From a virus: DNA of 37,635 nt. The notes beneath the pieces were generated by a model. The model searched no databases. It saw only the letters and a list, made by a program, of their open reading frames with translations, and was not told the DNA's origin. The position numbers and the translations under genes were made by a program. Positions 1 through 37,635 of the stretch are shown here, piece after piece. Each line of letters starts with the position of its first letter. Position 1 is the stretch's first letter. The stretch covers positions 1 to 37,635 of IMG/VR virus record IMGVR_UViG_3300023179_000261; one strand, written 5' to 3'.

Positions 1-126
1 AACTCAATGAATCTATTCAGGAGCAAAGAGCGCAAAATCAAGTTAGAGAGCTTAATGCGGCAATAAACGACTCTATAGCAAGAGAATCAGCGACGATCCC
101 AGACCTAAATGATGCCTTGGATTATT
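1..126. repeat. Left copy of terminal direct repeat (contig closure overlap)
   Basis: Every base from 1 to 126 is repeated at 37500-37625 (position p equals 37499+p). It lies inside one open reading frame, the scaffolding gene, which reads across the junction without a break. This is the signature of an assembled circular or circularly permuted molecule, and the non-redundant unit is 37,499 bp. A true short terminal repeat is possible but less likely, because it would have to fall mid-gene. Confidence 0.93.
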
Positions 127-521
127 TATTTAAGGCGCAGTACAAATCCAGAGTGCTGCTTCATGGAGACGATGAAGAGACAGCTAGAAGGCATATACAA
201 CTAAATGTGATGCAATTAAGCGCATTGGCGCTGGAAAAGGGCAAAACTCCCGCTAGAATGCTGTATGAAGCAGCTCAAGCATTAAATTATACGCCTACCA
301 AGGGCGTAGTGGCCGATAACTCGCAGAAAGAAAGAAAGAAGGCAACGGTAAGTCAGCTTTCCGAGAATATAAAGAAGAACACAGGGTTTAGTGGGTCATC
401 AGGCTCATCATCGGCGGAGGGTGGCGAAATCGAGCCTTTCGTAAGCCGCCTTGGATTGATACTTAAAGACAAAAAAGAGTATCAGAAGGCGAAAGACATC
501 ATAAGAAAAGCTAGGGCGTAA
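1..521 (+). CDS. Scaffolding protein, C-terminal part (gene continues from 37016)
   Basis: Continuation of the frame that starts at 37016; base 1 is equivalent to 37500, and the whole protein is about 334 residues in the closed circle. The C-terminal half is helical and charged, with an acidic stretch followed by a basic tail (KAKDIIRKARA), as expected for a scaffold that binds coat protein through its C-terminus. Role (inferred from place and composition): organises procapsid assembly between portal and capsid protein. It lies directly before the capsid gene with a 179-base gap that contains a hairpin. Function is by synteny and composition rather than a catalytic motif. Confidence 0.8.
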   Translation, partial: LNESIQEQRAQNQVRELNAAINDSIARESATIPDLNDALDYLFKAQYKSRVLLHGDDEETARRHIQLNVMQLSALALEKGKTPARMLYEAAQALNYTPTKGVVADNSQKERKKATVSQLSENIKKNTGFSGSSGSSSAEGGEIEPFVSRLGLILKDKKEYQKAKDIIRKARA

Positions 522-532
522 AATCCGCTTGA

Positions 533-577
533 CTAGTAGCTAAGTTTCGTGCATACAGGATGGAACTTGGCTACTAG
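533..577 (+). other. 14-bp RNA hairpin between scaffold and capsid genes
   Basis: Arms 533-546 and 564-577 pair over 14 bp with one G-U wobble (541 with 569), around a 17-base loop. No U-tract follows, so it is not an ordinary intrinsic terminator. It could be a processing site, a 3' stabiliser of the scaffold message, or an attenuator that sets the scaffold to capsid ratio. Confidence 0.55.
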
Positions 578-648
578 GGACATTAGTGGCAGACTACGTG
601 GCTGCAACCGTAAATTGCTGATTCGTCTTAGGATACGATAGTTCCTTA

Positions 649-677
649 TTGTGGCGCTTCGCCTGATTAAATATTTT
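649..677 (+). promoter_or_regulatory. Candidate sigma70-like promoter for capsid gene
   Basis: TTGTGG (649-654) and TATTTT (672-677) are separated by 17 bases, just before the capsid ribosome binding site GAGGA at 692-696. The boxes are only moderate matches. The spacer contains a 4-bp hairpin (ggcg-ctt-cgcc) that could instead be a weak terminator. Confidence 0.3.
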
Positions 678-700
678 TCACAACAAATACCGAGGAATAC

Positions 701-1813
701 ATGGCAATTTATAATCCAGCCACATCCGACGCATTAGCACGCAAAGAGTGGGCATTAGCGGCTGACCTCTTGGTTGAGTCGCTCAACGAAACATTTTTCG
801 CCCAAGCAAATCTTATGGGTGATTCTGATAATGATATGGTTCGTGTATTCACGAACTTAAAAAAGAGCAAGGGTGATCGCATAGATTACCAATTAAGGCT
901 GCAACTTACCGGTGCTGGTGCGACAGAAGGTCAAGCTCTTGTCGGCGCTGAGGAAAGCCAAGCTTACTTAAACGATCAGCTTTACATAAATGAACTGCGT
1001 CACGCGGTAAAAGTTCCCGGTAAAGCGTCGATTGCCAAGCAAAGAACGAATATTGATCAATATGAAGATGCTCGTCCAGCATTGCAAGATTGGTTCTCTG
1101 TGCGCTTTGATACATGGGCTGCAAACCAATTAGCGGCTTATACCCCACAAACTGATACCAAGTATACAGGGCTTAATGCTGTGACTTCTATTGATAGCAG
1201 TCACGTAGTAAGGCCGTCAACTGTCACGACTGACGAGGGACTTGGTAGCGGTAATATATTTACTTTGGATTTAATAGATAAAGCGCTTAATAAAGCGCGT
1301 ACACTGACTAATAACCCCCTTCGTCCTATTAGAATAGGCTCAAAGGATTATTATGTTACGTTTATTCACCCTCACCAAGAATATAGCATGGTGACTTCAA
1401 CCAGTACAGGTGGCTGGTTAGATGTCAATAAAGCGATGATTAATGGTGGCGCATTGGCGGATTCCGGCCTTCTGAATGGAGCTTTAGGCGTGTACAAAAA
1501 CGTGATTATTCACTCATGGAATAGAATTCCTTTGGGTGTTAATTCGAGTACATCAACGAGTTCGGTGTCTAACACTCGTCGGGCGGTATTCGCAGGGGCT
1601 GGTGCTCTTGCTTTAGCGTTCGGTAATGCGACTCCTGATATGGGAGAAAATGGAGTTCCGGTTTCTTTTGAAGAAGAAAAGCAAGATTATGGTAAAGAAG
1701 TTGGGATTGCTGGCGGTATCATCGCTGGAATGAAGGCTTGTACCTTCGCCATTGGTGGAACTAATACTTCCTTCGGTCGCATCATTATACCAACCTATGC
1801 TGCTGCACCATAA
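701..1813 (+). CDS. Major capsid protein, N4-gp56 family
   Basis: A 370-residue coat protein. The N-terminus (YNPATSDALARKEWA, then SLNETFFAQANLMG) and the segment GDRIDYQLRLQLTGAG followed by an E-rich region and LRHAVKVPGK are typical of the N4-gp56 or HK97-fold capsid family found in N4-like and many P22-portal podoviruses. Length fits the family (about 320-400). No cleaved delta domain is obvious, and the separate scaffold gene upstream agrees with that. The start is well supported by GAGGA 5 bases upstream. It forms the icosahedral shell and is probably the most strongly expressed gene of the late arm. Confidence 0.9.
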   Translation: MAIYNPATSDALARKEWALAADLLVESLNETFFAQANLMGDSDNDMVRVFTNLKKSKGDRIDYQLRLQLTGAGATEGQALVGAEESQAYLNDQLYINELRHAVKVPGKASIAKQRTNIDQYEDARPALQDWFSVRFDTWAANQLAAYTPQTDTKYTGLNAVTSIDSSHVVRPSTVTTDEGLGSGNIFTLDLIDKALNKARTLTNNPLRPIRIGSKDYYVTFIHPHQEYSMVTSTSTGGWLDVNKAMINGGALADSGLLNGALGVYKNVIIHSWNRIPLGVNSSTSTSSVSNTRRAVFAGAGALALAFGNATPDMGENGVPVSFEEEKQDYGKEVGIAGGIIAGMKACTFAIGGTNTSFGRIIIPTYAAAP

Positions 1814-1830
1814 AATAAGGAGTTTTTAAC

Positions 1831-2304
1831 ATGGCTACACTTTATTCTTCTCTGTTTGATTCCGCTGGAGTCCGTAAACTGCAACCAAGGTGGCAGTCTG
1901 GGGCTACTCTGACGGTAACGGGGCAATATACATTCACATCTGCGTTTTCTAATGCTGATGTGATTCAGATGGTTCCAATCCCTAAAGACGCTAAAATCGT
2001 TAATTGGACGCTATCAAGCACTGATAACGACACTAACGGAACCCCAACGCTTACTTACGATTTAGGTGATGGTGGCGACGTTGATAGATTCGCTGCTGGC
2101 TTAACTACCGGCCAAGCTGGAGGCAATGCTATGCCTAGCTCTGGTCGTACAGTGACTACATCATCTGGTGTTGTTAACGTTGGCCTTGGCTACAAGTACA
2201 CGGAAGATGATACTATTGATATCGTTATTGCCGCTGGTCCTGCGACTGGCGCTACCTCCGGTACAATTATTCTCTCAGTTACTTATTTCTGCGGAGAATG
2301 GTAA
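1831..2304 (+). CDS. Probable capsid decoration or head accessory protein
   Basis: A 157-residue protein rich in Gly, Thr, Ser and Asp, with alternating beta-strand pattern and no membrane segment or catalytic motif. It follows the capsid gene by 17 bases with a good ribosome binding site (AAGGAG) and is closed by a strong terminator, so it is probably made in the same amount as capsid. Small beta proteins placed here in N4-gp56 phages are usually head decoration or stabilising proteins; that is inference from place and composition. It could also be a minor virion protein of unknown position. Confidence 0.6.
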   Translation: MATLYSSLFDSAGVRKLQPRWQSGATLTVTGQYTFTSAFSNADVIQMVPIPKDAKIVNWTLSSTDNDTNGTPTLTYDLGDGGDVDRFAAGLTTGQAGGNAMPSSGRTVTTSSGVVNVGLGYKYTEDDTIDIVIAAGPATGATSGTIILSVTYFCGEW

Positions 2305-2314
2305 ATAAAAAACC

Positions 2315-2357
2315 AAGGGAGGGAGTCGTTTAACCCGGCTCCCTCCCTTTATTCTTC
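2315..2357 (+). terminator. Intrinsic terminator after capsid and decoration genes
   Basis: Perfect 11-bp stem, 2315-2325 with 2339-2349 (aagggagggag and ctccctccctt), around a 13-base loop and followed by a short T-rich run. An A-rich run before the stem (2305-2312) means it may also work on leftward transcripts. It separates highly expressed head genes from the neck and tail genes. Confidence 0.8.
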
Positions 2358-2372
2358 GTTAAAGGGGGCTTC

Positions 2373-2984
2373 GTGAGTGACTTTGGTACAATGAAAACCA
2401 GAATAAAAAACGAGATAAACCGCGAAGATATTGACGATTTCATTAGCGCGGCTATCCAAACCTCTCTTAAACGGTTTAGAAAAGAGCAGTTAACGTTCAA
2501 CCAAACTACCGATACAGTCACGGCTACGGTAAACACAAGATATACAGCGGTTCCCTCTGATTTTCAAAGCCCATTAGTTGTTAGGCTTGAAGAGGCTAGT
2601 TCACAATTTCGCATACTTGAGCGCCGCAATTATGATGAGATAGAAAGAGATTATCTTTCTAGTAGTATAACGGGTGTACCTTCTGAGTACGCTATCTTCC
2701 AACAGCGATTTTATTGGTGGTTAGTCCCGCAATCGACTTATACGGTTCATTTAAGTTATGTAAGAGATATTCCTGCTCCGACGGTAGATACGGATACAAG
2801 TGGTTGGTTCACCGATGCAGAGGCTTTAATTCGTTTGTATGCGAAAGGGGTTTTATATCTTGATGTACTAATGGATGAAAAGAAGGCGGGGATTTACCAA
2901 GGAATGGCTATGAAAGAGTTAAGTGTCTTAAAGTCCGAAATGGACGCAAGTAATTTCAATTCAACACTACAAGCGAGTTGGTGA
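2373..2984 (+). CDS. Head-tail adaptor (neck) protein, SU10/P22 gp4-like
   Basis: A 203-residue protein beginning at GTG (AAAGGGGG just upstream). The N-terminus (FGTMKTRIKNEINRED, then DFISAAIQTSLKRFRKEQLTFNQ) is the helical pattern of phage adaptor proteins that sit beneath the portal. It is followed by the family-typical TRYTAVPSDFQSPLVVRL and, further on, QRFYWWLVPQSTYTVHLSYVRD. Role by family: extends the portal channel and docks the tail. It is the first gene after the terminator and is followed after one base by the next gene. Confidence 0.72.
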   Translation: MSDFGTMKTRIKNEINREDIDDFISAAIQTSLKRFRKEQLTFNQTTDTVTATVNTRYTAVPSDFQSPLVVRLEEASSQFRILERRNYDEIERDYLSSSITGVPSEYAIFQQRFYWWLVPQSTYTVHLSYVRDIPAPTVDTDTSGWFTDAEALIRLYAKGVLYLDVLMDEKKAGIYQGMAMKELSVLKSEMDASNFNSTLQASW

Positions 2985-2985
2985 T

Positions 2986-3489
2986 ATGACTACAACGACG
3001 AATTTAGGTATGAAGTTACCAGCAGTCAATGACGCGGTAGATGCGGATACTTGGGGCACTACAAACAATGCCGCGCTAACTACATTAGACTCAGAGGCTG
3101 CGACAAAGACTGTGAATTTGAATTTCGCAGATAAAGTATTGTCAAGACCTGAGCTAAAGGATTTTGGATATACAACTAATGGCGCTTTCCCAAACGCATC
3201 TGGTAGCGTAACAATCGATATATCCGCGACAGGGAATATTTATTCCTGCACAGCCACGGGGAATCTATCCTTTACCTTCAGTAACCCAAGTGCTTCAGGA
3301 GTATTCTGTTCTTTATTGGTCGCAGTCAAGCAGGATGCTACTGGAAGCCGTACAATAACATGGCCAGCCTCTGTTAATGGCTCACCAACCACAGCCACTA
3401 CTACCGCCGCCAAGGTGGATTTTTATCAGTTTGGCACATGGGATGGTGGTACTACTTGGTATATTCTTGGCGAAAGGATTAACCAGTAA
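2986..3489 (+). CDS. Small tail fibre-like structural protein
   Basis: A 167-residue protein. The N-terminal motif NLGMKLPAVNDAVDADTWG with a following NAALTTLD is a recurrent virion-attachment start of phage fibre proteins. The rest is Ser/Thr/Gly-rich beta structure (TGNLSFTFSNPSAS, then SRTITWPASVNG) ending in TWYILGERINQ, similar to fibre tip domains. The stop overlaps the next start (TAATG), so the two are translationally coupled. Probably a tail appendage or head fibre; exact place in the virion cannot be told. Confidence 0.6.
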   Translation: MTTTTNLGMKLPAVNDAVDADTWGTTNNAALTTLDSEAATKTVNLNFADKVLSRPELKDFGYTTNGAFPNASGSVTIDISATGNIYSCTATGNLSFTFSNPSASGVFCSLLVAVKQDATGSRTITWPASVNGSPTTATTTAAKVDFYQFGTWDGGTTWYILGERINQ

Positions 3490-4676
3490 TGTTATTAGTA
3501 GGCTCCAATATTCCACAGGTAAATGTGGTAGGCGCGCGCACGGAACTGGTTAGCAGTGCGTATACGGATACAGTAGGTAGTTATAACAGCAGGCCTTTTG
3601 CAAGAAAGCTAACCTCTAGCCTCGCTGTATTTGGATATTGTCGAGGGGGAACCAGCGAAAACGCAGGCACAGTTGTGGGGGTTGGTATATCTGGCACAAC
3701 TATAACACCTGATGAAAGCTCCCGCACCGATATAAAAAGCCTTATATCTGGTTGGAATGATAGCAGCAATTCAGCAATCAATACCGGTTTGCGGTATAGT
3801 GACACAAGTATTGTGATACCAAAGCAAGGTGCGGTTGATGGCACAAACACAAGGCAATTAGCAAGGTTAACTTACAATAGCGGCGCGGCATTTACGGCCA
3901 ACGCAAACAATTACATTCAGACCGCCGACTCCATAAAGTCGATGGAAATAAGGGATATTGATGGCACATATGGCTTAATGGCATGGGATTCTATCAATGG
4001 AGCCGGAACAGCAGGCTACATTAGAATAGCTGTTTGCAACCTTTCAGGCGCGAGTGTTGGAACGGTTTATAACATAAGCACCGGTTCATCAGGCGCGCGT
4101 GTTAGGAACTTAATCGTTCTTGATTCCACATACGCTATTGTTGTTTATGCGCTGGGTTCAGACCTTCAGGCGCGCTTAATAACAATGTCAGGCACTACCA
4201 TATCCAGCGTAGGTTCGGCTGTAACTGTAACGTCGGTTGTAACTGGATATGGCGTTAGTGCGGAGAAAATCAGCTCAACTCTGGCATATATTTACGTAAA
4301 TCAAGGAAACTATCCGACAGACAACCATATCAGAGCTTATCCAGTCACTTTATCTGGTGGCGCTTTAAGCGTAGGTACTTCTTTTATTGCCGTGAATAAT
4401 ACCGCCGCTAGTAACAACGCCCCTTCAAATTACCTTTTGCCAGTACCGCTAGGAGCAGGCGCGGCGTGTTTCTACTCAGACCCCGATGATTCGTATTATC
4501 CATATTTTGTATATAGGGTAGGGGCGGAATTCGTTAATCGCTACAAGCTTTTTAATGATGCTAACGTAAAAATATTAGATGCCATCGCATTGACTAACAA
4601 TAAAATTCTAATGGTTTACGCGGAAACAAGGGGGACATCGGCTCCTATTTACAGCAGAATCATAACATTAAAATAA
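3489..4676 (+). CDS. Beta-propeller-like tail protein, candidate receptor-binding protein
   Basis: A 395-residue protein built of repeated beta units of the type LTSSLAVFGYC, then VGISGTTITPD; LDSTYAIVVYA, then ITMSGTTISSVG; ISSTLAYIYV; LTNNKILMVYAE. The pattern of a strand with a hydrophobic core, a loop, then SGTTI recurs roughly every 50-60 residues and resembles propeller repeats found in phage tail fibres. No catalytic residues are recognised. Placed between a fibre-like gene and the gp10-like gene, it is a reasonable candidate for host recognition, but this is inference. Confidence 0.55.
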   Translation: MLLVGSNIPQVNVVGARTELVSSAYTDTVGSYNSRPFARKLTSSLAVFGYCRGGTSENAGTVVGVGISGTTITPDESSRTDIKSLISGWNDSSNSAINTGLRYSDTSIVIPKQGAVDGTNTRQLARLTYNSGAAFTANANNYIQTADSIKSMEIRDIDGTYGLMAWDSINGAGTAGYIRIAVCNLSGASVGTVYNISTGSSGARVRNLIVLDSTYAIVVYALGSDLQARLITMSGTTISSVGSAVTVTSVVTGYGVSAEKISSTLAYIYVNQGNYPTDNHIRAYPVTLSGGALSVGTSFIAVNNTAASNNAPSNYLLPVPLGAGAACFYSDPDDSYYPYFVYRVGAEFVNRYKLFNDANVKILDAIALTNNKILMVYAETRGTSAPIYSRIITLK

Positions 4677-4686
4677 AGGCAGCAGG

Positions 4687-5007
4687 GTGATTATAGATGA
4701 GGCAAGTTTATTTCAATATCTATGGGCAGGTGTCCTTACTGTTGGTGGCGGGGCTGTATCCTTTATGACTGGCAGAGCAGTAAAAAGATTAGACCATACA
4801 GACGAAGAGCTGATAAAACTTAAGGATGATGTGGCGAAACATAAAGTATATTCAGCGAACACCTACGCAAAAGACACAACCACGCAGCAAAGCCTAGCAA
4901 GGGTTCATGAGCGCATAGACCAAAGCGCACAGGAAAGTGCAAGACAGATAACGGCATTGTCCGGCGATGTGAAGCAGATACTGCTGATACTAGGGGGGAA
5001 GAAGTGA
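4687..5007 (+). CDS. Small membrane-anchored coiled-coil protein, unknown function
   Basis: A 106-residue protein starting at GTG. Residues about 8-30 (LFQYLWAGVLTVGGGAVSFMTG) form one membrane segment, followed by a basic turn (RAVKRLDH) and a long charged helix likely to be a coiled coil. It ends with KQILLILGGKK. This topology is common in small phage proteins of unknown role near tail genes; a holin-associated or membrane-tether role is possible. It overlaps the next start (GTGA). Confidence 0.6.
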   Translation: MIIDEASLFQYLWAGVLTVGGGAVSFMTGRAVKRLDHTDEELIKLKDDVAKHKVYSANTYAKDTTTQQSLARVHERIDQSAQESARQITALSGDVKQILLILGGKK

Positions 5008-6815
5008 AAAGAAGCGAGATAAAAATCAAGCCGGGGGTAAACGCCACACCAGATAGCACAAATCTAGCTAGTGTTTGCTGGGTTGATTCTAATCGCATTA
5101 GATTTTATAACGGCAAATTCCAAAGCGTTGGAGGGTGTTTAGAGTTAAGCACTGGTAGCGACACCATGTCCGGTTTTGCTAGGTTTTTAATTCATTACAG
5201 AGTCAACTCTAATACAGTTTATACGATTGTAGGCACTCACACTAAACTATACGCTGTGCTGGGCAACGTAAGAACAAATATTACTCCCTTAAATACATCA
5301 GGGACGACTCTTGGGTCAAATCCAATAGCGACCACCAATGGAAGTAAAGATATAGTCATAACAAAAGCAGCCCACGGTTATTCCGCCGGGGATAGAATTG
5401 GAGTAACTGGAGCCACATTAACCGCCGGGATACCCGCTGTTGAGATAAACAAAGAACATATTCTGAAATCTGTAACGACAAATACATTGACTATTACGGT
5501 AGCAACTACATCAGCGACATCTACTACCTCTGGGGGCGGCTCGGCGGTGGTGTTAAAAGGCGAAATTGCTGCTGGTCGAATAAATAGCAGTTACGGCTAC
5601 GGGTATGGGATGGGGCTGTATGGTGTGGGATTATATGGCGTTGCAAAAACAGGTTATTATCCAGTTATGCCAAGGATATGGTCTGGTGATTTTTTTGGAA
5701 CAAAAGTAATATTATGCCCCGGCACAACTAGCAGCGCGATCGGAGCATCAATATATCAATGGGATGGAGACTTAGCTGTAGCTCCTACTGTAGTTACCAA
5801 CGCCCCAACAGATGCGACCTATGTATTTGTAGATAATAATCAAGTAGTGGCTTTATGCGATAAGACCCTTAAGTTCTCCGACGTAGGAGATCAGACAATA
5901 TGGAGTGCAGCGGCAACGAATAGCGCCGGGGAGCGCACTCTTTATGGCTCTGGTAGATTATTAAGTCGGGCTTATGCTAATGGTGAAAATCTTATTTTTA
6001 CCGAGAATTCGGTATGGAAGCTAAGGTCGATAGGTAAACCTTATATCTGGGAAACAGAAAAACTAGAAGTGGCCGACGGAATATCGGGAGTCCATGCGGC
6101 AAGAGCAGCAAATGGGGCAATATTCTGGATGGGTACTAAGAACGTATATTACTACACAGGATCTTCTGTTGGAATATTATCTCCAGAAACCATAAGGCAG
6201 GCATTATATGAAGATGCTGATCACGGCCAACTTATTAAGACTCACGCTTTTTTTAATGCGACTTTTAATGAGGTATGGTTCTTTTATCAATCTACATCCT
6301 CGACAAGCGATGTAGATAAATACATTAAATACAATATAAGCGAAAAATGCTGGGATAGAGGAGTTTGGGCACGAACCGCTAGTGAATTCAATGCAGAGTT
6401 TTCTACCCCCAGACTGGCATCTTCTACCGGCGATGATACAACTTCTACCTGTAAGATTATATATCATGAAAGCGGGTTGACTGACAATGGCTCTCCTCTG
6501 AATTGGTATATTACGACAAATTACGCGCAAATAGGGGAAGGGGACTCTACGTTTCATATTTTGGGATTTGAAAATGATGCGGTGCAAACGGGGGCGGCGC
6601 AAGTGACGGTTTATACGAAATTAGGAGCCATGAGTACCGTAGAGCGCACATTCGGACCATATACATTAAATGCCTCCGATTCTAGGGCGATTCCATTAGT
6701 GAACTTTAGGGCGCATGGCCGTATGCGCAAGTATAAATTCTCTAGTAGCACTACTTCATCTTTCTTCCGGCAGGGGCGAATGATTGAATACTTAGAGGCG
6801 GGAGATCAGCGATGA
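5004..6815 (+). CDS. Tail hub/DNA-stabilisation protein, P22 gp10-like
   Basis: A 603-residue protein starting at GTG inside the stop of the previous gene, with GGGGGGAAG as ribosome binding site. The opening (IKPGVNATPDSTNLASV, then SNRIRFYNGKFQSVGG) and the central block FSDVGDQTIWSAAATNSAG, RLLSRAYANGENLIFTENSVW and VADGISGVHAARAANGAIFWMG match the P22 gp10-like family of DNA-stabilising tail-hub proteins from memory. In P22, gp10 closes the portal after packaging and joins gp4 to the tail needle. An adaptor gene lies nearby, which fits. A Gly/Tyr-rich stretch (YGYGYGMGLYGVGLYGV) at about residues 198-214 is unusual and may be a flexible loop. Confidence 0.68.
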   Translation: MKRSEIKIKPGVNATPDSTNLASVCWVDSNRIRFYNGKFQSVGGCLELSTGSDTMSGFARFLIHYRVNSNTVYTIVGTHTKLYAVLGNVRTNITPLNTSGTTLGSNPIATTNGSKDIVITKAAHGYSAGDRIGVTGATLTAGIPAVEINKEHILKSVTTNTLTITVATTSATSTTSGGGSAVVLKGEIAAGRINSSYGYGYGMGLYGVGLYGVAKTGYYPVMPRIWSGDFFGTKVILCPGTTSSAIGASIYQWDGDLAVAPTVVTNAPTDATYVFVDNNQVVALCDKTLKFSDVGDQTIWSAAATNSAGERTLYGSGRLLSRAYANGENLIFTENSVWKLRSIGKPYIWETEKLEVADGISGVHAARAANGAIFWMGTKNVYYYTGSSVGILSPETIRQALYEDADHGQLIKTHAFFNATFNEVWFFYQSTSSTSDVDKYIKYNISEKCWDRGVWARTASEFNAEFSTPRLASSTGDDTTSTCKIIYHESGLTDNGSPLNWYITTNYAQIGEGDSTFHILGFENDAVQTGAAQVTVYTKLGAMSTVERTFGPYTLNASDSRAIPLVNFRAHGRMRKYKFSSSTTSSFFRQGRMIEYLEAGDQR

Positions 6816-7105
6816 GGTTATACCCAAAACTAAAAGCGCCCACATTATCTGGAATAATTGAATGGATCGACACTGTGATATCAGAGAGAAATACAGATAG
6901 ACGCGACTTTGATAATCTTCCGAATATCTTTATTAATGGCAGAAATAGGACGTTACTAGAGAATAGAGCGGTTCCTTCAAGTTCGACAGACGTTGTTAGT
7001 ACGGATACCAAAGGAGATTTTATGGTTACTACAACTTATTTGTATATTTTGGTGGATAATTCTGGTAGTTATGTTTGGCGTAGAGTCGCATTGAGTAGTT
7101 TTTAA
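6812..7105 (+). CDS. Small tail-associated protein, unknown
   Basis: A 97-residue protein whose start overlaps the stop of the gp10-like gene (ATGA). The C-terminal segment (KGDFMVTTTYLYILVDN, then WRRVALSSF) is a short beta motif often found at the C-terminus of phage tail or fibre proteins. The N-terminal half carries no motif I recognise. Probably a structural partner of the preceding hub protein. Confidence 0.55.
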   Translation: MRLYPKLKAPTLSGIIEWIDTVISERNTDRRDFDNLPNIFINGRNRTLLENRAVPSSSTDVVSTDTKGDFMVTTTYLYILVDNSGSYVWRRVALSSF

Positions 7106-7118
7106 AAGGAGATTTACA

Positions 7119-7754
7119 ATGGGCATTGGAGTAGCATTAGCAGGGCTTGGCGCGATTAGCGGGCTTATGGGGTCGAAAAACCCTACATCCTCTACTCAAT
7201 CAAGTATGCCTGTAATTATGCCAAGGGCAGAACCTTTTTATAAGCAACTTGAAGCCGACTTTTTACCTAAGGTTTATAACAAACCTTACGAGTCGCCATT
7301 CCTTATGCGGTATAACCCTACAAATGAATACGAAAAATCCCCGATATTAGAAATGATTCAGCGGAGCATTGATAATAAACAAGCCGCTGCTCAAGCAGAG
7401 GTTCAGGCTCCAGCCCCACGGCAGCCTGAGCCGCAAACTATCCAAGCGATGATAGACGCGGCACTAGGAAGGCAATTATATCAGGAAATGTCAAGCGGCG
7501 GAAGCTCGCCTTTTGTTACTAGGAGAGGCGGTAATTCGGGCTTCACCTACGAATTAAGCCCTGACTCCTCACCTGATGAATTTGCCATGAAGTATCGAAT
7601 GTGGAATGACCCTGCTACTGGAGTTACTGGTCAGGGGTATGGATACGTCGATCCTAAGGCTCCACCTCTTACGGCTGGCATAAATAGAGAAAATTTAAAG
7701 GGAGAGGTGGCGAGAGATTACTACGACAGAATAAAAGCAGCAACTGGAGTTTAG
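7119..7754 (+). CDS. Putative internal virion/ejection protein, small
   Basis: A 211-residue protein with strong ribosome binding site AAGGAG. It begins with a Gly/Ala-rich hydrophobic segment (GIGVALAGLGAISGLMG, residues 2-18) that could insert in a membrane, followed by a Pro/Gln-rich middle (QAPAPRQPEPQ) and a mixed C-terminus. It is the first of four consecutive genes with properties of DNA-ejection proteins (compare the P22 gp7, gp20, gp16 set). No sequence motif proves the role. Confidence 0.5.
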   Translation: MGIGVALAGLGAISGLMGSKNPTSSTQSSMPVIMPRAEPFYKQLEADFLPKVYNKPYESPFLMRYNPTNEYEKSPILEMIQRSIDNKQAAAQAEVQAPAPRQPEPQTIQAMIDAALGRQLYQEMSSGGSSPFVTRRGGNSGFTYELSPDSSPDEFAMKYRMWNDPATGVTGQGYGYVDPKAPPLTAGINRENLKGEVARDYYDRIKAATGV

Positions 7755-7756
7755 AG

Positions 7757-8875
7757 ATGGCAAGACTTTCAACGGATACAATGTTTCCTCAACAAGTTAC
7801 CTTGAGAGGGCAACGTTTGGCTAGTAACGCTGCTCCAGCGCCAGTGCCTACGCCAACTCCTCAGGTCGCGCCCACGCCTACCCCTACTCCTCAAATCGCC
7901 CCTGTTGCCGCACCTGCGCCCGTTCCTGCCCCTGCGCCGAGTAACGCTTTAGGGAACGCTACGGCGGTACAACCAACGACGACTTACCCTACAACGAGCA
8001 ATGGTGCATTTATGCCTGCAACGGTCGCGGGCTTTAATCCTCAGCAGGTTCAAGCATTCGACCGAGCTGTCAATCAGCCAACAAGTAATCCTATGACGGA
8101 CTGGGCGCAGTCAATCTTGAAAGATGTCTATAGCTCAGTGATACCAAAAGCCACTGGCGCGTACAGTCAGATGGAGGGGATTATTAATAGCCTCCGCACA
8201 CCTGCAAAATCTTATTCCCCTGATATGGCTATGAGCTATTATAATCCTATGATGGAGAATTATATTAATCCTGTAGTTGAGAGATTAAAAAGAGAATCCG
8301 CGATTAGGGATGCTGGGATTAAGTCTGAGGCCAGTAGAGTTAATGCATTTGGGGATACTTCATACGGAATACAGCGTAGCATGAACGATGAAGCTCTCCA
8401 ACGCACCTTAGCGGAATACATTGGCGGCGCACAAAAAGAGGCGTATGACTCCGCTCTCTCTAATTCAAGAAGCCAATTTAATACAGAGCAAGATGATGAT
8501 TATAGGCGCATAACCCAAGCCTTGAATGGTGCTTCTGAGTTAGGGCGGGGCTATCTGGGTGTTTTAAGCCCAGCGTCTAGTACGGCGACTACAGCTATGA
8601 ATTTTGGTGAGGGTGCGCTTAGTAGAGAAAGAGATAAAACACAAGATATTCTTGGTGTTGGTACAATGGCGAGAGATCTGGAGCAGAAAAAGCTAGACGC
8701 ACTAGAAGCGCAGCGCCTTGGATATAGTAATTATGACTGGGAGCAGATTAAAAAGTTGATAGACGTGACCTCTGCTTATCCTAAGACTGGTGAATCTAGT
8801 AGCAAAACACCAGCCCCAGCGAGCAACGCTGAAATATTACAAAAAGGCTTAGGGCTTGTGTCATCATTCTTTTAA
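7757..8875 (+). CDS. Putative internal virion/DNA-ejection protein, medium
   Basis: A 372-residue protein starting 2 bases after the previous stop. Residues about 24-75 are a Pro/Ala/Thr-rich low-complexity linker with repeated PTPTPQ and APAPVP units. The middle holds the motif YNPMMENYINPVVERLKRE, then ASRVNAFGDTSYG, which matches a family of podovirus ejection or internal virion proteins that read YMNPY and later AGAFGGSR. The C-terminus is helical. Likely packaged in the head and injected with DNA. Confidence 0.62.
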   Translation: MARLSTDTMFPQQVTLRGQRLASNAAPAPVPTPTPQVAPTPTPTPQIAPVAAPAPVPAPAPSNALGNATAVQPTTTYPTTSNGAFMPATVAGFNPQQVQAFDRAVNQPTSNPMTDWAQSILKDVYSSVIPKATGAYSQMEGIINSLRTPAKSYSPDMAMSYYNPMMENYINPVVERLKRESAIRDAGIKSEASRVNAFGDTSYGIQRSMNDEALQRTLAEYIGGAQKEAYDSALSNSRSQFNTEQDDDYRRITQALNGASELGRGYLGVLSPASSTATTAMNFGEGALSRERDKTQDILGVGTMARDLEQKKLDALEAQRLGYSNYDWEQIKKLIDVTSAYPKTGESSSKTPAPASNAEILQKGLGLVSSFF

Positions 8876-8889
8876 TAAAGGCTAAAAAT

Positions 8890-9771
8890 ATGATTGATCC
8901 TATAACGGCATTTAATTTAACAGCGTCCCCTTCTCAAGGAAGCGCTGGATTGGAGCGGGGTGGCGATGCTGCGCTTGAGGCGATGAAGATTCAAGAAAAG
9001 GAAGAAAGAGAGAAAGCTAGGCAGGCCGATATAGAAAGATACCTTTTATCGCAGGGCGTAGATCCGGCCAAAGCGATGACTGCGGCGAGGCTCCCGATTA
9101 ACGCTTTAACCGCGACTTTAAATCGGAAGGATAATCAATTAATTAATCCAGTAGCAGTGGACACTCCGGCTATTAGTGTTCCTAGAGGCGATAGAGTATC
9201 CGATTCAACCGTGAAGGAACTAGCGAAGGATGTGGTATCTCTTGATGAAACGGCGAAGCTGACCAACTCCTTCAAGAACGAATACGCGAATAAAGGGCTT
9301 GATTTGGTAGGTGAAGCCGAAAACTTTATTGGAAAAAGATTGCCGGATTTAGACGAGAGCAGTAGATATGCGCAACAGGCGGCATGGTGGACTGCTTTAA
9401 AGACGAAAGAGGATGCTGTTAGGCATGGTCTTTATGCGGGAAGTCTTACTCGAGGTGAAATAGAGCAATGGCAGAAAATAACAATCACACCCGGCATGAA
9501 CGCATCCGCCATTAAAGAGGGATTAAAGAGGCGCGAAGAAATAGAGAGAAACGCGGCGAGGAGGAAAGTTGAGGCGCAGCGGAGATCGGGGAGAAATACA
9601 GGTACACTTCAAGAGCTAATGGAGCCTCAACCTACTACCCCAGTTTTATTAGACGTAAATGGAGGGGGAGGCAATCTTCCTTTGCCTAATGAGAGCTTAG
9701 CCCCACTCCCAAATGCACCTGCTAATGCCCCATTGGTAATATATGGCAAAGATGGAAGGCGGATAAAATGA
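8890..9771 (+). CDS. Putative internal virion protein, helical
   Basis: A 293-residue protein. After a short start it has a charged helix (ALEAMKIQEKEEREKARQADIERYLL in part, residues about 30-55), a middle part with several Trp residues (AAWWTALKTKED) and a basic helix ending EEIERNAARRKVEAQRRSG. It lies between two likely ejection proteins and shares the ATGA overlap with the large one, so it probably belongs to the injected core. No domain was recognised. Confidence 0.5.
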   Translation: MIDPITAFNLTASPSQGSAGLERGGDAALEAMKIQEKEEREKARQADIERYLLSQGVDPAKAMTAARLPINALTATLNRKDNQLINPVAVDTPAISVPRGDRVSDSTVKELAKDVVSLDETAKLTNSFKNEYANKGLDLVGEAENFIGKRLPDLDESSRYAQQAAWWTALKTKEDAVRHGLYAGSLTRGEIEQWQKITITPGMNASAIKEGLKRREEIERNAARRKVEAQRRSGRNTGTLQELMEPQPTTPVLLDVNGGGGNLPLPNESLAPLPNAPANAPLVIYGKDGRRIK

Positions 9772-12683
9772 GGCAAGCGCAATTAGCTGATGGAACGATA
9801 ATCGGGTTTGAGGATGGCACTTCAGACGAAATGATGGATTTAGTAGTAAGGAGGCTTACTGTCGCTCCTAAGCAAAACAACAAATCAAGCATCGGGAGAA
9901 AAACCGCTATAGCAGCGAAGGGTGGGGTTTCTGGTCTCGTCGGAGGGGTCGCAAGCATACCTGCTGCTGTAGCACAAGCCGTACCAAGGGCTCCGGGATG
10001 GTTAGCTCAGGGCATGGGAAAAGTGCTGGAGAAAATCGGAGTAGAGGGAGCGGAGGACTTAACCTCTGCCGGACGGAGCGCGAATCAACGGATAGCCGAT
10101 TTCACAAAAGATTTAACGGGAGAGGAATTTTATAATCCTATAACCACAGTATCGAGATTAATCGACAAAGCAATCCCTGAATACGCACCTAGAACCACAG
10201 GGGAGAGGGCGATTCAATCAGGCGCAGAGACGTTAGGTTCATTTTACAGCCCTAATGCGACGTACAAGATTGGCGCAAAGATGGTGCAGGAACCCGGGAA
10301 GATTCTAAATGCCGTAAAGCGTATAGGGGTAAATGGAGCGGGGCAGGCGATTGGAGCGACGGGAGCGTCTATAGGAGTGGGAGCAGGCGAATTCACTGAA
10401 AACCCTTACCTAAAGGCAGCCTTGCCGCTTTTAGGGTATATAGCTCCAGTAGCAGCAGCAAAGACTCTTAGTGGTCCCGGTTCTAGGCTCGCTGGAAGAA
10501 CACTAGGTATTAATCCAGAGAATGTAACGGTGGCAGATGCGGCGGGAATGCCTTTGAGCATATTTAACGCAAGTGATAATCCTAGAGTCAAGAATGTAGC
10601 TGATTATATGAGTAATATCGTCGGAGGAGGAAAATTAAAGGCCGCGAAGTCAGAGGCCAATGCCGTCATAGAGGCAAGAATGAAAGATTTAATGGCGACT
10701 GGGGCGCAGAGAGGCGCGGCGGGTAGGATAGCGCAGAAGGGGATGGCGAGATCAATAAAGAGAGACTTAAAGTCTGGATCTGATATCTTGAATGAGGCAT
10801 GGGGTTCATTGCCAGAAAATATCCCATTATCGGATAAAAACATAGGGATTTTCACAGAAAAAATGGGCAAGAGAGAGAACATTCATCCAGCCCTTAAGTC
10901 CTATATAGAAAAAAACGAAGTAAAGAATCTGGCGGATAATGTGCTGTTAAACTCCGAGCCTGTTATACCTGATGATATCACAAGTATCGCTCTTCCTATT
11001 CAGGAGAGGGTAACTAAGGCAAAGGCGCTAGGCGAAGCCTTAAACAAAGAGGAGGCGGCTCTTCGTTCTAGGTTAGAGAATTACGATGGACTAACTGATA
11101 TTTCTGGAGTCAGGCAGAAGTTGGCATCTATCGCCCAAGCCAAACAGCAAATAGCGGCGGGGATGGAAAGAGATATGGGGGAATTAAGCTCTGTCCTTTC
11201 AGCAACGCCAAGAAGCGTCAACCCTCAAGATTTAAGAGACGTTACTAGAATAACAAGAGAGGCCGCTCAGGGGGCTAATGATGATATTAGGGGTGCTCTT
11301 ACCAAGCAAACAAGTAAAGAGACGAGAGATGTAACCCAAAGGGTATTTGAGGATATCGGTGGTGAACCACTGGAAAAATTCAACAAAGGTAATAAGCTTT
11401 ATAGTGTAACAAAAGACAAAGAGGAGATGTTTAAGAATGTTCTGGGTGATGAGTCAAAAGTAGGGAAGTATGGGGCTAGAACGGTCGCCCCAGAGGATGC
11501 CGCAAATTTATTGCATGCAGATTTACTTCAACGCCCTACGAGATACAACGAGGCGATGAAGCTTCTAAACCAACCTAGCCAAAAATACCTAATGAAATAC
11601 AACATCCAAAAGCTAGGCGGTGGAGAGAAATTCAATCCTTTAGAGTACGCAGATAATGTGTTAGGAAATGGAGGGGCGGGAGGCAAGGCGGGTTTGCAGG
11701 CTGATTCACGAAGAGCATTATATGCGTCTGTACCCGGCTTGCAAGAGGCAACAGAAGAGTTTCTAAAAGGTGTACAAGGCTTTAGAGGAGCATCCGGTGT
11801 AGCCGGTCAAGCTAAGAGGGCTGGATTTATAGCTAACTCAGGTAATGCTCTTGGTGCTTTAGGGCTAGGTGGAGCCAAGGCGCTTGGAGCAAGTTTACCC
11901 GGCGTAGGATGGCTCTTGGGTGGTGGGATAGGGACTAATAAATTGATAAGTCATTTATTCACATCCCCGACAGCATTAAGAGCCATGGCAGGTATGAACC
12001 GGGTCGGAGGCAGGGGCTTTCCTAAATACATGATAAATCAACTGAATATAATCAGGCAATCAGTCCAAGAATCAGGAGACATTCCAGAAGATGAAACGTC
12101 TAGAATACTGCTTGAAATAGATAAGCGAATTGAGGAATTGAGTAGCGCGGAGAGAGAGAGGCAGGGAGAGAAAGGACTCCAAGGGCAAAATCCTAAAGAA
12201 GTGAATCCTTCGCTGGGTGTTGATTCTGAGGGTGGGGTAATTAATGAAATGATAAAATCAGAATCGAATGGGAATCCTGACGCGGAGAATCCTGCTTCTT
12301 CTGCTAGTGGGATTCTACAGTACACAGATGGAACTTGGGATAGTGCTGTAAAAAAGTACAAAGAATTAGGGTTTACATCAGATGATAAAAATGACCCTAA
12401 CGCACAAAAGGAAGTCACTAAAAAATTAATCGACGCTGAATATGAGCCAGCTCTAAGAAAGAGCGGCCTCGACATTGATCGCGCTGCGATTTATGCGATG
12501 CACCATTTCGGGCAGGGGGACGCAATCAGATTATTAGAGCAAAGGGACAATGAAGATATTACCGGCGCAGAACTTATGCCTAGTGACGTTGTTAAGGATA
12601 ATCGCAATGTCTTTTATGACGAGAAGGGGAAAGCAAGAACCGCCAAGGAAGTGGTTGATTGGTTGGCTAGTAGAGTGGGATAA
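9768..12683 (+). CDS. Large internal virion protein with C-terminal lytic transglycosylase domain
   Basis: A 971-residue protein, the largest in the genome. Residues about 45-70 and 180-230 contain hydrophobic Gly/Ala-rich segments, as in proteins that form the periplasmic DNA channel. The C-terminus has a lysozyme-like transglycosylase fold: INEMIKSESNGNP places the likely catalytic Glu at residue 832, followed by SSASGILQYTDGTW and later AIYAMHHFGQGDA. T7 gp16 also carries such a domain, but at its N-terminus. Role (family knowledge): local opening of peptidoglycan during DNA entry. Its start overlaps the previous stop (ATGA). Confidence 0.72.
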   Translation: MRQAQLADGTIIGFEDGTSDEMMDLVVRRLTVAPKQNNKSSIGRKTAIAAKGGVSGLVGGVASIPAAVAQAVPRAPGWLAQGMGKVLEKIGVEGAEDLTSAGRSANQRIADFTKDLTGEEFYNPITTVSRLIDKAIPEYAPRTTGERAIQSGAETLGSFYSPNATYKIGAKMVQEPGKILNAVKRIGVNGAGQAIGATGASIGVGAGEFTENPYLKAALPLLGYIAPVAAAKTLSGPGSRLAGRTLGINPENVTVADAAGMPLSIFNASDNPRVKNVADYMSNIVGGGKLKAAKSEANAVIEARMKDLMATGAQRGAAGRIAQKGMARSIKRDLKSGSDILNEAWGSLPENIPLSDKNIGIFTEKMGKRENIHPALKSYIEKNEVKNLADNVLLNSEPVIPDDITSIALPIQERVTKAKALGEALNKEEAALRSRLENYDGLTDISGVRQKLASIAQAKQQIAAGMERDMGELSSVLSATPRSVNPQDLRDVTRITREAAQGANDDIRGALTKQTSKETRDVTQRVFEDIGGEPLEKFNKGNKLYSVTKDKEEMFKNVLGDESKVGKYGARTVAPEDAANLLHADLLQRPTRYNEAMKLLNQPSQKYLMKYNIQKLGGGEKFNPLEYADNVLGNGGAGGKAGLQADSRRALYASVPGLQEATEEFLKGVQGFRGASGVAGQAKRAGFIANSGNALGALGLGGAKALGASLPGVGWLLGGGIGTNKLISHLFTSPTALRAMAGMNRVGGRGFPKYMINQLNIIRQSVQESGDIPEDETSRILLEIDKRIEELSSAERERQGEKGLQGQNPKEVNPSLGVDSEGGVINEMIKSESNGNPDAENPASSASGILQYTDGTWDSAVKKYKELGFTSDDKNDPNAQKEVTKKLIDAEYEPALRKSGLDIDRAAIYAMHHFGQGDAIRLLEQRDNEDITGAELMPSDVVKDNRNVFYDEKGKARTAKEVVDWLASRVG

Positions 12684-12688
12684 ATAGT

Positions 12689-12716
12689 TTGCTTCGCTGG
12701 TCTTTTGTGGTAAAAT
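12689..12716 (+). promoter_or_regulatory. Candidate promoter before the small membrane protein and adhesin genes
   Basis: TTGCTT (12689-12694), 16-base spacer, TAAAAT (12711-12716), in the only real gap between the ejection genes and the adhesin/lysis block. A GGAG ribosome binding site follows at about 12728 before the ATG at 12739. Confidence 0.35.
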
Positions 12717-12738
12717 AAGTAAACGATGGAGTTTCTGT

Positions 12739-12921
12739 ATGAAATCTATAATGGTTATTCTCGATAAATTGAGGTTAAGTGAGGCGAGTACCTATGCGGG
12801 TATAGGATTGATTTATACGGCAATAAATATGCCTCCTGAAATATTCGCTGATTCAAATAAGTTAATTGCGGGGATTGCGGGTGTACTTGCTTGGATAATC
12901 AAGGAAAAAGGAAGTAAATAA
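12739..12921 (+). CDS. Small two-segment membrane protein, holin candidate
   Basis: A 60-residue protein with a basic N-terminus and two hydrophobic segments, about residues 17-33 (STYAGIGLIYTAINM) and 41-55 (KLIAGIAGVLAWII), followed by a charged tail KEKGSK. Size and topology fit a small class II holin or the common holin-like phage membrane protein. Two kilobases separate it from the endolysin, so the assignment is tentative, but no better holin is seen except the single-segment protein at 4687-5007. The stop overlaps the next start (TAATG). Confidence 0.5.
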   Translation: MKSIMVILDKLRLSEASTYAGIGLIYTAINMPPEIFADSNKLIAGIAGVLAWIIKEKGSK

Positions 12922-13229
12922 TGACTATCTCATATAACCTTCTTACAGATAGAACTGCATCTGTGACAGGCGATTACCAGACCATATTAGAGGGTGGCTT
13001 GTATATAGCTGAAGCTGAGGGCACTTGGGGAGGTGCGACGGTTACTCTCCAAAGGCAAGGCGCGCAGAAGCAGGATAATATATCTATCACCGACGATTTT
13101 GGTGCGGCGATTTCATTTTCTGCGGATGGTTACAAAATAATTCCTATTGGTATATCGGAGAAAATCAGGGCGACAATGTCAACGTCGGGAACGACGAGTT
13201 TATCGGTCACACTTAAACGAGTAGGTTGA
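12921..13229 (+). CDS. Small beta-rich structural protein, unknown
   Basis: A 102-residue protein with ribosome binding site AAGGAAG. The sequence (LEGGLYIAEAEGTWGGATVTLQR, in part, and TTSLSVTLKRVG) has the alternating pattern of a beta-sandwich, with no catalytic motif. Genes of this kind directly upstream of a phage adhesin often encode a minor virion or fibre-associated protein; that is inference. The stop TGA overlaps the ATG of the next gene (TGATG). Confidence 0.5.
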   Translation: MTISYNLLTDRTASVTGDYQTILEGGLYIAEAEGTWGGATVTLQRQGAQKQDNISITDDFGAAISFSADGYKIIPIGISEKIRATMSTSGTTSLSVTLKRVG

Positions 13230-14530
13230 TGTATTTTAGAAACGATGAGGGAACTATTCTTAGGATTGGTGCGGCAGTGCCTAAGATGTTCTTGGATTTT
13301 TCAACGAGAGATAATTTACCAAGTGTAATCACCTTCACCCGTTCCACCACCGGTACATATATTGATAGCGATGGAACAGTGAAATCAGCGGCGATTAACA
13401 CGCCGAGATTTCAAACACAAAATGGAGCGCGGGGGCTTTTGTCTGAAGAACAGCGCACCAATTATGTGCTTTATTCAGAGGACTTTAGTAACGCAGCATG
13501 GACTAAAGACAACGCAAGTGTAACCGCCAATGCTATAACCGCGCCAGACGGTACAACCACAGCCGATTTAATAGTGGAAGATAGTGCCTATACCGTGCAT
13601 GGGTTTCGTCAGGCTGTAAGTCGCGCATCTAATATAGCGCATTCAGTTTCTCTTTTTGTGAAGGCAAAAGAGCGTTCGATAGTTAGAATAGATTTATCGG
13701 ATGATGTTGCTAATTCTATTCGTGCTTATTTTGATTTAACTACGGGGCTTGTTGGCACTGTAAGTAATAATGGTACTGCGTCCGGCGGTTCAGCTAACAT
13801 AACAGCTCTGGCTAATGGTTGGTACAGGGTAGAGGTTGGTGGCATTCCAGCTTCAGCTAGTACCGGCAGTGTAAGAATGACTGTAAGAATGGAAACATCA
13901 GGCAGCAGCACTGGCTACCAAGGTGACGGTACTTCCGGTATGTATATGTGGGGAGCGCAGCTTGAGTCATGGGCATCTAATGCTACCTTGCCTATGTTCT
14001 GTTCAAGTTATATACCAACCACCAGCGCACAGGTTACTAGAGGAGCTGACCTTGCGCTTATAACGGGCTCCAATTTTACATCTATATTTGGCGCAGCCAG
14101 CCAAGGTACGATGTTTGTGGAGGGGATAACGCCAGCTACAACAGCGGGTACAAGTTATGGCCTGTTTGGGTTGTCTGATAATACCAGTAATAACAGGATA
14201 CAGCTATTGCGCTTTCCTGATACTACCGTTCCCTGTGCTTTGGTTGCTACTGGCGGAGTTTTTCAAGCATTTATGGCCTCTTTTGGTGATATGACTATAT
14301 GGCCTGGTACAACCAAAGGAAGATTAGCAATGAGATTCGCCGCCAATGATTTTGCATTCTGCGCTAATGGCCGCGCCGCTTTAACCGATACATCCGGCTC
14401 AGTACCAACGGTTACTCAAGCTGAGATAGGCTACGGCCAAGCACTAGGTAGGTCACAATGTATTGTGACTCGCGTGGCATTCTGGCAGACTTTATTAACC
14501 AACGCACAACTACAGGCGTTAGCAACATGA
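13229..14530 (+). CDS. Tail adhesin with concanavalin/LamG-like carbohydrate-binding domains
   Basis: A 433-residue protein. I place the start at the ATG at 13229 rather than the TTG one codon earlier. The N-terminal part (MFLDFSTRDNLPS, then FTRSTTGTYIDSDG and LLSEEQRTNYVLYSEDFSN, AAWTKDNASVTANA) is a widespread phage tail or spike module. Next comes a jelly-roll-like carbohydrate-binding stretch (about residues 100-265) and a C-terminal lectin-like domain ending VAFWQTLLTNAQLQALAT. Probable host-surface glycan binding. It is coupled to the next gene by ATGA. Confidence 0.68.
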   Translation: MYFRNDEGTILRIGAAVPKMFLDFSTRDNLPSVITFTRSTTGTYIDSDGTVKSAAINTPRFQTQNGARGLLSEEQRTNYVLYSEDFSNAAWTKDNASVTANAITAPDGTTTADLIVEDSAYTVHGFRQAVSRASNIAHSVSLFVKAKERSIVRIDLSDDVANSIRAYFDLTTGLVGTVSNNGTASGGSANITALANGWYRVEVGGIPASASTGSVRMTVRMETSGSSTGYQGDGTSGMYMWGAQLESWASNATLPMFCSSYIPTTSAQVTRGADLALITGSNFTSIFGAASQGTMFVEGITPATTAGTSYGLFGLSDNTSNNRIQLLRFPDTTVPCALVATGGVFQAFMASFGDMTIWPGTTKGRLAMRFAANDFAFCANGRAALTDTSGSVPTVTQAEIGYGQALGRSQCIVTRVAFWQTLLTNAQLQALAT

Positions 14531-14814
14531 ACCAATATTTTTTAAAATTCAGCACAGAGCAAGTAGCTCTTGATGCGCTAACTCAGGCCGGATTAGTTAT
14601 TGAAGGCGAGGTTGACACTTCCAACCCTTTAATTAGTTTGGATATAATCGGCGGACTTGTTGAGCCTGCTGTTTACAGCGATGATGGCGTGATGCTTGTT
14701 GAGCCACAGCCATTAGAAGGCTTCCACGTTAATGTACTTTGCGAGTCATTACCCGCCAGCCTTGATGATTATATAGTGATTCCACAACGCCCTATACGGG
14801 TATTCGCGGTTTAA
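14527..14814 (+). CDS. Small protein coupled to the adhesin, possible chaperone or fibre accessory
   Basis: A 95-residue acidic protein that begins at the ATG overlapping the adhesin stop (ATGA, 14527-14530); an in-frame extension upstream to 14458 would lie inside the adhesin gene and is not needed. It opens MNQYFLKFSTEQVALDALTQ and ends VIPQRPIRVFAV. No motif identifies it. Tail adhesin genes are often followed by a small assembly chaperone, which would fit place and size. Confidence 0.5.
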   Translation: MNQYFLKFSTEQVALDALTQAGLVIEGEVDTSNPLISLDIIGGLVEPAVYSDDGVMLVEPQPLEGFHVNVLCESLPASLDDYIVIPQRPIRVFAV

Positions 14815-14815
14815 A

Positions 14816-14885
14816 AAGGAAGTACAGAAATGAATACATTTAACATTAATAAGGAAGTACAGAAATGAATACATTTAACATTAAT
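14816..14885 (+). repeat. 35-bp perfect tandem duplication covering RBS and start of the lysozyme gene
   Basis: Unit 1 (14816-14850) and unit 2 (14851-14885) are identical. Each has AAGGAAG, an ATG and the first seven codons of the lysozyme. Reading from the first ATG (14830) gives a 12-residue peptide (MNTFNINKEVQK) whose TGA overlaps the real lysozyme ATG at 14865 as ATGA. The duplication has created a small upstream reading frame coupled to the endolysin. Confidence 0.9.
14830..14868 (+). CDS. 12-codon leader peptide upstream of the lysozyme
   Basis: A 12-residue reading frame created by the tandem duplication. It has the same ribosome binding site as the lysozyme and ends at a TGA overlapping the lysozyme start. 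It may have no function as a peptide, but would supply or compete for ribosomes at the endolysin start. Whether it is translated cannot be told from sequence. Confidence 0.4.
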   Translation: MNTFNINKEVQK

Positions 14886-15341
14886 CAGGCCGGATTGGAT
14901 TTAATAAAGAAGTTTGAGGGGTTCGAGCCAAAGAAATATGAATGCCCTGCGGGGAAGGCCACTATTGGTTATGGTCATGTGATCAAGAAAGGTGAGTCCT
15001 TTACGAAGTTAACGGAAAAAGCGGCAGAGGGGCTTTTAGCGGAGGATTTGAGGTATTTCGAGGACAAAGTGAGAGAATTAATCACAGTTCCCTTAAGTGA
15101 AAATCAATTTAGCGCACTGGTTTCTTTTACGTTCAATGTAGGTGAGGAGAATTTAAAAAACTCTACACTGAGAAGGATGCTTAATGGGGGCGATTACGAT
15201 GGCGCAAGCGAGCAGTTTATGCGGTGGGTAAAAGCTCGTAATGCTGAAGGCGTGATGATAACCCTAGAAGGGTTGAAAAATAGAAGGAAGGCAGAAAAAT
15301 TACTTTTTGAATCAAAAGGCGAATATGGTGTGGCGGCATAA
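14865..15341 (+). CDS. Endolysin, glycoside hydrolase 24 lysozyme
   Basis: A 158-residue T4/P21-type lysozyme that cuts the glycan chain of peptidoglycan. The catalytic Glu is E18 (IKKFEGF), followed by YECPAGKATIGYGH. T33 stands at the usual third position, and C27 occupies the place often held by Asp, a variant I recall from other lambdoid endolysins. LSENQFSALVSFTFNVG and LKNRRKAEKLLFE are further family blocks. Length is normal. There is no N-terminal signal or anchor, so export needs a holin. It is followed by the two spanin genes. Confidence 0.93.
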   Translation: MNTFNINQAGLDLIKKFEGFEPKKYECPAGKATIGYGHVIKKGESFTKLTEKAAEGLLAEDLRYFEDKVRELITVPLSENQFSALVSFTFNVGEENLKNSTLRRMLNGGDYDGASEQFMRWVKARNAEGVMITLEGLKNRRKAEKLLFESKGEYGVAA

Positions 15342-15343
15342 CG

Positions 15344-15577
15344 ATGTATCTACATATTTTTCATCTAATAATATTGGCGGCAGTAATCGGCCTTCTTGCT
15401 AGATTTATCATAGGCTTAATCCGTTATGGCGAGCAAAAAGAAATAAACAAGAATACTAAAGCGGAGCTTGAGGTTGAAAAGCGAAATATGGAAGCAACGC
15501 GGGAAGTCGCTCTGGATTCTCCCGCTAATGATGATGATGTTCTTGCAAGGTTGCGCGGGGACAAAGATAGTAAATAG
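15344..15577 (+). CDS. Inner-membrane spanin (Rz-like)
   Basis: A 77-residue protein starting 2 bases after the lysozyme stop. Residues about 5-27 (IFHLIILAAVIGLLARFIIGLI) form one N-terminal membrane anchor, followed by a charged helix (NKNTKAELEVEKRNMEATRE) suited to a periplasmic coiled coil, and a C-terminus DDDVLARLRGDKDSK of the type seen in small phage Rz-like proteins. The o-spanin gene overlaps it in another frame. Together they would fuse inner and outer membranes at lysis. Confidence 0.75.
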   Translation: MYLHIFHLIILAAVIGLLARFIIGLIRYGEQKEINKNTKAELEVEKRNMEATREVALDSPANDDDVLARLRGDKDSK

Positions 15578-15722
15578 CTGTCCTGTTAATGCGATTGATG
15601 CACCTGACACGGTTATTGCGTGGCTATCTAGTAAAAGGCCATGGCCGGACGATGTACGCGCATATCTTGTTAATATGGGGAATCAGCAGGAAATATTAAG
15701 GCGTTCTTGTGGGCGTAAATAA
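15474..15722 (+). CDS. Outer-membrane lipoprotein spanin (Rz1-like), overlapping Rz
   Basis: An 82-residue protein if it begins at TTG 15474, which has CGGAG seven bases upstream; an in-frame TTG at 15468 lies too close to that site. A basic N-terminus is followed by LWILPLMMMMFLQGC, a lipoprotein signal with lipobox LQGC (Cys 27). The mature part is short and Pro-containing, with WLSSKRPWPDDVRAYL and QQEILRRSCGRK. About 100 bases overlap the i-spanin gene in another frame, a classic Rz/Rz1 arrangement. It shows that the host has an outer membrane. Confidence 0.75.
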   Translation: MKSEIWKQRGKSLWILPLMMMMFLQGCAGTKIVNSCPVNAIDAPDTVIAWLSSKRPWPDDVRAYLVNMGNQQEILRRSCGRK

Positions 15723-15736
15723 TCAGCAGTTAATGT

Positions 15737-16003
15737 TTATTTTCTCATTGCATCCTCAAGCAGCTCCACTATTTCTGCATGCCCATATTCTGCTGCCAGC
15801 CATAATACCACATCATCCTCAGCATGAACATCCGCCCCAGCTTCCAGCAACAGCCTTACTATTTCAGTATGCCCATACTTTGCCGCCAACCTTAATGCCG
15901 CATCATCACGGGCATGAATGTTAACACCAGTTTTCAGCAGCCGCTTAACTTCAGCAACATTGCCAGTTCTGGCCGCATTTATTAAATCCGTTTCTTTAGC
16001 CAT
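15737..16003 (-). CDS. Ankyrin-repeat protein Ank1 (N-cap, 1 repeat, C-cap)
   Basis: An 88-residue protein starting at MAKETDLINAARTGN, with AAGGA upstream; an in-frame extension to 16054 is less likely. The parts are an N-cap of 32 residues, one full 30-residue repeat beginning DDAALRLAAKYGHTEIV, and a C-cap ending LLEDAMRK. It is the shortest member of the family. Bases 15881-15988 are identical to 18520-18627 in the large ankyrin gene, so one was copied from the other recently. It lies last in the leftward operon, convergent with the o-spanin gene and 14 bases from it. The partner is unknown; ankyrin repeats bind proteins. Confidence 0.85.
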   Translation of the reverse strand: MAKETDLINAARTGNVAEVKRLLKTGVNIHARDDAALRLAAKYGHTEIVRLLLEAGADVHAEDDVVLWLAAEYGHAEIVELLEDAMRK

Positions 16004-16034
16004 TGGAATATCCTTGTTATTAATAAGTGAGTGA

Positions 16035-16382
16035 CTAATTATTTTGATTATCAAATTTCCCTATAAGTAACTTATAAAGAGCTGCGGGATGATTTAGATG
16101 CACTTCATCGCCATTGATTGTTATGATCGGCTTAACTCCAGATTTGGCGGCGGGCTTCCCTCTGGTCGTTTCATATAACCACCAGCTAATCCACTTATCT
16201 GTATCACACATTTCAAGCTCTAAATGCTTAAGTAGATACTCTGTGATATCATCACCTAAAACCGGAATTGATGTACCATCGATATATGGCTCAATAGCCG
16301 TCTTAAAGTGTTCATCGCGAAGCTTCTCGATTGATAATATCGTTTGAATGCAAGCGCAAAACATTCTGCCGGAAATAGTCAT
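16035..16382 (-). CDS. Hypothetical protein
   Basis: A 115-residue protein with a good ribosome binding site (AGGGGGA). It starts MTISGRMFCACIQTILSIEKL and contains DTDKWISWWLYETTRG and a C-terminal ITINGDEVHLNHPAALYKLL. The WWLYE block and the length recall small phage proteins of unknown role, but I do not recognise the family. It lies between ankyrin genes in the accessory block. Confidence 0.6.
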   Translation of the reverse strand: MTISGRMFCACIQTILSIEKLRDEHFKTAIEPYIDGTSIPVLGDDITEYLLKHLELEMCDTDKWISWWLYETTRGKPAAKSGVKPIITINGDEVHLNHPAALYKLLIGKFDNQNN

Positions 16383-16394
16383 GATTTGTTCCCC

Positions 16395-16751
16395 CTAAAT
16401 GTAAGGAGAACGACAAGTAGGGGTCATAGGCATTTGGGGTTGAAGCCCCCTTAACTTTGGAAGGCCGCGACATACGAACCCGTTAAGCACCTTTGTAATA
16501 AGGCCAGCCTCGGATAATTTATTACATGCCGTTAGGATTTCCACTGGACTATAAGCATCACCAAGTCTTATGGCCATTGCATCGGTTGAGAAAACACAAT
16601 CAGGATTGGAGCTTAAAACTCCCCATACAGCAACCGAGCAATCACGAAGCTCAGGCTCACTTTGCTTTATGTTATTCGCCAGCGAGCGGATGGCCTTCCC
16701 TAGCGAATCATACGCCGCTAGAACGTCATTTATCATTGTGTTATTATCCAT
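16395..16751 (-). CDS. Hypothetical protein, possible winged-helix fold
   Basis: A 118-residue protein whose ribosome binding site (AAGGAG) lies at the end of the upstream DUF3310 gene. Residues about 35-95 (CSVAVWGVLSSNPDCVFSTD, then RLGDAYSPVEILTACNKLSEAGLI) look like a winged helix: a helix, a short turn, a second helix with a KLSEAGLI recognition-type pattern, and a beta hairpin. A DNA-binding role is therefore possible. No named family is recognised. Confidence 0.58.
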   Translation of the reverse strand: MDNNTMINDVLAAYDSLGKAIRSLANNIKQSEPELRDCSVAVWGVLSSNPDCVFSTDAMAIRLGDAYSPVEILTACNKLSEAGLITKVLNGFVCRGLPKLRGLQPQMPMTPTCRSPYI

Positions 16752-16752
16752 T

Positions 16753-17004
16753 TTATTGCTCCTTACTTGACACGTTCACCCCATTGAGAATATTTTCCAG
16801 TCGCTGGATTTCTCGCTGGATGTACCAGCCAGCTTTTTTAAGGTCTATTATCTCCCCTTGGAGGGACTTTGTTTTATAACCCGCTCTCCATATATACTTT
16901 ATAGCATTGCCAGTGTTGAAATTATGATGCTCAGTAATAGTGATACATTCTACACCAGAAGGATGCTTGCAATAATGGGTGGGGTGATTAATGAGGTCGC
17001 TCAT
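16753..17004 (-). CDS. DUF3310 protein (phage SaV-like)
   Basis: An 83-residue protein with the full signature of DUF3310: INHPTHYCKHPSGVECITI, NFNTGNAIKYIWRAG and LKKAGWYIQREIQRLE. This family is widespread in phages, often annotated as nucleotide kinase-like, with no settled function. It starts 4 bases after the ankyrin gene stop (17009) and its end carries the ribosome binding site of the next gene. Confidence 0.9.
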   Translation of the reverse strand: MSDLINHPTHYCKHPSGVECITITEHHNFNTGNAIKYIWRAGYKTKSLQGEIIDLKKAGWYIQREIQRLENILNGVNVSSKEQ

Positions 17005-17008
17005 GCTG

Positions 17009-17407
17009 CTACCAATGCTTTGAGATTAATAGTGGGCCGGTCACTGCCATTTCTTTTCTCATGGCATCCTCAAGCAGCTTTACTACTTCAGTATGCTTAT
17101 AATATGTCGCCCATCTTAATGCTGCATCATCAAGGGCATGAGGGTTGGCTCCAGCTTCCAGCAGTAGCTTCACTATTTCTGCGTGGCCATTATATGCCGC
17201 CACCCTTAATGCGTAGTCATCACTGACATGCAGGTCAGCGCCAGCTTCCAGCAACAGCCTTACTATTTCAGTATGCCCATATGCTGCTGCCCACCTTAAT
17301 GCCCAGTCATTATCGGCATGAACATCCGCGCCTTCCGAAAGCAGTCGCCTTACTTCAGCAACATCACCAACTCTCGTCGCCCATATTAAATCATCTTCTT
17401 TAGCCAT
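17009..17407 (-). CDS. Ankyrin-repeat protein Ank2 (N-cap, 2 repeats, C-cap)
   Basis: A 132-residue protein. After the N-cap (MAKEDDLIWATRVGDVAEVRR) come two 30-residue repeats, starting NDWALRWAAAYGHTEIV and DDYALRVAAYNGHAEIV, and a C-cap ending LLEDAMRKEM. A further 12 residues (VTGPLLISKHW region) are unlike the tails of its paralogues, so the C-terminus may have been changed by insertion or frameshift. Its start overlaps the upstream stop by 8 bases (ATGGCTAA). Confidence 0.88.
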   Translation of the reverse strand: MAKEDDLIWATRVGDVAEVRRLLSEGADVHADNDWALRWAAAYGHTEIVRLLLEAGADLHVSDDYALRVAAYNGHAEIVKLLLEAGANPHALDDAALRWATYYKHTEVVKLLEDAMRKEMAVTGPLLISKHW

Positions 17408-17825
17408 TCGACTCCCCTTTTATCGCTATTTCCACGCGCTCGCCATTGTAATTCGCGTGAGTAATTTCATCCACGGGGTCATTCAGTACGCAGCAATTCT
17501 CATGCACTTTTTCCACAAAAGTAATAAGCTCTCCCTCATAATTAATTGAGTCCGCCTCTTGAAAGAGCTTGCCCTTTACATATAGCCCCATTGCTGCGTA
17601 GGCGTACCATAGTCGTTCATCGCGCTTAATGTTTGGTTTCTTATGTACCGCTTTAAGTGCTGTACCAATGCGGCGGTAATCTTCATTATAAAGAGTGTAA
17701 CCATGCTCGGTAGGAAACCTTCGCACCAGGCACTGAGGCATGCCGCCATCAATCCAATCTTTTGGCCTATTATTCCAGATAACCGTATGTGGTGCGCCAT
17801 TTACCGTTTCAACTGTTACCAGCAT
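17400..17825 (-). CDS. Hypothetical protein between ankyrin genes
   Basis: A 141-residue protein. The start at ATG 17825 is favoured over a GTG one codon earlier, because AAGGAGG lies five to six bases upstream. The sequence (TVETVNGAPHTVIWNNRPKD, then QCLVRRFPTEHGYTLYNEDY and AMGLYVKGKLFQEADSI) has no motif I recognise. It separates ankyrin genes Ank2 and Ank3 and is coupled to both by overlaps, so it is expressed with them. Confidence 0.62.
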   Translation of the reverse strand: MLVTVETVNGAPHTVIWNNRPKDWIDGGMPQCLVRRFPTEHGYTLYNEDYRRIGTALKAVHKKPNIKRDERLWYAYAAMGLYVKGKLFQEADSINYEGELITFVEKVHENCCVLNDPVDEITHANYNGERVEIAIKGESNG

Positions 17826-18642
17826 CACTACCTCCTTGTTTTCTCATGGCATCCTCAAGCAGCTTAACTATTTTAGTACGCCTAGAATGTTTCGCCCACC
17901 TTAATGCCCAGTCCTCAAGGGCATGAGGGTTAGCACCAGCTTCCAGCAACAGCCTTACTATTTCTGTGCGGCCATTATATGCCGCCCACCTTAATGCGTA
18001 GTCATCTTCAGCATGAACATCAACACCAGCTTCCAGCAATAGCCTCACTACTTCTGTGTGGCCATTATATGCCGCCACCCTTAACGCCTCATCATCACGG
18101 GCATGAACATTAACCCCAGCTTCCAGCAATAGCCTCACTACTTCTGTGTGGCCATTATATGCCGCCACCCTTAACGCCTTATCATCACGGGCATGAACAT
18201 TAACCCCAGCTTCCAGCAATAGCCTCACTACTTCTGTGTGGCCATTTTCTGCCGCCCACCTTAATGCGTAGTCATCAAGGGCATGAGCGTTAGCCCCAGC
18301 ATCCAGCAATACCCTTACTATTTCTGTGTGGCCATTTATCGCCGCCCATCTTAATGTCAGGTCACCAAAGGCATGAACATCCGCCCCAGCTTCCAGTAGT
18401 AGTTTCACTACTTCAGTATGACCATATTGTGCCGCCCAACTTAATGCCGCATCATCACGGGCATGAACATCAGCCCCAGCTTCCAGCAACAGCCTTACTA
18501 CTTCAGTATGCCCATATTGTGCCGCCAACCTTAATGCCGCATCATCACGGGCATGAATGTTAACACCAGTTTTCAGCAGCCGCTTAACTTCAGCAACATT
18601 GCCAGTTCTGGCCGCATTTATTAAATCATCTTCTTTACTCAT
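17809..18642 (-). CDS. Ankyrin-repeat protein Ank3 (N-cap, 7 repeats, C-cap)
   Basis: A 277-residue protein, the largest of the family. An N-cap (MSKEDDLINAARTGN) is followed by seven 30-residue repeats and a C-cap (EDWALRWAKHSRRTKIV, then LLEDAMRKQGG). In each repeat the usual GxTPLH is replaced by DDxALRxAA, followed by a conserved GHTE and LLLEAG. Repeats 5 and 6 are nearly identical in DNA (18121-18210 and 18031-18120, one difference in 90 bases, which changes Lys to Glu). No signal peptide or membrane segment is present. The likely role is binding to a host protein; target unknown. Confidence 0.93.
   Translation of the reverse strand: MSKEDDLINAARTGNVAEVKRLLKTGVNIHARDDAALRLAAQYGHTEVVRLLLEAGADVHARDDAALSWAAQYGHTEVVKLLLEAGADVHAFGDLTLRWAAINGHTEIVRVLLDAGANAHALDDYALRWAAENGHTEVVRLLLEAGVNVHARDDKALRVAAYNGHTEVVRLLLEAGVNVHARDDEALRVAAYNGHTEVVRLLLEAGVDVHAEDDYALRWAAYNGRTEIVRLLLEAGANPHALEDWALRWAKHSRRTKIVKLLEDAMRKQGGSDAGNS
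18031..18210. repeat. 90-bp tandem repeat inside Ank3 gene
   Basis: 18031-18120 and 18121-18210 are identical except at 18090 (c) and 18180 (t). The first 36 bases of the unit continue identically into a third copy at 18211-18246 before diverging. The period of 90 equals one 30-residue ankyrin repeat, which indicates recent unequal recombination or slippage. Confidence 0.92.
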
Positions 18643-19192
18643 CGGACTCCCCTTGTTTATTCATTGCGTCCTCAAGCAGCCTTACAACTTCTGTATGCCC
18701 ATATTGTGCCGCCCACCTTAATGCCCAGTCCTCAAGGGCATGAGGGTTAGCACCAGCTTCCAGCAACAGCCTTACTATTTCTGTATGACCATTTATCGCC
18801 GCCCACCTTAATGCGTAGTCATCACGAGCATGAACATCCGCCCCAGCTTCCAGTAGTAGTTTCACTACTTCAGTATGACCATATTGTGCCGCCCAACTTA
18901 ATGCCGCATCATCACGGGCATGAACGTTAGCCCCAGCTTCCAGCAACAGCCTTACTATTTCAGTATGCCCCTTTTCTGCCGCCCACCTTAATGCGTAGTC
19001 ACCAACAAGGGCGTGGACATCAGCCCCAGCTTCCAGCAACAGCCTTACTACTTCAGTATGCCCATATTGTGCCGCCAACCTTAATGCCGCATCATTATCG
19101 GCATGAACATCAGCACCTTCCGATAGCAGTCTCTTCACTTCAGTAACATCGCCAGCTTTTGCCGCTGTTATTAATTCTCGCTCTTTACTCAT
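18635..19192 (-). CDS. Ankyrin-repeat protein Ank4 (N-cap, 4 repeats, C-cap)
   Basis: A 185-residue protein starting MSKERELITAAKAGD; an extension to 19225 would lie in the upstream gene. It has four repeats, the first one residue longer (VHALV before GDYALRWAA), and a C-cap ending LLEDAMNKQGESDE. Start and stop both sit in 8-base ATGAGTAA overlaps with neighbouring ankyrin genes. Stretches of DNA are shared with Ank3, for example around 18841-18920 and 18383-18460. Confidence 0.9.
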   Translation of the reverse strand: MSKERELITAAKAGDVTEVKRLLSEGADVHADNDAALRLAAQYGHTEVVRLLLEAGADVHALVGDYALRWAAEKGHTEIVRLLLEAGANVHARDDAALSWAAQYGHTEVVKLLLEAGADVHARDDYALRWAAINGHTEIVRLLLEAGANPHALEDWALRWAAQYGHTEVVRLLEDAMNKQGESDE

Positions 19193-19553
19193 TAGGCTCC
19201 CCTTGTTTTGCCATTGCCGGTTCAAGTAGCTTCACTATGCGCCTATATTCCTTCGCCCACCTTAATACTAGGCAATTACGGGCATAAGGGTCGGCTCCAG
19301 CCTCCAGTAGTAGTTTTATTACTTCTATGCGGCCATTTAATATCGCCCATATTAATGCGTAGTCATCAAGGGCATGAACGTTAGCCCCAGCATTCAGCAG
19401 TAGCTTCACTATTTTAGTATGCCCATATTCTGCCGCCCGTCGAAGTGCCTCATCATCATAAGCATGAATATTCGCCCCAGCATTCAGCAGTAGCTTTACT
19501 TTGGTGACATCGCCAGCTCTTACCGCCGTTATTAGTTTTTGCTCCTTACTCAT
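19185..19553 (-). CDS. Ankyrin-repeat protein Ank5 (N-cap, 2 repeats, C-cap), first gene of the block
   Basis: A 122-residue protein, promoter-proximal in the ankyrin block, with AGGAG just upstream. The N-cap is MSKEQKLITAVRAGDVTKVK. It has two repeats (DDEALRRAAEYGHTKIV and DDYALIWAILNGRIEVI) and a shortened C-cap (LRWAKEYRRIVKLLEPAM). It is the most diverged member; the last unit has lost about three residues between YRR and IVKLL. It couples to Ank4 through ATGAGTAA. Confidence 0.87.
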   Translation of the reverse strand: MSKEQKLITAVRAGDVTKVKLLLNAGANIHAYDDEALRRAAEYGHTKIVKLLLNAGANVHALDDYALIWAILNGRIEVIKLLLEAGADPYARNCLVLRWAKEYRRIVKLLEPAMAKQGEPNE

Positions 19554-19568
19554 TCGACTCCTTTTGTT

Positions 19569-19589
19569 TTATATTAAAAAATAATATAA
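19569..19589. promoter_or_regulatory. Palindrome over leftward -10 box, candidate operator
   Basis: TTATATTA and TAATATAA, 8-base arms with five A between, perfect inverted repeat. A related 8-base palindrome, TAATATTA (19646-19653), lies over the -10 box of the opposite promoter. Binding of the YdaS/Cro-like protein to both would give a switch; AT-rich chance symmetry is the alternative. Confidence 0.4.
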
Positions 19590-19611
19590 ACCAGAACTCG
19601 GAGCAAGTAAA
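19583..19611 (-). promoter_or_regulatory. Leftward promoter of the ankyrin operon
   Basis: On the minus strand, TTTACT (19611-19606), a 17-base spacer, then TATATT (19588-19583). It stands back-to-back with the rightward promoter of the regulator gene, with nine bases between the two -35 boxes. The -10 box lies in the palindrome 19569-19589. Confidence 0.45.
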
Positions 19612-19620
19612 GGAAATAAA

Positions 19621-19649
19621 TTGCAATCTTTTCTTTATTACTATATAAT
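19621..19649 (+). promoter_or_regulatory. Strong sigma70-type promoter of the regulator gene
   Basis: TTGCAA (19621-19626), 17-base spacer, TATAAT (19644-19649), consensus -10 and near-consensus -35. AAGGA (19663-19667) and the GTG start at 19674 follow. Confidence 0.7.
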
Positions 19650-19673
19650 ATTAAAATAACTGAAGGATTAGAA

Positions 19674-19970
19674 GTGATAGATATTATAGGTGAATTCGTA
19701 AAAAAGGCTGGTGGAACGGCTCCACTCCAAGTGATGTTACAAAAAGAGTCTGGGGCTGAGATAGCGCAGCAATCTATTTGGAACTGGAGGAAGTACGGAA
19801 GAGTCCCGTCAAAATACCTGTCTGCTTTTTGGCAAATAAGTCAGAAGTACGATATGGGATATAGTCTTGAGCAATTAATGGCTGCGCGGTGGTCAAAAGC
19901 CGCAGAGACGAAAACAGCCATATCCGTAGCTTTAATCCAAAAATTGGCCGTAGGGGAGAGTAAATCCTAA
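19674..19970 (+). CDS. YdaS/Cro-like helix-turn-helix regulator
   Basis: A 98-residue protein from a GTG start with AAGGA upstream. The opening IIGEFVKKAGGTAPLQVML followed by AQQSIWNWRKYGRVPSKYL is the pattern of YdaS/Cro-type phage regulators, with a small helix-turn-helix whose recognition helix lies near residues 32-40. It is the only rightward gene within the leftward arm, divergent from the ankyrin operon and sharing its control region. Its last 39 bases overlap the 3' end of the SF3 helicase gene in convergent orientation. Probable repressor of the ankyrin operon and of itself. Confidence 0.72.
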   Translation: MIDIIGEFVKKAGGTAPLQVMLQKESGAEIAQQSIWNWRKYGRVPSKYLSAFWQISQKYDMGYSLEQLMAARWSKAAETKTAISVALIQKLAVGESKS

Positions 19971-21308
19971 AAGGCATTTTCTAGACCTTCTCACGCCGTC
20001 GGAATCTCTCAATATCTTGTCTTTCACCATATAAGGCTTTTCCGATGTAGATGCTCTTTTTAATAGCTTTAAGAAGTCCATTCTAGTTAGGTTCTTACCG
20101 TTACTAAACTTTAGAAAGAGTTCTTGTATTGAATTAATGCTAACATAGTCAAATTCATTGCCTGTATGCACCAAGCATTCATCTATAAACTGCTTCGCAA
20201 GATTATTGCCGGTCATTAATTCATCGACTAATTCATCATACCCCGGAATAATAGGAAACTTGCCTCCTAAATGCGTTAACTCACGCGCCCCCTGTATCGC
20301 CCAGCATAATATCCCGCTCATTTCGTTAAGAAGTAGTTTTTGTAAATCGGGATTCTGTTGATTTTTTGGGATGCATCTCATCATTTGTAGAATGCAAAAT
20401 CTATTGATAGTTGCCCTAGTGTTATCTTGGATGATAGGGAATTCATTCGCGGCAAAAGCATGTTTAGTCTTAAAGACATAACTCATGGTATTAGCATACA
20501 TCCTACGACAAGCTAGAGGCTCTCCAGTGCCCACCATGGTTTTAAATGCATCTTCAGACAGAGTAACTCCATATTTTAACTCTGTCACAGTGTTTAGCTT
20601 CTTTCCTATAAGTTGAGATCTAGAAAGCTCATCATCCATTTTATGTACCGGTAGATTCCCACAAAATTCCTCCCCAACTAATGCACGAAGAACGGATATA
20701 ATTACTGATTTTCCGCAATCCGTATCCCCGTAGAGGTATAAAGCGGTTTTGTATTTATGATGAGGGAGTAAGATATAGCCAGCGAAAAGTTGTAAGCATT
20801 TTCTTTTCTCTTTCTCGTCACCGAACCAATCATTTAAACACTTTTCCCAAATTGGACACTCCGCTAATCCATCCCATGTATGTGGAATGATGTTCTCTAA
20901 AAAGTCGCTAACCTTATGATTCCGTAGCTGGCAGGTGTTTATATTGAGGACTCCATTGCGGAAAGGTATTTCTGACTCCGCTATCCTCTGCCAAGTATCC
21001 CTTCTTTCATTGTAAGTGGTCGCCTTTAAGCAGGAAATAAATTCTCTAGCCCTTGCCGATGTATAATGATCTCCATCGGTTCTAGCAAAGATAGACTCAT
21101 AAAACGCCGAAGATTTTACTTCCCAGTAAGTTCCATTATACGAATAAAGGCTTCCCCCAGAATCCGAAAGGGTGGGGTACGACTTAAGAAAACTTCTTAC
21201 CATATTAGGTATCTTTTCTTTTCCGTCTGTAGCCTCTGTCCCAAATCCGCGAGCCGGAGGCGAGAATTTACTTATTCTCTCATATTCTTCAATTATGCCG
21301 CGTTGCAT
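19932..21308 (-). CDS. SF3 helicase, phage/plasmid D5-like primase-helicase C-terminal type
   Basis: A 458-residue protein. The ATPase core has Walker A YLYGDTDCGKS (K200), a hydrophobic Walker B ending in Glu (LNTVTEL, about 238-244), motif C with HAFAANEFP (N288), and the arginine finger R303 in TRATINRF. Upstream, SEIPFRNGVLNINT and the WDGLAECPIWEKCLNDWF block are the usual D5_N region of the P4/D5 family. It would unwind DNA at replication forks as a hexamer. The primase gene overlaps its start by 20 bases, so the two are a split primase-helicase. Confidence 0.9.
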   Translation of the reverse strand: MQRGIIEEYERISKFSPPARGFGTEATDGKEKIPNMVRSFLKSYPTLSDSGGSLYSYNGTYWEVKSSAFYESIFARTDGDHYTSARAREFISCLKATTYNERRDTWQRIAESEIPFRNGVLNINTCQLRNHKVSDFLENIIPHTWDGLAECPIWEKCLNDWFGDEKEKRKCLQLFAGYILLPHHKYKTALYLYGDTDCGKSVIISVLRALVGEEFCGNLPVHKMDDELSRSQLIGKKLNTVTELKYGVTLSEDAFKTMVGTGEPLACRRMYANTMSYVFKTKHAFAANEFPIIQDNTRATINRFCILQMMRCIPKNQQNPDLQKLLLNEMSGILCWAIQGARELTHLGGKFPIIPGYDELVDELMTGNNLAKQFIDECLVHTGNEFDYVSINSIQELFLKFSNGKNLTRMDFLKLLKRASTSEKPYMVKDKILRDSDGVRRSRKCLLGFTLPYGQFLD

Positions 21309-22245
21309 ATTTCCCCCTCAAATCATCGTTGAAATCATTCCTATCGGGATATATTATCCTCGACCTCAAACCCCTTGCGATAAAAGAATCCTTGGCCTTT
21401 TCAGCATAGATTCTTCCCGCATCATCATTGTCACCAATCACAATTACTGTATGCACATTATTAGGCACGATAATAGAAGCAATATTACCACCAGAAATTG
21501 CCGACCATGTTGGTAATTTCAGTAAGGTCATTGCGGAGATAGCGGTTTCTATCCCCTCAGCTACCCCCAAGACCTCATTCGGCTGGCCTAACTTTACCGA
21601 GTTCCCCTTTATCGAGCCTAGCGCCATCTTACATGGGGTAATATTGGCTTTAGCTCCATCCTTTAAATAAATGCGATGTATACCCTCGACCTCCCCTGAC
21701 TCCGTCGTTACCGCCGCGACCAAGCAAGTAAAGAATCCGCCTGAAATGTGCTTCAACCGCCCCTCTCTTAGACAATCATAATCCCAATTAAGATTTCGTG
21801 ATTTTAAGTATCTTGCTGGCTCGGATGAATCCCTTAAAGGCTTGCATTTTTCCCAAATAGCCTTAACAATCTCTTTGTTTCTTTTCTTGGTGATAGCTGG
21901 TCTGGCCGCCGCTATCATCGAAGGAGATTTCTCATCTTTTGGATATTTACTTAAATAGCTCTCCACCCACTCTTTGCCCCTTACAGGGTCATCTACTCCA
22001 TATTGAATATATGAAATTAACTTAAAAATCCCCCCCTTGCATTCTGGGTTAGCGAAATCTATAAAAGTCCCCTTACTGATACTTATTGCAAGGCTTCCGC
22101 CTTTGTCCCCGTTAAGATTCCCTATCATTAAGTTATCGCCAATTACCACCCCATTAGGTAATGCGGAGCGGAGATATCTTTCCAGTTTTGGCCTCATAGA
22201 TGTGGCCAAATCTTCCCACGAATTTCTGTATTGCTGATTCGACAT
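21289..22245 (-). CDS. TOPRIM-domain DNA primase
   Basis: A 318-residue protein. The TOPRIM motifs are visible: VAEGIETA (E230) with a following beta strand, and VIVIGDNDDAGR (D272, D274). The N-terminal half contains CKGGIFKLISY and RYLKSRNLNW, typical of phage and plasmid primases of the DUF7146/TOPRIM type. A zinc ribbon is not obvious. It would make RNA primers for the SF3 helicase encoded next. Its first 30 codons overlap the end of the VRR-NUC gene in another frame. Confidence 0.88.
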   Translation of the reverse strand: MSNQQYRNSWEDLATSMRPKLERYLRSALPNGVVIGDNLMIGNLNGDKGGSLAISISKGTFIDFANPECKGGIFKLISYIQYGVDDPVRGKEWVESYLSKYPKDEKSPSMIAAARPAITKKRNKEIVKAIWEKCKPLRDSSEPARYLKSRNLNWDYDCLREGRLKHISGGFFTCLVAAVTTESGEVEGIHRIYLKDGAKANITPCKMALGSIKGNSVKLGQPNEVLGVAEGIETAISAMTLLKLPTWSAISGGNIASIIVPNNVHTVIVIGDNDDAGRIYAEKAKDSFIARGLRSRIIYPDRNDFNDDLRGKYATRHN

Positions 22246-22537
22246 CTTCCAACCCCCTCGCTAAAATATAGATTCCACCAAATTTACTAACAACATTCTC
22301 GAATATTTGCTGAGCCTCCCTCTGCTTGTCTTTGCCCACTTTTGCTTCTATTTCGAGCCTCACGCCCATGCCGCCCAGATTTAGAATCCCACTACAATCC
22401 GCCTGTCCTTTCTTGCCCATTCGGCCTATCGGTCGGCCATCCTTAGAATAAGCGAAGCCTACAGGATTTAACCACAGCCTAACATCCCCCTTAGAGTAAG
22501 TAGCTAAAATCGCGTTGCATAACTCAGTATGAGTCAT
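22154..22537 (-). CDS. VRR-NUC domain nuclease
   Basis: A 127-residue protein. Motifs: NPVGFAYSKDGRPIGRMGKK, then GQADCSGIL (D47), LEIEAKVGKDKQ (E64, K66, Q72) and GGIYILARGLEDV. This is the PD-(D/E)XK core of small phage VRR-NUC proteins, which cut branched or junction DNA, probably Holliday-type structures made by RecT/YqaJ recombination. Its start overlaps the stop of the helicase gene (ATGA). Full-length for the stand-alone family. Confidence 0.87.
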   Translation of the reverse strand: MTHTELCNAILATYSKGDVRLWLNPVGFAYSKDGRPIGRMGKKGQADCSGILNLGGMGVRLEIEAKVGKDKQREAQQIFENVVSKFGGIYILARGLEDVESAIQKFVGRFGHIYEAKTGKISPLRIT

Positions 22538-23961
22538 CTCATCCCCTTTCTCTGTCTTGATTCCATTATATGCTTAACCCATCCAGCCTTATAGCCTTTT
22601 AGCGCGGCTAATTCCTCTAATTGCGCTCGTGTCTTGGCCTTTTTTATTTCCTCTCTTACGCCGCTAACTTTTTTTATAGGCTCCGATTCGGCTAAACTAA
22701 GGTCTATTTCTTGTAGGTGAGCGGCTTTTTCCACCACAATCGCCGACCTAGTGGATGCAAGTGGGCTCCCGCATTCTGCGCATACTAGCGCATTGACTTC
22801 ATTCGAGGCGTAGCAATTAGAGCAACTCACAAAGGTTTTCGCCGCTTTCTCCTTTTTAGATTTTTTCTTTAGACCCTTTTCTAAGGTAAAATCGCCTTCG
22901 TCGAGAAATGAACCATGCTCCGCCATTAAGTTCGCATTATCTATAATGACGCAGTCAAGTTTGCCCTCCGCCTTCCGTAGCCCCCTCCCAGCTTCTTGAA
23001 CGTACTTATTTTTCGATAGGGTCGGCCCCGCTAAAACCACGCAAGATATCTCTGGGATATCCATTCCCTCAACAAACAGGGCGCAGTTTGTGATTCCGTC
23101 GATTTCATGCCTTTGGAGCCTACCTAAGATATCTTTGCGATAACCTTTGTCTATCTTATCTGATTCAGCATCTAAGTGAATAAATTTATAGCCTGCATCA
23201 TTAAATCGCTGGGCAAGGTTCCGACTGTGCTTAACCGAACCAGCAAAAACAATAGTTCTTCTGCCCTCAGCGATTCTAACCCAGCTATCTACTACATTAC
23301 CCAAGATCTCGGTTTTGTTTACTATACCATCTAGCTCCCCCTCCGAATAATCCACCCTGTTCCTTGTAACATTAGACAGATTTAATAATGTTGGCGTGAA
23401 TATTCGAGGACGGGCTAAGATTCCTTTGTTAATCAACTCCTTGGTCGTCGTAGTCCTTACCATGCAATCAAAAATATCCCCCAACCCCCCGCCGTCTGCG
23501 CGGTAAGGTGTCGCTGTGACTCCTAGTACTTTCGCCTTAGGGCTTCGTTCAAGAAACTGTAAGTAAGAGCTAGCACGGGCTCTATGGGCTTCGTCTATAA
23601 CTATAAAGTCAGCCCAATTATCCCAATAAGGTCGGTTCGCTAGAGTTGCTATAGATGCAACCTGTGTTTGGAGCAGTGAGTTTTTTCTACTATCATTGGA
23701 CATAATAACGCCATGCTCAACCCCATACAGATTAAGCCTCTCACTTGCTTGATTTATTAGCTCTTTTCTATGGGCGAGAACTATTGTTCTCTTCCCCTTC
23801 GCCTCCGCAGAATGAATTAAGTCGCAAAATATCGTCGTTTTCCCCGCGCCAGTAGGGGCGACTAAGAGTGCTCTTCTTTTTCCTTCTCGATAGCATCCTC
23901 TTAGTAACTCCTTTGCCTCGCTCTGGTGCTCCCATAACTCGAATGAGCCAACCTTAGGCAC
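22534..23961 (-). CDS. SF2 DEAH helicase, RAD25/XPB-like
   Basis: A 475-residue protein starting at GTG. Motif I is APTGAGKT (K41), motif II DEAH (123-126), motif III TATP (149-152), motif VI QEAGRGLRK (322-330). C-terminal residues hold a zinc ribbon with C380, C383, C394 and C397. Architecture and length match phage RAD25-like helicases. It probably remodels forks or recombination intermediates together with RecT and the VRR-NUC nuclease. The ribosome binding site is weak; translation may depend on the RecT gene stopping two bases upstream. Confidence 0.92.
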   Translation of the reverse strand: MPKVGSFELWEHQSEAKELLRGCYREGKRRALLVAPTGAGKTTIFCDLIHSAEAKGKRTIVLAHRKELINQASERLNLYGVEHGVIMSNDSRKNSLLQTQVASIATLANRPYWDNWADFIVIDEAHRARASSYLQFLERSPKAKVLGVTATPYRADGGGLGDIFDCMVRTTTTKELINKGILARPRIFTPTLLNLSNVTRNRVDYSEGELDGIVNKTEILGNVVDSWVRIAEGRRTIVFAGSVKHSRNLAQRFNDAGYKFIHLDAESDKIDKGYRKDILGRLQRHEIDGITNCALFVEGMDIPEISCVVLAGPTLSKNKYVQEAGRGLRKAEGKLDCVIIDNANLMAEHGSFLDEGDFTLEKGLKKKSKKEKAAKTFVSCSNCYASNEVNALVCAECGSPLASTRSAIVVEKAAHLQEIDLSLAESEPIKKVSGVREEIKKAKTRAQLEELAALKGYKAGWVKHIMESRQRKGMR

Positions 23962-23963
23962 GA

Positions 23964-24887
23964 CTATTCATCGCCTGTAATTAATGCATCTAAGGACGCT
24001 TTGAACTTACTGTTCCGTCCTGCGAAAATAAGTAAATTAGTTCTATTTAGGTAATAAAGAGCGGATCTATCCTCTCTCGGTAAATCTTTAAGGGAGCGAT
24101 AAATCATCTCGCAGCCAGATCTTAATGGTCGTTTTATCACAGTCGTTCCATCTCCGTCAAAAAACTCATAGAGAGGCTCGGCTGGAGTATCCGCCTCCGC
24201 CTTTAATATCTCTGTGATTTTTTTTGAACTAAATTGAGTAGGCGCTTCAGTGGGTGGAGTTATGTCAGTCATTTGAGGGTGAGGAGATGAGATACCTTCC
24301 GCCTCTTCTTTGGTGATTTCCCCACCTAGCTCCTCGGGGAAGCCTTTCCTTAAAGCCGATGCTTCTGCTACTTTAGCAATCTGTCCATAAGGTCTATCTG
24401 CCCACATGGAATTTGGCGCTCCACTCCTATTTTTTTTAGCTTCTTCAAGCCAAAACACCTTAGATGTATATTCACATTTAATGGAGCCAAGTAATTTATA
24501 CACAGTAACTTTGCACCACTTTGGGAAAGCGACTGTTTTTACAGATTTCTGCTTGGTTTTCTGGTCATATACTGGGAAATCCATAATTATTTCCTCCCCG
24601 TACTCTGGCTCTGAAGAACCAGCATACGCCCCAGTTCTGGATGCGGTGCTACGCGCTTCTGCTATCCCCGGCCAGATACCTTCAACCTCTTTCCCTAATG
24701 AATTATTCCAGACCTTCACAATATGAACGTGCTTTTTTAAAACATCTAATCCTCTTTCTTTGCAGTATGCTAAGGCCAAGGCGATTCCCTCATCTGAGGC
24801 CCCAGGAAACACCGCCTCCTTTAATACTCTGTATCTATCGTGCGTAATCCCCGATTCAGCAATAATCGCTGGTAGTTTATTAGTCAT
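23964..24887 (-). CDS. RecT/Bet-family single-strand annealing protein
   Basis: A 307-residue protein. Signature blocks are GIALALAYCKERGLDVLKK, HIVKVWNN, WPGIAEARSTASRTGAYAG and SMWADRPYGQIAKVAEASA, LRKGFPEELGGEITKEEAE, all typical of the Bet/RecT family (in Bet: P-x-W-x-x-x-P-x-x-Q-L-x-K). It anneals single strands during recombination-driven replication. A flexible Pro/Thr-rich C-terminal part (about residues 205-230) is followed by a small conserved domain. It pairs with the YqaJ exonuclease at 27707. Good ribosome binding site (AAGGAG). Confidence 0.92.
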   Translation of the reverse strand: MTNKLPAIIAESGITHDRYRVLKEAVFPGASDEGIALALAYCKERGLDVLKKHVHIVKVWNNSLGKEVEGIWPGIAEARSTASRTGAYAGSSEPEYGEEIIMDFPVYDQKTKQKSVKTVAFPKWCKVTVYKLLGSIKCEYTSKVFWLEEAKKNRSGAPNSMWADRPYGQIAKVAEASALRKGFPEELGGEITKEEAEGISSPHPQMTDITPPTEAPTQFSSKKITEILKAEADTPAEPLYEFFDGDGTTVIKRPLRSGCEMIYRSLKDLPREDRSALYYLNRTNLLIFAGRNSKFKASLDALITGDE

Positions 24888-24913
24888 AGTGGTCGCTCCT
24901 TTGTTTGTTTCGA

Positions 24914-25213
24914 TTATTCGTAATCTCCAATGAGATTTTTCGTTATATTAAGTCGAAGCATCTCCCGCTGTAATGATGCTTTTTTTATCTCTAGCCGCCT
25001 AGCTACAGAGTTTAAATCACCATTATACCGCTCAAGCCATCCCAGAATCAAAAGCCGCCTTATCGCTGCCTTTAATACAGGAAGTTGAGGAATGCCATGC
25101 CCGACCTTTGAATTCACCCATCTTCCCCAATCTGGCTCTGCAAGATGAGCTAGTGCGCCTCTTGATTTGATAGCATCAGCAGACGGTTCTAATATTATAG
25201 AAGATATTAACAT
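24914..25213 (-). CDS. Small Fis-type helix-turn-helix protein
   Basis: A 99-residue protein. Residues about 66-92 (DLNSVARRLEIKKASLQREM, then LRLNI) match the Fis-type helix-turn-helix common in transcription regulators. The N-terminal part (LAHLAEPDWGRWVNSKVG) is found in small phage DNA-binding proteins of unknown target. It sits between RecT and an unknown gene in the leftward arm, so it could be a regulator of the recombination genes. Confidence 0.65.
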   Translation of the reverse strand: MLISSIILEPSADAIKSRGALAHLAEPDWGRWVNSKVGHGIPQLPVLKAAIRRLLILGWLERYNGDLNSVARRLEIKKASLQREMLRLNITKNLIGDYE

Positions 25214-25219
25214 AATTCC

Positions 25220-25522
25220 CTACGAATATAACTTTTCATGTATTTCCGTCACTTCCTCAAGTGATAATCCACGCTCAAACAAATCCGACATGGCCTGTTC
25301 GCGGTATCGAAGGCCGGTCAATTCTTCCTTAGATACATTAAAAACTACTGCATCTATATGCTCGGTTCTTCTGTATGTGAGTTTATCTTCATCCACACAA
25401 ATAAAGGTTGGATTATTACATAATGACTCCAGCCACCCCTCCGCTTGATGAGCAGATGAGAAGTTAATCTTATAGGTTTCGCCGAAGCTAAGTGTTATTT
25501 GCGCGAAAATTTCTTTACTCAT
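25220..25522 (-). CDS. Hypothetical protein coupled to Ank6
   Basis: A 100-residue acidic protein. It begins MSKEIFAQITLSFGETYKIN and continues NPTFICVDEDKLTYRRTEH and SLEEVTEIHEKLYS. The first four residues MSKE equal those of several ankyrin proteins, probably because the coupled start ATGAGTAAAG has been copied with them. No motif is recognised. Confidence 0.6.
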   Translation of the reverse strand: MSKEIFAQITLSFGETYKINFSSAHQAEGWLESLCNNPTFICVDEDKLTYRRTEHIDAVVFNVSKEELTGLRYREQAMSDLFERGLSLEEVTEIHEKLYS

Positions 25523-25800
25523 ATTTTTTCTCCTTGTTTTTTTATTGCGTCCTCAAGCAGCTTTACTACTTCTGTATGCTTATATTTTACCGCCCACCTT
25601 AACGCCTCATCATTACGAGCGTGAGGGTTGGCTTTAGCTTCCAGCAGTAGTTTTACTATTTCAGTGTGGCCATATTCTGCTGCCCACCTTAATGCCGCAT
25701 CATTATCGGCATGAACGTTAGCTCCTTCCGAAAGCAATCGCTTTATTTCGGTGACGTTGCCAGCTCTTACCGCCGTTATTAGTTTTTGCTCCTTACTCAT
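25519..25800 (-). CDS. Ankyrin-repeat protein Ank6 (N-cap, 1 repeat, C-cap), outlying copy
   Basis: A 93-residue protein: N-cap MSKEQKLITAVRAGNVTEIK, one repeat NDAALRWAAEYGHTEIVK, C-cap LRWAVKYKHTEVVKLLEDAI. The first twelve residues are identical to Ank5 (19185-19553), six kilobases away. It is an isolated cassette between an excisionase-like gene and a hypothetical gene, coupled to both by ATGA overlaps. Such a perfect fit into an operon suggests mobile cassette-like duplication. Confidence 0.88.
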   Translation of the reverse strand: MSKEQKLITAVRAGNVTEIKRLLSEGANVHADNDAALRWAAEYGHTEIVKLLLEAKANPHARNDEALRWAVKYKHTEVVKLLEDAIKKQGEKI

Positions 25801-26144
25801 CTCTTTCCCCCTTTTATTATTTTTGATTCTTTAATCAGTCGCGGGATAAAGCCTTCATAAAACATCAATCTATGATCTTTGTATATGGTGGCAAATTTCC
25901 ACTCCCCTCTGGCTTTCTTAGCAACAGTTTGATAAGGGTAGCCGGTAATATCCGACACTTCTTGCAGAGTCAGAAGCGAGGATTCCCTTATTGCGGGTGA
26001 GGGGAGAACTTTATACAACTCATCAATGATTTTGTGATACTTCTCTGAGTCTTTCATAAATAGCGCATGACGCAACTCAATCATTACCTCTAAGAACACC
26101 TCTGCATCTTCAATATTTGAATCTCCGCGCGTCAAGTTAGTCAT
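25797..26144 (-). CDS. Excisionase/MerR-like helix-turn-helix protein
   Basis: A 115-residue protein with a consensus ribosome binding site (AGGAGG, seven bases before the ATG). Residues about 56-110 (SLLTLQEVSDITGYPYQTVA, then KDHRLMFYEGFIPRLI) are the excisionase-type winged helix. The N-terminal half is a charged helix. Function could be recombination directionality, but no integrase is seen, so a transcription role is more likely. Confidence 0.68.
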   Translation of the reverse strand: MTNLTRGDSNIEDAEVFLEVMIELRHALFMKDSEKYHKIIDELYKVLPSPAIRESSLLTLQEVSDITGYPYQTVAKKARGEWKFATIYKDHRLMFYEGFIPRLIKESKIIKGGKR

Positions 26145-26401
26145 GTTGATTCCTCCTGTTCTATTAAATGATTCCGCCCTTTTGGGTGGATTGCTCTATA
26201 AAGAGCAGCAGCTATGCGCTCTATTGACTCCTCAGCGTCAGGGATTAACTCCCCTACCAGCCCAAGACACTGCTTAAAAGTCCTCACCCGTAATGAAAGA
26301 GCCTCTGGATAAATAGCTAGAGCTATCTTTTCCTCTGGAGGCAAATCAATCACAGGCTCTCCCCTGCTGTATCTAATAACTTTCTCAACTCTCCTTGGCA
26401 T
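26141..26401 (-). CDS. Hypothetical protein
   Basis: An 86-residue protein with a basic N-terminus (MPRRVEKVIRYSRGEP), then IDLPPEEKIALAIYPEALSL and a C-terminal helix IERIAAALYRAIHP. Its start lies inside the upstream gene, overlapping by 52 bases; GGGGGA stands shortly upstream. It shares an ATGA overlap with the following gene. No family is recognised. Confidence 0.58.
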   Translation of the reverse strand: MPRRVEKVIRYSRGEPVIDLPPEEKIALAIYPEALSLRVRTFKQCLGLVGELIPDAEESIERIAAALYRAIHPKGRNHLIEQEEST

Positions 26402-26592
26402 AAATCCCCCACTAATTCCTCAATATATTCCTTCACTTCTTCTGGTTTTAGATTGCAAACCCCTAGATAAGACAATAAAGCGCAAATATCCTCGCTGGTT
26501 TTCTTTATTACCCCTCGCACCTCACCCAATTTTTCTATAGCAAGAAGCTCATTTTGTGATGCATCATCTTTTGGAGCCTCAAAATAAGTCAT
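26350..26592 (-). CDS. Hypothetical acidic protein
   Basis: An 80-residue protein. I prefer the second ATG (26592, MTYFEAPKDDASQNE) over the ATG at 26598, because AAGGAG is only one base from the first and seven from the second. The rest is helical (EKLGEVRGVIKKTSEDICAL, then EEVKEYIEELVGDLCQ). No motif is recognised. It opens a new transcript segment after an 86-base gap that holds a DnaA-box-like site and a TATAAT. Confidence 0.58.
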   Translation of the reverse strand: MTYFEAPKDDASQNELLAIEKLGEVRGVIKKTSEDICALLSYLGVCNLKPEEVKEYIEELVGDLCQGELRKLLDTAGESL

Positions 26593-26661
26593 AAACATTC
26601 TCCTTGGTATTTTGTATTATAAAATCAAATAGATTAGAATAGCACTAATTAAGATGTCTGT

Positions 26662-26670
26662 TGTGGATAA
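26662..26670 (-). promoter_or_regulatory. DnaA-box sequence between genes (second copy)
   Basis: TGTGGATAA, exact reverse complement of the DnaA box TTATCCACA. It is part of a 12-base word, ttgtggataact (26661-26672), that recurs unchanged at 30875-30886. It lies in a gene-free gap between the Dam methylase and a hypothetical gene. Confidence 0.45.
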
Positions 26671-26678
26671 CTCCATGT

Positions 26679-27113
26679 TTATCTATCCCTCTCAAAAATG
26701 ACTATCGCCGAAGGAAATGGGGCTGAATTGCTGTGGCCTCCAAATTTTAAACGACCTCTTAGAAATTCAATCTTCCCATGGGGGATTATATAATCATGCC
26801 ACCATGCCGTATCTGTACGCGCTGGAAGTAAACAAACGACTTTCGCGACATGTTGCCCGTTGGTAAAGGTAGCTTCATAAGCCTTTTTTACCCACCTCCC
26901 AATCTCGCGGCCATAAGGTGGATTCATCCAACAAACATTGTCTTTCCAGTCTTGCGTTAGTCCATCTATTTCAGAGGTATAATACCTTGAGCATTTTGCA
27001 TTTTCTGGCGTAGCGCAAACATCAAGTGTAAAGCCATGAACCGCATGGAGCCGATCAAATAAATCCTGTGGTGTTGCCCATAGGTCTGTTTTGCTTGAAA
27101 AATGTACATTCAT
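26679..27113 (-). CDS. DNA N-6-adenine methyltransferase, phage Dam family
   Basis: A 144-residue protein starting MNVHFSSKTDLWATPQD; the upstream in-frame ATG at 27155 would add 14 unrelated residues. FTLDVCATPENAKC and the catalytic WMNPPYG (N64-P-P-Y67) are the phage Dam family marks. It transfers a methyl group from S-adenosylmethionine to adenine, probably to protect phage DNA from host restriction. Length is in the normal range for this short family. Confidence 0.92.
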   Translation of the reverse strand: MNVHFSSKTDLWATPQDLFDRLHAVHGFTLDVCATPENAKCSRYYTSEIDGLTQDWKDNVCWMNPPYGREIGRWVKKAYEATFTNGQHVAKVVCLLPARTDTAWWHDYIIPHGKIEFLRGRLKFGGHSNSAPFPSAIVIFERDR

Positions 27114-27165
27114 AAAATCGCCCCTAGTGGTGCTGGATGTTAAGTGAATAGGCATGGATAACTTA

Positions 27166-27405
27166 TCAGGTTTCTTTTTGTGCTTGATTGATTAGAGATT
27201 TAATCCTTCTGACTAATTCCTCTTGTAGCTCATGACTATTGGCTAGATCTGAGGGGGGGAGTAGTTCCAAGTAGTATTGATGCACTAGATCCGATGGATT
27301 AATGAATTGATTCCCTATTTTGAACTGCTCTTCCCCCCACTGGAGTATAGAAGCAACCAAGAAGCCATAGGCGTCAGAAAGAGATGCAAGACTAAGCATG
27401 ATCAC
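27166..27405 (-). CDS. Hypothetical protein
   Basis: A 79-residue protein. The GTG at 27405 overlaps the upstream stop (GTGA); the ATG at 27399 is an alternative start, with a GGGG run eight bases before it. Sequence MLSLASLSDAYGFLVASILQ, then INPSDLVHQYYLELLPPSDL and a helical end. No family is recognised. Confidence 0.55.
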   Translation of the reverse strand: MIMLSLASLSDAYGFLVASILQWGEEQFKIGNQFINPSDLVHQYYLELLPPSDLANSHELQEELVRRIKSLINQAQKET

Positions 27406-27710
27406 GCCCCTGCTCTTTTCAGAAGGTTCTCTAATTTAGCGGCTAAGGTTGGCCTTTTTAGGAGGCGTTTTAGTTCTGGCTCCCCCTCGTCGATCAAGAG
27501 GGACAGCGAACCAAGAGTTGTTGCCCCAGTCTCGCTTAACTCTCTTACTTCCTTATTGGTAAGATAGGGGACTAAGTCCGCCCCTATCTCTGTATTTAGG
27601 CCGCATTGAGCAACGGTATTGAATACCAGATCAACCTTTTTTCTTGAGTGCGAGCGGCCATCTAATATTAGTTTAGACGCTGCTCTATCGGGATAAGCTC
27701 CTATTGTCAT
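27402..27710 (-). CDS. Hypothetical protein next to the YqaJ exonuclease
   Basis: A 102-residue protein (AAGGAA upstream). It starts MTIGAYPDRAASKLILDGRS and includes YLTNKEVRELSETGATTLGS and LLKRPTLAAKLENLLKRAG. Small genes next to phage exonucleases are sometimes accessory recombination proteins, but nothing in the sequence shows that. Its ATG overlaps the stop of the exonuclease gene. Confidence 0.58.
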   Translation of the reverse strand: MTIGAYPDRAASKLILDGRSHSRKKVDLVFNTVAQCGLNTEIGADLVPYLTNKEVRELSETGATTLGSLSLLIDEGEPELKRLLKRPTLAAKLENLLKRAGA

Positions 27711-28621
27711 ATTGTTTCCTTGCGCTTGATTGTTAAAGTCCTGTAACTGGTGCCCTGTGTAGTAAAGCCTTTACGATGCACAACTTTACTCTCCATTACA
27801 ATATCAGCAATTTGGGCAGTTCCAGCATCCCCTATTTTTTCAAAAAGATTGGATTTTAAGAAATTTAATTCTTTTTCTTTTTCTCTTAAGTCCGCCCCTA
27901 GTGCTTTTGTTATCTCCTGAGCGGCTATAAAATCCCTTGCCAGATCTTCTACCTCTGGGTTATCTATCAACACCACTCTATCCGCATCCACGGCTTTATT
28001 TGTAGCCAATAATATATCTGTTGTTGCCGGGTGATAATCGGGGTGTGGTGGACTCTTTAAGTTCCAGAACTCTTCTATTTTTCTGATGTGTTTATCTATG
28101 AACTCGTGATTAATGGTTCTGATTATGTGTTTTGGAGTATTTCCACCGACTAGAGCCCCAATAATGCACCAAGTTAACCCCGTCGTGGCCATCTGGTGCT
28201 GTATCTGTATCTCTATGTAATTGGTTGAGTTCCCTTCCTCCCAATTTTTCATATTTTGAAAGAAATCTACGTTTTTAATCTCAAGAATGCCCTTTCCGTA
28301 GAGTAAAAACATCCCTTTAATTTCCTCTGGAGCGTTAGGTGTTACTCCTGTAATATAATAATCGGGAGTTGCGGCCATTCCGTTTATTGATGGACTAACG
28401 GCGAACTCAGCTTTTTCTATTATTAGTCCCAAATCCTCCGCAAACCCCTTAGCAATTACTGACTCTAAGCGGTTGCCCCATACAAGAGGGGTTCCAGTAG
28501 CGGCAACCTCCTTCCCTTCAAATTTCTCTTTGTATAACGAGTAGTAAGATTTATAAGGCGATGCATTCCATAATGCGGCGGCATCACTGCTCCCGATGAA
28601 TTCTTTTCTATTGTGTGTCAT
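27707..28621 (-). CDS. YqaJ-like viral recombinase/exonuclease (lambda exonuclease fold)
   Basis: A 304-residue protein. Motifs in order: FIGSSDAAALWNASPYKSYY, GNRLESVIAKGF (E53), GMAATPDYYI (D87), GILEIKNVDF (E114, K116) and IEIQIQHQM (Q139 to Q143). This is the PD-(D/E)XK set of YqaJ enzymes, which digest one strand at DNA ends and hand the 3' tail to RecT. The C-terminal part is a coiled-coil-like region (ITKALGADLREKEKELNF). It acts with the RecT-like protein at 23964-24887. Confidence 0.92.
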   Translation of the reverse strand: MTHNRKEFIGSSDAAALWNASPYKSYYSLYKEKFEGKEVAATGTPLVWGNRLESVIAKGFAEDLGLIIEKAEFAVSPSINGMAATPDYYITGVTPNAPEEIKGMFLLYGKGILEIKNVDFFQNMKNWEEGNSTNYIEIQIQHQMATTGLTWCIIGALVGGNTPKHIIRTINHEFIDKHIRKIEEFWNLKSPPHPDYHPATTDILLATNKAVDADRVVLIDNPEVEDLARDFIAAQEITKALGADLREKEKELNFLKSNLFEKIGDAGTAQIADIVMESKVVHRKGFTTQGTSYRTLTIKRKETI

Positions 28622-28622
28622 G

Positions 28623-29273
28623 TTATTTACTCCTGTTTGTTTGTTGTATTGTTAAGCACTTCCTAGCGTGGAATTCTCCGCTTGCTAAAAATTTGTATTC
28701 ATTGGCGTTTAGCGTTACTGCAATCACCTCATCACTCATTAGATGGTCATATTCCTTTTCTAATTGTGAATATATCCACCTCATAAAATTCTTTAATGGC
28801 TCAACCAGTGCCGCGCTTTCGTTATCCCTTATATAACTGTCTCTGGAATCAAAAAAATACTCGCCGTTATTTGTTATTGTGAACTCAGTACAATTTTCGT
28901 GGTAGTAACGCCCGCTATGTTCCACCTCAGCACAAAGTCGGTAAAAGGCGGGCTTTTGTATTGCCTGCAATTCACGCGCTATTTCATGCAATGTTGTATC
29001 AAGCGGTGCATACGCTTTTATAGCTGTAAGTGCGCCTTTCTTGTAGGAATAGCTACCGTCAAAACACGCTCCATCCCCTTGTGAATAGAATCCGCTAAAA
29101 TAGATTTTATCTATGTTAATCCCTAGCAAGGCCGCACAGGCTTTTGCATCATCATAGATGTATTCGTGCCAGTCTTGGTTAAGCTCACCTCTCTTGTACC
29201 ATTCGCGAGCGTTTTCCTTCGCCTCCTCGTTTAATTCTTCATAGGCAAAGGCTTGTGTTTCAATAGTATGCAT
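28623..29273 (-). CDS. Conserved phage protein of unknown function (sometimes called antitoxin)
   Basis: A 216-residue protein. The start FAYEELNEEAKENAREWYKR and the block INIDKIYFSGFYSQGDGACF, then GSYSYKKGALTAIKAYAP, HSGRYYHENCTEF and FMRWIYSQLEKEYDHLMSDE identify a common phage protein whose role is unsettled. Some records call it an antitoxin, but no toxin gene is beside it here. Its 5' leader (caggagtaaataac) is identical to that of the exonuclease gene. Confidence 0.75.
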   Translation of the reverse strand: MHTIETQAFAYEELNEEAKENAREWYKRGELNQDWHEYIYDDAKACAALLGINIDKIYFSGFYSQGDGACFDGSYSYKKGALTAIKAYAPLDTTLHEIARELQAIQKPAFYRLCAEVEHSGRYYHENCTEFTITNNGEYFFDSRDSYIRDNESAALVEPLKNFMRWIYSQLEKEYDHLMSDEVIAVTLNANEYKFLASGEFHARKCLTIQQTNRSK

Positions 29274-29316
29274 GTTATTTACTCCTGTGTTTGTTAAAAG
29301 TCGCTATGATTCTATA

Positions 29317-29718
29317 TTAACCCCCTATATGCGCGGCAAAAATGCCCTTCGTTTCAAAATGCCTTTTCCACTCTACCCCGTCGTTAAAGTCCTCTAATAA
29401 TGCGCTAACCAGCTTTTTATTCTGGTCATTTTCTGCAACCTTTGCCAGTTTGCCAAGTGCAAGGCGTATTGCTTCACTTTGCGTATCGTACCCACAACCA
29501 TTAGCAGCGGCTTTAACGATAGCATCCCCAAAGAAATGCAAATAGCAGGTTGTGCGCATTCCGCTTGCGCTTCTTATGAATGTAACATTACCCTTAAACA
29601 TTCGCCGCATAGCGTCAATATCGCCATAGGCTACAATATCTATTGCAGGGTTTAAACTATGCAGTGTATAGCTGTTACTAGCGATTTTATCGCGTTTTTG
29701 ATATAATTCCGTTGTCAT
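29317..29718 (-). CDS. Hypothetical protein
   Basis: A 133-residue protein (AGAGAGGGGA upstream). It contains LNPAIDIVAYGDIDAMRRMF, SGMRTTCYLHFFGDAIV, CGYDTQSEAIRLALGKLA and GVEWKRHFETKGIFAAHIGG. Compact alpha/beta composition, no membrane segment. I do not recognise the family. It starts two bases after the preceding gene. Confidence 0.6.
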   Translation of the reverse strand: MTTELYQKRDKIASNSYTLHSLNPAIDIVAYGDIDAMRRMFKGNVTFIRSASGMRTTCYLHFFGDAIVKAAANGCGYDTQSEAIRLALGKLAKVAENDQNKKLVSALLEDFNDGVEWKRHFETKGIFAAHIGG

Positions 29719-29719
29719 A

Positions 29720-30409
29720 TTATTTCCCCTCTCTTAAGTTATCAACGTATTCTTTAAAATCCGCGCTTGCGTTTTCCCATATCCAATTAGAAATATGGCC
29801 GTTGCTGTCATAATCCGCCATAAGCGAATAACCGCCTAAGACATCGTCAATGTCACCTATGGATTCATCTTTTATTATGTGTATTATGAAAAACTCTAAT
29901 AGTAAACCTAGCCTTGCTTCTTCCCAGTCATTCAGATCTTCTTTCCATTCGCTATAATTGCTTGAAAAGAATGAAACAAAACCATCACGGCTTGCACATC
30001 TTGAGTTTATAAAAGCCAACCAGCTACAACCCGCATTAGTTAGGATAAACTCGCGTATGGCCTCTAATTGCTCAATAGGAATCAGGCCATAGATGCCATC
30101 TGTAGTGTTGGCATAATATGCTGAGCGTGTTAATATTTCAAACTCAATATTTACGGTGAATTTCCCGCGCGTTTTAGCTGCTATAAGCTTTTCAATTTCA
30201 GTACAATAAGCTTTCGCATATTCTACATGCACCGCCTGCCATAGAATATCGCCATGGAATAAATCCCTAAGTTTCTCTAATTGCGCAGCGGTTACATTAT
30301 AATCCCTTTCTAAGACTTCATGCTCATATTCCAGCCATGAATCAAGCAGTGCACTGTGTGAAGATTCATAGAATCCCGCAAATGGTATTTTCACGCTTAG
30401 TTTTTGCAT
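29720..30409 (-). CDS. Conserved phage protein of unknown function
   Basis: A 229-residue acidic protein. The opening KIPFAGFYESSHSALLDSWL with a following YNVTAAQLEKL and the block HVEYAKAYCTEIEKLIAAKT, then FINSRCASRDGFVSFFSSNY, WEEARLGLLLEFFI match a family of phage proteins of unknown role that begin IPFPGFYES. AGGAG lies nine bases before the ATG. Very acidic composition (many Asp and Glu) could mean DNA mimicry, but that is only a suggestion. Confidence 0.68.
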   Translation of the reverse strand: MQKLSVKIPFAGFYESSHSALLDSWLEYEHEVLERDYNVTAAQLEKLRDLFHGDILWQAVHVEYAKAYCTEIEKLIAAKTRGKFTVNIEFEILTRSAYYANTTDGIYGLIPIEQLEAIREFILTNAGCSWLAFINSRCASRDGFVSFFSSNYSEWKEDLNDWEEARLGLLLEFFIIHIIKDESIGDIDDVLGGYSLMADYDSNGHISNWIWENASADFKEYVDNLREGK

Positions 30410-30424
30410 TGTGTTACTCCTGTG

Positions 30425-30556
30425 TTAATGGTTAAGCATGTAAAAGCAAGTGGAATGACTGTATTTCGTCATACAAGCACTCATAGCCTCACTATCAGTC
30501 TTAGCTAAGTAATATATAACCAAGGTGGTAATTATTCCCGTAATCGCATATTTCAT
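30425..30556 (-). CDS. 43-residue small membrane protein
   Basis: Short gene below usual size limits. It begins MKYAITGIITTLVIYYLAKT, one membrane segment, and ends CMTKYSHSTCFYMLNH. The Cys pair and the ending are of a kind I recall in tiny phage membrane proteins. The ATG overlaps the stop of the upstream gene (ATGA, 30556-30553), with GGAAAGG before it. Function unknown. Confidence 0.6.
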   Translation of the reverse strand: MKYAITGIITTLVIYYLAKTDSEAMSACMTKYSHSTCFYMLNH

Positions 30557-30750
30557 ATAGCCGCCTTTCCTTGTATGATTAAACTCGTTAGTGCTTCTGT
30601 TACACCGTTAATTACGCCTACACTTTCATCTGGCATCTGCTCAAGCACTAATAAGTGGATTCTTTTCCTATTATATTGCAGATGCTGCACAGTACTCGCG
30701 CTTAATACACTAAAAATACTCTCTGCTACTTCGTCTAATTCACTATACAT
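30553..30750 (-). CDS. Hypothetical protein, first gene of the leftward early operon
   Basis: A 65-residue protein starting at ATG 30750 (MYSELDEVAESIFSVL), with AAGGGGA upstream; an extension to 30801 would include the promoter. It is helical (ASTVQHLQYNRKRIHLLVL, then GVTEALTSLIIQG). No family is recognised. As the promoter-proximal gene it is probably expressed early. Its stop overlaps the next small gene. Confidence 0.6.
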   Translation of the reverse strand: MYSELDEVAESIFSVLSASTVQHLQYNRKRIHLLVLEQMPDESVGVINGVTEALTSLIIQGKAAI

Positions 30751-30788
30751 TATTAAATCCCCTTTTTGTTGTTTCGATATATGAAAAC

Positions 30789-30817
30789 ATAATATAGACA
30801 ACGGTGCATAGCTACAA
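30789..30817 (-). promoter_or_regulatory. Candidate early leftward promoter
   Basis: On the minus strand, TTGTAG (30817-30812), a 17-base spacer and TATTAT (30794-30789), about 40 bases before the first gene of the leftward arm. Best placed promoter for the replication and recombination operon. Confidence 0.55.
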
Positions 30818-30875
30818 AATAATTTCAGGAAATACCAAAATAATACGATTCTTCAACCATATCAATATATTAGGT

Positions 30876-30884
30876 TGTGGATAA
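30876..30884 (-). promoter_or_regulatory. DnaA box
   Basis: TGTGGATAA, exact complement of the consensus TTATCCACA, in the AT-rich part of the control region. The 12-base context is the same as at 26661-26672. Supports use of host DnaA, or regulation by it. Confidence 0.5.
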
Positions 30885-31183
30885 CTTTGGTGCAAAAAGG
30901 CAACAAAATGGCCAAGAATAAGGTATTCGTTAATTTCTATGTGATTTTACCCCAAAATATGAGAAAAAAATGTCGTTTTTGAAAGCCGCAATCCGCCCAT
31001 GTTTGATTTTGTCAAGAAAAAAATAATCAGAGATTATTCAGGAATATCAAGGGGTTGAGGGGGTTAAAAGGTTAATTTTCGTTAAATATTATTAATTAAT
31101 AGTTAACGGTACAGGTGATGGAATACTTTATTAAGTTTGTAAAAAAGAGGATAGAAATATATACAACAAAATATAGGGGGCAA

Positions 31184-31232
31184 CCTCGCGTGATGCGTTG
31201 CAGGCGCGCGCGCTACGCGTGTGTATGCGAGG
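31184..31232. other. GC-rich hairpin with alternating purine-pyrimidine core
   Basis: CCTCGC (31184-31189) pairs with GCGAGG (31227-31232). The interior contains gcgcgcgcgc (31204-31213) followed by alternating bases to 31229, a Z-DNA-prone run with one break. It stands out from the AT-rich surroundings. Confidence 0.5.
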
Positions 31233-31482
31233 GAGAGGGGTTTTCCCTCAAACCGATTTCAAAACCATACACAAACGAGAGGAAAATACCCTTACAAGAG
31301 GGAATCGAAAAAAATACGGCGGTAGGAAGGACGGCTATTTTATCCTTCTAAAAATGGCCTCAGAACGAACTTAACCACAAAGAGCCAATAATGAACAATA
31401 CCACTCCTTATATATATATATCCCAAAGAAGCAATTTGCTTTTTATAAGTTGCTGAAAAATAAGGATTCTTTTTTTTGAAAA

Positions 31483-31530
31483 GGGTGGGGGGAGAAAAAC
31501 ATAGGGGGGCGGGGAGTCGGGGAGGGCGGG
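31483..31530 (+). other. G-quadruplex-type tract
   Basis: Runs of three to six G: gggtgggggg at 31483-31492, then five runs within 31504-31530 (6, 4, 4, 3 and 3 G) with loops of one to four bases. It fits the G3+N1-7 rule on the plus strand. Found just upstream of the iterons. Confidence 0.6.
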
Positions 31531-31638
31531 CTAGGTTCCCAGCCTCATACCGGCGTATTTTTTTCCTCTGTAATCGGCTGTTTCCCTTACTTAGATTTTT
31601 TTTCTCGGGAAATTTTTTTCGACTATTCTCGATTTTAG

Positions 31639-31666
31639 TTGACTTTTGCCGAGAATATTCTACTTT
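31639..31666 (+). promoter_or_regulatory. Candidate rightward promoter before the iterons
   Basis: TTGACT (31639-31644), 16-base spacer, TACTTT (31661-31666). A transcript from here would pass through the iterons into the RHH gene. The -10 box is only a fair match. Confidence 0.3.
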
Positions 31667-31692
31667 TTTCGGGAGGTTGCTGGCATGTTGTC

Positions 31693-31764
31693 CAAAAAAT
31701 TCCGGACATCTCTCAAAAAATTCCGGACATCTCTCAAAAAATTCCGGACATCTCTCAAAAAATT
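31693..31764. repeat. 21-bp iterons (three full copies and a partial one)
   Basis: Perfect copies at 31693-31713, 31714-31734 and 31735-31755, with the first nine bases of a fourth to 31764. The unit is C, six A, then TTCCGGACATCTCT, with the palindrome TCCGGA at its centre. The 21-base period equals two helical turns, so bound proteins would lie on one face of the DNA. A related AT-rich pair with AAATTCRAATTTTT follows to about 31800. Confidence 0.88.
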
Positions 31765-31901
31765 CAAATTTTTGGTGGGAAAATTCGAATTTTTGATGTA
31801 AAAATTCCACTGATTTTGCGATTTTTTTTTGTTTCGAGTTGTATTTATGTGACGGTTTTCGGTGGAATTAAAATATTATATAGCAAAAGAGTGTATAAAA
31901 G

Positions 31902-31928
31902 TTGTTAGGGAATTGGTTAAACTATAAA
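31902..31928 (+). promoter_or_regulatory. Candidate promoter of the RHH gene
   Basis: TTGTTA (31902-31907), 15-base spacer, TATAAA (31923-31928), some 38 bases before the RHH gene. The spacer is short. Confidence 0.3.
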
Positions 31929-31965
31929 TTTTAACTTAGTGAAATCTTAAAAAAGGGGAATATTT

Positions 31966-32481
31966 ATGAAGAGTGGTAAAGAACGCATAGCTAAGAGTAA
32001 AAAGAAGGTAACGATTGTGATGCCTGAGGATTTGTATGAAGAATTGTGTGTGATGCAGGATGAGATGTGTGTGAGTACATTTGGTCAGTTGATGTGTGAG
32101 ATTGGCCGGGAGGCGTTACGGATAGGGCGTGAGATTGGGGTTGCGCGCGGGTTTGGTTTGAGATTGGGGTTGGAATCTCCGGGTTCGAAGGATGTTTTGA
32201 GGGGAGTGAGTAATTCGAGATCTGGGGATGTTGTGACGAAGCCGATTGAGCCGATATATGATGAGCCTGTAGAGGGGCCAAAGATGACGCCGAAGGAGCG
32301 GAAGCAGTACACTGAGGCTTGTATGAAGTACGTTGATTACTTAGAGATAAAAAATCAGTGGGGTGGTGAGCTTCCGAATGAGTATCAGAAGAATGAGTTC
32401 GCGGCGGCTAAAGAGGCTGTGTTTGCCTTTCAGGCGAAATTTGACTTACCGGACGATAACTACTTGAGAGAGGTCGCTTAA
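31966..32481 (+). CDS. Ribbon-helix-helix DNA-binding protein next to iterons
   Basis: A 171-residue protein, AAGGGGA upstream. Residues about 13-50 (KKVTIVMPEDLYEELCVMQD, then FGQLMCEIGREAL) form a CopG/Arc-type ribbon-helix-helix: one strand and two helices. The C-terminal half (GPKMTPKERKQYTEACMKYV) is a separate helical part of unknown role. It lies 200 bases from the iterons and could bind them, as repressor, replication control or packaging factor. The DNA is strikingly G-rich and C-poor on the coding strand (3 C and 23 G in 32041-32100), unlike the packaging genes that follow. It ends before a terminator. Confidence 0.65.
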   Translation: MKSGKERIAKSKKKVTIVMPEDLYEELCVMQDEMCVSTFGQLMCEIGREALRIGREIGVARGFGLRLGLESPGSKDVLRGVSNSRSGDVVTKPIEPIYDEPVEGPKMTPKERKQYTEACMKYVDYLEIKNQWGGELPNEYQKNEFAAAKEAVFAFQAKFDLPDDNYLREVA

Positions 32482-32560
32482 AAGATGGCTGCGTAAAAGA
32501 TGGTTGCTTTATAAAAAAAGCATGATAGACACTGATAGTGTTTTTTGTTTCGATCCTTAG

Positions 32561-32597
32561 CTCCCCAGCGCTACTCCCGACTGGGGAGTCTTTTTTT
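32561..32597 (+). terminator. Intrinsic terminator after the RHH gene
   Basis: Stem CTCCCCAG (32561-32568) with CTGGGGAG (32581-32588) and seven T at 32591-32597. A smaller hairpin, ACACT-gat-AGTGT followed by T6 (32529-32546), stands just before it, so there may be two terminators in tandem. The T tract touches the end of the convergent gene. Confidence 0.85.
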
Positions 32598-32982
32598 AGG
32601 CTTCGGCGAATTTCTGGAAGGCTTCGTCGGCGGCAGAAAATATGTGATAAAGTGAGGTGTTCTTCGTTTTTATTTGAAAAGTCTGAGCGTGGGTAATTAC
32701 CATCCCGGATTTCATCTTCTCCTGACGAGAGAGCTTCAATTCCAACAGATCAGGCTTCGCCTCAGTGAAGTCCATAGTCACACCCCTAGATAAATGATTT
32801 ACCTGACCGTTGTAATATGAATTCATGAGATATTGCGTCGCGTAATTTAAAGCATCCGCCCCAGAAAAAGTCGCCTCCATGTCCAGTTCAGGCTTATCCA
32901 GCACCTCAGTAGCAGACTTAATCTCAGCCTCAGGCTCAGTAGAAACCTTCTTAGAAACAGTACCTATATTATTTGTAGCCAT
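32596..32982 (-). CDS. Hypothetical protein, leftward gene within the late arm
   Basis: A 128-residue protein (AAAGGAAA upstream). The N-terminal 35 residues are polar (TVSKKVSTEPEAEIKSATEV) and the rest compact (FSGADALNYATQYLMNSYYN, then GVTMDFTEAKPDLLELKLS). It is divergent from TerS with only 43 bases between the two starts. No family is recognised. A gene in this position and orientation may be a moron. Confidence 0.6.
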   Translation of the reverse strand: MATNNIGTVSKKVSTEPEAEIKSATEVLDKPELDMEATFSGADALNYATQYLMNSYYNGQVNHLSRGVTMDFTEAKPDLLELKLSRQEKMKSGMVITHAQTFQIKTKNTSLYHIFSAADEAFQKFAEA

Positions 32983-33025
32983 ATTATTTCCTTTCGTGTA
33001 ATATATTTTAAAATAAGTAGTCTAC

Positions 33026-33682
33026 ATGAAAGATATAAGCAAGTATATTGAAAAAAAGTGGGGAAGGGGGGAGCATGGTTGGCCGAGAAGAATCGGGGTT
33101 TTCGGTGACGATGGAAAAACCCCTTATAAGCGAGATGGTTCATTCGGTATATGTGAAGATGAGGAAGCGACGCTGGAAGCTGCTTCACACTACTGTATGT
33201 GTAAGGGTATGCCAGCAGATACCCCGCCCGGTGTCGATCCTTTAGAGGTCTGGAGATTGCGAAAGGTAAATACTCCACCAGAAGAAATCGGAGCGTACTT
33301 CGGATATTCAGAGGAAGAGTGGGAAGTCATAGTCGGAAAATACCCCATGATACAGTTCCTGCAAAACAGGGGAGATGTCGCATACAGAACCATGATCCGC
33401 GAAGGACAGTACCAACTGGGGCGAAACCTCAATGAAGGAATGCTGACGAAACTCGGTGAACACGTCCTTAAACAGAAATTCACAAAGGAAAAGGAGAACT
33501 CCACGAATGTCCAAGTTAACGTGGGAGCAGTATCAGACCTACAGGCACAGATTGGCCGAAGCTATAAGGATATCAGAGCCGCTGCAAGCCAAGGAAATGA
33601 TCCGGACAGCGTGCAGGGAGGACAGATTCTTCTTAATGGAGGAGATACTCCTAGCAACGAAATGGATACAGAATGCGACTGA
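33026..33682 (+). CDS. Putative terminase small subunit
   Basis: A 218-residue protein. No clear ribosome binding site precedes the ATG (33026), which is only 43 bases from the divergent gene, so transcription may be leaderless or the start uncertain. The middle part (ALEVWRLR-like region about 72-110: PPEEIGAYFGYSEEEWEVIV) is a helix-turn-helix typical of TerS DNA-binding domains. It continues RGDVAYRTMIREGQYQLG and NVGAVSDLQAQIG. Role by family: recognises packaging sites and hands DNA to TerL. It overlaps TerL by 176 bases. Confidence 0.68.
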   Translation: MKDISKYIEKKWGRGEHGWPRRIGVFGDDGKTPYKRDGSFGICEDEEATLEAASHYCMCKGMPADTPPGVDPLEVWRLRKVNTPPEEIGAYFGYSEEEWEVIVGKYPMIQFLQNRGDVAYRTMIREGQYQLGRNLNEGMLTKLGEHVLKQKFTKEKENSTNVQVNVGAVSDLQAQIGRSYKDIRAAASQGNDPDSVQGGQILLNGGDTPSNEMDTECD

Positions 33683-35066
33683 TAAAAAAAGACGGTATAT
33701 CTACGAATTCGTCGCTAACTCAGAAGAAAAACGATGGGGCCACATCGACGTAGCTCCCAGATATCACTGCAAATCATTAGCGCTGACATACGCTGGTATT
33801 ATCCAACTCATGATCATCGACTCAGAAAAAACTATCGGCCTGTTCTCATATAAATCAAAACTCGCAAAGTCATTCCTCGCGCAAATACAAGCAGAACTCG
33901 AAAATAACCTGAACCTGAAAGAACTGTTCCCAGATGTTTTCTACCAGAATCCACAAAAGGAAAGCCCAAAATGGTCGGAAAATGAAGGAATCCTCATTCG
34001 CAGAAAAGGAAACCCCAGAGAAGTAACCCTCACAGCATCAGGACTCGTAGACGGACAGACTACAGGCGCTCACTACAATTATTTATGGTTCGATGACGCA
34101 ATAGAAAAAGAAGCAGGCGGATCTCCATACATGATGGCAAAAGCAGAAGAATCACTACGCCTCGTTATAGGAGGACTAGGAACACACGACAAGCAATATG
34201 GAGGGGTAGGCACTAGATGGAACCTGTTCGATGCCTACAAGACTCTGGAGGCGGACGGTGTTATAAAAATCAGGCGAACCGAAGGTGTCACACCTAACGA
34301 GAGAGATGGAACTCCGCTATATCTTACGGCAGATGAATGGGAAAACGCAAAAAGGGAGTTCAGTGACTTCCAATTTAGCTGCCAGATGCTTAATGAGCCA
34401 AATGCCGATAGCTCAAAGGCGTTCAATTATGACTGGTTGCAGTGGTACGTTAAAATAACAGACGGATGGCGGAATATGAACCGCTATATTATCGTTGATC
34501 CAGCCAACTCGAAAAGCAAAGATGCCGACTCAACAGCAATGATCGTAGTCGGAATACAGGGGGACGGGAATTATTATGTATTAGACGCGGTTAGAGATAA
34601 ATTAAGCCTGCCAGAGCGAATAGATAAATTATTCGCTCTGTATATAAAATGGAAACCAATCAGAATAGGATACGAAGAATACGCAGTACAGGCAGATATA
34701 GACGCAATAAAAATGAAGTCCAGAGAACTCATGTTCAACCTACCTATCGTCAAATTAGGAGGGAAAATCAAGAAAGAAGATCGCATCGAGGGCTTAATGC
34801 CATTAGCTAAACAAGAAAAGCTTTATCTACCCAGAAATTTGATGTATAGGAACTGGGAAGGACAGATGATTGACCTTATTGATTATTTCGTAAATTTTGA
34901 ATATCTACCATTCCCAAATGGAAGGCACGACGACATGCTTGATGCACTGGCTAGAATAACCGACCCAGCACTGGGGATTTCAGCACCAGAAATAGTAAGT
35001 AGTCCATACACCATCAACTATAACGGACACGAAATAGAGGAGGCAGGCTCATGGTTAAGCGCGTAA
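33507..35066 (+). CDS. Terminase large subunit
   Basis: A 519-residue protein from ATG 33507 (AAGGAG 10 bases upstream); an upstream ATG at 33456 is possible. The ATPase has an atypical Walker A, APRYHCKS (K89, S90), and Walker B YLWFDDA (D196, D197). KWSENEGILIRRKGNP is a family block. The nuclease domain shows IIVDPANSK (D331), YEEYAV (E390/E391) and HDDMLDAL (D475/D476). It packages DNA into the head. Its first 58 codons overlap the TerS end in another frame, and its stop overlaps the portal start by 16 bases. Cytosine-rich coding strand around 33841-33900 (16 C, 8 G). Confidence 0.9.
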   Translation: MSKLTWEQYQTYRHRLAEAIRISEPLQAKEMIRTACREDRFFLMEEILLATKWIQNATDKKRRYIYEFVANSEEKRWGHIDVAPRYHCKSLALTYAGIIQLMIIDSEKTIGLFSYKSKLAKSFLAQIQAELENNLNLKELFPDVFYQNPQKESPKWSENEGILIRRKGNPREVTLTASGLVDGQTTGAHYNYLWFDDAIEKEAGGSPYMMAKAEESLRLVIGGLGTHDKQYGGVGTRWNLFDAYKTLEADGVIKIRRTEGVTPNERDGTPLYLTADEWENAKREFSDFQFSCQMLNEPNADSSKAFNYDWLQWYVKITDGWRNMNRYIIVDPANSKSKDADSTAMIVVGIQGDGNYYVLDAVRDKLSLPERIDKLFALYIKWKPIRIGYEEYAVQADIDAIKMKSRELMFNLPIVKLGGKIKKEDRIEGLMPLAKQEKLYLPRNLMYRNWEGQMIDLIDYFVNFEYLPFPNGRHDDMLDALARITDPALGISAPEIVSSPYTINYNGHEIEEAGSWLSA

Positions 35067-37015
35067 CTCCAGAAATGGCAATGGAGAACATAAGGGAAGC
35101 CAATCGCAGAGGACAGAGCGAGTGGGCTAAAGAGGCATTCGAAAACTTTCTCATGTATAACGGATACCAATGGCCGGATTCAGATCTGGAGAAAATGGCA
35201 TCAGAAAAACGACCAACCGTTGTATTTAACCGCGCCGCACCACTAATAGACGCAATTATTGGAGATGAAATCGCTGGCCGTAAAGAAGTAAAATTCCTAC
35301 CCAGAACAACGAAAGACAGCACCATCCCAGATGTAATGAAATCTATCGCCACATGGGTCAGAAATACCAGCGCACAAGAGGCATCAGAAATAGACGCAAC
35401 CAAAGACATGCTCATCACGGGGCTGGGCGTAACATCAACAAGGATGAATTACGAGGATACAGAGCAAGGACAACTCGAAGTTGAACGAGTGAATCCTCTA
35501 GATACTAGATATGACCCCAACGCATCAGCGAAGAATCTCACAGATAGACAGTGGGACGCTCGATATAAAATAATGACCAAGGAAGAAGTAGAAGATAGTT
35601 TCCCAGATGCTACTTTAGAGTTCAGCAACGAAACAGAGTACAACGTAGACCTGAGAAATAAAGAAGTTGGCCGTAATCCAGCGACATACGCTATGAAGTC
35701 GCAGAAAAAAAAGCAAAAGGGCAAAAAAGGATTCACAGTTTGGGATTATCAATACAAGGCATCAGAGCGATTCTATAAAGTGGAAAATCCATTTTTAGGC
35801 ATGGAACTGTATGAGGACCTATTACCAGACCTCATAGATACCTTCGGGGAGCAAGTAAAAACCCCGCAGATGAATCTATCGCCAGATGGCTACGAAGTAC
35901 TCAAGAAAATAACCAAGGGGCTTCAAATCGAAATGCCTCAAGCGGCAAAAATGATAAAAAAGACCGTGAAGAAACTTATCTTCATAGAAGATTCGTTGGA
36001 GATCCTTTATGATGGCGATAATGCCGTCAATAGGTTTACTCGTACATTTATGACCGGCAAACGGGACGAAAAAGACAATACTTGGTATGGCATAATGAGG
36101 CCAATCAAAGACCCTCAGTTATATGCAAATAAATTATTCTCCACCATTTTGTATACCTATATGACCAACTCTAAAGGCGGGGTAATTATCGAGGGAAGTA
36201 ATATCCCAGATATGGCCGAATTTAGAAGGGAATGGGCGAAACCAGACGGGATTATCCGCGTAAGTGAGCTTGATAAAATCAAAGAACGCTCGAAAGGAGA
36301 CGTTTCACCCGCCGCAGCCGAAATCATGAAGTACAGCATACAGGCAATATCCGAGGCTTCCGGTATGAGCACCGAGAGGGTGGCTACAGAGCAAAGAAAT
36401 AGAAGCAACGCATTAGCTAATACACGAATAAAGCAATCTCAGGCAATACAGGGCGAATACATAGATTCCATCTCGACCTACAGGGTAGAATGGGGCAAGC
36501 TACTTGTGCAGTTCACAAAGGATTATCTAAGCCAAGAAGATAGACTGATAAGAGTCACAGACGAAGATGGCGAGAAGTTCATAAATATGCTGAAAGACCC
36601 ACTAGCGGATGACTATGATGTCGTTATCGAAGAGGGAGCTTTAAGTTTAAACCAAAAAATAGAAACATGGGAGATACTGGGGCAAATGTTCGCCGGACAG
36701 CCACTGCCTCCTCCTTTGTTCAGGTACTCGCCATTACCAAAGTCTATAAGCGAAGAAGTGATCCAGTATCTCACACAAAAAGGCCAACCTTCACCAGAGC
36801 AGCAGCAGCTTATTATGGCTCAGACAGAAGAAGTCAAAGCAGATACTGCGAAATCTTACGCTTTGGCGGAAAATTCAAAAGCAAGAACAGCAAAAGTAGC
36901 GGAGGAAGTAGAAGAAAAAAGAACACAGAATGCAATGGATAAATTAAGTCTGATCCTGCAAGGAGTTACAGCTTCAGGCCAAGAAAACAACGTAGAACAA
37001 GCAGTGGGGTTTTAA
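35051..37015 (+). CDS. Portal protein, P22-like
   Basis: A 654-residue protein (GAGGAGG upstream). The start RRGQSEWAKEAFENFLMYNG, then YQWPDSDLEKMASEKRPTVV, VFNRAAPLIDAIIGDEIAGR and KDMLITGLGVTSTRMNYEDT are typical of the P22 gp1-like portal family. QRNRSNALANTRIKQSQAIQ matches the family's conserved late block. The C-terminal 100 residues form a long helix (KADTAKSYALAENSKARTAK), possibly a barrel or inner coil. Forms the dodecameric ring through which DNA passes. The scaffold gene follows directly. Confidence 0.9.
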   Translation: MVKRVTPEMAMENIREANRRGQSEWAKEAFENFLMYNGYQWPDSDLEKMASEKRPTVVFNRAAPLIDAIIGDEIAGRKEVKFLPRTTKDSTIPDVMKSIATWVRNTSAQEASEIDATKDMLITGLGVTSTRMNYEDTEQGQLEVERVNPLDTRYDPNASAKNLTDRQWDARYKIMTKEEVEDSFPDATLEFSNETEYNVDLRNKEVGRNPATYAMKSQKKKQKGKKGFTVWDYQYKASERFYKVENPFLGMELYEDLLPDLIDTFGEQVKTPQMNLSPDGYEVLKKITKGLQIEMPQAAKMIKKTVKKLIFIEDSLEILYDGDNAVNRFTRTFMTGKRDEKDNTWYGIMRPIKDPQLYANKLFSTILYTYMTNSKGGVIIEGSNIPDMAEFRREWAKPDGIIRVSELDKIKERSKGDVSPAAAEIMKYSIQAISEASGMSTERVATEQRNRSNALANTRIKQSQAIQGEYIDSISTYRVEWGKLLVQFTKDYLSQEDRLIRVTDEDGEKFINMLKDPLADDYDVVIEEGALSLNQKIETWEILGQMFAGQPLPPPLFRYSPLPKSISEEVIQYLTQKGQPSPEQQQLIMAQTEEVKADTAKSYALAENSKARTAKVAEEVEEKRTQNAMDKLSLILQGVTASGQENNVEQAVGF

Positions 37016-37625
37016 ATGAGTAATACAGCAAAGTTTTTAGATGATTTTAAAGAACAATTCATTATAAAGGAAGAGGGTGATTCGGTTAAAACAGACGAAT
37101 CACCCGTCCAACCAACAGAAAAACCAATAGAGGATAGCAATGAAAATGATAGCGAACAAGGGCAAGTCAGGCCCAATACTGGAGACTCCGAAGGGAACGG
37201 GGATGGGCGGAACAAAGAAGGGCGGAACCAAGAAGGGCTGCTAGAACCAACCGAGGAAGAAGATGGTGCAGAAAGCGATTCAGTCTCTTATGTGCCATCT
37301 TTCGTTTTAAAAGCAGAAAAAGACAAGCGTAGAGAGCTAGAAAAGAAACTAGAAGATCTACAGAGGGTTCAGCCGCAGCCATCTCGCCAGACAGAGCCGG
37401 AAATCAAAACCCCCCAGCCAGAGCCAGAGATTGACTACTATACCGATCCCGACGCATGGTACAAAAGGCAGATTGAGGTACAAGAGAATAGAATTAATCA
37501 ACTCAATGAATCTATTCAGGAGCAAAGAGCGCAAAATCAAGTTAGAGAGCTTAATGCGGCAATAAACGACTCTATAGCAAGAGAATCAGCGACGATCCCA
37601 GACCTAAATGATGCCTTGGATTATT
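37016..37625 (+). CDS. Scaffolding protein, N-terminal part (continues at position 126)
   Basis: About 203 residues up to the contig end; the reading frame continues at base 127, giving 334 residues in the circle. It starts one base after the portal stop (TAAATG). The N-terminal 85 residues are Glu/Asp/Asn/Gly-rich and probably disordered. Then VPSFVLKAEKDKRRELEKKL begins a coiled coil, followed by a Pro/Glu-rich linker and DYYTDPDAWYKRQIEVQE. Typical make-up of a scaffold between portal and capsid. Bases 37626-37635 are not part of the real gene. Confidence 0.8.
37500..37625. repeat. Right copy of terminal direct repeat
   Basis: Second copy of bases 1-126, identical along its whole length. 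After 37625 the sequence departs from that following base 126, which reads on into the rest of the scaffold gene. Confidence 0.93.
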
Positions 37626-37635
37626 GCCGCATTAA
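37623..37635. other. 13-base fold-back tail at contig end, probable artefact
   Basis: The last 13 bases (attgccgcattaa) are the exact reverse complement of bases 52-64 and of 37551-37563. They replace the expected continuation of the scaffold gene and would end it after a few wrong codons. A snap-back chimaeric read end is the simplest explanation. The bases after 37625 should not be used in annotation. Confidence 0.75.

Follow-up and report, generated by a model that had tools for sequence, protein, structure and literature searches.

The window, that is, the whole stretch of DNA analysed here (positions 1-37,635 of IMG/VR record IMGVR_UViG_3300023179_000261, from an uncultured virus of bacteria), encodes six small ankyrin-repeat proteins, for which we see about an even chance that they are diversifying binders that work in the cytoplasm on bacterial proteins, either in counter-defence or in host takeover. 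The two ends of the genome share a 126-nt overlap, with the final 10 bases differing, so that the sequence closes to ~37.5 kb. The original prediction had proposed six leftward ankyrin genes, and all six ORFs were found on the minus strand, each with an ATG start codon and with Pfam Ank/Ank_2/Ank_4 matches above the curated cut-offs:

15737-16003, minus strand: A1, 88 aa, N-cap, one internal repeat and C-cap (Pfam Ank, E 1.9e-15)
17009-17407, minus strand: A2, 132 aa, N-cap, two internal repeats, C-cap and a divergent tail (Pfam Ank, E 6.4e-22)
17809-18642, minus strand: A3, 277 aa, N-cap, seven internal repeats and C-cap (Pfam Ank_2, E 1.5e-81)
18635-19192, minus strand: A4, 185 aa, N-cap, four internal repeats and C-cap (Pfam Ank, E 3.3e-42)
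19185-19553, minus strand: A5, 122 aa, N-cap, two internal repeats and C-cap; first in the A5-A4-A3 tandem (Pfam Ank, E 1.8e-17)
25519-25800, minus strand: A6, 93 aa, N-cap, one internal repeat and C-cap; a separate locus (Pfam Ank, E 1.7e-15)

Because the Ank_2 E-values range from 1e-13 to 1e-81, an ankyrin identity arising by chance is excluded. Splitting the proteins into units recovered the proposed architecture: a 31-aa N-cap is followed by 1, 2, 7, 4, 2 and 1 internal repeats (A1 to A6) and then by the C-cap, and all internal repeats are 30 aa long except for one 31-aa copy in A4. Together the genes span ~2.7 kb, or 7.2% of the genome, close to the ~2.6 kb and ~7 percent first estimated. 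Pfam and PHROG scans detected no enzymatic or other extra domain, and no F-box was matched in the six proteins, whose C-caps are trailed by short tails only. The maximal 19-residue Kyte-Doolittle mean is 0.48-1.41, and this hydropathy analysis agrees with the earlier claim that the proteins have no membrane segment or signal peptide.

The ankyrin genes are embedded in tightly packed phage operons. A strong Shine-Dalgarno sequence of the GGAG/GGGG type lies just upstream of five of the six genes, and that of A1 is a weak AAGGA only. The junctions and two small neighbouring genes are as follows:

19185-19212, minus strand: A5-to-A4 junction aacaaggggagcctaATGAGTAAA, of the same design as the A4-to-A3 junction, with the tail KQGEPNE-stop and an 8-nt overlap
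18635-18662, minus strand: A4-to-A3 junction aacaaggggagtccgATGAGTAAA, in which the A4 tail KQGESDE-stop holds the Shine-Dalgarno sequence of A3 and the frames overlap by 8 nt
17400-17828, minus strand: 142-aa gene that lies between A3 and A2 and overlaps each of them (unmatched in PHROG, Pfam and PADLOC)
25220-25522, minus strand: 100-aa non-ankyrin gene after A6, starting with MSKE and having the ankyrin junction sequence gacgcaataaaaaaacaaggagaaaaaatATGAGTAAAGAA (no PHROG or Pfam match)

A promoter of its own for the A5-A1 cluster is unsupported, with 44 sites in the sigma-70 scan versus 39.1 in shuffled DNA. A defence-island context was considered and rejected; what PADLOC picks up in the ankyrin genes is generic repeats, and it classes the methyltransferase at 26679-27155 as an orphan type.

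Judged by its P22-type portal and related capsid, the window phage is a P22-like podovirus. The genes that define its type and layout are:

33510-35066, plus strand: large terminase subunit (phrog_38, E 4.7e-51)
35051-37015, plus strand: P22-like portal protein, which sets the phage type (PF16510, E 3.3e-72)
701-1813, plus strand: major capsid protein (PF13252, E 2.2e-53)
23964-24887, minus strand: RecT-like single-strand annealing protein (phrog_2449, E 1.2e-57)
27707-28621, minus strand: RecE-like exonuclease, the putative partner of the annealing protein (phrog_434, E 3.7e-48)

Primase, helicase, RecT-like and RecE-like genes share the leftward block with the ankyrin genes, and the virion genes run rightward, away from them. 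No known RNA elements or tRNAs were found in the window. Single-sequence scans with the portal or with a 971-aa protein returned no close relatives, and the relatives from alignment-based scans have only ~28-33% identity in the portal and 36-45% in the capsid.

AF2 modelling covered two of the six proteins, A3 (the largest) and A6 (one of the smallest), and both are predicted as confident ankyrin solenoids, in line with the fold originally expected. The A3 model (pLDDT 94.2) has 18 helices arranged as nine helix pairs, and the A6 model (pLDDT 91.9) has three pairs. The PDB folds closest to A3 are DARPins (6mok, TM 0.89), and the best viral structure matches are proteins of the mimivirus lineage (giant viruses).

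The six genes form one clade in the tree (support 90/98), which shows a lineage-specific expansion. Exact stretches are common to A1 and A3 (108 nt), A4 and A3 (98, 79 and 75 nt) and A6 and A5 (42 nt), some repeats have changed position between paralogs, and the ankyrin genes account for almost all of the genome's repeated DNA. These exact matches reveal a recent exchange and reshuffling of repeats between paralogs; together with the single clade, they bear out the view of a dedicated and still changing family in one small genome. The RecT-like and RecE-like proteins may possibly have aided such shuffling. In the repeat alignments, amino-acid change is concentrated where ankyrins canonically bind, with a pN of 0.51 at repeat positions 1, 4, 11 and 12 versus 0.12 elsewhere and a pN/pS of 2.47 (bootstrap 1.6-4.4) versus 0.29. 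When pN at these positions is divided by pS elsewhere, the ratio is 1.26. A pN/pS above 1 at the binding positions is only suggestive, since these surface positions vary in ankyrin repeats whatever their function and the synonymous sites are few. Of ten further phage arrays, most vary at these positions too.

Ankyrin genes were found in none of 89 distinct P22-like relatives, many of which are fragments, and this supports the conclusion that the P22-like group does not carry them as standard; such an absence is what an accessory arms-race gene would show. The implied uniqueness of the family did not hold, since phage WO, Leptospira LE1-type phages and many metagenomic phages have ankyrin genes, often as arrays. 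The statement that a few phages carry single ankyrin genes also proved too narrow, as at least two such genes are present in 20 of 35 related IMG/VR contigs, with up to 15. T4-type and other phages hold the window's ankyrin family as well, and plasmid relatives exist that are generic and below 60% identity. In the contractile-tailed phage G025, at least seven ankyrin genes start with a leader like the capsid-targeting sequence of T4, which suggests, by analogy, injection into a bacterium. No window ORF matches this leader, and a capsid leader on the window proteins was accordingly rejected. A first leader pattern (EDSDP) had no match in the fetched contigs, and a loose pattern was dropped as too unspecific.

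Each gene is a self-contained cassette: ribosome site and N-cap come first, then 30-aa repeats in varying number and a C-cap, and in A5, A4 and A6 the tail also bears the ribosome site of the following gene. As a cytoplasmic binder, each paralog would bind a different bacterial or rival-element protein, blocking or sequestering it, most likely for counter-defence or host takeover during infection. Altered repeat number and surface residues would re-target the binder, and recombination, perhaps helped by the phage RecE/RecT-like proteins, would supply the variants. By analogy with the T4-like leaders of G025, and considering the dense phage operons, indirect evidence leans towards action in the bacterial cytoplasm. 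Weighing against binders of bacterial proteins, the leader evidence belongs to another phage, and the closest relatives include proteins of a Rickettsiales MAG and of giant viruses. More tentatively, and with rather less than even odds, unrelated phages may independently keep DARPin-like binder repertoires (tandem cassettes, duplicated and recombination-shuffled repeats, diversifying surfaces), so that a single small phage would have many binders directed at bacterial proteins, defence systems among them; certain contractile-tailed phages would package such binders, marked by a capsid-targeting leader, and inject them with the DNA.

It is unlikely, at perhaps one chance in a handful, that the host bacterium lives in or on a protist or animal and that the ankyrins are exported or released to bind eukaryotic proteins. 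A pond Rickettsiales MAG is among the best cellular matches (57-60% identity), and this, together with the mimivirus-lineage structure matches, speaks for the idea, as do the precedents of phage WO (proposed) and sponge ankyphages (shown). However, hydropathy revealed no signal-like segment in the window ankyrins, the Rickettsiales proteins differ by a long N-terminal part, a P22-like portal is absent from 13 ankyrin-bearing genomes, and T4-type and other phages, one of them with the leader that suggests injection into bacteria, also harbour the family. A host search with the capsid through 385 genomes from the class to which the MAG belongs yielded matches of no better than 27-29%.

Rather improbable is a role as phage-internal scaffolds, in which the ankyrins would bind and organise replication, recombination or head proteins of the phage itself and different copies would serve different complexes. 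The leftward block common to ankyrin and replication genes fits such a role, but P22-like relatives with similar heads have no ankyrin genes, and a conserved internal partner would not favour fast surface change and reshuffling. We give little credence to the view that slippage and recombination multiplied a repeat-prone gene in a largely neutral or selfish way, leaving the extra copies with no role. Exact repeats do invite slippage, the ankyrin genes contain almost all of the repeated DNA, and the genome encodes recombination proteins; yet all six frames are intact, the caps are conserved, the genome is compact, purifying selection acts outside the binding positions (pN/pS 0.29), and the pattern recurs in many phages. 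Finally, it is very improbable that these are virion proteins injected with the DNA and acting in the first minutes without expression from the incoming genome, as the G025 leaders might suggest, because the window proteins have no such leader and their genes sit among leftward replication genes.

The literature portrays phage ankyrin genes as scarce and treats them chiefly as tools for acting on animals (PMC7064744). That a compact podovirus has a reshuffling multi-gene family, and that unrelated phages have parallel ones, suggests a more general phage strategy of evolvable binders at work in bacteria. As the proteins are small and soluble, their targets should be easy to find by pull-down, and the window ankyrins could expose unknown bacterial defences.

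Among known systems, phage WO (Wolbachia phages, proposed genus Wovirus) likewise has several ankyrin genes per genome and gives the closest match in sequence among isolated phages (36% identity). In WO these genes are longer (2.6 kb in one example), and the window differs further in being a P22-like podovirus. The defining features of WO are a eukaryotic association module, patatin and recombinase (PMC9203015); neither these nor the patatin lytic cassette were detected among the 40 window proteins scanned against PHROGs, some small ORFs lying outside the scan. The ANK proteins of sponge ankyphages (Jahn et al. 2019) are also phage-encoded ankyrin-repeat proteins and reportedly reduce phagocytosis by eukaryotic cells. 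They are reported to be secreted immunomodulators (PMC7064744), in contrast to the window proteins with no signal-like segment by hydropathy. Closest in design are the IMG/VR contigs G002 (locus L009), G025, G020 and G004 (locus L013), which have tandem small ankyrin genes with mostly 30-aa repeats and variation at the same repeat positions; L009 and L013 also have overlapping starts and stops. Unlike the window, these arrays are separate expansions in the tree, G025 and G020 ankyrins bear leaders, and L013 repeats are 28 aa. T4 internal proteins IPI, IPII and IPIII, which to our knowledge are not described as ankyrins, offer a functional analogy only, as phage proteins that act on host defence when infection begins; their leader type is found on G025 ankyrins and not on the window proteins. 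T4 injects those of its proteins that have capsid-targeting leaders, and a restriction enzyme is blocked by IPI (PMC9958956). The poxviral ANK/F-box proteins also form a multi-copy viral ankyrin family, whose members are thought to have different host proteins as partners (PMC4353913), whereas the window ankyrins belong to a virus of bacteria and have no F-box or other second domain. DARPins, the closest solved folds, vary on the same repeat surface but are engineered with 33-aa repeats; the window repeats are natural, 30 aa long and with a shorter loop, and could serve as natural short-repeat scaffolds for binder engineering.

The window, a virus record in IMG/VR, is, judging from its gene content, a P22-like podovirus, and encodes a portal (PF16510, E 3e-72), a capsid protein (PF13252, E 2e-53), a terminase (phrog_38), a primase, a helicase, a RecT-like annealing protein, a RecE-like exonuclease, and an endolysin. 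Its ends share an exact overlap of 126 nt (positions 1-126 equal 37500-37625, with 10 stray bases after it), which gives a genome of ~37,499 bp when closed; a scaffold-like gene is split by the record ends (from 37016 across them to 521). Two non-coding 21-bp tandem arrays, one with 3.5 perfect copies and the other with 2.4, lie before the packaging genes at 31693-31807 and are perhaps an origin or control site. In addition, a 35-bp direct repeat (14811-14889, 2.3 copies) covers the endolysin ribosome site together with the start of that gene.

All six ankyrin genes of the original prediction are present at the following coordinates, each exceeding Pfam cut-offs, and their internal repeat numbers agree with those first counted:

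15737-16003, minus strand: ankyrin gene A1, 1 internal repeat
17009-17407, minus strand: ankyrin gene A2, 2 internal repeats
17809-18642, minus strand: ankyrin gene A3, 7 internal repeats
18635-19192, minus strand: ankyrin gene A4, 4 internal repeats
19185-19553, minus strand: ankyrin gene A5, 2 internal repeats
25519-25800, minus strand: ankyrin gene A6, 1 internal repeat

In the tandem A5-A4-A3, neighbors overlap by 8 nt, and the gene tail, aaacaaggggag..., supplies the ribosome-binding site for the gene that follows and runs into its ATG, a junction design similar to that of two other arrays (L013 and L009). The gene after A6 (25220-25522) is a non-ankyrin gene starting with MSKE that shares this junction sequence, as though it had taken the place of an ankyrin paralog.

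Structure prediction, proposed earlier as a check, was run using AlphaFold2 on the largest protein, A3 (mean pLDDT 94.2, 9 helix pairs), and one of the smallest, A6 (91.9, 3 helix pairs), and both gave helix-pair ankyrin models with no hairpin strands. The closest solved structures are DARPins and ankyrins, and the closest viral models are ankyrin proteins of the mimivirus lineage. The repeats have 30 residues, three fewer than the canonical 33; by our reading of an ankyrin-consensus alignment, the missing residues would fall in the hairpin loop.

The ankyrin genes account for almost all of the repeated DNA in the genome. Exact matches were found between A1 and A3 (108 nt), between A3 and A4 (98, 79, and 75 nt), and inside A3 (66 and 64 nt), and A3 repeat 2 and A4 repeat 3 are one synonymous base apart despite their different places in the genes. 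At the sequence level, such stretches indicate recent shuffling among these genes. In a tree of 83 N-cap and repeat segments, the six genes fall in one clade (support 90/98) and paralogs group by phage (25 changes vs 50.5 in shuffles), with detailed branching uncertain because the alignment is limited to 61 columns and a foreign row with a long branch was placed inside the window clade.

The most variable positions among the 17 repeats are 11, 1, 4, 8, 28, and 12. Since positions 4-12 form helix 1 in the predicted model, 4, 8, and 11 share a face of that helix and 1 is in the loop; these correspond to the randomised surface positions of DARPins. The DARPin paratope is made of defined surface positions of internal repeats (PMC8683736). 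Nonsynonymous differences (pN) reached 0.51 at positions 1, 4, 11, and 12 vs 0.12 elsewhere, and pN/pS was 2.47 (bootstrap 1.6-4.4) vs 0.29, figures to be read with caution as synonymous sites are few at these codons (dividing pN there by pS elsewhere yields only 1.26) and variation at these same sites is general among ankyrin repeats. The same positions lead in most of ten further phage arrays, where pN at them is 2.3-5.7 times higher. We read this pattern as good evidence that the proteins bind something, and as suggestive, not proof, of diversifying selection.

We also looked at whether these genes are standard in a well-known phage group. None of the P22-like relatives carries one (0/49 and 0/50; 89 different records in all, many fragmentary), so an ankyrin gene is not standard in this group. 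The earlier claim that a few phages carry single ankyrin genes is too narrow. Among isolated phages, A3 matched only 16 of 50,697 records (11 Wolbachia, 3 Leptospira, and 2 Acinetobacter); in IMG/VR, relatives occur on 43 searched contigs, and 20 of 35 contigs have at least two ankyrin genes (at least four in five contigs; maximum 15, from partially read sequence). Judged by hallmark genes, these contigs represent different phage types, with a T4-type capsid protein in G007, G010, and G015, a tail sheath in G025, and terminases in others. G002, which carries the largest array, showed no match to a terminase, so it counts as a phage through its membership of the collection. Four IMG/VR samples (3300033141, 3300037468, 3300037264, and 3300005573) each contain several different ankyrin-bearing viral contigs, as if certain communities favoured such phages. 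Moreover, a 13-kb alphaproteobacterial MAG contig (L182) has ~15 tandem ankyrin-like genes with a common C-terminal tail (RLEKLK..RPP.SPFKK).

In the contractile-tailed phage G025 (L228/L229), at least seven ankyrin genes begin with MIKFEQYLNE or similar, two non-ankyrin genes have a like leader (MNFKEYLISE and MKNFHYWMISE), and the leader type resembles the start of T4 IPII and IPIII (MKTYQEFIAE). A pattern written after these examples had been seen, and hence a consistency check rather than a blind test, matched only ipII and ipIII within 45 kb of T4 and nothing in the window or G007. In T4, a ~10-residue leader sends proteins to the head; one of the internal proteins, IPI, enters the cell by injection and blocks a restriction enzyme (PMC9958956). 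By analogy, the G025 ankyrin proteins could possibly be injected, and the leader favours the bacterium as the place where at least some of the wider family act. Another common leader, MKAKFVYEAMGDVLKGKSEEDI, was observed on nine ankyrin genes (L231/L232 of G020, plus L131 and L141), and ankyrin proteins of L110, L123, L135, and L176 have a common N-terminal domain, MKFYKYTNLKEVHQGLKYHTGLNIDILPFNP...GGIYF, with no Pfam match.

We give roughly even chances to the window set being evolvable cytoplasmic binders for counter-defence or host takeover, which would explain the absent export signals, operon setting, lineage-specific growth, reshuffling, and surface variation. Action on a eukaryote seems unlikely but conceivable; relatives in a Rickettsiales MAG, the giant-virus structural matches, and the precedent of phage WO and sponge ankyphages speak for it. 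Neutral proliferation is improbable, as the six frames are intact and constrained.

Within the literature searched, what appears to be new about the putative binders is a recently reshuffled tandem family with short repeats in a podovirus, the recurrence of such families in unrelated phages, and, for one of these phages, the link to a leader of capsid-targeting-like type. Ankyrin genes in phages are already known, and phage WO, like the window, carries multiple ones.
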